Assembly: GCA_963555705.1 (NCBI GenBank)
Contig: OY743170.1
Coordinates: 16,227,596-16,291,595 of the forward strand
DNA: 64,000 nt
Direction: 5' to 3'
Origin: Ligustrum vulgare
Lineage: Eukaryota; Streptophyta; Magnoliopsida; Lamiales; Oleaceae
The notes under the pieces are model-generated. The model made no database searches, was not told the origin of the DNA, and saw only the letters and a list, made by a program, of their open reading frames with translations. Position 1 is the stretch's first letter, and each line of letters begins with the position of its first letter. Both the position numbers and the translations under genes were made by a program. Below, piece by piece: positions 1-64,000 of the stretch.

Positions 1-28
1 ATGCCAGAACAAAAACAAGACATAAAAT

Positions 29-3000
29 CAACGGCGAATCCAGGATTGTGGTTGAACTATAGCGGACTTTGACTCTTTGACCGTTGACCCTCAAAGGGGA
101 AAATTTATTTAATTTAAAATATAGTAAAAATTCTAATAACATATAAATGCTATTAAACGTAATTTCATTTAATATGAAAATATAGTCCAATGCAAACAAA
201 AATAGTAGGAAAATACATGATATAACCTTACTTCGTAGCTATAAGCTTACATAACTGCATTCTTCGAGATTTCATACTTTAAAAGCGTTGCAAAATTGCC
301 TCATTCTCAGTGACTTTAAAAATATTGCGCTCTGTGCAAATCACCAAACTGTCATTCAACCAATCATCTCCCATACTGTTGCGCAAGTCAGTCTTAATTA
401 GATTCATAGCAGAGAATGTCCTTTCAACACTTGCAGTTGCAACGGGTAATATCAAAGTCAATGTGATTAACCTATAAACCAATGGAAAATAACAAGAATT
501 TCCCGTTTCAACTAACTTCTGAGCTAAGTGAGATACACTGTCGAGGTTAAAGAAATTTCTTTCCCTTGTCACAAGCACAAAAATTTGTAAAGTTGAGGTC
601 TAAGTAGTATGAGGTCTTCACTGGTGAAGTCTGAAGGATAGAACCATGCCAAACGAAGCAATTTAGCCCTATCAAAAGCTGCAAATGAGGCTTTTGGACT
701 CAAATGTGAAATGCAAATCAGGAGCTCAATGGTTGTCTTTGGAAAACGATCATTCAACTCTTACAAGATTGAGTCTATCACGTGACAATACAAATCAACA
801 TAAAAGCAATGATAATAAGTCATCTACCGAGCTTCACGCCTAGGTCGACCTCTCATTGCAAGATTATCATCCATATTGGGCACCAGTACATGTCTACCAA
901 CATAAAATTCAATCACCTCATTCAATAAATTATCCCAACCATTATCCCTCAAGTTCTGCAATGCATACTTACACACGTCCAACAAATTCATAGCATTCTG
1001 AATATCCTGATCTTTTTCTGTAAGGCTTGTGAAAGACTAGTAATAACAAGAACTTCTAACATAAAGTGGAGAGAAAACACAAATTCAAACTCTTGCATAC
1101 CGTTCATCTGAGTTTTGGCAATTGCTCTTTGCTCTGTATTTGTGCCATCTCGTGCTATATCCTCAAGAACATCTATGATATTATTAAACATAGCAATAAA
1201 GCAAGTAATGGTGAGTAGATGCGATCCCCATCTAGTATCACCTGGTCTTGCCAAACTCATTTCCTGAAACTTACTAGTGCCACTAGAAACTTCACCACCA
1301 TTAAGCTTCATTAGAATCTCAGAATGATAGCTTGTTCGAAGAGCATCTACACGCTTACATGATGGACCCACCAAATTCATAGTAGTAGTAAGAATAAGAA
1401 ACAAATCACCAAGCATATCATTTCTACGTGCCACCAAAACAATAGACAATTGAAGTTGGTGTGCAAAGCAATGAATATAAAAGTCATACAGATTCTCTTT
1501 TAAAATTAAAGCTTTCAAACCATTGAACTCGCATAAAATATTGCTTGCTCAGTCATAACCTTGACCTCTCAAGCTAGATATGCTCAATCCATGCCTAGAA
1601 AATGCTTCATCAATAGCATCTTTGAGTGACCGAGCACAAGTATAAGGTACATGAGAAATTTCCAAAAAACGTTCCTTAACTTGTCCATTACAGTTTACAA
1701 ACCTCAAAACCACTGCCATTTGTTCCCTTACAGAGTTATCTCAAGACTCATCAACCAATATTGAAAATAAAGAATCACTCATCTCTTTTATAATAGCCTT
1801 TGTTGTCTCTACGACGCAATAATTAATCAAATCCTTTTGGATGTTCGGAGAAATCATTTGGTCATTTCCTGGTGCATTACTGAACACTACATTTGATACT
1901 TCCTCACAACGAGCTGCATACCATTCTAGTAACTCAATTAGATTCCCTCTATTAAGTGACTCTTTCGTCTTGTCATGACCACAAATAGCCAATCCTTTCA
2001 TTAGGAGGAATCTAGTACAATCTAGGATCGCAGTCAACATCATCTTATAACTTCGTTGTTGAAAACTATCCTTGACTAGAAAATGCAAAGGAAATACTTT
2101 GTTTTTGATTCATCAAAATGGTGCACTTATTGAAAGTTTCATTGTGAACACTGTCAACAAATCCAACATGATCTCTCAAAGTCCTATCGTGCCTCCAATC
2201 CCTAAACCTAGTCTTAGTGAATACATATCCACCTCCTTGACCCCCTCTATCAGGTTTGAACAAGTAGCAATACAAGCAAGAAGAAGCATCTTTTTGGATA
2301 CTGTACTCCAACCAATAAAATTCAGAGAATCATTTTTTCCTAAAACACCTTTTATCATTTCCCATTTGTCTACTAGGGAAGTCATGTACATGAGGTTGAC
2401 AATGTCCTTTCTTTAATTATGCCATCCTAACATCATCCCTAATATTAGGATCATATGACTTGGTAGGTGGACGTTTCCCTGGGTCAGACACAAGATCATC
2501 GAGGTTAAATTGACTCCGAAACTTCTTTGTGTTATCATCGCCTACCAATTCATTTGCTTGGATAAAATCAGTGTCTTGTGTAGAACTAGATAAACTAGGT
2601 TGTGACTTCCGTTTCGGTTGGAAACAACGTTCCATATAATGATATAATCGACAAACTGCTGGAAATATATTCAAATTTATGTAAAAAGCACAATTAATTC
2701 ACCAATCACAATTAATGACAGATAATTCGCAAATAAGCCATTTCTAAGCTAAATAATCAAAACCCCCCAAATTCCAAACAAACAATTAGTATCCAGTAAA
2801 ATAAAAATTAACAAAATCTACTATCAGTGAAAACTTTAGAATTGATTGCTTTAGAAATTAGAATCATTAATCAATGTATAACACAAAATACTCATAAATA
2901 AAAAGGAGAACTCACAAGTGACTAGAAGAAATTTAACAGAAATTAAGTTTTCTTAAGCTAGGGTTTTCTCAAAAAGTCAAAATCAGTCACTAACATGTTC

Positions 3001-3439
3001 CTAAACAAAGCTAGAGGTGGATGCATGGAGTAGACTGCAGGCAGCAGACTTCGAAGAGGTCGTCGATTGACGGTGGCACTGGGTGGCGTCACGGCAGACT
3101 CGCACGGTCGGTCGCACCTCGTGCTTGAACTTCAAAAGTTGAACTGAAACTACGAATTGTATCTATCTGGATTCACCGCGACTGCTAAATAAGGGAATGT
3201 GCAAATGGATTGGAGTCTCAAGTTTGGACGGATATAATGGATATACTTAATAAATTGGGTTTGAGTTTGGAATTGGGCCAAAATCAATTTTTATTTTTCT
3301 AGCCCATTTGCACAACAAAAAAAAAAGAACTGCTTCCTGTTACGTATATTAAAAAAAGAATTAATTAATAAATCTGAAAATCCAGCTGGATCCAGCACGA
3401 GCGGCCGAATGGGCTCGTGCAATGCTAGATCTGCCCCTG
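29..3439 (-). mobile_element. hAT superfamily DNA transposon, complete ends, defective
   Basis: The ends are defined by a perfect 8-bp target duplication, CATAAAAT, at 21-28 and 3440-3447, the length expected for hAT. Reading inward, the right terminus (minus strand) starts CAGGGGCAGATCTAG and the left starts CAACGGCGAATCCAG, an imperfect terminal inverted repeat of the CAGGGGCGGA type common in plant TTF-zinc-finger hAT elements. The interior carries a broken transposase on the minus strand. About 0.75 kb between the right end and the first coding block holds no recognised gene and would contain the promoter and leader. Confidence 0.85.
279..2674 (-). pseudogene. hAT transposase pseudogene (TTF-type zinc finger / DUF4371 / hAT dimerisation)
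   Basis: Five minus-strand blocks, in order along the gene. 2674-2417 is an N-terminal part that ends in the context KSYDPNIRDD, usual before the zinc finger. 2311-2066 is the TTF-type zinc finger (ASSCLYCYLF, then FTKTRFRDWR). 2088-1741 and 1518-988 are DUF4371 / RNase-H-like parts (for example FAHQLQLSIV, DTRWGSH). 578-279 is the C-terminal hAT dimerisation region (LPVATASVERTFSAMN). Stops and frame changes separate the blocks, so no functional transposase can be made. The domain order matches the plant family often annotated as zinc finger MYM-type protein 1-like. It lies wholly inside the element defined by the 8-bp duplication. Confidence 0.85.
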
Positions 3440-4139
3440 CATAAAATGTCACTATTCGTCCCAGATTACCCTATTGAACCTGAAACGTGACGTGCGCCAA
3501 TGATGGTTCCAACAAGACGTCTGACGTGGCTTGACCTGCTTTGAGTATTAATAATTTAATAAAAAATTTGTCATAGTTTCCCTTATAAATTGAACTAAAA
3601 CCACCTCAAAAGTAATAAAATCTGCTAAACATCTATCTCACCATTACACACTAACCAAACTTTTGTAATCAATTCGACCACTTTAGCATAATTTACAATA
3701 CAACCCATGAATATAAAACTAAGAAAATGCAGTGATCCATCAACTTAAATACTTAATCGAATAAATCATACAATCTTATTAAGTATGAGGCATGACTTGG
3801 CAGATCAACATGCTCGAATTGCTTCTTAACTCATATTCACCTCCCTTCCTAAAAAAATATGTAGGAGAAAATATATGAGCTTTTGACTCAGAGAATGAAA
3901 ATTTTGAAATGAATATATTTTGTAAACCATTAGTGAAAATGTAATTTTTATTTCATAAAGCTTTTGCAACTTAAAATCAAGTCATACTTGTTAAACATAA
4001 TTTTTCATAAGGATTGTGAAATGATCTATTACGTAACTGATAAATGGTATTATTGCATAACTGATAAGCTGTAATATATGAGAAACCACACCAAAAGGTA
4101 ACCAACTAAATCTAAAATATGTATCTAGTCATACGTGCG

Positions 4140-4495
4140 TAAACTGTTGAGCACCTTCGTACTCGGCCCAAAGACTTTCTGGGTAAAAAAATGGATACCA
4201 AAGATCTCATATCATATATGCACTCTTATACATGGCCCAAAGTCCCTCTGTGCATAAGAGTAAATCTTAAGTTCCTTTGAACACAGGCCATAGGCTCCCT
4301 CCGTGACAAAGCCTCAAGATTTGGATAATATTAATTAGTATGTGGGCCAAAGTCCCCTCCGTGCACTAGCACAAGATTCTTCAAACGCAGGCCATAGGCC
4401 CCCTCCCTGATGGAGAAAATCTCAAGTCTTCGAATAATACAATCTAGTACACAGGCCAAAGGCCCCGTCCATGCACTAGAACAAGATTAGATAAC
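4140..4495. repeat. degenerate tandem repeat, unit about 110-120 bp
   Basis: At least two full imperfect copies (about 4262-4375 and 4376-4487), with a partial copy before them. Each contains the phrase CAGGCCATAGGC..CCCTCC followed by GGCCAAAG..CC and GCACTAG.ACAAGATT. No coding frame runs through it. Otherwise 3448-5168 shows nothing recognisable; this stretch may be internal sequence of the LTR element that follows. Confidence 0.6.
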
Positions 4496-5168
4496 CACAT
4501 CAAATACTTTTGGTGATTTTGAAATTCGTATATGCTCAAGTGGACTAATCATACTGGTATAACATGATAATAGAACCATTGTGCTAAAACAAACTTATAA
4601 AACATTTGTTTTGAAAATCATGCGTCGCTCATAATCATGCTAAAAGCAAGTCCTCTCAGAATCATTTGTAGCGTATAAAAATCAATATAATAGAAATACT
4701 TGAATAACGAAAAGCTTTTTAAGTTCTTAAAAGAAATAAATTTTCCACTCACAGAACTATTGACTGGAATCTAGCTGGGCACATAGGCATGATCCAATCT
4801 CCATATCATTTCTTGAAATAACAATATAAATCTCTTGTATCAAAACCAATAATATCAAACCATTAGAAATTGGCTAATAACAATAGAATTCTCTTCCAAT
4901 TTTTCTCTTGTTTAAAATTAAGGAAGTCTATACTTTATGCTTTTCTTTTCTATAAAATTCCATAATTTCCAAATCATGATTAATAAATATAGAATCCAAG
5001 CAAGCTCACTCAGTGTTCTTTCAATTGAGACTTATTTTCTCCTGCTATTAAGTATTGGAATTGATTAGTTCTCAACCTTATTTGAACAAACAAAGGTTGT
5101 TTGGTATTTTAAACTAAAGTAAGAAAGAGACCAGATTGTAGAATTGTTTTTCTCAAGTGATTGTAAAG

Positions 5169-6386
5169 TGTTGGGATGCACGATTTCGCCATAACTAATA
5201 ATATTAATTCCATTCCTCAAGTTATATTCGTATATATGTGTTTGATCGAATTCACTAATGTATATTTAAATTCCTCTCTTGAGTTTAAATCAATTATATT
5301 TAACTAAGTCAACTATATATCTCTATAGAGGATCAGAATTATTCCTTAACTAAATGTATAAAACATAAGAATTCAATATTGATCACATGCAACCACAAAT
5401 TATATCTGTCTTTTTGTTGAAATTTCTAGATTTATTAACTTGATCTAAGCTATTAACTCATCTTTCGGATTATGAAAACAACTCATGATATCAATGAATT
5501 AGTAGCCAATTAATTCACGCATTAAATACAATAATAAATCAATACATGCAACATATACACAAAACTTGAAGTTTGAAATTAATAAAATAAAGTTAGGCTA
5601 CATCGTTCATCCCAATTTATATATTTAGTTACACATCACGAAGAAATAATGAATGCAAGAAAAATAAAAATAAAACATGATGGAGTTTATAAAATCAACA
5701 AGAAGAAAAGAAATCTTGCACCAAGAGTTAATTCCTCGTTATTATAATCTTCTAATATCCCGCCTTTTGCCTTGCTTGAATCTACCAAGAAATCGATGTT
5801 AAAGTACCAATAACCTTCATTAGGAGGTTGAGAAAAAGTCCTAAATTCATGAGTTTATAAGTTGGGGAGAAAACATAGTAGAATAGGGTAAAATTTTGTC
5901 AAAACCCACACAAAACGACCCACGGTCAGCCCAGTTGGAAGCCTGTGCGATCGCGTGGAGATAGGTTATTTGGAACTGCCTAGAAAAATCGTGTATGGCG
6001 CGATCGCGTGGTTGTACGATTTAGTGCAATGTTCAACTTTACCACTCCATTTAAGTTGGTCCTTGTGCTTTATTAGCGCATCAACTCCTCATCTTCTGAT
6101 TTGATCATCTTGACCCCTAAAGTTCTGGTTTTTTTCAAATGAGTCCTTTCTTCTCTTAATTTCTTCAATCAAGCCCTCGACCTTTTGACTTCTTCCAAGT
6201 TAACACCAATTTACCTCCAACTGCCTTCAACTTGACCTTTATTTCCTAAATTGTTTCATTCACTCACTTTTGGGATAAAAGCTGAAACAACAATAAATAA
6301 ACACAACTTAGGTAGAAATTATTCTAAAACGAAAATAAAATATCCTAATCTTGACGTATAAATAAGTGTATAAAATATACTTATCA
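5169..6386 (-). mobile_element. non-coding LTR retrotransposon fragment (one LTR plus internal start)
   Basis: On the minus strand the unit starts TGATAAGTATATTTTATAC at 6386. The stretch of about 786 bp from there to about 5601 matches, in diverged form, the whole of 8859-9646. That makes this part an LTR, and 5600-5169 the beginning of a non-coding internal region. Shared landmarks are the palindromic terminus, the reddish-GC CGCGTGGT segment and the final purine-rich block. No protein-coding potential is visible. I found no target duplication, so the outer end is uncertain. Confidence 0.5.
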
Positions 6387-7839
6387 CCTCATAAATGGCA
6401 CACCTAATAATAAATAGGAGCGATTCTAAATTGATGGTGAATACTATGTGAGCTTACTTTTAGAAATTATATACAGTTTATTAACAAATGACATAGAATT
6501 GACCAAACCCATAAGAATTTTGTTTTGTAAGTTTGGATTTTTACTCTGTTTCAAGAGACTTTCATTCCCATATTTTGTGATGCCTATTTTTTATTTGGTA
6601 ATCAAATCTCAGGCAGAGAGGTTTGTGATTATATTACCTAGATAGCTAATTAGTGATTCAGTTTTACTAAATTTTAATATGTTTTAATTGTTTTTTTTCC
6701 CCTATTACATAAAAGAAATTGATCTGCAAATTTATTTCCTTAGGTTCGAAGAAGGCATGGTGCAATGTGGTTAGAAAATAGGAAACTCGATAGATTTGTC
6801 GTTTATTTATTGAGCTAGGAACCCCACGTAAGAGTATAGTAATATCATTCGTGTTTACTTATTATTCTGTGAGGAATTGAAGCTCCATCATTTTTTCCAT
6901 CTACTTTGAACCTACCTAATTTCAGCCAGGTCTTTTTAGGTTGATTATGTCTATGTTGGGCATCAATCTTAATTAAAAAATCCTAGGTAACATTTGTTAG
7001 TAATTTGATTCAGTTCAATGCTATATAAATCCTATAAAATGAAAGCACCTGGACTTAACAAAATAAATTGCCCAACACTTCCCCTTAGTTCTTAAGAAAA
7101 AGGTATGCTTGTCTTTCTTTTCTGGATAACAAGACCTAGCAGGAAGTGTCATCCAGAATTTGCAGACATTTTTTCGAGCAAAGTACAAGAATGTTAATAT
7201 CTTTTGATTTTGATAGATTTTGAACTTCAAGTTGATATTCTATATCTGTCAAATGAACAACATCTATACCTATTACAAATCACCGAGGCTGATATTGAAG
7301 GGTTTGAAGCAAACTATAAGGAGGTTTTCTAAAATTTGTAATACTCTTAACAAAATTATTATTATTATTATTATTATTCAAATTGTCACTCCCTGTTATT
7401 ACCTTTTATTGATTTTTTCTATTGTTTCGTGTCAGTACATTATATGTTGTCAATGAAATATATCCGTGTATAGAACGGGTGTGAAAGTAGTTTTTACAAA
7501 TTCATTAGTTACAATTATAATTAATAGCAAAATTGAAGTTAAATTATAATTGTAATTAATTAAGATTTGTAACTAATTTAATTAATTTTAAAAGTAAAAT
7601 GAAATTAAGTTACAGAAGAAGAGAGGTAGAAAGGGGAGAAGCCAACACAGGAAATTGGAGGAGAAGTCATCAATAGTCCAACTTTATAAACGATTTAAAC
7701 AACTAATAGTCGTCAATATGATTTTCATTTTCTGATTACCTAATCTTCATAATATGTTCTATATTCTTAAGATATCTTTTAAAATACCTGATGCTTAAAA
7801 ATAAGCATTTTAAAGTTTTGTATTTGTGTACTTAACCCT
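6387..7839. other. no gene recognised; contains an (ATT)n microsatellite
   Basis: AT-rich sequence with only short open frames of no recognisable content. An ATT trinucleotide run lies at about 7356-7377. A near-palindromic stretch at about 7495-7590 (ACAAATTCATTAGTTACAAT and its inverted form) looks like remains of a small inverted-repeat element, but no target duplication was found. Confidence 0.4.
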
Positions 7840-9900
7840 ACTTAATAAACAGAGGCCCATCAAGAACTATTAACTTTAAAACTCATGAGTTTCTTTGGTT
7901 AGGAAGTCATCCTAATTACTCATTCTTTAAAGTTTTTGGATGTAGAGCTTATGCAAATCAAAACCAAGGAAAATTGGGTCCTAGACCAAAAAAGCCCTTT
8001 TTGAGATCTATTATTTACAAAAAGAAAATAATAATAATAAATAAATAAATTGTAATAGTGAATTTTCAGAGATTGTGTGGTTAAAAAGTAAGAAATCTTT
8101 TTGATTTACATGTAGATTTTTTTATTGATAGAATAGTGGTTGAAAATAAGTTTTGGAAAAAAAAGTTTTGGATAATAGGTCTCAAACAAGGGCAAAATGT
8201 GTTTTTTGGTATAAATAGAAAGAGTAAAATGATATAGGTTGTGGGTCAAAGAAAGTCAGGGATTAAAAGTTATAATCAGTAGAAACATTGTGTTTAAGGA
8301 AGATTTGGTGCCTTGCATGATTAAAACGGGATCAAAACTTGATGACACCAGGCAAAAGCAATTTATAATCAGGGAATTAGATGATCTCAGTCACCATACC
8401 ACAAATGTGGATACTCCTATTGAGGTGAAACAACCACATCATAATGTACAAGTCGATCAGACAACTTAAGGTGATACTGAAGTTACCACAGAACCTGAAA
8501 TTGTTGAACAACACTATTTGATTGACTATCTATGTCTCTTTATACTGCTATTGATGATTTCTTTGCTGAACCTGATATTTATACAGAAGTTGTTGCATGT
8601 ACTGATTCTAAAAATTGGTTTGCAGAATTGCAAGAGGAAATTGATTCTTTAAATAAAAATAAAACCTAGATATTGGGTGAAAGACCCAATAAGAAAAAAA
8701 AAATATTGATTGCAAATGGGTTTTTAAAATAAAGGAATGTGATTTAAGTAAACAAGATAAAAGGTAGAAGACTGGGTTAGTTGCTAAAGGTTTCTGTTAT
8801 GTTTTTAATGGTCTGCACTAGACTAGACAAGAATTAGTAGTATTAACTATGGTGAGATTGTGCGTCCCATCTAGAAAATTAGTTGTTCATCACAATTGAA
8901 TTAAAAACACAGTAAATTTAATAAAATAACATGTTGAGTTTATCAAATTAATAAAGAGAAAATGAAGTCTTGAACTAAGAATCAATTCCCCGTTGTTGAT
9001 CTTCAATTTTCAAACATTTTCCTTGCTTTGATCTCATAAAAATTTTATATAAGAGTGATGTAGAATGTCACTGAGAAGCTGTGAATTAAAGGTCCATAAT
9101 TCAAGTCCTATATGTTGTATATATAGGTTTAGGCAAAAATCTAGTAGAACAAAGAAGAAACCCGTTTAAACCACACCCAAAAGCCCAACTTACGGCCCAG
9201 TCGGAATAGCGTGTGACCGCGCAAGACTAACTGTCGTGGTCGCGTGGTTATTAGATTTCAAAACTGCCTTTTTCTGGACACACTACGCAGTTTTGCTATT
9301 CGCATGCAATTTCCATCTTTCATTTCTTCCAACTTAGTCCTCCTCATTTATTTACGCCTCAAGTCATTCATCTTCTAATTTAATCAATTTAGTACTCACA
9401 CTTCCGAATCTTCCAATTTAGCTCCACATTGCTTCATGATTAACTTTCTCAGCCTCCAAGTGATACAATTTAGCTTCAGTTATCATCTAATTCATCATTA
9501 TTTTCTTCAATTGCTTCATTCTGTTGATTTTGTGATAACATCTGAAATCAAACCAAATAGTAACAAGCTAGGTAGAATTTATTCTTGGACGATAATATAA
9601 TATACTACATTTTAGATATAAATAAGTGTATAAAATACACTTATCAATAATGTTCTCCTATTTTCTAAAAAATGTCATTCACCTAAGAAAAAACATATGT
9701 TTTATGATAAAACTAAGCATGTAGACGTCAAGGCTCATTTCATAAGAGATATGGTGGAAAATTGAATGGTTAAATTAGAAAAGATTCCAATTCAATTAAA
9801 CCCTTCTGATACGGGAACGAAAGTATTACCATTGAAAAAATTAAAAGATTACATGAATACACTGAATATTGGTTCTTATTAATGTTTTTACAAGAACTAG
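7840..9900 (+). pseudogene. Ty1/Copia polyprotein relic (integrase, start of RT, end of RNase H)
   Basis: Plus-strand translation in several broken frames gives Copia landmarks. 7850-8000 has the end of the integrase (ELW-like FLWLGSHPNYS.FKVFGCRAYA..NQGKLGPR). 8239-8469 is an open piece with VIISRNIVFKED, typical of the integrase C-terminal tail. 8600-8720 has the reverse transcriptase start (WFAELQEEIDSLNKNKTW). 9680-9880 has the RNase H tail (KTKHVDVKAHFIRDMV). The central reverse transcriptase is missing, and a solo LTR lies between the halves. Old, non-functional. Confidence 0.75.
8859..9646 (-). mobile_element. solo LTR inside the Copia relic
   Basis: 788 bp that on the minus strand begins TGATAAGTGTATTTTATACA and ends CA, homologous over its length to the LTR part of 5169-6386. 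It splits the Copia reverse transcriptase/RNase H region. The bases on each side (GAGAT and ATAAT) do not form a clear 5-bp duplication, so the insertion is old or rearranged. Confidence 0.55.
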
Positions 9901-11547
9901 CATTCAGCATGTCTAATGTACTTACTCTTTTTTTTTATTGCATAGACCAAAATGAAATAAAAAGGGAGTTCTAGTCGACTGTTGGTGCACTCAAGCTTGT
10001 AGCAAGGTGGAAAATGTGGATTATACTACTTCACTTGGTGATAAAACATGTTCTGAAAATGCATTTTTTAGACCACAAAAGAGTTTTTAAATACTTCGGT
10101 CCAACTTTAGGTTGAGAAGAGTTTTATTCTTTGTACATTTGGGGGCTGCGTACAAGGTTCTATCCTTCTCTTAGCTTTCTCTGTTTAAACTTGTTTAGGG
10201 GGATTCTCACTTCTACAATGCTCTCTTTGATTTTGTTGAGTAAATCGCAAGAGTCTAGGTTGTAATATGTGTAATCTTGGGTAGAAGGTTTTTTTATGAA
10301 ACCTTTAAACAGTTAGGTTTGTTCAAATTTGAGTTGTTTTTGGTCTGAATTTTGATTTATTTTTTGCCGCTGTAAACTTGGTTTGTTCATAGTAGATTTG
10401 AGCGTAAATCTCATTCATGCGGATTGTTTAATGGGGGATTAGGCGTTTGAAGTGATCATCGAACTTCCGAGACCTTTGGCCAAAAATCTTGTATTCTTGC
10501 TTTATCTTTTATATTCTAAGTTTGTCGCCTCAAATTCCTTTAGATCCTTCATTTAAAAAAAAAAAAAAATCAAGACTGTCTTAATTTCTAAAGTAGTTAT
10601 TTTTAATGGATGGAGTGCAAGTTGTCCATATATCGATTTAAACTCGGCTTTTATCCATAAAATACAAAGACACTGATACAAGAGTGATTCTACTTATACA
10701 GAGCCCTGGATGCTCAGGTTCCTTACAGTAGCAGCTACAGTAAGGGACATGGATGTTCGGCCCATGTACAAGTGCATTTTTCCCTGATACAAACTTATTA
10801 AAAAATTTCTCATATTGGATTGAATTAGAATTCAATCTTGCTACTAATACATCCATTTGGACATACATGTTGGCAAGTAGCGTAATTATGCCATTCAATT
10901 TTTCACACATACATCATCTTTTAAATTAATAATCACCATACTTTCACATCAATTTTTTTTTTTTTTTGTAAACTTCTTTTTAAAATATGTACAAGTGGAA
11001 TTTTTGGATTAGAATGACTATCTTATTAATTAGTAATGCTTTCTCTTCTACAGTGAGACGTCTGTATATAAGGATATCCGTACAAAATGCATTTTCCTTT
11101 ATTAATTAAAACCAACTCTAGAGTGTCAGCTTAGTTACCCAGTTACCCTTATCAAGCCACTCACTTTATGTCTAGTTTCCCAACTACCAAGACGTTCGTT
11201 TTTCTTCAATCTTTCATATCAACAAAAAAAAAGGTGTAAATTGATGAGTTTTGCTACATTTATAATGATTTTGACAATAAGATTAATAATTAATTTATGT
11301 GGTATAATCCTATTTTTTTATTCATTACATCAACTTTTAAATCAACGATCAACAAACTTACACATCATCTAATTGTCAACTATATTATCAAATACATTGT
11401 ACAAATAGAAAAATTGATTGCAGCTTGGCCACGTGTACAGATGTACTAATTTACATGCATCTTGACATAAAAATTGACAATGTATGATGAATTGTGCTAC
11501 AGGGAATACAGGGCCCTCAATGTAAGGGTCTTGTCCCTTCATTTTTT
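9901..11547. other. no gene recognised; probable Copia 3' region and intergenic DNA
   Basis: 9960-10500 follows the Copia RNase H relic and is T-rich, as expected for its 3' untranslated part or LTR. The 90-residue minus-strand open frame at 10638-10910 has no motif I recognise and AT-rich composition, so I do not call it a gene. The rest holds poly(A)/(T) runs only. Confidence 0.4.
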
Positions 11548-11953
11548 GAGTAGGGCCATGCTACACAAACAAAATGGATTACAAACTGGATGAGACACCC
11601 CTCACATAGAGAGGAGTCCGCACACTGTGGGACCTTCCTATATGTGAGTAGTGTGTCATTCAGTTTGTCATGTATTTTGTGTGTTTAGCATTATTCTTTG
11701 GAGTAGGACCATGCTACACAAACAAAATGAATTACAAACTGGATGACACACCCCTCACATGGAGAGGAGTCCGCACACTGTGGGATCCTCCTATATGTGA
11801 GTAGTGTGTCATTCAATTTGTCATGTATTTTGTGTGTTTAGCATTATTCTTTGGAGTAGAACCATGCTACACAAATAAAATGGATTACAAACTGGATGAC
11901 ACACCCCTCACATAGAGAGGAGTCTGCACACTGTGGGACCCTCCTATACGTGA
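11548..11953. repeat. tandem triplication of a 153-bp fold-back unit
   Basis: Units begin at 11548, 11701 and 11854 (GAGTAGG.CCATGCTACAC), giving an exact 153-bp period twice; the third copy breaks off near 11953. Each unit is itself a near-perfect inverted repeat. The left half (CTACACAAACAAAATGGATT, then ACTGGATGACACACCCCTCA) is the reverse complement of the right half (TGTGTCATTCAGTTTGTCAT, then ATTTTGTGTGTTTAGCA), around a centre near CACACTGTGGG. It looks like a MITE-sized fold-back element that became tandem. Confidence 0.85.
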
Positions 11954-12176
11954 TTGAAAAATAATTTGAAAAATATGAATGATTAAAAAGTGATTTAAAA
12001 AATATATTATCTATAAATAAATGTACCAAACAAAAACATGATTATTGCACACATCATATTAGTCCTTACATTAACGGCCACAATCTCGCCACTATGTACA
12101 ATTTTTCATTTTTTCAATTTCAATTGATTATAAGCTCTATTTATTAAAAGTTTTTTTTTTTTTTTTGTTTAAAAAC

Positions 12177-12202
12177 ATATATATATATATATATATATAT
12201 AT
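12177..12202. repeat. (AT)n microsatellite
   Basis: About 13 AT dinucleotides in AT-rich DNA with no gene nearby. The whole of 11954-12552 is AT-rich and shows no coding signal. Confidence 0.9.
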
Positions 12203-12552
12203 TTTCTAGATAAAATGAATTATTGAAAAATAAAGAAAAAAATATGTATGATTAAAATTTCATTTGAAAAATTGTATTATAAGGAACATGTTTGCCAAAC
12301 AAGGGCTTACAAGAACCGCAACTTTTTGTCAAAGGAATTATCATAGGAATCATAATTAGTAGTCATTTTTTTCTCCTCCTCCCACTACCAAATTCCTCGT
12401 TTGTTACCTTTATTTTAAATCTCATTTTTTTTAAAATTTATTTTTAACAACACATTTTATTAATAAAATAATTTACGCAAATCAAAAAAAATATCTTATT
12501 TTATATTCTCCAAATTTTACTATTTAAAACAACATTATTTTGAAATAATTTA

Positions 12553-12729
12553 GCCCTTGTTTGAGCCCATTATTTCAAGTTAAAATTTGATCTTTGAAAA
12601 TCTAATAATTAAAAAATGATTTAAAAAGTAAAAAATTGTGAGCTTTAACTTTTTTGAATGGTTGAGATTGATTACTGTAAAAAAAAATTTGTTAAAAAAA
12701 AAGAGAAATAATGGATCTCAAACAAGGGC
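12553..12729. mobile_element. MITE, 177 bp, with long terminal inverted repeats
   Basis: The left end GCCCTTGTTTGAGCCCATTA and the right end, whose reverse complement is GCCCTTGTTTGAGATCCATT, form inverted repeats of about 25 bp (both continue into TATTTC). The flanks are TTTA on the left and TTAG on the right, compatible with a short T/A target duplication. The same GCCCTTGTTTG end recurs near 12290-12310 and 12860, so relatives lie close by. Non-coding. Confidence 0.7.
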
Positions 12730-13149
12730 TTAGTTCATTCCAAATGTCTTCTGACCCAGTATTCTAGTCTCTGCCCTTATCCTGACTTAATGGCACTGTA
12801 TTTTTGTATTCGTTCTATTTTCAAGGCACAATCTGGCCTATAATTTTTGATCGAATAAGTCCTTGTTTGTCCTCATTTTGTAAAATTTATTTTTAACTAT
12901 GCATTATTATTAAATTCATAATTTTTTTTATCTAAATCAAGGGGCTAAATATCGAAATTATCCACCAGTTTCAATTTGTACAAGTAAAGATTAATTTAAA
13001 TGCAAAAAATTATCAACGCACATATACTTTTAGAAATCATATTATTTAGCAAACATAAATAAAAACGTCACAGAATTACATAAGTTCTGCCCAGAACACA
13101 ATCAAAGATACAACAATGGAGGAAACTTTTTTTTTTTTTTTTTCACGCT

Positions 13150-13155
13150 TTTATT
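13150..13155 (-). terminator. poly(A) signal of the dehydrin gene
   Basis: AATAAA on the minus strand, about 40 nt into the presumed 3'UTR exon that begins at 13195, downstream of the dehydrin stop codon. The position and sequence fit a plant near-upstream polyadenylation element. Confidence 0.55.
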
Positions 13156-13195
13156 TGTAGCAGCTAGCTCGACGGATTAGGATACTTCAACCCAC

Positions 13196-13320
13196 CTGCC
13201 AGAAAACAAAGAAAACATTAACATATTATCGTGGATCGTGATTTACGACATAAAAACGACGTAAAAATTATATATTATGATTTTATTTTTGATTTTTAAT
13301 GTTTATTTATATATATGTAC
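13196..13320 (-). other. probable intron in the dehydrin 3'UTR (125 bp)
   Basis: On the minus strand the stop codon TAG is followed at once by a donor-like GTACATATAT. A T-rich tract ending TTTTCTGGCAG then gives an acceptor at 13196. Splicing would join the stop codon directly to GTGGGTTGAAG. Inferred from splice consensus only; no transcript evidence. Confidence 0.5.
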
Positions 13321-13773
13321 CTAATCGCTATCGCTACTGCTGCTGTCACCGCGGCCTTCATGACCGTCTCTGTGCTTCTTCTTGTCCTTCTTTTTCTTCC
13401 CGTCCTTGCGCTGTTCGCCCTCGTCACCACCATGAATTTTGTCCTTGATCTTCTCTACGAATCCCTCCTTGCGCTCGCCATCGGGCTTGTTGTGCTCACC
13501 GTACCCGTGTTCGGGCTTGTCTTGACCGTATCGTTGTTCAGAGCTGTGCACACCATACGCCTGTTCGGGCTTGTGTTCACCGTACCCGGACTTGTGCTCA
13601 CCGTACCCGTGTTCGGGCTTGTGTTCACCGTACCCGGACTTGTGCTCACCGTACCCGTGTTCGGGCTTGTCTTGACCGTATCCTTCGGGCTTGTGCTCAC
13701 CCTTGTGTTGTTCACCTTCTTTGTTTCCTCCCATGCCAAGTTTTTCTTCAATCTTGTGAATGATTCCTGCCAT
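13321..13773 (-). CDS. small histidine-rich KS-type dehydrin (HIRD11-like)
   Basis: 150 residues starting MAGIIHKIEEKLGMGG. I chose the Met at 13771-13773 rather than the one nine codons upstream because the family starts MAG(L/I)I. The order is an amphipathic N-terminal K-segment-like helix, then an array of GYGEHKPEH / GYGEHKSG units (about residues 30-100) rich in His, Gly, Lys and Glu. Next comes the K-segment GFVEKIKDKIHG, a lysine tract (GKKKKDKKKHRDGHE), and a C-terminal serine run SSSSDSD that is a casein-kinase-2-type site. Known family role: intrinsically disordered cytosolic/nuclear protein that protects proteins and membranes and binds metal ions through His during cold, drought or salt stress. 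It is longer than the roughly 100-residue Arabidopsis protein because of the repeat array. The frame is intact. This is the only complete host gene I see in the window. Confidence 0.88.
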   Translation of the reverse strand: MAGIIHKIEEKLGMGGNKEGEQHKGEHKPEGYGQDKPEHGYGEHKSGYGEHKPEHGYGEHKSGYGEHKPEQAYGVHSSEQRYGQDKPEHGYGEHNKPDGERKEGFVEKIKDKIHGGDEGEQRKDGKKKKDKKKHRDGHEGRGDSSSSDSD

Positions 13774-13863
13774 TTTTTTTTCACTAGAAATTGAATGCAA
13801 TAATAAAAATGAAATGTATTCTTTTGATCTGAGATCTGAGGAGAAATGTAGAGGGAATGTGAC

Positions 13864-13873
13864 CTATTTATAG
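13864..13873 (-). promoter_or_regulatory. TATA box of the dehydrin gene
   Basis: CTATAAATAG on the minus strand, about 90 bp upstream of the chosen ATG. It predicts transcription start near 13835 and a 5'UTR of about 60 nt rich in CT, typical for plants. Confidence 0.75.
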
Positions 13874-13902
13874 GGACTTAAGTAGGATTGGAAAGAGAGA
13901 TT

Positions 13903-13950
13903 TTATTTATTTATTTATTTATTTATTCATTCATTCATTTATCTATTTTC
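13903..13950. repeat. (ATTT)n/(ATTC)n microsatellite in the dehydrin promoter
   Basis: A run of TTTA units passing into TTCA units, just upstream of the TATA box and between it and the stress motifs. Its length could vary between individuals. Confidence 0.8.
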
Positions 13951-14022
13951 CATTAAATAAGGTTATCTACAATTTCGAATAGGATTCAAGTGACCCCACC
14001 CCATTGCACGCAGCTTCATGTA

Positions 14023-14050
14023 ACGTGTATACCAGAGAGAGAGTGCCGAC
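14023..14050 (-). promoter_or_regulatory. candidate ABRE core and DRE/CRT element upstream of the dehydrin
   Basis: ACGTG at 14023-14027 is an ABRE core, and GCCGAC at 14045-14050 is a DRE/CRT core (RCCGAC). They lie about 155-185 bp upstream of the TATA box. Both motif types are established binding sites for ABA-responsive bZIP factors and DREB/CBF factors in dehydrin promoters. Short motifs occur by chance, but the pair and its spacing fit the gene. Confidence 0.5.
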
Positions 14051-14227
14051 ATAATACCAAGAAATAATCATTTTTTATTTTTATTTTTTTATTTCAATGA
14101 AGATATTTTTAATATTCAAGAATATAATGATGTTTCCGATGAATTTTCTTCCCATATTCTTCTCTTTTAATTTTCAAAGACAAAGAAAAGATTAATTTAT
14201 GTCCCAGTTGGTCGATTTTAGGCCTAT

Positions 14228-14651
14228 TGACCTAAACTCATATGTTAGATCGAGTTTTGCTTCAAGTTCAACCTAAGTACTCAACTTTGCAATTCATTTA
14301 TTTTTTTATTTTTTGGGTTAATTCCTACGTTAAAATCAAACTAACATTAAAATCAACCTCTCACCAAAGTAAACGAACTTGATATGTTCAAAATATATGA
14401 GTGTAATTTTGTAAACATAACCCTCCAAAAAGACAAAAAAAAAGTACAAGGAGGGACCCACATTGGTTCAAAAACCCCTTCTTTTTTTTTTTTCTTTTTT
14501 TTTTTTTTTGTGATTTTGTTATATTTAGAAGGGAAATTGGCGTATTTAATCCCTAAAGGTTTATCTCTGTGTACAATAGGTCTCTAACATTTCATTTTTT
14601 ATCCTGAAATCGTTAAACGTTGTATTCTTTGGAGCAAGAGGTCCTTTTGAA
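14228..14651. repeat. upstream unit of a 424-bp tandem duplication
   Basis: TGACCTAAACTCATATG begins at 14228 and again at 14652. The two copies then run in parallel, apart from a 72-bp segment and a 647-bp transposon present only in the second copy. The first unit ends inside a truncated MULE terminus (GGGAAATTGGCGTATTTAAT at 14531), so the duplication is later than that MULE. Confidence 0.8.
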
Positions 14652-14882
14652 TGACCTAAACTCATATGTTAGATCGAGTTTTGCTTCAAGTTCAACCTAA
14701 GTACTCAACTTTGCAATTCATTTATTTTTTATTTTTTGGGTTAATTCCTACGTTAAAACCAAACTAACATTAAAATCAACCTCTCACCATTTTGGGTGGC
14801 CCCAATAATTCTAAAATGAAATATGTGAAAAATCATCGAGTTGTCACAATATTCAAGAAAGGCAAGTAAACGAACTTGATAT

Positions 14883-15549
14883 GTTCAAAATACAATTTAT
14901 TTCTCCTGCGCTCCAAGCGCAGGTACAAATTTTAACTTTTTTGCTTTTTTTTTTCTTTTTTCTTCAAATGTTGAGTTTGTGTTTTTGGTAAACATATTTT
15001 TAAACATATTTTTTTTCTACACAATTCCTAAAATCACTTTTTAATCACAGATATTTTTTCTCTCAATTTTTCAACCACACATTTTATCTAAAAACATAAA
15101 AAAATATATTTTTAAACAAAAAACTTTTAACAAACAGAAAAATAATTTTTTTTTCCAACTATTTTGTTTTTAGCATCCATTTGGTAAAATAATATTTTTT
15201 TTTTCATAAACAACACAATTTTTCAAATGGATGCTAAAATATTATTTTACCAAATGGATGCTAAAAACAAAATAGTTGGAAAAAAAAAATTAAGTTTCTG
15301 TTTGTTAAAAGTTTTTTGTTTAAAAATATTTTTTTTTATGTTTTTAGGTAAAATGTGTGGTTGAAAAATTGAGAGAAATAATATCTGTGATTAAAAAGTG
15401 ATTTTAGGAATTGTGTAGAAAAAAAATATGTTTAAAAATATGTTTACCAAAAACACAAACTCAACATTTGAAGAAAAAAGAAAAAACAAAAAAACAAAAA
15501 AGTTAAAATTTGTACTTGGAGCGCAGGAGAAATAAATTGGTTCACAATA
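14883..15549. mobile_element. fold-back MULE-type element, 647 bp, with 9-10-bp target duplication
   Basis: The element itself is 14893-15539. Two arms of about 300 bp (14893-15195 and about 15225-15539) are reverse complements, beginning CAATTTATTTCTCCTGCGCT, with a loop of roughly 30 bp. The flanks GTTCAAAATA (14883-14892) and GTTCACAATA (15540-15549) form a 9-10-bp duplication, the size typical of Mutator-like elements. The first copy of the tandem duplication keeps the empty site (GATATGTTCAAAATATATGA at 14382). No coding capacity. Confidence 0.85.
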
Positions 15550-15558
15550 TATGAGTGT

Positions 15559-15652
15559 AATTTCCCTTCTAAATATAACAAAATCACAAAAAAATAAAAA
15601 AAAATCTTTTTTTTTATTTTTTTGTGATTTTGTTATATTTGGAAGGGAAATT
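15559..15652. repeat. short palindrome at a MULE end
   Basis: AATTTCCCTTCTAAATATAA.. on the left is the reverse complement of ..TTATATTTGGAAGGGAAATT on the right, around an A/T-rich centre. The right arm includes the first bases of the MULE at 15645 and its flanking target sequence. A terminus plus flank has therefore been duplicated in inverted order. Confidence 0.7.
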
Positions 15653-17924
15653 GGCTTATTTAATCCCTAAACGTTTATCTTTGTGTACAATGGGTCTCTA
15701 ACATTTCATTTTTTGTCCTGAAATCGTTAAACAATGTATTCTTTGGAGCAAGAGATCCTTTTGGATGATTTTCTTCATTTTCAATGATAAAAAATTAAGA
15801 AATGACGAAAATGCTCTTATAAATATTGGTGCAATTAGTCTTTGAACTACAAAATTGGTTTTTAAGTCTCTAATTTTTCAATTTGGTACAAGTAGTTCCT
15901 AAATTTAGCTATTATTTAGTGCAATAAGTTCTTTACTTTTCAATTTGGTAATAAGATCCCTAAGAGTTGTATTATTTCGCGTCACGTATCCTTTTATATG
16001 ATTTTCCTCTATTCCACATTTAAAAATTTTATTTTAGTTTTATCAAAAATATTAAATTGCTCTTATATTAAATAAATAATTAAATAAATAAATAAGCCTT
16101 TTTTTGGCAACTTGAAAATTTTGTTTCTTGCTTTGTCAGATTCTCTTCTTCAGTGTCAATTGGGCTACCTATAAAAGTTTTTACTGTGCTAACACAAATT
16201 CCCCAATTTGCCACGTTTAAAAAATCGATTTTCTTTTAATAAAAATAAAAATAAAAAGAGACTTCACTTATACGTTTAAGAAAACTAATTTTAGATAAAT
16301 TTCATTTTTGTTTCTTTTATTAGGATAAATTTCATTCTTGTTTCTAAATAAATTTAATTTTAGGTAAATTTCATTTTTTAAATAGCCTTAAAAGTGGTAA
16401 ATTTTTCATTAAAAAAATAAATAAAAATAGGTTTTATTTATTTATTTAAGAAAACTGATTTTAGATAAATTTCATTTTTGTTTCTTTTTTTTTTTAGATA
16501 AATTTCATTTTTTTTCAAAGAAAATTGATTTTAGATTTTTTTTTATATAAAAAGAAAATTAAAATTTTAAAGCAGGTAAATTGGGGAATTTGTGTTAACA
16601 CAGTAAAAGTCTTTATAGTAAGTCCAATTGATACAGTAAAAGACTCTAAAAAAGCAAGAAACCAAATTTATAAGTTACCAAAAAGAGACTTATTTATTTA
16701 TTAATATAAGAGCATTTTAATATTTTTGATAAAAATAAAATTGAATTTTTAAAGGTGGAATAGATGCAAACCATCAACAGGATACATGACGCTAAATAAT
16801 ACAACTTAGGGACATTAACACCAAATTGAAAGGTTAATGACTTATCGCTCTAAATAATGCCTAAGAGTAAGAGTGGACATTTTTTCCCGAAACTGGTCGG
16901 TCCGGATCAGGTTCGACCAAAGAATAAATCAATTTTAGTACTTATTGGTGGAATCGAACGGTTCTGGTTCGGTTCTCGGTTCCTTTTTTAAGAACTGAAA
17001 TTTAATTCGGTTCTCAGGTTGGTTGTATAATTTTTTTATTTTTGGTAAAATATTAAAATATCACGATTCAAGTCTTCTGTCTTTCTCCAATTCAGGGACT
17101 TGTTTCCTTCTTTATCTCCAAAGTATTCCTTTTTCTTCTTTATTTCTTTAATTATTTTTTAGTTTCTTATAATCAAATCAATTAACATATTACCTATCAA
17201 TTCCCAAATACCAATTACCAAATCAAGTCCGTCGGTACTATCTAATTATTTCTTTAATTACCAAATACAAATTCCTTAATTTCTTTAATTATTTCTTAGT
17301 CTATACATGTATGATTTTTTGTTTTACTTTTAATCTTTATAGTTTGTAAAGTGTGTGCAATATGCTATTTTACATTTTTTGATATTATGCCATTGCGTGT
17401 TATATTAAAAGTGTAGGCAGCTTTCATTATCAGTCACAGACAACTTCTAGTTTTTAATACTAAAGAATATTTTATTTTTGTATAAAAAAAGAGACATTTT
17501 ATTTTAACATTTTCAACGTAAAGAACCGGACCGAACCGAACCGAACATAACCGAACCGAAATCAATTGGTTCGGTTCCATAATCAAATTTCTTATTGGTA
17601 CTTGATTCAGTTTGGTTCCTTTAGAAACTGGATCGAACCGGGCCGTACCCACACCTACCTAAGATTAGGCACTACTTGCACCAAATTGAAAGATTATTGA
17701 CTTAAGTATCAAAATCTGAAGTTGAGGGACTAATTGCGCCAATTATGTAAAAGGGCAATTTCGTCATTCCATGATTTTTTAACATTGAAATGAAAGAAAA
17801 TCATCCAAAAATACCTCTTGCACCAAAGAATGCAACGTTTAAGAACTTCAACACAAAAAATGAAAAGTTAGGGACCCGTTACACAAAGAGGTTAACGTTT
17901 AGGGACTACATGCGCCAATTTCCC
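15645..17924. mobile_element. non-autonomous MULE with long terminal inverted repeats
   Basis: The left end GGGAAATTGGCTTATTTAAT and the right end (reverse complement GGGAAATTGGCGCATGTAGT) start inverted arms of several hundred bp. Inner landmarks are ATCGTTAAAC, TTTGGAGCAAGAG, AATGACGAAAATGC and ACACAAATTCCCCAATTTGC. The flanks TATTTGGAA and TATTTATAA form a degraded 9-bp duplication; the duplicated left flank at 14522 reads TATTTAGAA. No transposase frame is visible. A hAT element is inserted at 16868-17657. Confidence 0.7.
16868..17657. mobile_element. non-autonomous hAT element, 790 bp
   Basis: Starts TAAGAGTGGACAT and ends with the inverted counterpart TAGGTGTGGGTAC. The flanks CCTAAGAG (16860-16867) and CCTAAGAT (17658-17665) form an 8-bp hAT-type duplication with one mismatch. 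Near both ends it has GGTTCGGTTC / GAACCGGACC stretches, shared with the element at 39896. Removing it restores the MULE arm sequence. Its open frames are short and unremarkable. Confidence 0.75.
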
Positions 17925-17933
17925 TATTTATAA

Positions 17934-18110
17934 TTGAACGGCACTTTTTTTTTTTACGGCAGTTTTAAATTTTTTATTGTAATGTACAATTGTCCAAAAT
18001 TAGTTTAATTTTTTATACATCAAATAAATTGGTCTTAATATAGAATAACTCAAATAATTATATTGCAAAAAAATCTTCTATTAATTGGGATAAAATCATA
18101 TTTAAATCAG
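17934..18110. repeat. left inner arm of a roughly 10-kb inverted repeat
   Basis: TTGAACGGCACTTTTTTT and the next 150 bp (landmarks ATGTACAATT, TTTTTATACATCAA and ATATTGCAAAAAAATCTTCT) are the reverse complement of 23985-24160. The outer part of the same arm (14405-14510) was separated from this part by insertion of the MULE at 15645. Confidence 0.7.
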
Positions 18111-19946
18111 AATCAAACTCAGGCTTGGAATCATATCCGTAGGCTTGGGCATTTTAACCGGAACCGAACCTCCCAAATCGAAACTGATCCGAATTTAGAG
18201 GTTTTGGTCCGGTTCCAAAAAAAACATTTTAAGAATCGGAACCAAAAATCGAAAATCAATTGGGTCCGGATAGGTTCTTGGTTCTTGAAATAGAACCATG
18301 GGTACCCGATTGGAACCAATTTTTATATAGTTTTTTTTTATTTTTTACTATTTATACACAAAGAAAAAAAACATAACTTAAACATCTAATTTAGGTAGTA
18401 ATTTTTCTAAAACTCTAGACTAACACTAAAAATCATTTTTACCTCCCGTCTCACATTGGAATTTTATATTTCATGTGTTAGTTTAATAATATTTGCAATT
18501 TGAGCTTTCTATGAATCAAAAGTTCAAGATTGAGTTGTAATTTAAGTCGATAAATTAAAGTTTTCATTTTTTATAATCCAACTTTTATTTTCTTGCATTG
18601 TTTACAAACTTAAATTTTTTTTTTTTTTAATTTTTTTATAGCACGTTACAATTAAATTTGATATATTCATAGTTTGAACTGTAGTGTACCTTTTGTTATC
18701 TCGAGTTCATTGTTTTCTATGTAAAATATAATTAGTCTCCACTATTAAGTCAAGTAATTGAGTTTTTTAGCTTAATTTTCTCCCTTACACAAATATTTTC
18801 AAATAGTAACGTGTTCGGTATACATATCGAAATGACTTATATGAAAATATTTATTTAATATGTACTAGTATATAACGCGTGCGATGCATGCGATATTGTA
18901 ATTATAATATTGTGATAATTTTATGTAAGTATATATGTTTTTGAAATTGAATAAAAATTGTCCAGATTTTCTTACATGTTTTACCTAAAAAATATTCAAT
19001 GTGTTAATTTAAACAATCTTAATATCGAACTCAATTTACCCTAAACATTATTCAAATTTCTAAGTAAGTAATACCCTTATCAATAATACCATCATCTTTC
19101 TTCTAATTACTCATTGTTGACTAAATTTTTTCTTTCCTAAAAGGTATTCTTAGACTATCTTATTCGAAGAAATTGGAGTTAGGAGGATTTCTTCTTCTAT
19201 GGGTGAATAAAATTCATAATCAATCAATTGTTGCAGTGAAAAAAGAATGATAAACATCATTTGAAATGTTTATCATGCATGTGAAGTTGGAACTCAGAAC
19301 AACATTTGATCATAAACTTTTGAGAAAAATTGAGATGAATCTAATGTAGGTTCCCTACTAAGGCATGATTATTCGAGATACAGAAGATATCATATTTAAT
19401 TTGAGTAATGTTTGATCACGAAAAATGTTCTGAAATCGGTGCTTTCAAATTTCTGGCTCAACAAATTGATGCATAATGCTGTAAATCCCAAAGTAGCACA
19501 CACATTTCTTTAAATTGATAGAACCACCACAAACCATCATCTCAAATTTTACTAAAACCTAATGAGACTTGTTCATCAATTTAATGGAACAAAAATAATA
19601 ACATGCCATCGTGATTTATTTTCATCGTTTGATAGAGTAAACACGTGATAATAAAATGGATTCAGAAACATAGTAAAAGGAGTCGAGGAAAAAATATAAT
19701 ACATATTTAGAGAATATTAATTTATGATTGCGCATATCTCATGACATTTTTATAAACTATAAAAATTAAAAGTTCACTTTAAAATTAGAATACAGGATAA
19801 AAATATATACATATAAAAATTAACTTTAAACATGAACAAATGATCTTCTCAAGGAATTTACAATTCGGAATCTCAATGTAAAAATTTAATACAATAAGAA
19901 TTTGAATTGACTGAAAAACAAAACTTAATTAATTTTCATACAATTA

Positions 19947-20251
19947 CTCCCTTCGTCCCACAAAGATAGCCCTCTATACTATTTTCGTCCGTCCCACAAA
20001 TATAGGCCACTTACCATATTGAGCATGTATTTAATTTTTCATTTCCTCATATGCCACTAGTTAATGTACCTTGATAATAATCCAAATCAACTACCTTGGC
20101 ATTTAGTTTGAATGAATTAATGAGTTTTTGGAATTAGTATAATGGTATATTTGAAAAAGTATAGATAAATTTATTATTTCAACTATATTAATTACCATTT
20201 CTTAATCTGTGTGAAAATAGGAACAGGATTATCTTTGTGGGACGGAGGAAG
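19947..20251. mobile_element. Stowaway-type (Tc1/Mariner) MITE, 305 bp
   Basis: The left end CTCCCTTCGTCCCACAAAGA and the right end (reverse complement CTTCCTCCGTCCCACAAAGA) are the classic Stowaway terminus. TA is duplicated at 19945-19946 and 20252-20253. Non-coding. Confidence 0.92.
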
Positions 20252-20736
20252 TAATATTTTAGAAATACAAATTTAAACAAAAATTAATTAATTTTTCATT
20301 CAATAAATATTTAAAAAAAATAAAATTACACCGTATCATACTTCAATAATTGACTTTTTAAATAAAGAAGTGAGTCTTTACATCACTCTATCTTTATGGG
20401 TGTAGTAAAAATATAATTAGCGTCAAATTAATATTTGACAAAGAAACTCAAAATTGGAATATAACTAATAGAGAATAAAATGTTTAATGTAGAAGGTGAA
20501 AATGATTTTCTAATTTTATTATTATTATTATTTTTTTGTATACAAGTAAAAAAATTAATTCAAGGAATACACATTTTTTTCTTTTTCGCATATTAGTTGA
20601 AGGATGTTTATGAACTTTAAATTATTTGAGAGTTGTTAGTTTTAATTAAAAGATATTTTGTAGGAAAACGAAGAGTTTAGATTGTAAATATATAAAAAAT
20701 ACTTTTTTTTATCGACAATACTATTATAAAATAAAA

Positions 20737-22640
20737 CTAGTATTTTCATCCGTGCGATGTACGGGAATATAGTATTGATAGTGATTTCGATCAAAATTTA
20801 TGAAAATATATTAATTATACAATCATATCAAATAAAAAATATAGTACAATAACATTTTAATATAAAATATTATCGAATTCAAAATTTTAAAAAAATAATC
20901 AAAATAGGAAATGCAACATTTACAAAACTAATAAAAAATAAGAAATTATGATCATTATAAGATTTTTTCTTTTCTTTTTAAAATTGTTTGTTTCTTCGGA
21001 AAAAAATAGTTTTATTCACTATTTATTTGTTTGTTAAACTTTATTTTTTTAAAATAAGTTATTTTTATCTTTTATATATATATATTAAATTATTTAAAAC
21101 CATAAATCTATATTTGCTTTGAATTGGTAAAGAATATTGTTGTTATATTTTTTGTTTATTTAATTTCACTCAAAATGAGTAAATGTCGTTTTATTTATAA
21201 AATAATTTATTTTAGAAATTTTTTGTGATTTTTTAAATAATTATTTATTTTTTAATTAATATCAATTCGACCACGATTCAACCAGATTTAATCTTCTGAC
21301 TCTTGACCTGTCGCCTCTTTCAGGTCGAACCATTTCAGGTTTTCTGAATACGGAGTATTATATAACTTAAATGATATAATTTAAAATAAAGTAAAAAATA
21401 TAAAGTAAAACTTTGACATTTGATCTTTTGGACGATTTTACGGAGAATATTTTTACAGTTTGCTCTCACTTGTTAAATTATATTAAACTTTTCGTTGAGA
21501 TCTTTGATTTGATACCGATATTATATATTTTTCGAATGCAAAATAATACAATAATGTGTATGATTAAAAATTGATTTATAAAATGGTTTATAAACCATTT
21601 TTGCAAGTTTATCGAACACATGCTTAAACATAGTTTTAATACTGATAGTTACTCATATGATTTTTCAAATACATTCCAACATGCGATAGTGATTACTTCT
21701 AACTCTTGTTAATTGTCATTACATATGACGGAAAATTATATTCAATCAAGTATGAAATTATTTGATTTGAAAAAAAAAATTGGATTAGTCATTTAATTTT
21801 TTAATTTTTTTATATAATCTAATTGGAAAACTTATAAAAAAAAAAATACATAATATAAGAAATGTTCTTAAGTTCTTTAAACTAAAACATTTTTCGTTCT
21901 TTAAACTAAAACATTTGCGGGTTATTTAAATATTTTTCAACACATTTTATAATATAATTTTATATATTTAGAAATAATTTAACATTACTTTACGAAATTA
22001 GTTACACTATGATTAAGCAGAATATTTTTGAATAATTTTGTTTCAATTAATTTTACAAAATTTCTAAATTACGAATCCTGAATACTTTTTTATAACAATA
22101 GAGATTATCTATTTAATTTTTATTAGACTTATGATGCTTTTGATGTAATTTTTTCACATTTTTCACAAAAAAAAAAAAAATGAAGAAAAAATTCATAATA
22201 AGATTATAGAAAATTTTAAATTGTCATTTTTTGTAATTGGAACGACGTAACTCTGTTTGACAAAATATTTTTAAACAACTCGCTTTTAAACTACTTTTTA
22301 ATCACACGTATATTTCCCCTCCACTTTTTAATCACTAATTTTTACCTCGAAAACATCACATTCTTTGTTTTCAAACAAAAAAATTTAACTAACATTATTT
22401 TTTATATAATTTAACAGTGCTAAAAACGGATTTTTTTTTTTGGAACAAATGCATGTAGTGCTCAAAAGTGTAATTCAAATTTGCAATCATTACGATTTCC
22501 AAAATGCAATCATTTTTTATTTATTTTTTAATTTTTGTGTTTTTGACAAAATATTTCCAAATTTAGCAAGTGCATTTTTGCGGGAAAGTGTATGTGTATT
22601 ATTTTTGGTAAAGACTTTGTTTTTATATATAAGATTAAGA
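20737..22640 (-). mobile_element. non-autonomous Helitron (inner of two)
   Basis: On the minus strand it starts TCTTAATCTTATATATAAAA at 22640 (preceded by A). It ends with the hairpin CCGTacatcgcACGG and then CTAG at 20737, followed by T. Both ends resemble those of the outer Helitron, so the two belong to one family. No helicase gene; the 91-residue plus-strand open frame near 22440 is not a recognisable protein. Confidence 0.55.
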
Positions 22641-22669
22641 TTACAATTTAATTTTGTGTACATTATTTT

Positions 22670-23190
22670 TATGGAAAATGAAAAGTTTTTCAAAATTGAG
22701 TTGTTAATAGATTAATATTAATTATGACAGTGGTGTTAATGCAACAAATGCTGACATTGGAAACAGGCAGTTGGAACATGACAGAGGTGTTGATGCAAAC
22801 AATATCTGTTTAATTTAAAAATAAAATTTTGATATCTATTTCCGACGAATATAAATAATGATCACCACAATCTATTATTTAACTTAAGTTTAAATTTTGT
22901 ATTCATTATGTATTTCGAATATGTGTATATATTTATTTTTGTAAAATATTATCTAAAAAATGAATAGTTTTTAAAAATTGAATTGTCAGTAAAATAACAT
23001 TGATGATGAGGATGCAATCATCTCGCATTGGAAACATAAGATCCGGCAGTTGGGAATTTTTATTCAAGAAGATTAATTAATCTATATATTATCTTAAAAA
23101 TGAACAGTTTCTCAAAATTGAATTGTTAGTTAAATAAGATTGATAAAGAGGATGCAATCAATCTCGCGTTGGAAACATAAGACCTGACTA
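22670..23190. repeat. three diverged copies of a roughly 120-bp repeat
   Basis: Copies begin near 22672, 22960 and 23098, each with ATGAA.AGTTT.TCAAAATTGA, then GATGCAATCA and CGCATTGGAAACATAAGA. They lie near the 5' ends of the two Helitrons and support their common origin. Confidence 0.5.
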
Positions 23191-23195
23191 TTTAG

Positions 23196-23250
<55 letters not shown>
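23191..23250. repeat. (AT)n microsatellite
   Basis: About 30 AT dinucleotides between the third diverged repeat copy and the outer Helitron 5' end. Confidence 0.95.
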
Positions 23251-23253
<3 letters not shown>

Positions 23254-23984
23254 ATTAAGACATATTAAATTTATTATTTTTGTTTAATTATTATTATGTA
23301 CGGTAGATTAGGCGGGAAATTTGGTCGACTTTTTGTACTGACCATTTTTCTTTTATATATATTAAGATTAAGATAAAATATTAAAAAAAATTATACATTA
23401 ATTAAAGTTAACGGTAAATATGATATTATTAAAATGTTTGTAGGTTAAAAAAAAAATCCCTTTAAAGGCCTTTTATAAGTATATATAATTTTTAAAATTA
23501 TTTTATACATGTAAACACTTTAATTCAAGAAGTACACATTTTTTCTTTTTTCTCATATTAATTGAAGGACATTTTAGAAACTATAAATTATATGCGAGTT
23601 ATTATAGGTGAATATGAAATTATTAAAAAGATTCAAGGGTAAAATAGTCCAAAAAAGTTTCTCCAACTTTTAAAAATGAATATAGATTAATTAATGGCCA
23701 TTAACTATTAAGGGTTGGCTAGGCATTTTAAGATAATTTTGAGGACATGAACGTCCAAAAAAGTTTCTCCTCTCAAACCACTTTTATAGAGGGTATAAAT
23801 ATAAAGAAAATATTATGGGCCGAACTGAACCCGAAACCGAAGGTTCGAGTTTGGGTTTGATTCCAAGAATTGCATAGATCCGAATGGTTCCAATTTTAAA
23901 ATACCCAATATATAATGGGTAGTTTCGGGTATTGAAATACCCGGATTGACCCACCCGATGCTCTCCTACATTTCCGTAGCCAAT

Positions 23985-24280
23985 TATTAGAAGATTTTTT
24001 TGCAATATAATTATTTGAGTTATTCTATATTAAGACTAATTTACTTGATGTATAAAAAAATTAAATTAATTTTGGAAAATTGTACATTTTTTTATAATAA
24101 AAAATTTTTAAAACTGTCTTTATTATTATTATTATTTTTTTAAAAAAGTGCCGTTCATAACAAAAAAAAAAAAAAAAGAGAGAGAGAGAGAGAGAGACGG
24201 ATGCGGAGGTTTTTCAACTAATATGGGTCCCTCCTTTTACTTTTCTTTTGTCTTTAGAGGGGGTAAACAAAATTACAGTT
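23985..24280. repeat. right arm of the roughly 10-kb inverted repeat, with a (GA)n run
   Basis: 23985-24160 is the reverse complement of 17934-18110. 24200-24275 (GGGTCCCTCCTTTTACTT.. GTAAACAAAATTAC) is the reverse complement of 14404-14466. A GA microsatellite lies at about 24177-24197. The part just inside, about 23785-23980, carries GGGTATTTCAATACCCG and GGTTCGAG stretches and is probably a decayed hAT-type insertion. Confidence 0.6.
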
Positions 24281-25054
24281 AAAATATACACGGACTTCAA
24301 ATGCATTTGCTACAAATCAAAGTCATACCTGCCCATAAAAAAGGGTCAAATGTCTTAATCACGTTGGTTAATATTAGTTATCTATCATCGATCAACTCAT
24401 TTTTCATCAACAGTAAGAAGGGTACAAAAATTTGCTTCAAGTTCAAGGTGGAAACAAATTTTACATTTAAAGCCAAATAAATACAATCGATAAGAACAAA
24501 AAACTCAAATTTCTCATCGTTTCTACTAAAGTATCTAAAGATTTCAGTGAAGGGTACAAAAAATTTGCTTCGATGTGGAAAGAAACTTCATATACCCAAA
24601 CCTTTAACCTTGAACCTGGAACACGAAACGACAGCAAAAAATAAAGTTAGAAGATAGGAAATCTGAATACAACAACAAGAAGAAATTAATATATAAATTT
24701 TGCTATTTTAAAAATAAATATTTATTCTATTCTTGAAATTATTTAAAAATTAATCTATCCATTATAGCAATTTGTATATGTTAACATGAGAATGTGACAT
24801 TTAACATGTAAATTTATACTTATGAGACTAACTATTTTTAACATGTTCATTGGAGATGCTCCTAGCCTCTTTCATTTGTTTATTTACAATATCTCCAAGA
24901 TTCTTAAATATTGTACACTTACCCATAACTTATTTTTATTTATTAATAATTTAAATCATTTATAAGCCGTTAAAAAAAAAAAAAGGGAATTCTACTTGTC
25001 TTCAAATAAGGCTTCTATCGATATCGATGTTCAACAATAGTCTAAATTGATTTT
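24281..25054. other. no gene recognised
   Basis: AT-rich, without open frames of note, splice-bounded exons or clear transposon ends. Confidence 0.4.
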
Positions 25055-25185
25055 GTTCTCCTACCAGACGTCTAGCATCATAAGGTGCCAGACACAGACA
25101 CAAGAATGGAGGCCATGTGTTGTGGGCCTCACCCCCATGTATTTAAGTCTGACATTTTATAATGTCAGATGGCTGATAGGAGAAC
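25055..25185. mobile_element. hairpin MITE, 131 bp
   Basis: GTTCTCCTACCAGACGTCTA at the left and GTTCTCCTATCAGCCATCTG as the reverse complement of the right end pair over nearly 40 bp on each side of a GC-richer centre. No convincing target duplication was found, so the superfamily is unassigned. Confidence 0.7.
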
Positions 25186-26902
25186 ATTTCTATAATCTAA
25201 ATATAAACATTCTATCGAAGACTAATAATAAAAAAGGTAAAGCATGGTAAGGACAGATTCCTCGCCTAACAGTCCCTTTAACTAGACAATGCAAGCTTTT
25301 TAGAATAGTGTAATGGTAATATAATCAACACAACCATTAACTAGGTTTGTTTTTAGACAATTAATAGTAAGTCTTCATTTTTTAACGTATTCATTACAAT
25401 TTATAAAAAAATATAATTTTTTAAATTATTTTTTTTAACCACATACATTTCTCCCTCCACTTTTAATATTTTACCTCAAAAATACATATAAACAAATTTA
25501 TAAATGGCTACAGGTTGAAAAAATAAATAAATAACAGAAGTGTAAAAGATGTTTTTTTTTTTTTTTTTTTATATTTGGCCGACTTCATAGTCTCGTGAAC
25601 AGAAGAAATTATAGCACCGATAGGAATGAGTCAGGTCTCATTAAAATTGACAGAGATATAAAGTAACTTTCATTATTCATTGAATAGTTTGAGCCTCTCA
25701 TTCTAAAAAAAAAAATTAATTATCCTGACAAATTACTAAAGTCATGTCCCAGCTTTATTCCGGGCCGGGCCACCTCGTCTAGAACTTTGCCGACAGTATG
25801 GGTATTGCTATCCTGTGTCAAGCGTCATCTTCATCATAGCATCTCCATTGAAAATACATAATTATAATATGTAAATTTATTTTTGCATAATTTTTGTATG
25901 ATCATAATTTCTTTAGGTTAATCTATTTTGAATTTGTATGCGTAAGTACATTTACATATGAACAAACCGATCTAAAGATTTCAAAATTCAATTGACAAAA
26001 ACAAAATATAAAAATGTAGAATTTTCATTTCATCGTAATCTTTGAATCATAAGTTCTCTCTCCTGCATTCCCTTTAAAAAAAAAAAAACAAAAAAAGAAA
26101 CTCAAATTTAATCTACACAATTTCTCAAATCATTTTTTAATCACAATCTCTCTCTAACTTTTAACAAAACATTTTACTAAAAAAAAAAAGTACAAATAAA
26201 TCTCCTCTCCAATTTAAACCTCAGCCGAACACTTTTCTAGAATGACAGCAATTTTTTTGAATGAAGTAGACCCCACAATAAAATGTAAAGTTGTAAAAAC
26301 AAATGTAGATTTCCATCATTTGTAATATTTCAACCGAAATTACATCTCGGGATATCAGCGAATTTGAAAATCTAAAATACTAATTGAAGATGCCTTTATA
26401 GATTTGATGTTGAATATTATAATGGTAAAATAAGAATATAATCTATTGTCACTTTATCATCATGTACGCGTAGAAGATTGGCGTAAACGACAATATTGTT
26501 CATGAATGAATAATATATTATCCAGTTCGTATCCACATTGCAACTATTATTTTAACCTACGAACCCCACCGCTTCCATATTGAAGAGAGCAAGCTATCAT
26601 TATTCAACACTACATAACATTATCTAATGCAACCGACCTCTGAATGAGAATTTCCATGTAAAATAATAAATGGTCGGTCCACATTAAAAATAAAAGGTTA
26701 TAAATAAATTAAATTAGAGACCTAATCCACCAAGAATCCGACAAGTCACAAGATCAGTGAAAAACTCAAAAAAAATAAAAATAAAAATAAAAATGTAAAT
26801 ACGTTACATGACAGAAGATGCAATTAATTTTTTTAAAGAGAAATTGTTCGTAACCATCAAACAAATTCCGATGTCAACTTACAACCCTAAATATATTGTT
26901 TA
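25186..26902. other. no gene recognised; MITE-like debris
   Basis: 25390-25490 and 26090-26240 resemble the arms of the fold-back MULE (CAATTTCTCAAATCATTTTT.. TTTTAATCACA .. ACACATTTTA). Nothing coding was seen. Confidence 0.4.
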
Positions 26903-27127
26903 TGTTATAAAACTATCAAATTCTAAACAAGAATTAGAAAGGAAGAGATGGAGAGAATAGAGAGGAGAATTCTCATTCCATTAGGTGCAAGAAATGTTAC
27001 AAATCAATGCCCTATTTATAGGAATATAAAGTCATTCATACATGATAATTTACAATATAAATTAGGTAGAGATTAGGTAAGAAATTAGGTGAGGAATTAG
27101 GTGAGGATTTATATTTAATTTATAACA
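26903..27127 (-). repeat. left LTR (3' LTR in element sense) of the gene-carrying element
   Basis: TG..CA ended. By eye it differs from the right LTR by about five substitutions and a 12-bp indel (an extra AGGAATTAGGTG-type unit), roughly 2% divergence. CCCTATTTATAGG near 27010-27024 can act as a TATA-like element. Confidence 0.9.
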
Positions 27128-27140
27128 CTCCCCCTTCAAT
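27128..27140 (-). other. polypurine tract
   Basis: On the minus strand TTGAAGGGGGAG lies directly before TGTTATAAA of the LTR. It fixes the element orientation as minus. Confidence 0.8.
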
Positions 27141-27159
27141 GACTTATTGCTCAATTGTC

Positions 27160-27830
27160 TGTCTCGTTAAAACCTTGCTAAGAAAACTCAGTAGGATAAA
27201 ACTTGAGCGAAGGAAAAAGAGTACAGTTGCTCCCCCTGATGTTGGTCATCGTCAATCATTGAGTCTAATGTTCAAGTAGAACAAATCATGTATTGAACTT
27301 TGTAGTTCTGAAGTGTTGAAGTGCTGTCTCGTTAAAACCTTGTTAGAAAAATTCAGTGGGATAAAATATGAACCAAGGAAAAAGAGTACAACCGCTGCCT
27401 CGTTAAAACCTTGTCAGGAAAACCTAGTAGGACAAAATCTGGACGAAGGAAAAAGAGTACAGCATGTTTCTCCCCCTGAAGTGTGCAATTGAGGATTCAT
27501 GAACTTCTCGAACATTGATATCATCTTTCATCTGGAATATAAAAATCTTCTTGTATAGCATTCTTCATAAGATGTTTATAATTTTCTTCATTTGTTGATA
27601 TCATTTCAGTATAACAATGTGTTGCTGAATTATAGCTTGTTGATGGTTATGATAATGCCTCAAAAACCTTGCTAGGAAAATCATGTGGGACAAAACCTCA
27701 GGGAAGGGAAAAAGAGTACATTATTTTCATTAATTTTCATCAATACGCCTCAACTGTTGCCTCATTAAAAACCTTGCTAGGAAAACCCTGTGGGACAAAA
27801 CCTCAGCTAAGGAAAAAAGAGTGCAACGCG
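27160..27830 (-). repeat. five interspersed copies of a roughly 65-bp motif
   Basis: Copies near 27161, 27322, 27393, 27658 and 27752 each run from CTCGTTAAAACCTTG (or CTCATTAAAAACCTTG) through GG(A/G)TAAAA.. to GGAAAAAGAGT. The same motif is common upstream of the polypurine tract in plant Copia elements. Confidence 0.8.
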
Positions 27831-27984
27831 TATTTATTCATTTCATGGAATATCACAAGTATATTGGTGCAATCACGAATCTTTTTATCATATAATTTAT
27901 GATAAGTTTTATAGAAATCGTTCATAACTCATGATGTCATAACATGTTATATTAAGCAATGTTGTACTAATTTATCGATTGCAT

Positions 27985-28170
27985 CTTTCACTTCTGGTGA
28001 ATAATTAAATTTACAATTCACTTCTAGTGAATAATCAAATTTTAGAATTTACTTCTGGTGAATAATCAAATCTAGAATTCACTTCTAGTGAATAATCAAA
28101 TTTTAGAATTCACTTCTGGTGAATGATCAAACATATTCATTTTCATATTCACTTCTAGTGAATAATCAAT
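27985..28170. repeat. tandem array, unit about 30 bp
   Basis: Six or seven copies of CACTTCT(G/A)GTGAATAATCAAA with small spacers. Non-coding. 28171-29164 shows no other recognisable content. Confidence 0.8.
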
Positions 28171-29164
28171 TTCCCAGATGTCATAAATAGTACACTCCAA
28201 TTTCACTTTCAACATATAGTGATACTAATCTGGGTATATTGAATATTTCAATGATTTATACATGTATGTTCTTGCACTTTTTAAACTGCAATTTCTAATT
28301 TGCAGGAGTATAATCAATCATTGAAATATATATCAATTTCGACATATAATCTACAATCATTTCACTTGAAATCCCAACGTACTACGATCAACTGGTACAT
28401 CAAAAAATACTCTCAAAGTACCGAGATGAGAATCATACATTTTGATCTTACTCATTGATATATCAAAGAGCTCAAGCTAGTGATTTAGACTATAGTCTAT
28501 CAACCATATGTCATGCCGTTTTATGAAAAATCTTGCGCGCAACGAGTCGTCTTTTACGACTGTGATATATTTTTCATTTGTACATATAATTACTGGCTTT
28601 ACACATTTAAGCATTTGGACTTCAGGTCCTTGAACAATAATCCCTACATTGGGGTTATATACTTGGCCAAAGTATTATAATTTCATCAACCTCATTTTCA
28701 TAAGAGGGTTGTGAATGTATTCGATTCCATTTCATTTCATCTCAATATAACATATAGAGATCAAGTACATAAATCTCTTATTAACTATGTCTCTTTTACT
28801 CACCAAGAGTATTTAGTCTCAAAAAGGGATCATTTCAATTATTCAAGATACATTTATCTTTGGTATCAATTGTCATTATGCTTCAGGCATAATTACGCTT
28901 CATGCGTGTTTTTCCCATAATGTTCACAAATATTATATTATATCAATCGGCTAAAATGCCGCACATGTCGTCCCTTTAGGGATGTAATTTCAATCATATA
29001 TCTCAGTGCGCTTTGGTGGAGTGTATGCATATCGCACTTTTACAAATCATAAAGCTTCTTGAGCTGATCCCTGTTTGACATAGAATATTGTTGTATGATA
29101 AACAATTTCTGAATAAGTTATTCTCATAGAAAGTAATTTGAAACTTTTGATAATCTAACCGTTT

Positions 29165-29400
29165 ATTATAGAACTTCTGGTTCAATACGGTTTTATTTTA
29201 TTTCTATATATGAATATTTGATTCAATACAATATCGCTAAACTTCTGATTCAATACAATGTATATTTAATTTATGATCTTCTGGTTCATACTATATACAT
29301 ATTTCACTTGTACGTATGAACTTCTGGTTCAACAAGATATTTCACTTGTACATATGTATGAACTTCTGGTTCAATACAGTATTCATTTCTTCAGTACGTA
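29165..29400. repeat. array of AACTTCTGGTTCAATA units
   Basis: At least six irregularly spaced copies of (A/G)AACTTCTGGTTCAATAC. This resembles the CTTCTGG phrase of the arrays at 27985 and 38400, suggesting one origin for the arrays of this element. Confidence 0.7.
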
Positions 29401-29786
29401 TTTCGGTATAGTTCAAATCAGTATACCTTTATTACTTTTAGTATACCGAAAAAATCAGGTACAATATCCAAGGAAATATCTCATGATCTCAATCTTGTCG
29501 CCAAATCTTCCCTTATATCGAAAAAAGTAATGGCACATTATCTCATTGTTCCCACATTTTCAATAATTTATTCCATTATTTCTTGATGGAATTGATATCA
29601 CTGACACGCGGAGCCACCACTCCTTTACGCGTTGAATAATGCATTTAAATAGATTATTTGGGAAGAAGGCTAGATCCATCAAAAATTGATATCATACTTT
29701 CAAATATTCGCAAATATTATTCCAATCTTCCAGTAAATGATTTGAGAAAAATTTATCGAATTAGGCTCTAAAGATTGAGGTTGCTG

Positions 29787-30230
29787 ATGGATCATGGAAT
29801 CCCAGAAGATATTCGCTGGTTGATCGAAGCAAACGTTCGATTAGCTGGTGAATTACCAGATTCATTTTCTAAGCACAAGCCTGGCTTATGTAAGAGTACT
29901 TTTTCAAAGAAGCGAAGAGCAAAAAGATTAAATAGTTGCTACAAATGTACTCGATGGACATGTGATACCCGTTGTAAATCAATAGGATATCCATCCATAA
30001 ATCGAGATGATAAGATAGACTTCATTAAGGGTGGATTGAGTAAGGAGTCATTGGATGATATCCGATTGTCTCTTGAGACGCACCCTAGTGGGTATGTACA
30101 GCGTGAGCTACTATTTTTATGGGCTAAATTTATCAGCGATAAAAAGCGTTATAATCTCAAAAATATAATAGCAAAAGATCCTGTTTGCCAGGCTGTTATA
30201 AACAATGATGTTTTGGCTATTCAGTATTGA
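29787..30230 (+). CDS. cysteine-rich basic ORF carried by the LTR element; viral nucleic-acid-binding-protein-like
   Basis: About 147 residues from the ATG at 29787 (the frame is open from 29772). The order is a short helical start with IPEDIRWLIEANVRLAGELP (about residues 5-24), a strongly basic patch FSKKRRAKR (about 40-48), and a compact cysteine cluster CYKCTRWTCDTRC (C-x2-C-x4-C-x3-C). Then comes GYPSINRDDKIDFIKGG, and a less basic tail of about 70 residues containing VQRELLFLWAKFI. Arginine-rich patch, zinc-finger-like cysteines and a following FI.GG segment are the architecture of the small 3'-proximal nucleic-acid-binding proteins of carlaviruses and related Betaflexiviridae, some of which suppress RNA silencing. 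The cysteine spacing differs from the usual one, and I cannot confirm homology. It is antisense to its LTR element and about 260 bp upstream of the LOG ORF, in the same direction. The alternative is an unknown plant zinc-ribbon protein. No stop interrupts it. Confidence 0.55.
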   Translation: MDHGIPEDIRWLIEANVRLAGELPDSFSKHKPGLCKSTFSKKRRAKRLNSCYKCTRWTCDTRCKSIGYPSINRDDKIDFIKGGLSKESLDDIRLSLETHPSGYVQRELLFLWAKFISDKKRYNLKNIIAKDPVCQAVINNDVLAIQY

Positions 30231-30586
30231 TACAAGGTAAATCATTTGATATATATGTACATATAAAATATTTTTCTGTTTCCTTTCACGAGTTTTGATA
30301 AAGTCTGGTTAAATATATTAAATCACCGAAAGGTGAGTAGGGTGATTTAGTCAAAAGTAAATCTTCACTTTTTCAAAATACGAGTAGTAAATAGTGAAGT
30401 TTTTCAAGTTTAAAAAACCAATGATTTTCACAGTTTCATGCATCCCAAAATATCATTTTCTCATAAGTTTTTCCTTCCTTATTCTTTCAAAGATGGAAGG
30501 ACCAAAACTTCGACAGATCAAAACTATCTGTGTATTTTGTGGATCAAAAGTAGGAAAAGGTTTTGGGTATCTAGAAGCAGCCGTGA

Positions 30587-31464
30587 TGATGCAAACCACG
30601 TAGCAATTGTAGCTACGCAACCCACAAAATATTGAAATCGACCCAAGAACGCCAAGAACCACGATTTATGGATCCAATTAAAATTAATTGAACCAAGTAA
30701 CCAATACAATCACTGGGATATATTGACCTCTTGATCACAAACAATAATAATTCTCACCGAGATTTGAACAAACAAGATTAACTCGCAAGTTCGGATTTTA
30801 TTCAATAAAGAATAAAGGTTGTGAAAGCAAATAGCCTCTCAATTAATATTATCAAAGTTGTCTGTGAATAATGAAAATTACATCCCTATATATAGGGTCA
30901 AAACTAGGTTAAAGAGTTCTAATTAAATAAGGAAACAACTACCTAAAAATAAGGAAATAAAAATAACCTAAAATTCCGCGTATACATGTTTACGGCCGTG
31001 ACTACTTTCCTTACGGCCGTAAACTTGTTTCTGACTCACTCTTACGGCCGTGACATATGACTTACGGCCGTAAGTCCAAAACGTCCAAACTTCAATTTTT
31101 AAGCAGCAACTCCATTACGGCCGTGATATAATCTTTACGGCCGTAAACTGCAATTTCTTCAAAATTCCGTTTTAAGCAGAAGGTTGATTACGGCCGTGAG
31201 GATTTTTGAATTACGGCCGTAATTCTCGAATTTTGGCAATCTTCTTCGACGGCTTGGATGAGGTTGATCCACTCGTCGTTTTGGCTCGGCCCCAACATGA
31301 AACTTGCTTCTTTCGATGACACGAACATTGTTTTGGCCATTGTTTCTTGAACTAACTTGTCCATTGCTTCCTTGGCCCTCTTTGCTTGCAATCGAGTCAT
31401 CGGTCCTCCTTTGATCTTCAACGGATCTTTGTGCGGGCTTGTATCCGTGGTCTGGATCACATCA
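30587..31464 (-). repeat. 3' LTR of the CRM-like element
   Basis: 878 bp, starting TGATGCAAACC and ending CACATCA on the plus strand. It contains the last roughly 90 codons of the polyprotein and, at 30990-31220, the TTACGGCCGT(A/G)A palindrome array. Confidence 0.95.
30990..31220. repeat. array of eight TTACGGCCGT(G/A)A palindromes
   Basis: Four pairs, each a TTACGGCCGTGA followed about 20 bp later by TTACGGCCGTAA, spaced about 50-75 bp apart. The palindrome near 31188 supplies the last three codons and the stop of the polyprotein (TCA CGG CCG TAA on the minus strand). The same array occurs in the other LTR at about 37037-37267 and, in diverged form, in the solo LTR at 57515-57715. Confidence 0.9.
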
Positions 31465-34400
31465 TCCCCTCCCTCTTCGAAAGGATTCGACCTCGAATCT
31501 GTACCTGCATCAAACAGAGATAGATCAGAAACATTAAATGAAGCCGAAACATTATACTCACCAGGAAGGTCTAATTTATAGGCATTGTTGTTGATCCTTT
31601 CAATCACTTGGAACGGACCATCCCCTCGCGGTTGTAACTTTGACTTGCGTTGTTCTGGAAACCGTTCCTTCCTCAAATGTAACCAAACCCAATCACCAGG
31701 TTCAAAAATGATGTCCTTTCTTCCTTTGTTAGCCTGCGAAGCATAATGTTCATTTTTCTTTTCAATCACCAACCTCACCTTGTCGTGGAGTGCTTTAACC
31801 ATCTCAGCTTTTTTCTTGCCATCTAAACTACTACGTTCATTCACAGGTAAAGGAATTAAATCCAATGGTGTTAGCGGATTAAAACCATAAACAATTTCAA
31901 ATGGTGAACACGAAGTAGTAGAATGTATAGCCCTATTATATGCAAATTCAATAAATGGCAAACACTCTTCCCAATTTGTCAAATTTTTATTGATTATGGT
32001 GCGCAATAATTGAATCATTGTCCTATTTACTACCTCGGTCTGTCCATCGGTCTGTGGGTGACAAGTTGTAGAAAAAAGCAATTTTGTTCCTAATTTATTC
32101 CACAAGACTCTCCAAAAATGACTAAGGAATTTAACATCCCTATCCGAGACAATACTTTTAGGCACTCCATGTAAGCGCACGACTTCCCTAAAGAAAATTT
32201 CAGCTATGTTTGTAGCATCGTCAGTTTTGTGGCATGGTATGAAATGTGCCATTTTACTAAAGCGATCTACTACCACAAAAATCGAATCTCGACCCTTCTT
32301 AGTCCTAGGCAATCCCAAAACAAAATCCATAGAGATATCGACCCAAGGTTCACTAGGGACGGGTAAAGGCATATATAATCCATGGGGTTTAATCCTAGAT
32401 TTAGCCTTTTTACAAGTAATGCATCTATTACAAACCCGAACCACATCAATTTTTATTTTAGGCCAATAGAAATGTTCACTTAGGATTTCAATGGTCTTTT
32501 TAACCCCAAAATGACCCATTAAACCTCCACTATGGGCCTCTCTCACAAGTAACTCCCTCATTGAACACCTAGGGACACACAATTTATTTTCTCGAAATAA
32601 ATAATCATCATGTTTAAAGAACCTATCCACAACCCCTTTACCAAAAGACTCATAAATATTAGAAAAGTCCAGGTCATTAGCATACATGTCCTTAATGTAT
32701 TCAAATCCAAGCAATTTCGAATGCAAAGAATTTAAAAGAACATACCTTCGAGACAATGCGTCAGCCACCACATTTTCCTTACCTTGTTTGTACCGGATGA
32801 TATAGGGAAATGTTTCGATGAACTCTACCCACCTTGCATGTCTCTTACTCAGTTTAGCTTGACCCCTCAAATGCTTCAAGGACTCATGATCGGTGTGTAT
32901 CACGAACTCCCGTGGCCACAAGTAATGTTGCCATGTTTCCAAAGCGCGCACAAGTGAGTATAACTCCTTGTCATATGTGGGATAATTAAGTGCAGCCCCT
33001 TTTAGTTTTTCACTAAAATAGGCGATTGGCCTTTGATCCTGCATTAAAACAGCTCCAATGCCTAGCCCTGAGGCATCACATTCAATCTCAAAAGCCTTGT
33101 CAAAGTTAGGAAGTGATAAAACCGGTGCTTTACACAACATATTTTTGATTGTTTCAAATGCATGCTCCTGTTCTACTCCCCACTTAAATCCTACACTTTT
33201 TTTGACAATTTCTGTGAGTGGTGTGGCAATCGTGCTAAAATTTTTAACAAAGCGCCTATAAAAACTAGCCAAGCCATGAAAACTCCTAACCTCAGTTATG
33301 CTTTTAGGTGTTGGCCACTCTTTAATAGCTTTGATTTTCTCTTCATCTACTTCTATCCCTCTAGCACTAACCACATAACCAAGAAATACAACTTTTTCCA
33401 TGCAAAAATCACACTTTTTAAAGTTAGCAAAAAGTTGCTCTTGTCTTAAAACCACAAGCACACACCTAACATGCTCCACATGCTCATTCAAAGTTTTACT
33501 ATATATCAAGATATCATCGAAGTAAACTACAACGAATTTACCTATAAATGCACGTAAAACATGATTCATTAAACGCATAAATGTGCTAGGTGCATTAGTA
33601 AGTCCAAAAGGCATTACTAACCATTCATACAAGCCATACTTAGTTTTAAAAGCAGTTTTCCACTCATCTCCTTCTTTCATTCGAATTTGATGATAACCAC
33701 TCTTAAGGTCAATTTTACTAAATATGCTAGAGCCATGCAATTCATCCAACATATCATCTAACCTAGGAATAGGATGACGATACTTTACCGTTATGTTGTT
33801 GATGGCCCTACAATCAACACACATCCTCCACGTTCCGTCCTTCTTCGGCACAAGTAACACGGGTACGACACATGGGCTCATGCTCTCCCTTATGTACCCC
33901 TTACTCATTAATTCCTCAACTTGCTTTTGAAGCTCCTTCGTCTCCTCGGGATTGCTCCTATAAGCTGGACGGTTTGGAATGACTGCTCCAGGTATAAAAT
34001 CAATTTGATACTCAATACCACGAATGGGTGGCAACCCACTAGGTATATCCTCCGGAAATACATCGTCAAATTCCTGCAATAAAGAAATAGCCAAACTAGG
34101 GAGGGATTTGTTAGTTTCATCAAAGGCAAGGAATGAATCCTTGTACAATAAAAGGACCATTGGTCGTTTTTCCATAAATGTTTTCTTGACTTCACTCCTT
34201 TTTGCGTAGAAACTCATTTTTCTTTCTTTTCTGGCGCTCTTTGCTCCCTCTCCTTTTTCTGAGGTATGTACCCCAACACTCTTTTTTTCTCTCGCCTCTC
34301 CTTTTTCTGGAGTCGTGGCTCCAACTCTCTTTTCCTCTCCTTTTTCTGAGGTCGTGGCCTCAACTCTCTTTCTCTCATTTTCCTTTACTCTTTTTTCTTC

Positions 34401-36059
34401 ATCATTTTTCAGTTTTATTTGATCTTCATACACTTGTGACGGTGTCAATGGTGCAAGTGTAATGGTTTTTCCCCCTTTGGTAAAGCTATACCTATTTTTA
34501 TACCCATCATGCGTGACCTTCCTATCATACTGCCAAGGTCTACCCAACAAAATGTGCCCGGCATGCATAGGTACCACATCACACATAACTTCATCCACAT
34601 AGCTACCAATAGAAAAATTCACCAACACCCTCCTATTCACCTTAATTTCTCCACTATCATTTAACCATTGAAGCCTATAAGGTTTAGGATGTTTTAACAA
34701 AGGTAATCCTAATTTTTCAACAAGTATAGTACTAGCGACGTTAGTGCAACTACCGCCATCAATAATCATACTACATACCTTGTTATTAATGCGACATCGA
34801 GTATGAAATATGTTCTCCCGTTGTTGTTCCAAATCATCCGTGTGGATTTGGGCACTAAGAGCTCGCCTTGCCACTATTAACTCGCCATGCTCCCCGGATA
34901 ACACATCTTCATCCTCACATATTTCCTCCAACGCTGGCATATCGCTATAATCCTCTTCCTCACTATCACTCTCCATAGTTCCATCCTTTCGCAAAAGCAC
35001 CACTCGCCTATTAGGACATTGAGACGCCACATGTCCTCTCCCCAAACATTTGAAGCATTGAATGTCTCTACTCCTAGATGGTTGAGGTTCCCCTTTAGGT
35101 ACAAATTTATTAGCTTGTTCCTCCTTCCCTTTTGGTGCCTCAAACTTCCCTTTTGATGCTTCAAACTTTCCTTTAGAAACAGTCCCTTCTCCTTTACCTT
35201 CCCACTTCGGCTTCCAAGAAGAAATAGTACCCGATTGATACCTTGCTGTCCCCTTCTTCTTCAATTGCTTCTCAACCTTTATAGCCATGTGCAACATATC
35301 CTCCATCTCCAAGTAATGTTGTAGTTCAACCACATTAGCTATATCCTTATTCATCCCATTCAAAAACCGAGCCATCGTAGCCTCCCTATCCTCTTCTACA
35401 TTAGCTCTAATCATCAACAACTCCATCTCCTTGTGATAATCCTCCACACTCTTTGATCCTTGGTATAGACTTTGTAATTTTTGATGAAGCTCCCGATGGT
35501 AATGACTAGGAACGAACCTCTTTCTCATGATAGCCTTTAATTCATCCCAAGTACTAACGGGTCTCTCGCGATTCCTTCTCCTAGAAGTCACCAATTGATC
35601 CCACCAAGTAATAGCGTAATCGGAGAATTCAAGTACAGCTACTTTAACCTTTTTCTCTTCCGAATAAGTGTAGCAATTAAAAATTAATTCCATCTTCTTC
35701 TCCCATTCTAAGTATGCTTCCGGATCACTCCTTCCTTTGAATGACGGAATTGTCATCTTGATGTTGTTCATACTACCATCCATTCTATCGCCACCAAGAT
35801 CTCTATCCCTTCTTCCATGCCTAACTACTCTATTCACAATTGCCCCATCGTCAAAATCACTACCTTCTTCACTCTCATCGACCCCCTCTACTCTACGACC
35901 TTGCCCACCTTGCCTACGGACATTAGGCACTTCCCGAGGTTGTTCAAGCCTTTCTAACCTACCTAACACATCCCCAAACAACCGCTCAAAACGTTGTACC
36001 ATCTCTTCCGTCATGTTGGCTCGATCGTTGTTTTTTGCAGTAGAAGATTGTTCAGACAT
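31188..36059 (-). CDS. Gypsy gag-pol polyprotein, complete
   Basis: About 1,623 residues from MSEQSST (nine codons further upstream are open). Approximate positions: gag domain 110-275; CCHC knuckle [14 protein letters not shown] near 342; aspartic protease with [12 protein letters not shown] near 440 (DGG in place of DSG, as in several Gypsy lineages); reverse transcriptase 690-870 with [11 protein letters not shown] near 854; RNase H 990-1110 with [13 protein letters not shown] and TDHESLKHL; integrase HHCC zinc finger near 1188-1220; catalytic D near 1253 (MDFVLGLP), D near 1313 (SDRDVKF) and E near 1351 (GQTEVV). No chromodomain is visible after the integrase. Instead a basic tail ([19 protein letters not shown]) continues about 90 codons into the 3' LTR. 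A pol frame running into the 3' LTR is a known trait of CRM-clade chromoviruses. No stop or frameshift was found, so the element may be able to move. Confidence 0.95.
31465..31475 (-). other. polypurine tract of the CRM-like element
   Basis: GAGGGAGGGGA on the minus strand directly before the 3' LTR (TGATGTGATCC). It lies inside the pol coding region because the frame continues into the LTR. Confidence 0.85.
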
Positions 36060-36619
36060 CCTAACACTAATGATTATATGCCTCACGTGTATTTCGCTCG
36101 TGTATCACTCAAATTAGGCTTTTACCCTCTATTGATCTCACCTCTCTGCCTTTTTCCACTCAATAGCTTTCACCCCGATTGCTTCAAAGAACGAATCCGA
36201 ACTCAAACAAGTTTAAACTCGATTGCTTCAAATCGAATATAAGTGAGAAGTAATGAATTTGTTGGAAAACTCAAAGAAGACCTTTAGAGAATTAAATTTG
36301 ACTTTATATAGAACTTGACACTTTTTATGGAAACTAGGATTGTTTCAAGAAAATAATTCTTGAAATCAAATATCAAATATTTTAATTGAACTGAGAATTT
36401 TCGTTTTTTTTTTTTTTTTTTTTTTTTTTGAAAATTCAACTACGAGAAAGACGCAACAAATGAAATTTAATTTGGATAACAAACGAAGGAAATAACGACT
36501 ATTGAATTTTTTGTGACACTTTTCTGGATTAAAGACTCAAAGCTGGAAGAACACGAAGAACAAGAATAAGAAACTCAAGAAAACAAAAACAAGATATAAC
36601 CTTGATTTTTGGAGCCTAA

Positions 36620-36631
36620 GCTCTGATACCA
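36620..36631 (-). other. primer-binding site, initiator tRNA-Met
   Basis: TGGTATCAGAGC on the minus strand, two bases inside the 5' LTR boundary at 36634. Confidence 0.95.
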
Positions 36632-36633
36632 GA

Positions 36634-37511
36634 TGATGCAAACCACGTAGCAATTGTAGCTACGCAACCCACAAAATATTGAAATCGACCCAAGAACGCC
36701 AAGAACCACGATTTATGGATCCAATTAAAATTAATTGAACCAAGTAACCAATACAATCACTGGGATATATTGACCTCTTGATCACAAACAATAATAATTC
36801 TCACCGAGATTTGAACAAACAAGATTAACTCGCAAGTTCGGATTTTATTCAATAAACAATAAAGGTTGTGAAAGCAAATAGCCTCTCAATTAATATTATC
36901 AAAGTTGTCTGTGCATAATGAAAATTACATCCCTATATATAGGGTCAAAACTAGGTTAAAGAGTTCTAATTAAATAAGGAAACAACTACCTAAAAATAAG
37001 GAAATAAAAATAACCTAAAATTCCGCGTATACATGTTTACGGCCGTGACTACTTTCCTTACGGCCGTAAACTTGTTTCTGACTCACTCTTACGGCCGTGA
37101 CATATGACTTACGGCCGTAAGTCCAAAACGTCCAAACTTCAATTTTTAAGCAGCAACTCCATTACGGCCGTGATATAATCTTTACGGCCGTAAACTGCAA
37201 TTTCTTCAAAATTCCGTTTTAAGCAGAAGGTTGATTACGGCCGTGAGGATTTTTGAATTACGGCCGTAATTCTCGAATTTTGGCAATCTTCTTCGACGGC
37301 TTGGATGAGGTTGATCCACTCGTCGTTTTGGCTCGGCCCCAACATGAAACTTGCTTCTTTCGATGACACGAACATTGTTTTGGCCATTGTTTCTTGAACT
37401 AACTTGTCCATTGCTTCCTTGGCCCTCTTTGCTTGCAATCGAGTCATCGGTCCTCCTTTGATCTTCAACGGATCTTTGTGCGGGCTTGTATCCGTGGTCT
37501 GGATCACATCA
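36634..37511 (-). repeat. 5' LTR of the CRM-like element
   Basis: 878 bp, nearly identical to 30587-31464. It contains a copy of the C-terminal pol codons (37235-37507) that is not translated from this position. Between here and the gag start the leader (36060-36633) includes a long poly(T) run at 36405-36429. Confidence 0.95.
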
Positions 37512-38089
37512 CGTGAATTTAGGAAAGAAGTTGGGAGATAAATGTATGGATCTAGTATATGGAGGGGGCATCAGTGGATTGATGGGTTGTGTTTCACAAT
37601 CCGCTCAAGCAGAGAAATCAAGAGTGCTAGGTGTTATACCCGTTCCTTTAGTTGATATCGCAGGCAAAATACGGGGGCATGAAGTACAGGCGTTATCTAT
37701 CCATGAACGCATAACTTGCATGTTATATGGTTCTGATGCCTTCATAGCTCTGCCTGGAGGTTTTGGTACTTTAGAAGAAATCTTTATTATTACCTCATGG
37801 GCTCAATTAGATCTCCATACTAAGCCTATTGGGCTTTTAAATATTAACAATTTCTTTGATGGTTTGTTAACATTTCTTGATTATGCTGTGGAATAGGGAT
37901 TCATCTCTCCATTTTCTAGGAGAATCCTTATTTCTGCTCCTACTATCGAGGAACTGCTGGATAAGTTGCAATCATATATTCCAATACAAGATCCAGCAGG
38001 AGTTAAGATAGATTGGTCGCAAGGAAGGGGAATCAAGCGAAAATGGAGTCCAGTTAATGTAAATTTATCTTTGTGAACCCTAGAATAGG

Positions 38090-38660
38090 TGGTGGTAGAG
38101 TACGGAGTATTCTCACTCTTGAGACACACCATAAATTTCTAGGATTTTATCAATGTTTAATCTTGTGTACTTCAAAGATTTAAGATGGTAGAGTACAGAG
38201 TATTCTTACTCTTGAAACACACCTCTTTGAATATTTCTTTATTTCCTCAAAAAATCAGAGGTGGTAAGATTCGGCTACTTCCGAAACACATCTCTAATTT
38301 TGAGGATCATAAATGTTTCCCCTTTTGTATTTTGCATGTATGACTCGTTTATGCTTCTTCAGGAGCAATAATAATAATATCATTTCAATATGTTTAGATG
38401 ATAATTTTTACTTCTTCTGGAATAAATATATACTTCTTCTGGAATACATAAGTGCTCGTGCAATAACTTTTCTGGAGTAAAAATGTACTTCTTCTGGAAT
38501 ACATAAGTGCTCGTGCAAAAACTTTTCCAGATACTTATCATCTACTATTCATCTCATAATACTGATGAGATTATTTTCGCATTAGCCATATCCGTGTTAT
38601 TATGTGATATTATCTTATCATACATCAACAATTTTCTTATTGGATAATTCATTTTTATCT
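38090..38660. repeat. short repeats downstream of the LOG ORF
   Basis: Two or three copies of GGTAGAGTAC(G/A)GAGTATTCT..CACACC-type units (38090-38290), then four copies of ACTTCTTCTGGAATA with CATAAGTGCTCGTGCAA (38405-38530). Non-coding interior of the gene-carrying LTR element. Confidence 0.65.
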
Positions 38661-38799
38661 ATCTTTTCAATACAGATAATGGTAATTTTTGGTACCGTTT
38701 GATAAAATATTTTTATCAACATTCACCAACTTTTTGGTAATGATAACTTCTGGTACCATTAAATGAAATATCAAATAACAATAATATTGTATATATATA

Positions 38800-39120
38800 T
38801 TAACAATAATAATATTAGGATTATACCACCAAGTATATATTAACAATAATATTGTATATATATTAACAATAATAATATTGGGGTTATACCACCAAGTATA
38901 TATGTTGACAACAACTTCTAATATGTTATATACAATATTAATACTGGGGTTATACCACCAAGTATATATTAACAATAATATTGTATATATATTAACTATA
39001 ATAATACTGGGGTTATACCACCAAGTATATATTAACAATAATATTGTATATATATTAACAATAATAATACTGAGGTTATACAACCAAGTATATATGTTAA
39101 CAACAACCTCTAATATGTTA
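38800..39120. repeat. tandem array, unit about 60 bp
   Basis: Five copies of GGGGTTATACCACCAAGTATATATTAACAATAATATTGTATATATATTAAC-like sequence with small differences. The open frames that cover it on both strands only mirror the repeat. Confidence 0.85.
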
Positions 39121-39164
39121 TAATTAACCAACAACTGAGGTGTTTATATGTATTCAATTGATAG

Positions 39165-39286
39165 ACCGACCATATAGGCGATGTCAACATAATGAAATAA
39201 TTAAACCGACCATATAGGCGATGTCAACATAATGAAATAATTAAACCGACCATATAGGCGGTGTCAACATAATGAAATAATTAACT
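39165..39286. repeat. three tandem copies of a 40-bp unit
   Basis: ACCGACCATATAGGCGATGT followed by CAACATAATGAAATAATTAA, three times nearly identical (one A/G change). It lies just inside the 5' end of the gene-carrying element, in its leader. Confidence 0.9.
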
Positions 39287-39579
39287 TTCATGAGTGAGTG
39301 AGTCGTGTCTTTCAGTCAAGGTATTCATAATAGTCCAATCCGTTACGGTGCGTGAATTTGCTTTGAAAATTTCGGGTTACACAATTTCTCCAATTTTTCT
39401 ATGGACTTGGAATTGATTTTCTAATCTATGATGTATAAATGATTTTCTAATACCAAAAACACTAGATTTGAAATATGAAACGTTGATTAATAATAATCTG
39501 GTTTCTGATACAGAGGTTCATCATTTAGATGCAACTGTAGAGCATACTCCCGTCGTATTACTCAATTGGCTAGAGACTT

Positions 39580-39591
39580 GTGCTGATAACG
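39580..39591 (-). other. primer-binding region of the gene-carrying LTR element
   Basis: On the minus strand CGTTATCAGCAC follows the LTR end directly. The phrase is usual at this place in plant Copia elements and may pair with an internal part of a tRNA; the tRNA was not identified. Confidence 0.6.
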
Positions 39592-39804
39592 TGTTATAAA
39601 ACTATCAAAATCTAAACAAGAATTAGAGAGGAAGAGATGGAGAGAATAGAGAGGAGAATTCTCATTCCATTAGGTGTAAGAAATGTTACAAATCAATGCC
39701 CTATTTATAGGGATATAAAGTCATTCATACATGATAATTTACAATATAAATTAGGTAGAGATTAGGTACGAAATTAGGTGAGGATTTATATTTAATTTAT
39801 AACA
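39592..39804 (-). repeat. right LTR (5' LTR in element sense) of the gene-carrying element
   Basis: 213 bp, TG..CA ended and followed by the GTTTA duplication. See the left LTR for the differences. Confidence 0.9.
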
Positions 39805-39895
39805 GTTTACACATTCATCAGTGTTCAAGGTGCTCTGCAGTCAAGAATATCAATACAGGACGATGTCGGTATAAATTGAGATTGACCATCTTAAC

Positions 39896-40669
39896 TAGGG
39901 CGGGGCATTTCGACGGGTAGGGCTGTTTCGACCCAAAACCGTCCCGACCCGAACATTTATGGTTTTTTTTTTTCCCTCTGAAACTCAACCTTGCTATTCG
40001 TACAGAAACTTGTACAGATGGATATATAGATTTTACACATGGCACAATCTTATTTTTCAATCCATCACACCACACATCGATCAACGATCATCACATTTTC
40101 TGTACAAAAAATTATGTACATCTATCGGTACAAATGGCATTTTCCTAAAGCAAAAACCCAAAATTGCTTGTTTGAAGAACCTTGAAACAAAAGCAATGTC
40201 TGGTTTCTACTGCCGAAGAATGTTCCCACATGAACACCTTTACAGGGTTCTGAAGAAGAACTGAACATTGCTTGTTTGAAGAACCTTGACTCATCCCTCC
40301 ACGAAACCTATTTTTTTCCCCATCCAGACGAGGTTTACTTGCCCTCGTCTATTTCATGGTTCTTGGAAAACAGAGCACTTCCATACAAAGAGGGAAGAGA
40401 CAAAGGTTTCGACATCGACTCTAGAGGCTCAAATTTGCCTTGCGATGGGTTTAATGATGGAAAATTCCGAATTGTTACCAGATGATGTTGCAGCAGTCTT
40501 CGCTGGAAAAATGAGGACGGAAATGACTAGGGTTTTAGGTTTACCTTTACTAATCCATAAAACTGATCGACCCGATTACCCGACCCGATCACAAAACTAA
40601 ACTGGCCCAACCCGATTCGGTTCGGGTCGGGTCAATTTTTGGGTTTGTGGTTTTGGGGGACCAGGCCTA
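39896..40669. mobile_element. non-autonomous hAT element, 774 bp
   Basis: Starts TAGGGCGGGGC and ends with the inverted counterpart TAGGCCTGGTCC. A perfect 8-bp duplication ATCTTAAC lies at 39888-39895 and 40670-40677. Its ends carry CCCGACCCGAAC / GGTTCGGGTCGGGTC stretches. The open frames of about 100 residues inside it (39959-40264 and 40276-40600) match nothing I know. Confidence 0.85.
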
Positions 40670-40677
40670 ATCTTAAC

Positions 40678-41317
40678 GGACAAAATTCTAACACTTTAAC
40701 ACAAAAGCCGCGCACTGCTGTAATTAAGATATTCTGCTGTATATTAAGCCTCCGTTTCGTAATATTGTATAGTTGAAAAGTGAAGAGAGAAAATGTGAGT
40801 GATTAAAAAATTGAGTGATTAAATTATGAGTAACGATCATATTTTGCCATAATGAATTCAAGAACGAAGCATAAATATTCAAAAATGCTTTCAACTTGGA
40901 AAGGCATTCTTTTTCAGAGGCGAGAAAATTTGAAACTTTCCCAACAAGGAGATTTAATTAACGATGTGTTCGGTGGCTCAACGCCCAGATTTTTTTTGTT
41001 TATTTTGTTATTTTCTAGATAGATGTGTGGTTAAAAATTGGAAAGAGAAAATGTGTGTGGTTAAAAAATAGTTTGAGAAATTGTATTGTTTATAAATTAA
41101 TTTATAAATTATAATTATTGCGTAAAAGAACGGTGTGTAAATCTACTATTGAACCGCATAAGTGTTAACATTTTACCACTATATTAAAAACTCAACAAGA
41201 CCAAGCCCTAGATCAAGTGGTGAGCTAAGCCTTACCAGGCTGATGAGCCATGACCAAGGTTCGAGCTATGCTCACCTTTTTCCAGATTTTAACATGGTCA
41301 ATAATCAAAATATCTTC
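40678..41317. other. no gene recognised; possible intron of the pentapeptide gene
   Basis: AT-rich, with MITE-like phrases (GATGTGTGGTTAAAAATTGG and TTTGAGAAATTGTATTG at 41020-41085) that resemble the fold-back MULE arms. No exon found. Confidence 0.4.
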
Positions 41318-41322
41318 GTTAG

Positions 41323-41920
41323 TGATGGACAGTAATTTTGTAAGGGCTCGAACACGACCATGATACATATACCCCGACCACGATCAGTCATGATCTGGCT
41401 GTTGTTTCTCTCCCCCGAGCTATGTTTATCCCCGAGGATCAATTGTCCCCGAGGATCCACATTCCTTCAAAAACGGTCGTATTGTCCTCGGGGTAATTTC
41501 TACTCGGGGTGACTCTTACGTCCCCGGACATAATCTGGCCTATCTTCTAGGACCCACATCTTCCTAGTCCTAAGAGGACTCGTTCCCTTTGGATTCCCAT
41601 TCAAGGTTTACAACCCTATCCCTAAAAATTAGGAGGATGGTTCCTAACGTGACTCTACCAATGATGGTATTTCAGTCCTATTGTAACTCGTTTATATCTC
41701 TCTATAAATACATAATTCTCAAACACAATACAGGTACACAATTCTTATTTTTCCAGTTTATAGCCTCTTGCATAAATTTTCTTCCTCTTTACTGACTTAA
41801 GCATCGGAGGGGCGACGATGACACACCTCCTCGCCTTTATTGCAGGTATTCGGAGCTCAAATTCGTGCCAGTCTGTTGTTCGAGCTCGGAATATCTGAGG
41901 TACAATTTTTTGCATCATCA
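41323..41920 (+). repeat. 5' LTR of the Tat element
   Basis: TGATGGAC..GCATCATCA. A TATA-like CTCTATAAATA lies at about 41699-41709. CCCCGAGGAT and CTCGGGGT phrases recur in the LTR and again in the internal tandem array at 47722. Confidence 0.92.
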
Positions 41921-41921
41921 T

Positions 41922-41939
41922 TGGCGCCGTCTGTGGGAA
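41922..41939 (+). other. primer-binding site of the Tat element
   Basis: TGGCGCCGTCTGTGGGAA one base after the LTR; it is the standard PBS of Tat/Ogre-type elements (tRNA-Arg type). Confidence 0.8.
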
Positions 41940-41954
41940 CCAGAGCTAGAAGCC

Positions 41955-44900
41955 ATGGTTAATACACGTTCTGGACTTCCGCAAGCAAACTTACCTGCCC
42001 ATGATCACACCGTTGGAGGGGAGCAGATACCCCAAGCAACACCACGCGACTAGTCTACGCTGCCAGGAAACCAGACATCACCCCAGCAACCCGCTGCTAA
42101 TACTCAGGCAGCATTGGAAGAGCTCCGTCAGCAAGTTGCTACCCTTACGCAGATGCTCACGCAGCAGAGCCAGCGCAGTACCCCGACCTTCGAGGAGGGG
42201 AACGCTTCAAGGGTCCAGCCACAGAACCACGCCCCTAACATTGGTAGGGCCAGTGCTTCAGGATTGCCTCCGTCGCCACCAAACGTTATGAGTTCAAGAA
42301 CGGTGGCCATGCCCCCTGCCGAGCTCGCCAGAATTATCCAGGATGGAATAGCAGCGGGCATGCGACAAAACACACAGGCCCCAGCAGGGTTCACCTCGAG
42401 CACACCATTCACGACCGATGTTTTGGCCTTTCCCCTACCGGACAGGTTCAAGTTCCCGAGGATAAAAGAATATGATGGTACAACCGATCCAGTGAACCAT
42501 CTTAATATATACACCGACGTCATGAACTTGCAAGTTGCCCCCGATCAGGTTATGTGCAAGGCTTTCCCCCAAACTCTGACAAGTGCCGCTAGAGATTGGT
42601 TCTCTACTCTTGAACCAAACTCCATTCCAACATTCACAGACCTTGCTAACAAATTTTCGGCCTTCTTTGCAAGTAGTAAGCGTATAAAGAAGACAGCTGC
42701 TTCGCTCATGAGACTCACCCAGGGACAGAATGAGACATTGCGCGAATTCATGACCAGGTTCAACGCAGAAAGGTTAAAAGTTCCCGACCTTCATATTTCT
42801 GCTGCTGTATCAGCTCTTACTCAGGCTGTGAGGTGTGAGGCCTTCAAGATGTCTCTATCAAAAACACCGCCAAAATCTGTAACTGACCTTCTCACTCGGG
42901 CTGAGAAGTACGTGAATATGGAGGAAGCTATGAATTCGAAGAGGAGCGATACAACCCCCGAAAATTCTGAACGGAAGGATAGTAGAAACGATCGAAAGAG
43001 ACAGCGTGAGGAGAGTCCGAGGCAGGGGCGTGATCGAGATGATCGGGGAAAGGGAAGGGCTGAGCAGCCGCCTCCCTTCACTCCACTGAATGCCCCTCGG
43101 GCTGACATTCTTATGGAAATCAAAGATATGAAGGAATTGAAGTGGCCATCCAGAATCAGGTCCCCGCCAGAGAAGCGCGACAAGAGCAAGTACTGTGATT
43201 TTCATCGTGATCATGGGCACACTACAGAGACTTGCTATGCCTTACAGCGAGAGATAGAAGCATTGATAAAAAGGGGTTTCCTGAAAACGTATGTGGGGAA
43301 TGACAAACGACCGAAGCACAATCATGAGCATGATCATCCACCAAGGAATAACAAGCCAACAGCAGTAACAAACAACGTTATCATAGGTGGAACAGCTTCG
43401 GGAGGAGATTCGCAAAATGGGCGCAAAGCATATGCTAGGCAGTCTTCAGGGACAGAGCCTGATTGCCACCCTGACATCACCTTTGGCTCTGATGATATGG
43501 AAGGAGTGTTCACTCCTCACGACGATGCTATGGTAGTCACAACAATCATAGCTAACTACGAGGTGAGGAGGATACTGGTAGACAATGGAAGTGCATCTAA
43601 TGTCTTATCACATGAAGCTTTCATTAAAATGGGAATATCAACAAGCAACTTAAGGTCTATCAGGACTCCCTTGCAGGGATTTGGGGGAAGTATCATCATG
43701 CCCGAAGGCACCACCGAACTCCCTTTGACATTGGGGACAGACCCCAAGCAGATAACGGAGATCACAATGTTTCATGTTGTAAGGGCTCCAATGAGATACA
43801 ACGCAATACTTGGCCGACCACTGTTGAACAGCATCAAAGCAATAGTGTCAACATTCCATCTTGCCATGAAATTCCCAACAACTGAAGGTGTGGGGGTTGT
43901 TCGGGGAGACCAGACAGTAGCAAGGCAGTGTTATGTTACTAGTGTCAAGAACCTCCCAGCAGAGGTCGCGCAGGTGGATGAGATGGAGCCCGACCTCGAG
44001 CACAGAGGGAGGCTATCGCCAGTTGAGGAATTGTTAGAGATCGAGGTCGGGCCAGGGAAAAATGTCATCATTGGTCGGGATCTCGACGATGGTCTGAAAA
44101 TTGTGCTCACACGGTGTTTGAGAGAAAACATCGATGTATTCGCCTGGAGTGTTGAGGACATGCCTGGAATTGAGCCCAAGATTGCCGCGCACAGTTTAAA
44201 TGTGAATCCCGACGCACGGCCCGTTAAACAACGGAAGAGACAGTTTGCTCCTGATCGTCGAATTGTGATTCAAGAAGAGATTGGTAAACTCTTAAAGGCA
44301 GGATTCATCAGGGAGGTTCATTACCCAGACTGGCTTGCAAACGTGGTCTTGGTAAAAAAGAGCAATAGCAAGTGGCGAGTTTGTGTGGACTATACAGACC
44401 TGAATAAAGCATGCCCCAAGGACAGCTATCCATTACCACGAATTGAAAACCTCGTGGACAGCACCTCGGGCCATAGGATGTACAGCTTCCTTGACGCATT
44501 TTCAGGTTATCACCAAATGCCAATGGCAGAGGATGATCAGGAAAAAACATCGTTCATGGTCGATTCAACGATCTATTGTTATAAAGTCATGCCCTTTGGC
44601 CTAAAGAATGCTGGGGCAACTTACCAAAGGTTGATAAACAAGGTGTTTGCAGGATTAATTGGGAAAAACGTTGAGGCATATGTTGATGACATGATCGTCA
44701 AGAGCACAGAAGTCGACAGACATGTTTAGGACCTCGAGGAAGTGTTCTTTACGCTCAGGAAATACAAGATGAAATTAAATCCAGCTAAATGCGTGTTTGG
44801 GGTATCATCGGGAAAGTTCTTGGGCTTCATGATCACTCATCGGGGTATAGAGGCTAACCCCGATAAAATACAAGCTCTAGTTTCAATGGAGTCCCCCAAA

Positions 44901-47208
44901 AGTAGAAAAGATGTTCAGAAGCTGATAGGTCGAGTAGCGGCACTTAACAGGTTCATGTCAAGAGCAGCCGACAAGTGTTTTCCTTTTTTCAGAATATTAA
45001 GGGGAAATAAGGGCTTCGAATGGAATGAAGAGTGTGAGCAGGCGCTGCAACATCTGAAGGAATCCCTAGCGATGCCCCCTGTGCTTACAAAACCAAGTCC
45101 AGGAGATGTGCTGTCCCTATACTTGGCTGTCTCTCAGAATGCAGTAAGCGCAGTGCTCGTCAAGGAGGTTGGTCGGGCCCAGCAGCCCATATATTATGTC
45201 AGCAAAGTCCTCCTTGACGCCGAAACCCGTTACACCATTGCAGAGCAATTGGCATTGGCACTAGTTGTAGCTGCAAGGAAGTTCAGGCAGTACTTCCAAT
45301 CACATACAATCTTGGTACTTACAAATCAGCCCTTGAAGCATATACTCCAGAAGCCAGATGTCTCCGGGAGATTGCTAAAATGGGCCATTGAACTTGGCGA
45401 GTTTGATATTGAGTTCAAACCCCGACCATCGATAAAGGCACAGGCCTTGGCGGACTTTATTGCGGGGGCCAGTGGATAGCCCGAGCATATCCGAGCGCTA
45501 TTGGAAAATTTTTGTGGATGGTGCATCCACTCCTCGGGCTCGGGTGCAGGGGTCATTCTTATAAGCCTGGACCAACAGGTTGAAATACAGTGCGCTTTGA
45601 GATTTGAGTTTGAAACAAAAAAACAACGAAGCAGAATATGAAGCTGTCATCATTGGGCTTGAGGTCGCTCATGGCCTTGAACTTGATCATGTAAAGGTAT
45701 ACAGTGATTCCCAGATTGTGGTTGGGCAGATCGATGGCACATTCGAGAAGAAAGAGGAGAAGATGAGTCTATACTGCTTGCGTGTTCATGACCTGCAGAG
45801 AATGTTCGGAAGTTGTGAGATCTTGAAAATACCAAGATCAGAAAACATCAATGCCGATTCACTCTCCAAACTTGTGTTCATGAGTGTTGATAACCTGGAC
45901 AGAACTGTTCATATGAAATACGTAACGCACCCCAGTATTCACCCGAGGCCTGAAATTATGGACATCGATCATGAGCCATCGTGGATGGACCCCATCATTA
46001 AGTTTTTAACTGAAGGAAGTCTCCCCGATGACCAGAGGGAGGCCAGGACCGTGAAGCAAAGAGCAGCAAGGTACTGCATGATAAACGGAGTTCTTTTCAG
46101 AAGGAGCTTTACCTTGCCATATCTCAGGTGTCTCAAATCTTCTGAAGCTGCTCAAGCTCTTGCAGAAGTACATGAAGGCATGTGTGGAAATCACCAGGGC
46201 GCTAGGTCATTAGCCCACAGACTCCTCAGATACGAATACTATTGGCCAACCATGAGGACAGATGCTGTAAATTATGTGAAGAAGTGTGACAAGTGTCAGA
46301 GGCACGGAAATATCATGCACCGACCAGCCGAAGATCTAACTCCTATTCCGTGTCTAGGACCGTTTGAACAGTGGGGGATCGATATCTTGGGTCCTTTTCC
46401 CATTGCACGGGGACAGTTGAAGTTCATAGCTGTAGCAGTTGAATATTTCACTAAGTGGGTGGAGGCTGAACCCCTAGCAACAATTTCAGAGCCCAAACTA
46501 AGATCCTTCGTTTGGAAATCTATCATATGCAGATTCGGCATAGCAAGAGTGTTGATAACGGACAATGGCAGGCAGTTTGATAATACACAGTTCAAAAATT
46601 TCTGCGCAAGGCTTCATATTGATCACCGTCAGACGTCAGTTGCGCACCCCCAGAGTAATGGGCTCGCAGAAGTGACGAACAGGGTAATACTCCAAGACCT
46701 TCGCACGAGGATAGGAGACGCACGAGGCTCTTGGCCCGAGGAACTACCAGCCATACTTTGGTCTTATAGGACCACACACCGAACAGCTACCGGGGAAACT
46801 CCTTTTATGCTTGCCTTCGGGATAGAGGCGACAATCCCCGTTGAAGTAGGCTTGCCCAGTTACAGGCGTCTTTTCCCGAGTATAGAAGAAAGGGAATGTA
46901 CTGACGGACACCTTGACTTGCTTGAAGAAGTTTGTGAGCAGGCAAGCACAAGGATAACATCATACCAGAATAGGACGGCCAAGTACTTCAACAGCAAGGT
47001 CACACCAAGAAAGTTTAGGGCAGGAGATCTTGTGTTGAGGAAGGCAGAAGCAGCTGGTCATCCACCAGGGAAGCTCGGGCAAGTTTGGGAAGGGCCCTAC
47101 GAAGTTACATGACAGACCCGAGGAGGATCGTACAGTCTTCGGGATCTCAAAGGAACGCCATTGCCAAGACCTTGGAATGCAGATAACCTCAAAATCTACT
47201 ACAAGTAG
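41955..47208 (+). pseudogene. Tat-lineage gag-pol polyprotein, interrupted
   Basis: Starts MVNTRSGLP at 41955. Gag spans about 42420-42960. A CCHC-like CDFHRDHGHTTETC lies at about 43195, the protease (VDNGSASNVLS) near 43580, and reverse transcriptase at 44290-44960 with AYVDDMIVKS near 44690. RNase H follows to about 45470, then a second RNase H (WKIFVDGAS near 45510; NNEAEYEAVIIGLEVA near 45625). The integrase finger (YYWPTMRTD.. KCDKCQ) is near 46240, and the core has DILGPFP, DNGRQFDN and SNGLAE. Breaks are a TAG at 42051, a TAG at 44727, at least two frame changes between 45475 and 45604, and a TGA at 47110. The remaining frame closes at 47208. Everything else is well conserved, so the decay is recent. 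Confidence 0.92.
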
Positions 47209-47345
47209 CAGAATCAAACTTCGGAGTTTATTCCTTTACTGTGTTTTATTTTTTAATTTTTGTTAAGGCCTGCGCGCCAACTTTTATTTTTCTAAGAATA
47301 TATCTGAATAAAAGGTACTTCTCACCAATTATGTTGTTCACCTCC

Positions 47346-47630
47346 GAAAGCCTTCCCCACGAGGAAGCACACAAAGTCTTGCCCACAAGCAAGCACTCGA
47401 AAGCCTTCCCCACGAGGAAGTACACAAAGTCTTGCCCACGAGCAAGCACTCGAAAGCCTTCCCCACGAGGAAGCACAAAAAGTCTTGCCCACGAGCAAGC
47501 ACTCGAAAGCCTTCCCCACGAGGAAGCACGCAAAGTCTTGCCCACGAGCAAGCACTCGAAAGCCTTCCCCACGAGGAAACACACCAAGTCTTGCCCACGA
47601 GCAAGCACTCGAAAGCCTTCCCCACGGGGA
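47346..47630 (+). repeat. tandem array, 53-bp unit, about 5.5 copies
   Basis: CGAAAGCCTTCCCCACGAGG followed by AAGCACACAAAGTCTTGCCC and ACGAGCAAGCACT, repeated at 53-bp steps. Because 53 is not a multiple of 3, all frames stay open for a while and give spurious ORFs on both strands. Confidence 0.95.
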
Positions 47631-47721
47631 AGCCTGCCAATCTTGGCCCGCGAGCTGGGAATTCAAGTACTAACCCCGAGCATCACCAACAGCACTTCCA
47701 TCGTAATTACGATGTTTAATG

Positions 47722-48110
47722 ATCGGGGTAACAAAAACGCTCGGGGTTATTACTTAATGTTCGCTAAATAATCCTTTGCTCGGGGTTATTACTTAATGTT
47801 CGCTAAATAATCATTTGCTCGGGGTTATTACTTAATGTTCGCAAAATAATCCTTGATCGGGGTTAGTGCTTAATGTTCATTAATAATCCTTTGCTCGGGG
47901 TTATTGCTTAATGTTCATTAACAATCCTTTGCTCGGGGTTATTACTTGGCGTTCATTAATAATCCTTTGCTCGGGGTTATTACTTGGCATTCATTAATGA
48001 TCCTTTTCTCGGGGTTATTACTTAATGTTTGCTAAATAATCCTTTGCTCGGGGTTGTTACTTAATGTTCGCTAATAATCCAAGCTCGGGGTTAGTGCTTA
48101 ACGGTCATTA
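47722..48110 (+). repeat. tandem array, unit about 45-55 bp, about 8 copies
   Basis: Copies of TTGCTCGGGGTTATTACTTA then ATGTTCGCTAAATAATCC, with small length changes. Degenerate copies continue to about 48300. It lies between pol and the antisense gene. Confidence 0.9.
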
Positions 48111-48427
48111 ATAATCCGCGATCGTGTTTGCTACGTAATGTTCATTGTTGATTCCCATGATCGAGGTTAGCGCATTATTAACCCACTGGTCATACATACA
48201 CATAACATTTATCAATCCCCCACTCGGGGTTATTACTTATGTTTACTATTAACCCCTCTGCTCAAGGAACGTACATAGTAATCATTATTGATCCCGTGAT
48301 CGGGGTTCAGACATTATCTTAAATTAATTGATGCTCGTACAAATACTGCTCGTACCCTTGATGTTCAAAATGCAAAATATTTCAATTGTGATTATGTTCG
48401 GTACAAAAAGGGGTGGGGATACAAAAT

Positions 48428-50190
48428 TTAGCTCGGGGAATTCACGTCCTTAGGCTCGTCATTGTTACCATCTTCCTCCCCTTCCTCGGACTCCGAAAGG
48501 ACGAGGCCCTCTGTAACGTTAGGGTCAGAACTTATATCCTCGGGCCTAACCTCAGCTCCTTTCACTCGCAGTATGGCTCGGGCCTGTTTGAATGCGTAGT
48601 TGTACGAGCCTGAGGCATATCCACCTTGCATGAGAGAGAACTCAGCTGATTTCTTAAAATTTTCAACTGCTAAGGCACGAGCAGTCTCCGCTGCAGATAA
48701 TTTCTCCTCGAAATCTTTTTGGGTTCGCTCAAGCTCTAGCCTTAGCTCCTCAGCCTCGTCCTCTACTTCACCAAGCTTTGTTTTCAGAGCTTCATGCTCA
48801 AGATTGATCTTTTTCCGCTCATCCTCGAGCTCTCTGACCCTTATTTCCCGTCGTGCAATGGAACACCCCAGACCCTCGACCTTGTCTTCGTCGTCAATGG
48901 CCTTGAGAGCAAGTCCTTGAGCAATACTAAGGGCCTGCAAGTGAAAATCCTCTGTTAGCTCGCGCAAAAAAGATCACGAACTTAACCATGTTACCTTGGT
49001 AAAGTAAGCCTCCAGATGCTTGATGCCTATGCTTGGAGGCACCTCGTTCCTATATTTTGAGACGACATCGGGCGCCTGAGAAGCGGCCTGAATAGGGTCG
49101 TCATCGAGGTCAATGAAATCAGCAGGAGGTGCCTGATTGACTGGGGGCGCACGGGGAGGAGGATGAGGAACATTCTGCACATCCTCATCCCTGAGCATTG
49201 TGTTTGAACCTTCCCCGGGGCCGCTGGCCGCATGCCTCGGCCGTTTTTTCGTCTTCTTCATAGGGGGTCTTCTTCATGGATCGAATGTCATTGCGTTTCC
49301 TGCAAAAAATACGTCATTAGCAAGAGCATAAAAACACGTCATTAGCATGAGCATTAGTAAAGAAGAAGGGCTGGCCTCCTACCCCCGAAGTTCCTGACTC
49401 CAGCGAGGTCGAGGACTTCATCCCCGAGCATGTCATCCAAATTATCAACCATTGGCTCAAGGGCCTCGAGCAACTGCCTATCACGCTCTAACACCTCAAA
49501 ATAGGCCTGACCCTCGTTAAACTTCGTGGTGTCAGGCGTAACCCAGCTCGACCAAAAGGGATGCCCGGGCTCTTGAGGGGCCACGTAAAAGTATTTCTCC
49601 TTCCAACCCCGAAGAGAGCTGGGCATCCTAGGTAATTTAAATCTCCCCCGACTAGAGAGGTAGGGAAAGCATGAGAAATGAGGAAGTTGTTTCAGTTCGA
49701 ATACCATTCTACATAGATTAAGTCGGGGCTCTATACCTAACACCCTACATGCAATGAAAAAATACACGAGCATTCTCCAACCGTTGGGCACTAGTTGCCC
49801 CGGACACATGGAACGCTCGACTAGAAACCCTATGAAGAAAGGATGCAACGGCCACCTAAACCCGGCCTTCAACGAGTCCCTATAAACCGAAAATTCCCCA
49901 TCCCGGGCTGTTACAATATTATCCTCGGGGGTGGGGGCCCTAACGTCGCACATGGGCATTAACCCGAACTCCCTCGCAACCTCAATGACCTTGTGCTCTT
50001 TGTATATACACCTAAGGTCGAGGTAGGTTAGCACGACATCATCTCCAGTTGCCAGGGGTCTTACGTCTACAGGGTCCCCCATTGGGATCATAGTATTACC
50101 TACGTTTTCTAGCCTAACTTGCTCGCTACTCGAACTGCTAGAGCTATCCGAGCTACTACTATTACTAGTTGTACTGCTGCTGCTAGACAT
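48428..50190 (-). pseudogene. antisense gene of the Tat element (putative gypsy-type transposon protein), three exons
   Basis: Minus-strand gene: exon 1 50190-49383, intron 49382-49300 (GTAGGA..TTTTTTGCAG), exon 2 49299-48995, intron 48994-48935 (GTAACA..TTCACTTGCAG), exon 3 48934-48428. The spliced length is 1,620 nt and the frame is continuous, apart from one TGA eight codons into exon 2. The product would be about 539 residues: a serine-rich start (MSSSSSTTSNSSSSDSS), then a domain with GEFSVYRDSLKAGFRWPLHPF and PNGWRMLVYFFIACR that matches the plant family called Transposase_28 / putative gypsy-type transposon. A basic and proline-rich linker (KKTKKRPRHAASG, PHPPPRAPPVN) follows, then a long coiled coil (about 48900-48650) and an acidic end. 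Function is unknown. Antisense ORFs of this kind are known from Tat elements. Confidence 0.85.
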
Positions 50191-50583
50191 CTCCCACAGG
50201 AACGACTAGGAATTGATAACTTAAAAGGCTCAAAGATCTTACCTCGACCGACGATAAACTAAGGAATGAACTTCTAAAGCCCCGAGCACGAACTCTGTGA
50301 TCTCTCTCTCAGAAGCAAAGGTAAAGGGGCAAATGGAGGAGGTTCGCCATTTATAGTGGGTAAGTGCACGAATACCAACGGTCGTGTGATCTGAGCCATA
50401 AACGACGCCACATGTCATCCATCCATGGCCCACGTGTCTTGCCAAACGTCACGTCGTTTCAGAACGACGTGGCACATGTCAGAAATCCTCCTCAGTGCCA
50501 CGTCATCCCCGAACTGTTTTCATGATAGATCAAGGGCGCATCCACGCTCTCCCAGAGCTTGAGCATGGATGTGCGGGGGCCAG

Positions 50584-51181
50584 TGATGAACAGTAATTTT
50601 GTAAAGGCTCGAACACGACCATGATACATATACCCCGACCACGATCAGTCATGATCTGGTTGTTGTTTCTCTCCCCCGAGCTATGTTTATCCCCGAGGAT
50701 CAATTGTCCCCGAGGATCCACATTCCTTCAAAAACGGTCGTATTGTCCTCGGGGTAATTTCTACTCGGGGTGACTCTTACGTCCCCGGACATAATCTGGC
50801 CTATCTTCTAGGACCCACATCTTCCTAGTCCTAAGAGGACTCGTTCCCTTTGGATTCCCATTCAAGGTTTACAACCCTATCCCTAAAAATTAGGAGGATG
50901 GTTCCTAACGTGACTCTACCAATGATGGTATTTCAGTCCTATTGTAACTCGTTTATATCTCTCTATAAATACATAATTCTCAAACACAATACAGGTACAC
51001 AATTCTTATTTTTCCAGTTTATAGCCTCTTGCATAAATTTTCTTCCTCTTTACTGACTTAAGCATCGGAGGGGCGACGATGACACACCTCCTCGCCTTTA
51101 TTGCAGGTATTCGGAGCTCAAATTCGTGCCAGTCTGTTGCTCGAGCTCGGAATATCTGAAGTACAATTTTTTGCATCATCA
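50584..51181 (+). repeat. 3' LTR of the Tat element
   Basis: 598 bp, TGATGAAC..GCATCATCA, followed by the GTTAG duplication. 50191-50583 upstream holds the presumed promoter of the antisense gene; no TATA box was assigned there. Confidence 0.92.
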
Positions 51182-51202
51182 GTTAGTAACAAGATTACTT
51201 AC

Positions 51203-51282
51203 TGTATCATGAAGATTTACATGCCGCAGATAGGCTCTTCGAAGATTTGCACCTTCTAAATTTGCATTAGTTAATTTCCCAC
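51203..51282 (-). CDS. exon of a pentapeptide-repeat gene (FIP2-like)
   Basis: 80-nt exon encoding GGKLTNANLEGANLRRAYLRHVNLHDT with the first base taken from the previous exon. It is a clear run of A(N/D)LxX pentapeptides, which fold as a right-handed beta-helix. The acceptor is TTCTTTTCTCCAAG and the donor is ACA|GTAAGTAATC. The NANLEGANLxRAYLRHVNL stretch closely resembles my recollection of the end of FIP2 (a BTB plus pentapeptide protein reported to bind formin FH1). The following short terminal exon was not found. The Tat element begins 21 bp into the intron after this exon. Confidence 0.65.
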
Positions 51283-51733
51283 CTTGGAGAAAAGAACCAA
51301 AAAAAAAAAAAGTGAGTTTATTGCTAAGCCATCGGTATTTAAAAATAAAAAATAAAAAAAATCAATGAGAAATCATTTGAAAAGAAACAAGCAGTGATTA
51401 TGATCGAAACCAATTCCTAAATTCAAACCTATCAAGCAATGGCATAATGTCTAATTGTTATATAAAACTTGGAGATCAAACTGATACTACAGAATGGGCT
51501 ACTTAACTGAATCCTTAGCTGCAGTTTACACAAAACCTATGCGAGTTCCAGTAGATCGTACTATTTCGAGCACAAAATGTACATAGAAAAAGAAAGACAA
51601 CATTAACCAACAAAATTAGAAGATAACATTCAGCACCTGCCAAAGATATGACTGCGATGTCATCATACGCAATGAAAACAGTAACAAGGATTTGACATTC
51701 ATAGCACCTCTCTGTAAAAAATTGTAATCTTAC

Positions 51734-51794
51734 CTTCATATTGGCTCCCTTCAAGATTAACTCCCTCCAAGCTGGCATTGGTAAGATCAGCTGT
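51734..51794 (-). CDS. preceding exon of the same pentapeptide-repeat gene
   Basis: 61-nt exon encoding TADLTNASLEGVNLEG and then a short less regular stretch. The acceptor is AAAATTTTTCAG-like (TTTTCAG|ACAG) and the donor AAG|GTAAGATT. It leaves one base that joins GT of the next exon in frame. The sequence also reads LKGANMK in another frame over its last 20 bases, so a one-base insertion (GAAGGGAGCC) is possible. Earlier exons are absent between here and 52199 and lie beyond the Tekay element or outside the window. Confidence 0.6.
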
Positions 51795-52199
51795 CTGAAA
51801 ATTGTTCGAATTTTTTGAGCTTTAGTTAAATGAAATTCAATTAACTATAATCAGGAAGGAGACAGCTACATCTGCAGCTGGATGCAAAAGAAAAGCAAGG
51901 ACTACGTAAAGACTGCAAAAATTGCAAGGTTTAAAGTTTAAATGTATTGAGCCTGTAGGTGAGCAGAAAGTAGATCAGAAATGCAAAAGCTACCGTCTAT
52001 CAGAACAGAATCGGGGATCAGACAAAGGATTCATATTGTAACTATAGGAACCAAGATTTAGCAGAATGAAACAATAGAAAAAGGACAGATTTTCCAATAT
52101 CACTTCCAAAATACTAAATAGGAACACAAAAATATTGTGAGCGACAATGAAACTTCTGGAACACCTACTTATAATCTCGAGTTCTCTTCTTGAAAAGGT

Positions 52200-54370
52200 T
52201 GTAGCGATCGAGAATTTTCTTATTTATATTAAATAAATATTTTATTTATTAAAAACATGTCGCTATAATTTGACCCATTATTAAAGTTTAGGTACGTCGT
52301 CTAGCCAAGTTATGAAATTTTGAGCCAATAATAATAAATTTTTAGTCCAACTCGATTTTATGTCCAAAATTCAAAATTAATTTTAAAAGCTTAATTTTAT
52401 TCAAATTAAATTTCAATTATTTTCTTTTTAAAATTCAAAATCAGATTTACCCAATTATTTGATAATTATCCTGATAATTATCTTGCAAAATTTTTGGTTA
52501 ATCTTGAACTCCTATCATTTTTTCCTCATCCATGCGTAATTGAAAGATTTCACAATTCAAAATTTAATCAGATTAATTCATTCAGCCATTATAACTGCAA
52601 TCACGTTCAATACCCATATCCACATTTAGAATTTCAGCAAACTTAGTAAGACTCATCCTTCATCTTCTTCACACACACGACAACCACCTTCGTTACTCAG
52701 TTTCACAGCCTACTGCCAATCTCCATTACTGAGGTACTACCACAACCGACTGCCAAACTGCAATCCAAACCAAACATCAATCCACAAAGCAACAGCCCAG
52801 CAGTCACCAGCCTTGATTCGTTACCCAGTTCACAACGCCACTGCCAAGGGTCAGTCCTCCACCACTGAACCACCGGCCAAGACCACCACTCACAAACCAC
52901 AACGTTGCCGACCAGATCAAGCAACACCATCACATCCGTCGCCAACCACCACTCGAAAAGCCTCACTGCCAAGTCCCAAATTTCCACAATCAATACCCAA
53001 ATCACCAAGAATCAAACCCAAAGCGATAAACCCACAACCAAGAAAACCCAATCACTTACCCAACCTCTAGCATTTTCTGCCGGAAAACCACGAAAACAGC
53101 CTCGTTTTGCTTTAGTTTCGCACCCCAAACGCAGTCCCAAAATCCATTTTTCTCGCATACCCATGTATTATCGCCGTAGCTTCAAGCCAACAGTATTATC
53201 GCCGGCATCACAGCCGGCGATTGGGCTTGGAGGAGGGGTTCCGCCCTCTCGTGTCTCTCTCTCTCTGTTGGGATATGTAGAGAGAGAAGAGAGAGTGTTA
53301 TATATATTTTTTATATAATTTGATTTTTGTATAATTAGCCTCTTGGGTCCTCAAGTTTTAAAACTATTTATTTTAGTCCCAAACCGTGTTTTAAAATGTT
53401 TTAAGTTCAGCCTTAAGTTTTAAACTTTTTATTTCGGTCCTCAGATTGTTTTAAGCAGCGTTTTAATTAAGTCCTTTAATTTTCGAATAACTCTATTTTA
53501 ATCGCAAACTTTCAAAATTAATTATTTTAGATTCTCAATTTCATCCCCAAACTTTAGTTTTATTTCATAACCTTAAATTTCAAAAGATTAATTTAAATTT
53601 TTATTTTCTTTTGGCTAGACAAGGCTTACGGAGACTTAGAAAATTGAAATATTTTCCCGCTCAACCACACTCATTAAGATTAAAGTATACTCGCCCCTAT
53701 TAATTAGTTTATATTTTAATTGCATGTAAATATATGCTTCATGTGACTTCTGTGCATTTATTGCATGAGACGGGACGAGAATTTATATTTCTTATGAAAT
53801 ATTTGATGTTATGAGCATGTAATAACTTATATGCATTCTAATGCATGAGACGAGATTATGATTTTGTTATGCTTGACATAACTTATGCGCATTTATTACA
53901 TGAGACGAGACTACCCACACCCTATGTTACGAAAGCCTAAGAATATGAAGAAATTGTCATTATATGATTGTATGTTTATGTGTTCAATTTTTATGTAAAT
54001 TGATTAATTGGCGATGAGTCTGCTGAGCATTTCAATGAAATGCTCACCCCCTTTTTAACAAAATTTGTAGATATCGGAGATGGAAGCGATTGATGGGCAG
54101 GATGTGGCATTAATAATTGAATAATCAGATTTTACTATTATTCCAGTTGAATATTTATATTTTGAGAAATTATGAGATTGTCAAAAGTTTTTCCTTTATT
54201 GAGATTTATTAACAATTTTATTTAAACAATTTGAATTTTATCAGCTTTTGAATTTATTTAAATAAATCTTGCCAATTTAGAAATATTATTATTCTTCCAC
54301 TAAATATTATTTCAAAATTAGACGAGACGATGACGTGACGAATCGGGAATTCGGAACTCGGGGCGTCACA
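52200..54370 (+). repeat. 5' LTR of the Tekay-type element
   Basis: 2,171 bp. A C-rich part (52680-53240) contains proline/threonine-rich open frames that I regard as chance. A CT/GA-repeat with TATATATATT lies near 53250-53310. Confidence 0.88.
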
Positions 54371-54373
54371 GCA

Positions 54374-54386
54374 TGGTATTAGAGCC
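54374..54386 (+). other. primer-binding site, initiator tRNA-Met type
   Basis: TGGTATTAGAGCC, one change from the standard TGGTATCAGAGCC, three bases after the LTR end. Confidence 0.85.
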
Positions 54387-54733
54387 AGTCTGTGTTTCTG
54401 TAGACTAGCAAATTTCCAAAAAAGAAATTTTTAAGAAAACATTTTACATTATTCAATTATTATTAATTAAAGTTGCCACTGCCATCATTCGATCCGCCAA
54501 CTCCGAGGTAAAGAAGTTTATGAGTTTATGTTTTTTCGGATACATGTTTTAAATGATTTATGAGACTTAGAAGAAAGAGAAAGATTTGTATCCGAATTAG
54601 AATGAAAGAAAGAAAGAAAAATGAGTTTTGAGCATAATGAGAATAATTAATAGTATAATTTAAAGAAATGATTTTATAATATTTTTTGTCCTCGAACTTA
54701 GAGAATAGAGAACCCTAATTGGACTTTGCATAA

Positions 54734-55276
54734 TTGTTTACGACATGGCTCCGTTTACAAGGACCAAGCAAAGACTATTGGAATGTAGGTCCTCTCACTA
54801 CCTGTCTTTCAGAAAGGGACATTACAGACATAGAAGATCATGTAAAATATTACTGTATCGCACGTGATGATGCAATAGAAAGTAGCTTTAAGACAACAGA
54901 CGCACGGTCAATTGGTCACTTTTTATCAACCTTCCCGAAGGATGAGCGTAGATTGGCAAACGAGTTTTATGATGATATAAAAAGAACTCGGGGAGAAAAT
55001 GCAAGCTTTAAGACAATCTGTGATGAATTTAAAATGCTTTGGGACCATTTCTGAATCCCAACACATGTACCAGTAATCGTAGCCCGAACCGATAATAGAG
55101 ATCGGTCAAATGAGATACCTGATGAGATAGCCCGAACCTATGATTACACACCTGGCTCACAGGGTTATGCTTCAGAATCACCAGATTACTCCCCAGGTTC
55201 ACCAAGTGTCACATCCGGTGCCCCAGACTATACACATGGCACGCCCGGAACTACCTCTGCCAATAGTCACATATAG
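54734..55276 (+). pseudogene. extra ORF between primer-binding site and gag, unknown function
   Basis: About 180 codons with a single stop (TGA at 55052-55054) and no conventional ATG in this frame. An ATG at 54745 in another frame (MAPFTRTKQRL) suggests a frameshift near the start. The first part is charged and helical (SERDITDIEDHVKYY, HFLSTFPKDERRLANEFYDDI). The second part is rich in Tyr, Pro, Ser and Gly (DYTPGSQGYASESPDYSPGS). No family recognised. It is not gag, whose start is at 55514. Confidence 0.5.
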
Positions 55277-55513
55277 TGGGATAGGACTAGTGATAGGTGT
55301 TTTAGCATTTTTCCTTATTTAGCAATTTCTCCCATTTCAGTAATAATGATGTATCCTCATTTAAGGAATTTCAGTTATTAATAAAAGATAATCATTTTAT
55401 GTTATGACTTGAGTTTCGACATTGTTATGGAATTTGAATGTATAAGATGATTGGTTGTCTATATTTTCCTATCGAGAAATAATAAACATGTTTGTTTTAC
55501 TTGATAAAGGAAA

Positions 55514-58500
55514 ATGTCTCGACGCGTAATCAGAAATGCACCGAACCAGACCAACCAAGGTCAGACTACTCCAAGGCAAGATCCCCAAAACCAGGCCACT
55601 ATCAATAGAGATTTACTTCGGCAATTCAGGACTTCAGACAGGCCTCTACTGGCTCCTCAGTTCCAATTATTGAACAAACCTGAAGGTACCGTCCACTTAC
55701 TTTTGCCGGTGGTAATGACCCCTTAGCCGTGGAGGAATGGCTACAGACTATTGAGAAAATTTTCAGACACATTTCTTGTCCGGAGAACCGGAATATTATT
55801 TGTGCAGAATTTATGTTGGTTGGTAGGGTCGGTTTCTGGTGGGAACCTGCATCTCGAACCAGGACTCTAGAACAACAGACAGCTCTAACTTGGGAGGAGT
55901 TCAGGGCTGAGATTGGAGATAAATTCTTCCCACAAGCCCTCAGAGACCACAAAGAGTCCGAATTTTTGCACTTGGTTCAAGGTGATATGAATATAACTGA
56001 TTATGAAAGAAAGTTTGTGGAACTATCACGCTATGCTCCACACCTGGTGGAGACTGAAGCTAAGAAAGCTCGGGTATTAGACAGATAGTCAGTTCGCATG
56101 AGCTGCCAACTTATAGAGAAGTGGTAAAGAAGGCTCAAGTAGTAGCCTATGCTGGAGTGAAGGTTGGAAACCAAGGCAATCATCATGAGCAGAGATATCA
56201 GGGAAAGAGAAAGTGGCAAGGGCCAAATCGCAATCAGAATTGAAATCAATCATCTAATAAGAGACATAATCCAGAACCCACCGGAGGACAGGTGACTAAT
56301 TACACGCCATCCTGCCCTGAGTGCCAGAGATTGCACAAGGGAGAGTGTCTTTATAGTAAGGGAGTTTGCTAAAAATGTGGCCAGCCGGGCCATTTTGCAT
56401 CAGATTTTTGTGCTCCATCTGTACAAGGTTCTAATAAGAAGAGGAACCCAGATCAAAATAGGAAAGGAAAAGCAAGAGAATTTTCCATGGATGCAGCAAA
56501 AGACTCGGATGTGATTGCAGGTATATTATCTGTTTCTGGTATTCCATATATGTTCTAATATACTCGGGAGCCACACATTCATTTATATCAGATACATGCT
56601 TAGAAAGATTAAACTTAATAGGAGAAGAAACTGATAGTATACTTGAGGTTAGTTTGCCATCAGGAGGAACTATTGATACCGATAAGATATTCAAAGCGGT
56701 GCAAATAGATTTTGATGGTCAAGTATTGAAAGCAGACCTCAATATTATTCGAATGATAGACTTCGATAATATTCTGGGTATGGATTGGCTCAGCACCAAC
56801 CGTGATGCAATTATGTACCATGAGAAGGAGGTTATTTTTCGCAAATGTGGTGAAGAAGTATTCAGATTTTATGGGACGAAGATTAAGGCACTTCCCCGTC
56901 TTGTTTCAGATTTGCAAGCAGAGAAGTTATTAGCCAAGGTGATGAGATCCCAGTCGGGAAATCTCGTCGAAAACGCAGAATAACGAAATTTAAACCCTAG
57001 GAAAGATCTAGATCAGATTTGACGCGAAAATAAACAAGAACACACAAGAATTAAAAATACTGGAAAGATAAAATTGACGATAGGACCTTGACCCAAGATT
57101 CACGACGCGAAGATTGGCGATGCGAAATCGAGATCCAAGGTTTTCGAAACGCCACAAGGATTTGTCAATTTCCTTGATAAGATTCTAATTGGAAACGCCA
57201 CAAATATTCTTGCGAATATTTGATAAGTTCAACGCCACAAATATTTTCACAATATTTGATAAGTTGGATTTGTTCTCGAAGAACACCAAAGGGACTCCTC
57301 AACCTTTCAATTGGAGAAAACTTTCTAACTTTATTCATAAACTCAAACTTATCTTTTACAATGAATGAAAAGGAATATAAATAAGCAAAATAACCTAGCA
57401 TCTAATTTACTCAAAATAGAATTCTAATTAGACTAAAATTCTAAAATAGGAAAATAACTTAAAATTATTAAGGAAACAAAATAATTGAAATTTCCACAAA
57501 ATCTGGCCCACCCCTCAGTTACGGCCGTGAAGAATACATTTACGGCTGTAAAGTCTTCTCAGGTCCAAAACTGTTTTATGAGTTACGGCCGTAACTTTCA
57601 GACTTACGGCCGTAAGCCTGGTTCTGCTGAAATTATGCCTTTTCCCTCGATAGTTGATTACGGCCGTGACAATAGCTTTTACGGCCGTGAAGGATCTCCA
57701 TTACAGCCGTAATGACCTTTCTGCACAAATAATTTTGATCCCTTGATTTGGCCTGATCCGTCCCTCTTCTCGGCTCGACCCCAACATGGAACTTACTCTG
57801 TTTTGCACGTAGATCATTGTCATATTGCCGATGGCTCGACTTTGCTCTTCGATGCCTGGTCCGGATCATATCACAAGGGCAATTGTCAGGGCTATTTGGT
57901 TAGTCTTCAAGACAAACCCTCAAAGGAGATTACTCTGGAGTCTAAGCCAGTAGTATATGAATACGGTGATGTTTTTCCAGATGATCTACCAGGTATCCCG
58001 CCTGATAGACAAGTGGAATTCACCATTGATTTGGTACCAGGAGCTACCTCGATATCTAAAACTCCATATCGTATGACGCCGAAAGAGTTGCAGGAACTGA
58101 AGGTTCAGTTAGAGGAATTGTTGGAAAAGAGGAGTTTTATCATACCAAGTGTATATCCATGGGGAGCACCTGTGTTGTTTGTAAAGAAGAAGGATGGAAG
58201 CATGAGGATGTGCATTGATTATAGAAAACTGAACAAGCTGACAATAAAGAATAAGTATCCCCTTCCCAGGATCAAAGATCTATTCGATTAGTTGAAAGGT
58301 ACAGCTATATTCTCGAAGATTGATTTGAGATCGGCTATCATCAGCTAAAGATTAAACCAGCTAATATACCAAAAACAACGTTTAGGACGCGATATGGGCA
58401 TTATGAGTACATAGTAATGCCATTTGGTCTCACGAACGCACCCGCCTGTTTATGGATTTGATGAATAGAGTCTTTCTTCAGTATCTTGATAAATTCGTTA

Positions 58501-60874
58501 TCGTTTTTATCGATGACACTGATTTATTCCAGGGATTCTGAGCAACATGAAGAACACTTGAGGATAGTATTGGAAACACTGAGAGCAGAAAAGTTGTACG
58601 TCAAATTCAAGAAATGTAAATTTTGGCTTGAGAGGGTAGCCTTCCTAGTTCATGTTGTTACAGTTAAAAGCATTGAGGTTGATCCTTCCAAGGTGGAAAC
58701 TGTAACAAATTGGCCAACACCTGCAAATGTTGGAGATGTGAGAAGTTTTCTTGGGTTAGGTGGATACTATAGGGGATTTATAGAAGGCTTTTCTAAAATA
58801 GCAGGTCCTGTGAGACAATTAACCAGGAAGGGAGTTAAGTTCCAGTGGACAAGTCAGTGTGAACAGAGCTTCCAGGAACTGAAGAACAGACTTGTATCAG
58901 CACCAGTGTTGACTATACCGGATGGGTCGGATGGTTTTGTTAACTTATTTACAGTGATGCATCCAAACATGGATTGGGTTGTGTATTGATGCAGAGTGGA
59001 AAAGTAATAGCATATGCTTCAAGACAATTGAAGCCATGTGAAAAGAATTACCCGACGCATGATCTAGAGCTTGCAGTTGTAGTGCATGCTTTAAAGATTT
59101 GGAGACACTATTTGTACGGGAGTAAATGTGAGATTTACACCGATCACAAGAGTCTCAAGTACTTCTTCACTCAGAAGGAATTGAATATGAGGCAGCGTCA
59201 ATGGCTAGAGCTGGTAAATGATTATGACTACACTATTCTTTACCATTCCGGTAAAGCAAATAAGGTTGCAGATACTTTAAGTAGGAAGAATGCTGGCCAG
59301 TTGTCAGTTTTGGGAACACAAGACCAGTTGATTCGATACTTTCATAATTTGAGAATCGAAGTGCGAGCCCCATCAGTCCGAGGATCTAGCAGATTGGAAA
59401 ATCTGACTGTTAAACCAAATTTGAGGGATCGGATTGTGACAGCTCAGGGAGGTGATAAATTTTTAGAGAAAATCAGATCTGAAGTTGGGACTCGCAGGAA
59501 AATAGGTTTTGAGATTTCCTCTGATAAATCACTTATGTTCAGAAGGCGTATTTGTGTGCCGAAGGATGAACAGATCAAGAAGGAGATTTTAACAGAAGCT
59601 CATTTAGCACCTTACGCAAGTCACCCAGGTGGGACAAAAATGTATCGCGATTTACGCAATAATTTTTGGTGGAGAAATATGAAGGGTTGTATTGCGAGTT
59701 TTATATCTCAATGCATGACCGAGCAGGTCAAGATTGAACATCAGAGACTATCAGGACTAATCCTTTGGACATACCAGAATGGAAATGGGAGAAAATTTCC
59801 ATGGATTTCGTTACTGGGTTACCAAAATCAGTTAGAGGAAATGGCTATTTGGGTTATTGTGGACCGACTTATAAAGTCAGCTCATTTCCTTCCGTTCAGA
59901 ATGACTCTTAATATGGATCAGTTAGCCCAGTTGTATGTTAGAGAGATTGTTCGACTTCATAGAGTTCCAGCTTCCATTGTCTCAGATAGAGATTCGAGGT
60001 TTACTTCTAGGTTTTGGAAGAGCTTGCATATTGCACTGGGTACTAAATTAAATTTTAGTACTGCATACCATCCGCAGACAAACGAGCAGTCTGAGCGCAC
60101 TATTCAGACACTGGAGGATATGCTTAGAGCTTGCGTACTAGACTTAAGTGGTAGTTGGAAGAATCATCTACAATTGGTGGAGTTTGCCTACAATAATAGT
60201 TTTCAGGCTACTATTAGTATGGCACCATATGAAGCACTGTATGGACGACGATGTCGATCACCACTTTATTGTGATGAAGTTGGTGAGAAGAAATTGTTGG
60301 GACCAGAATTAATCGAAAGAACAGTTGAGGCTATTGAGAAGATTAGACTACGAATTAAAACCGCGCAGGATAGACAGAAAAGTTATGCAGATCAGAAAAG
60401 GAAAGATTTGAAATTTCAGGTGGGAGAGAGAGTGTTTTTAAAGGTAGCCCCAATGAAATGTACTTTTCGTTTAGGGAAAAGAAGAAAGTTAAGACCTCGA
60501 TTTATCGGACCATTTGAGATATTAGAGCAGGTAGGGAATGTGACATATCGTTTGGCGTTGCCACCCGAGCTTGCAGCGGTTCACAATATTTTCCATGTTT
60601 CCCTATTAAGGAAGTATGTTCATGATCCTAGTCATGTGGTGAATTATCAATCAATTTCAATTCAGAAAGATTTGTCGTATGAGGAGGCACCTTTGTGCAT
60701 AATAGAGAGAAAAGTCCATGTCTTAAGAAAAAAATTCCCTAAGTCAAAGTCCAGTGGGGTAGATACAATGATGATGAGGCTACTTGGGAAAAAGAGGATG
60801 AGATTCTAGCCAAGTATCCAGACATCATAGATCAAGTGAGTAATTTCGAGGACGAAATTATTTTATTGGGGTAA
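55514..60874 (+). pseudogene. Tekay-type gag-pol with chromodomain, heavily interrupted
   Basis: Gag starts MSRRVIRNAPNQ at 55514 and shifts frame near 55690. Its domain (EEWLQTIEKIFRHISCPE.. TWEEFRAEIGDKFFP) runs to a shift near 56086. The zinc knuckle (CGQPGHFAS) near 56370 has a stop at its first Cys. The protease reads LIYSGATHSF at 56555-56584, with Tyr (TAC, 56561) in place of the catalytic Asp. Pol then jumps over the solo LTR and resumes at 57879. Reverse transcriptase ([20 protein letters not shown]) breaks at 58289 and around 58320-58530, where the FIDD motif is followed by a shift. RNase H breaks near 58975. The integrase ([42 protein letters not shown]) has lost a zinc-finger Cys. 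The chromodomain region at about 60690-60870 is frameshifted. Non-functional. Confidence 0.9.
56940..57873 (-). mobile_element. solo LTR related to the CRM-like element
   Basis: 934 bp, TGATGAGATCC..CATATCA, with target duplication CAAGG at 56935-56939 and 57874-57878. Removing it and one CAAGG rejoins pol in frame. It shares with the LTR at 30587 the TTACGGCCGT(A/G)A palindrome array (seven units at 57515-57715) and the CGGCTCGACCCCAACATG region, so it is a sister family. It is all that remains after recombination between two LTRs. Confidence 0.92.
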
Positions 60875-60877
60875 GGT
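60866..60877 (+). other. polypurine tract of the Tekay-type element
   Basis: TTGGGGTAAGGT directly before the 3' LTR; it overlaps the last pol codons and stop. Confidence 0.75.
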
Positions 60878-62882
60878 TGTAGCGATCGAGAATTTTCTTA
60901 TTTATATTAAATAAATATTTTATTTATTAAAAACGTGTCGCTATAATTTAATCCATTATTAAAGTTTAAGTACGTCGTCTAGTCAAGTTATGAAATTTTG
61001 AGCCAATAATAATAAATTTTCAGTCCAACTCGATTTTACGTCCAAAATTCAAAATTAATTTAAAAAGCTTAATTTTATTCAAATTAAATTTCAGTTATTT
61101 TCTTTTTAAAATTCAAAATCAGATCTACCCAATTATTTGATAATTATCCTAATAATTATCTTGCAAAAACTTTGGTTAATCTTGAATTCGACCCTATCAT
61201 TTTTTCCTCGTGCATGTGTACTGAAAAGATTTCACAATTCAAAATTTAATCATATTAATTCATTCAGCCATTATAACTGCAACCACGTTCAGAACACATA
61301 TCCACATTTAGAATTTCAGCAAACTCGGTAAGACTCATCCTTCATCTTCTTCACACACACGACACCCACCTTCGTTATTCAGTTTCACAGCCTATTGCCA
61401 ATCTCCATTAATGGGGCACTACCATAACTGACTTCCAAACTGCAATTCAAACCAAACATCAATCCACAAAGCAACAACCCTGCAGTCACCAGCCTTCGAT
61501 TTGTTACCCAGTTCACAACGCTACTGCCAAGGGTCAGTTCTCCACCATTGAACCACCGGCCAAGACCACGACTCACAAAGCACAACGCTGCCGACCAGAC
61601 CAAGCAACATCATCACATCCGCCGCCAACCACCACTCGATAAGCCTCACTTCCAAGTCCCAAATTTCCACAATCAACACCTAAATCACCAAGAATCAAAC
61701 CCAAAGCGATAAACCCATAACCAAGAAAACTCAATCATTTACCCGACCGCCAGCATTTTCCGCCAGAAAACCACGAAAACAGCCTCGTTTTGCTTCGGCT
61801 TCGCACCCCAAACACAGTCCCAAAATCCATTTTTCTCGCATAACCATGTATTATCGTCGTTGATTCAAGCCGACAGTATTATAGCCGGCATTGCCGCCGG
61901 CTATTGGACTTGGAGGAGGGGTTCCGCCCTCATCTCTCAGATTGTTTTAAACTTATTATTTCGGTCCCCAGATTGTTTTAAGCAACGTTTTAATTAAGTC
62001 CTTTAATTTTCGAAAAACTCTATTTTAGTCGCAAACTTTCAAAATTGATTATTTTAGATTCTCAATTTCATCCCCAAACTTTAGTTTTATTTCAAAACTT
62101 TAAATTTCAAAAGACTAATTTAAATTTTTATTTTCTTTGGGCTAGACAAGGCGTACGGAGACTTAAAGAATTGAAATATTTTACCACTCAACCACACTCG
62201 TTAAGATTAAGGTAGACTCGTCCCTATTAATTGGTTTATATTTTAATTGCATGTAAATATATGTATCCTGTGACTTATGTGCATTTATTGCATGAGACGA
62301 GACGAGAATTTATATTTCTTATGAAATATTTGACGTTATGAGCATGTCATAACTTATATGCATTCTAATGCATGAGACAAGATGAGATTATGATTTTGTT
62401 ATGCTTGAAATAACTTATGTGCATTTATTGCATGAGACGAGACTACCTACACCCTATGTTACAAAAGCCTAAGAATATGATTGCATGTTTATGTGTTCAA
62501 TTTTTATGTAAATTGATTAATTGACGATGATTCTACTGAGTATTTCAATGAAATGCTCACCCATTTTCAACAAAATTTGCAGATGTCGTAGATGGAGGCG
62601 ATTAATGGGCAGGATGTAGCATTAATAATTGAATAATTAGATTTTACTATTATTCCAGTTGAATATTTATATTTTGAGAAATTATGAGATTGTCAAAAGT
62701 TTTTCCTTTATTGAGATTTATTAACAATTTTATTTAAACAATTTGAATTTTATCAGCTTTCGAATTTATTTAAATAAATCTTGCCAATTTAAAAATATTA
62801 TTATTCTTCCGCTAAATATAATTTCAAAATTAGACGAGACGATGACGTGACGAATAGGGTATTCAGAACTCGGGGCGTCACA
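60878..62882 (+). repeat. 3' LTR of the Tekay-type element
   Basis: 2,005 bp, with many differences from the 5' LTR and one deletion of about 150 bp, so the insertion is older than the other LTR elements in the window. Confidence 0.88.
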
Positions 62883-63105
62883 CTTGCAGTTCGGAACATT
62901 AGGACAATAATAGTTGCAATCAAAGAAGAGGAATAAAATCAACGTCATCACGAACAAATGGATATAGAATGGTGTAAGCAATAAACTCCAGAAAACTATG
63001 CAGGGTTAGATCACATATGAGTACTGTACAATTTGGTTAGTAGGAGTACATGCATAATCAGTATAAGGTAAAGAAATAAAGAATGGTGTACTTGGAGGTG
63101 TTATC
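62883..63105. other. no gene recognised
   Basis: Short unique stretch between the Tekay LTR and a MULE; possibly intron of the pentapeptide gene. No exon found. Confidence 0.35.
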
Positions 63106-63857
63106 CATGGTATGAAAAAACCCATGTGAGGCAAATCTCGAGGCCCGCCTCGACATGAGGCACAGGACAAATGCCTCAGAGCAGTAATTTTAATGCTGTT
63201 TTTGAAAGGCGTGCGCCTCAATTGACTTCAGTGCACGCCTCAGAACTCGCCTCAATGCAGATCTATCCTTTTGTTTTCTTTTTTTTAGCAAAGAAAATTA
63301 CTAAAAAAGGCCAAAAGCTTGATTTTAATAGTACTAGGGAATCACTACACCTAAAACTCTATAAATATACTAAAAAGTATTAACCAAAATCACAAGAAAA
63401 TTATGTTAGAGTAAGTCTACCAGACAACTGTTCCTCCCTAGTCTCTACAAAGCTAAGAACGTGCAACTATACACAAAGGTTCAAGCCTGCATACTGCAAC
63501 TGTAGTTTGTTCCCTGTCCATAGTAAGGTCTGATTGTTCTCTACAGACGACGACTATATTATATTTCATTTTAGAGACTTTTAGACTTCTTTTATTTAAT
63601 TTTTGTTTGACAATGGATATAACTATTGGTTATTTTCAACTTTATTAATATATTTTTGATTTTGTTTTGTTAAAAAATTTCAAGATTGTTTATGATTCAT
63701 TGGAACCATTAGATTTATTTTTATGTTATTTTCTAATTTTTCAACTTTAATCTTTTTCGTTTGTGGTGAGGCTTCCGCCTCAAAACACTTTGAGACTTAC
63801 GCGCTCACCTCACGATATAAAAAACACCTCGGTACCATTTACATTTTTTCAAACTAT
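63106..63857. mobile_element. non-autonomous MULE-type element, 752 bp
   Basis: A perfect 9-bp duplication GGTGTTATC lies at 63097-63105 and 63858-63866. The ends are imperfect inverted repeats (CATGGTATGAAAAAA against ATAGTTTGAAAAAA). Both end regions are rich in GAGGC/GCCTC words (GTGAGGCAAATC.. CGCCTCG and GGTGAGGCTTCCGCCTC). No transposase. The 70-residue open frame inside has no known content. Confidence 0.8.
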
Positions 63858-63866
63858 GGTGTTATC

Positions 63867-64000
63867 AATATACACCTAATATTAAAGCCAACAAAACAGA
63901 TTGCTCTTAGGCAAAGGGCAGATTTTATTAAAGTTGGAGAAGAGCTCATAACTGAGGCTAGCCTTTTTTTTTATTTTAAAGGTCTCTTAACAAAAAGGCT
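63867..64000 (+). other. unassigned edge sequence
   Basis: An open plus-strand stretch (QIALRQRADFIKVGEELIT) reaches almost to the edge and could be part of an exon, but it is too short to judge. No splice site decides the matter. Confidence 0.2.

Follow-up and report, generated by a model that had tools for sequence, protein, structure and literature searches.

The LTR element at 26903..39804 of the window, the 64,000-nucleotide stretch of Ligustrum vulgare DNA analyzed here, is a dead, minus-oriented copy of a large non-autonomous family of retrotransposons that probably belongs to the Bianca lineage and has two genes antisense to its LTR transcript. One encodes a carlavirus-type zinc-finger nucleic-acid-binding protein (NABP) and the other a LOG-type enzyme. 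Substitution patterns indicate that both genes are under purifying selection, and the reading we prefer, at a probability of about 45%, is that they form a nuclear host-conditioning module.

Structure of the window copy

The copy has paired TG..CA LTRs, starting with TGTTATA and finishing with TATAACA (5 mismatches over 213 aligned positions), between 5-bp GTTTA duplications, with a primer-binding site (PBS) adjoining the 5' LTR and a polypurine tract (PPT) adjoining the 3' LTR, as in LTR retrotransposons (Table 1). Promoter, PPT and PBS all point to the minus strand, so that a misread orientation of the two genes was rejected. The original prediction of one minus-oriented element, made from the LTRs, GTTTA, PPT and primer site, was borne out, with its coordinates and motifs recovered. 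No tRNA genes were found in the window with ARAGORN.

A cysteine-rich gene and a LOG gene had been described as the only protein-coding content. Both indeed lie on the plus strand, with 262 bp between the NABP ORF and LOG, but both are broken and the gag-pol of a nested Ty3/gypsy element is also present inside. NABP is without its start and is interrupted early by an in-frame stop, and LOG is split by the nested element and has an in-frame TAG; the window copy is thus a dead member of its family. The LTRs of the nested element are 878 bp long and differ by 2 mismatches.

Table 1. Features of the element and of the insertion nested in it (window positions).
Feature	Position	Strand	Domain or detail
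Target site duplication, left	26898..26902	.	GTTTA
3' LTR (left in window)	26903..27127	-	
Polypurine tract	27128..27137	-	minus-strand GAAGGGGGAG
Internal region, 3' LTR to NABP gene	27138..29684	.	taken as non-coding; CTCGTTAAAACCTTG-type and CTTCTGGTGAAT-type repeats
NABP gene, broken	29685..30230	+	Pfam Viral_NABP; start lost, early in-frame stop
NABP remnant, cysteine-rich ORF	29775..30230	+	Pfam Viral_NABP; 151 aa
LOG gene, first part	30493..30586	+	MEGPKLRQ...
Nested Ty3/gypsy element inside LOG	30587..37511	-	LTRs 30587-31464 and 36634-37511
Target site duplication of nested element	30582-30586 and 37512-37516		CGTGA
gag-pol ORF of nested element	31188..36086	-	1632 aa; not part of host element
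LOG gene, second part	37512..38076	+	Pfam Lysine_decarbox, 1.6e-26; in-frame TAG at 37894; C-terminal tail KRKWSPVNVNLSL
Internal region, LOG to primer site	38077..39572	.	taken as non-coding; tandem repeats
Primer-binding site region	about 39573..39591	-	minus-strand CGTTATCAGCAC / CGTTATCAGCACAAGTCTC; likely half tRNA-Ile (Bianca) type
5' LTR (right in window)	39592..39804	-	
LTR promoter TATA motif	about 39699-39712	-	CCCTATAAATAGGG
Target site duplication, right	39805..39809	.	GTTTA

A high-copy family carrying both genes

A search of the genome with the LTR gave 1676 candidates, and all 40 scored places matched. For comparison we used 17 other two-LTR copies, picked by LTR similarity. In all 17, NABP and LOG have the position, order and antisense orientation relative to the LTR transcript that they have in the window copy, and each copy sits at its own locus, as had been anticipated for a gene-carrying family. 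The 5-bp duplications are perfect in the window copy and in 15 of the 17; L033 has one mismatch and L041 no clear duplication. Because the arrangement is the same in each copy and 15 have their own perfect duplication, the cargo was excluded as a separate, later insertion. Both genes are also present in L052, L056 and L057.

NABP is intact (181 aa) in 13 of the 17 copies, LOG (217 aa) in 12, and both in 9. LTR pairs are free of substitutions in six copies, four with identical LTRs and two (L031 and L033) with LTRs differing in length. With NABP as query, all 150 scored places in the genome matched and 148 were without a stop, a proportion that is biased because places were taken best first. 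Judged by length rather than by domains, no gag-pol-sized frame was found beyond NABP and LOG in any of the 17 copies, which agrees with the predicted absence of gag-pol from the element proper; their longest frame on the LTR-transcript strand, where an autonomous element has its gag-pol, is 162 aa. The family is high-copy, recently mobile and non-autonomous. Its LTRs were seen around the NABP-LOG pair in this genome only. A divergent family in the same genome (L051) also holds the pair; although direct repeats flank it, L051 was left out of the LTR-element count, having no clear termini, target duplication or PBS.

Lineage and relation to other elements

The PBS motif is exact in 16 of the 17 copies, and a 23-base PBS pattern has 2364 exact places in the genome, with 0 for the control. 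The site is putatively complementary to an edited half of tRNA-Ile. The same site is shared by a broken copia gag-pol relative in this genome (L058-L059), which resembles the family in LTR end and leader and encodes copia gag (PF14223) and, in L059, RVT_2. A half tRNA-Ile primer site is exclusive to Bianca according to the available portion of one report (PMC6317226). From the primer site and the L058-L059 relative, the family likely belongs to the Bianca lineage of Ty1/copia, from which it differs in having neither gag-pol nor reverse transcriptase. We infer that the family is mobilized in trans by the gag-pol proteins of copia elements.

The present family shares LTRs, PBS, PPT and the absence of gag-pol with LARD-type and other non-autonomous LTR elements. 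By definition LARDs have no coding sequence, but this family has kept two constrained genes. Elements with antisense aORFs offer a second comparison: Grande (gene23), RIRE2, Retand (TRP28) and PvRetro13 are described, in the available parts of two sources, as having such frames on the 3' side, between pol and the 3' LTR, in the majority of copies and with related sequences in other species, and some Retand clusters as being without typical coding domains (PMC7264820, PMC11963269). The two genes described here are likewise conserved, antisense to the LTR transcript, situated on the 3' side, found in most copies and related to sequences in other species. They differ in that no gag-pol is seen beside them and that they match Viral_NABP and LOG; according to excerpts of a 2020 review, clear similarities to known proteins had not been described for the antisense aORFs downstream of pol (PMC7264820).

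Selection on NABP and LOG

Between two subfamilies, represented by L052 and L045, dN/dS was 0.22 for NABP (95% 0.11-0.43) and also for LOG (95% 0.12-0.38), with none of 2000 bootstraps reaching 1 or more. The expected purifying selection is thus indicated for both ORFs, and frames open by chance were rejected on dN/dS. In this comparison the 1200 coding bases contain no gap columns, against 1379 over about 4449 non-coding bases. Nucleotide identity gives little separation (0.92 in coding and 0.87-0.89 in non-coding sequence, with some blocks at 0.94). Part of the L052 divergence is decay, since its LOG has two in-frame stops. For the L051 pair, dN/dS was 0.23 and 0.26. Within-family pairs gave 0.48 for NABP, and the window NABP against L045 gave 0.57, with 294 of 2000 bootstraps at 1 or more.

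The NABP-LOG adjacency also occurs in Orobanche, and the 20 proteins with both domains among the 120 listed (241 found) are all from this genus. Given the selection signal and the same pair in Orobanche, the alternative that the element merely picked up cDNAs is unlikely. That both genes are functionless passengers, captured as transcripts by template switching, would fit the frequent reports, in the accessible text of PMC13317346, of plant LTR elements taking up host sequences, and many single copies are decaying, with NABP or LOG broken in 8 of the 17. It is nevertheless highly improbable in view of the low dN/dS of both genes, the lack of coding indels between the subfamilies, and the recurrence of the pair in the divergent L051 family and in Orobanche.

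The virus-type nucleic-acid-binding protein

The cysteine-rich ORF had been linked to betaflexivirus-type nucleic-acid-binding proteins, and the window copy passes Pfam Viral_NABP (5.8e-7, 30.1 bits; cut-off 23), while its Carla_C4 score is under the cut-off. The L045 protein passes both models (Viral_NABP 37.4 bits; Carla_C4 24.7, cut-off 20.9). Among the 120 relatives listed, 119 have a basic run and 96 the motif CX2CX4CX3C. As in carlavirus-type NABPs and cysteine-rich proteins, the basic run is followed by the CX2CX4CX3C motif; the retroelement proteins differ in having conserved regions beyond the matched Pfam stretch and in being carried by elements in plant chromosomes. No relatives were found in the viral contigs scanned, and no viral NABP was among the relatives listed. 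A PDB sequence search gave one match only (E 0.68), and the structure model was poor (pLDDT 68, pTM 0.33).

On contig L055, NABP lies in sense orientation 3' of a Ty3/gypsy integrase, and LOG is absent from the remaining 1 kb, so the pairing of NABP with LOG is not obligatory. By title this contig belongs to a Nomurabacteria MAG. A bacterial origin was rejected on account of the Ty3/gypsy integrase and the plant-type NABP that it encodes; we read it as plant contamination, though conceivably it is an assembly chimera. An NABP without LOG would be expected if NABP alone were selected as a silencing suppressor and LOG were a secondary partner. In the available text of PMC12172455, carlavirus NABPs are indeed described as suppressing silencing, and CVB p12 is said to act as a transcription factor and to induce hyperplasia. 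We consider selection on NABP alone improbable, since dN/dS is equal for the two genes and both are in all 17 copies.

The LOG protein and its C-terminal tail

The predicted LOG-type gene was confirmed by the Lysine_decarbox match of the window segment. The LOG protein P0121 superimposes on plant LOG At2g37210 (PDB 2a33) with a TMt of 0.94 at 50% identity, and the fold, the Arg and the PGGxGTxxE motif of such enzymes are found in P0121 and L045; of the 120 best relatives, 110 also have the latter two features. The LOG-family protein is predicted to release cytokinin. Unlike the plant enzyme genes, the element's LOG is an uninterrupted single ORF within a retrotransposon. L051 and the Orobanche P0241/P0243/P0264-type LOGs have altered active-site residues, namely the Arg together with PGG or GT, in frames that are still open, so not every lineage needs cytokinin release.

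Most of the best relatives differ from the LOGs taken as canonical in an extra tail: LxLxL is precisely C-terminal in 75 of 120 and is preceded by a basic pair in all 75. LxLxL is an EAR-type repressor motif that recruits TOPLESS-type corepressors. The tail occurs in 0 of 18 canonical LOGs, which is no independent control because these were chosen partly for lacking it; their grouping in the tree, apart from the tail-bearing LOGs with 100/100 support, is independent. This grouping argues against NABP-LOG being a domesticated host gene pair, selected at the host level and repeatedly picked up by retroelements. NABP does have at least two genomic contexts, being antisense within the copia-type element here and in sense after the L055 integrase, but most of the 150 scored NABP places are near-equal copies of a repeat (in a search not aimed at a single-copy host locus), and we regard a host pair as quite improbable.

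A possible, though doubtful, alternative is that the pair regulates the element itself, with NABP binding element DNA or RNA and the LOG-fold protein acting chiefly as a corepressor or scaffold with a tail, so as to tune LTR transcription. Such a role has been proposed for antisense proteins including Grande GENE23 and HTLV HBZ, and cytokinin release would be incidental. The persistence of frame and tail in two lineages with altered active sites and the invariable basic pair before LxLxL favor this, as do the antisense accessory proteins, some of them nuclear, known in gag-pol elements from the available parts of PMC7264820 and PMC11963269. However, the Arg and PGGxGTxxE, kept in most relatives and in 67 of the 75 with LxLxL, would be superfluous in a pure scaffold, and the main L. 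vulgare family has lost the strict LxLxL, having the degenerate tail VNVNLSL.

A candidate host-conditioning module

For the preferred host-conditioning reading, which retains the earlier suggestion that the cargo may act on host growth or silencing, an antisense transcript would be the source of both proteins, which would act in the nucleus. Like its carlavirus counterparts, NABP would bind DNA or RNA and weaken silencing or alter host transcription. LOG would increase the level of active cytokinin at sites of element expression, and where lineages have the LxLxL tail it would recruit a TOPLESS-type corepressor as well. The joint effect would be to favor dividing, poorly silenced cells, from which new copies could reach the next generation. 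More speculatively, and we think unlikely in this full form, the pair could mark a eudicot-wide selfish lineage in which a virus-type zinc finger and an LxLxL-tailed nuclear LOG produce cytokinin-rich, dividing, poorly silenced cells and give access to the germ line, a strategy resembling that of Agrobacterium.

No published description of a NABP-LOG pair was found in the titles and abstract openings listed by searches of open-licence PMC papers. To the question of how antisense genes function in plant LTR retrotransposons, this family brings two genes that have recognizable relatives and testable biochemistry, a protein of the viral silencing-suppressor type and a cytokinin-activating enzyme. 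Through NABP, retroelements are connected with a gene family of RNA viruses, and some annotated LOG-like plant genes are likely transposon genes. If the proposed function is true, retrotransposons can carry accessory genes that act on hormone signaling.

The window element and its neighbors

The original prediction described a minus-oriented LTR element with paired LTRs, GTTTA on both sides, a polypurine tract and a primer site, and this was borne out: its orientation is minus by the promoter as well as by the polypurine tract and the primer site. The two LTRs are mismatched at 5 of 213 aligned positions and are also unequal in length. A cysteine-rich ORF and a LOG gene on the plus strand, predicted as well, are recognized by Pfam, but both are broken in this copy. 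The gene for the virus-type nucleic-acid-binding protein (NABP) has lost its start and contains an early stop, and LOG, a cytokinin-releasing-enzyme-type gene, is disrupted by a Ty3/gypsy insertion and an in-frame stop at 37894.

The further claim that the element has no other protein-coding content agrees with the family, in which none of 17 copies has a gag-pol-sized frame as judged by length (frames on the LTR-transcript strand reach 162 aa at most), but not with the window copy, into which the nested Ty3/gypsy element brings an open gag-pol frame of 1632 aa that extends into its 3' LTR. With 2 mismatches in 878 LTR positions, this nested element is very young by LTR divergence. The palindrome ACGGCCGT occurs eight times in each of its LTRs.

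Elsewhere in the window, the region containing a second Ty3/gypsy frame may be a Retand-type element with an antisense TRP28 ORF, as described in PMC11963269. A repetitive His/Glu/Lys/Gly-rich ORF on the minus strand (13321-13797) resembles a dehydrin-like host protein by eye and had no match in Pfam.

Coordinates of features in the window and in the plant-like contig L055
Feature	Position	Strand or orientation	Remarks
Left LTR (direct repeat)	26903-27127	minus	TG..CA ends, GTTTA flank
Right LTR (direct repeat)	39592-39804	minus	TG..CA ends, GTTTA flank
Cysteine-rich ORF	element interior	plus	Pfam Viral_NABP, 5.8e-7
LOG gene	element interior	plus	Pfam Lysine_decarbox, 1.6e-26
Nested Ty3/gypsy element	30587-37511	minus	878-bp LTRs, duplication CGTGA; interrupts LOG
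Ty3/gypsy gag-RT frame	within 42114-50190	plus	
Transposase_28 ORF	49354-50187	minus	beyond gag-RT frame
NABP	L055, 1736-2344	sense to integrase frame	plant-like contig

A recently mobile family carrying both genes

A gene-carrying family should have the same LTRs and both ORFs at other loci, and such copies were found. Searching the 1.385-Gb genome, whose repeats and relatives point to a flowering plant, with the left window LTR alone gave 1676 first-look candidates, and all 40 places scored match. Twenty stretches were fetched from these matches; 17 hold two LTRs, and in all 17 NABP and LOG are present in unchanged order, antisense to the LTRs. Both genes also accompany the single LTR match in L047, L049 and L050. 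Among the two-LTR copies, the 12-base primer-site core is exact in 16 and a variant in L031, and the target duplication is perfect in 15, with one mismatch in L033 and no clear assignment in L041. NABP is intact in 13/17, LOG in 12/17 and both in 9/17. No LTR pair has more than three substitutions and six of 17 have none (4/17 are identical; indels separate the others). Since the pairs are nearly substitution-free, the family, judged by LTR similarity, transposed recently.

With a related NABP (P0002) as protein query, 8643 candidates came up; all 150 places scored match and 148 are stop-free, counts that are biased lower bounds because the best places are scored first. Two of these places, L056 and L057, represent another subfamily with 199-bp LTRs (each pair 99.5% identical), the primer site of the main family, and open NABP and LOG. 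NABP proteins of equal score occur at dozens of loci of this subfamily, of which two were fetched, and this suggests very recent amplification. A 23-base pattern of LTR end plus primer site has 2364 exact places in the genome, which need not all belong to the window family, versus 0 for the reversed control.

Selection on NABP and LOG

Purifying selection on both ORFs, which would mark a real gene-carrying family, was supported by comparison of the copy L045 with L052, an intermediate-subfamily copy whose LTRs match the window LTR in part only. Synonymous and non-synonymous changes number 22.0 and 20.0 in NABP (dN/dS 0.22, 95% 0.11-0.43) and 29.5 and 23.5 in LOG (0.22, 0.12-0.38), and for each gene 0/2000 bootstraps reached 1. 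Part of the LOG change is decay, because L052 LOG has two in-frame stops. The alignment contains 0 gap columns in 546 + 654 coding bases versus 1379 over about 4449 internal non-coding bases. Nucleotide identity gives little separation, being 0.92 in coding and 0.87-0.89 in non-coding sequence, with some non-coding blocks at 0.94.

The far more divergent pair in L051, from the same genome, gave dN/dS values of 0.23 (NABP) and 0.26 (LOG) at dS 1.2-1.3. Values were weaker for the window genes (NABP 0.57, 294/2000 bootstraps at or above 1; LOG 0.31, 1/2000) and over 190 within-family pairs (0.48 and 0.31, respectively), as decay after insertion would be expected to cause. In L051, an open 264-aa frame (5277-6068) lies upstream of NABP on the same strand; Pfam gave no confident match for it.

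Properties of the LOG and NABP proteins

The LOG relative P0121 is 94% identical to LOG of the L. vulgare copy L032. Its AlphaFold model (pLDDT 85, residues 202-217 below 50) has At2g37210 as top PDB match (2a33, TMt 0.94). Of the 120 best LOG relatives, 110 retain Arg96, which we take to be the catalytic residue, together with the PGGxGTxxE motif, as do 67 of the 75 with an LxLxL tail and L045.

The C-terminus is exactly LxLxL in 75 of these 120 relatives, against 12.4/75 expected from shuffling those 75 tails, and a basic pair immediately precedes it in 75/75. The LxLxL tail would recruit TOPLESS, and the basic run is presumably a nuclear signal. Of the other 45 relatives, 18 served as canonical host LOGs; they were picked by name and in part for lacking the tail, which 0/18 have. 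These 18 form one group (100/100) in a midpoint-rooted tree of 116 rows whose bootstrap is not fully settled, and the 80 tail-bearing rows are found across the branch. Thirteen rows with fused, short or unusual models, together with a single row below 190 aa, were excluded from the tree, and all rows except canonical ones were trimmed to 195 residues, leaving most of the tail outside the alignment. In the L. vulgare main family, the tail reads VNVNLSL and fails strict LxLxL.

Active-site residues are altered in L051 LOG (Ser, PGD, Gln) and in Orobanche LOGs of the P0241/P0243/P0264 type (Arg/PGGxGTxxE residues and the YGGG loop). These changes argue, at the level of sequence, that in these two lineages it can be enough for the protein to act through its tail or as a scaffold.

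The L045 NABP passes Pfam Viral_NABP and Carla_C4. Of the 120 NABP relatives listed, 96 have CX2CX4CX3C and 119 a basic run; the predicted structure was poor. According to PMC12172455, carlavirus CRPs are commonly silencing suppressors, and CVB p12 is a transcription factor that induces hyperplasia.

Relatives in other plants

NABP relatives comprise 150 proteins at E ≤0.01, with 57 of the best 120 being 178-188 aa long; the matches listed include Orobanche, Populus, Xanthoceras, Acer and ENA/JGI contigs. With an Orobanche protein as query, 241 proteins matched; of the 120 listed, 20 combine the NABP and LOG domains in a single predicted protein. Each of these comes from Orobanche (hederae, minor, gracilis) and is read as two adjacent ORFs fused by gene prediction. 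LOG relatives include many Reevesia contigs and a 327-member Pterospermum cluster. LTRs around the pair are known from the L. vulgare genome alone, and the relatives in other plants as proteins.

One GTDB contig scan turned up L055 (3.3 kb, filed under a Nomurabacteria MAG). Directly after a Ty3/gypsy integrase frame (Pfam rve and Integrase_H2C2), this contig carries an intact NABP in sense; LOG was not found in the remaining 1 kb. If L055 is not a chimera, NABP would also be a post-pol ORF of a Ty3/gypsy element.

Mobilization, novelty and proposed mechanism

The family primer site is probably of the half tRNA-Ile type. PMC6317226 reports such sites, with edited anticodon, in Bianca copia elements only. 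A stretch chosen for a variant of the family primer site (L058-L059) encodes copia gag (PF14223) and RVT_2 in the sense direction, with stops breaking the frame, and its LTR end and leader are 72-80% similar to L045 over short stretches. Copia elements of this type may mobilize the family in trans.

Searches of the open literature, with subscription papers outside coverage, found no description of the NABP-LOG pair. Antisense, extra or captured genes are described, with this pair absent, in the available parts of PMC7264820, PMC11963269, PMC13317346, PMC3726574 and PMC6317226. The window family is of the same kind as known antisense-gene-bearing LTR elements, but no pol was seen in it and its genes are of identifiable viral and hormone type.

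We find an antisense gene pair under constraint in recently moved elements, and NABP-LOG pairing in another genus. Antisense transcription would produce both proteins, which would act in the nucleus, NABP as a silencing suppressor or transcription factor and LOG by releasing cytokinin; in many lineages outside this family, LOG would also bear a tail of corepressor type. The element would benefit via dividing, poorly silenced cells.
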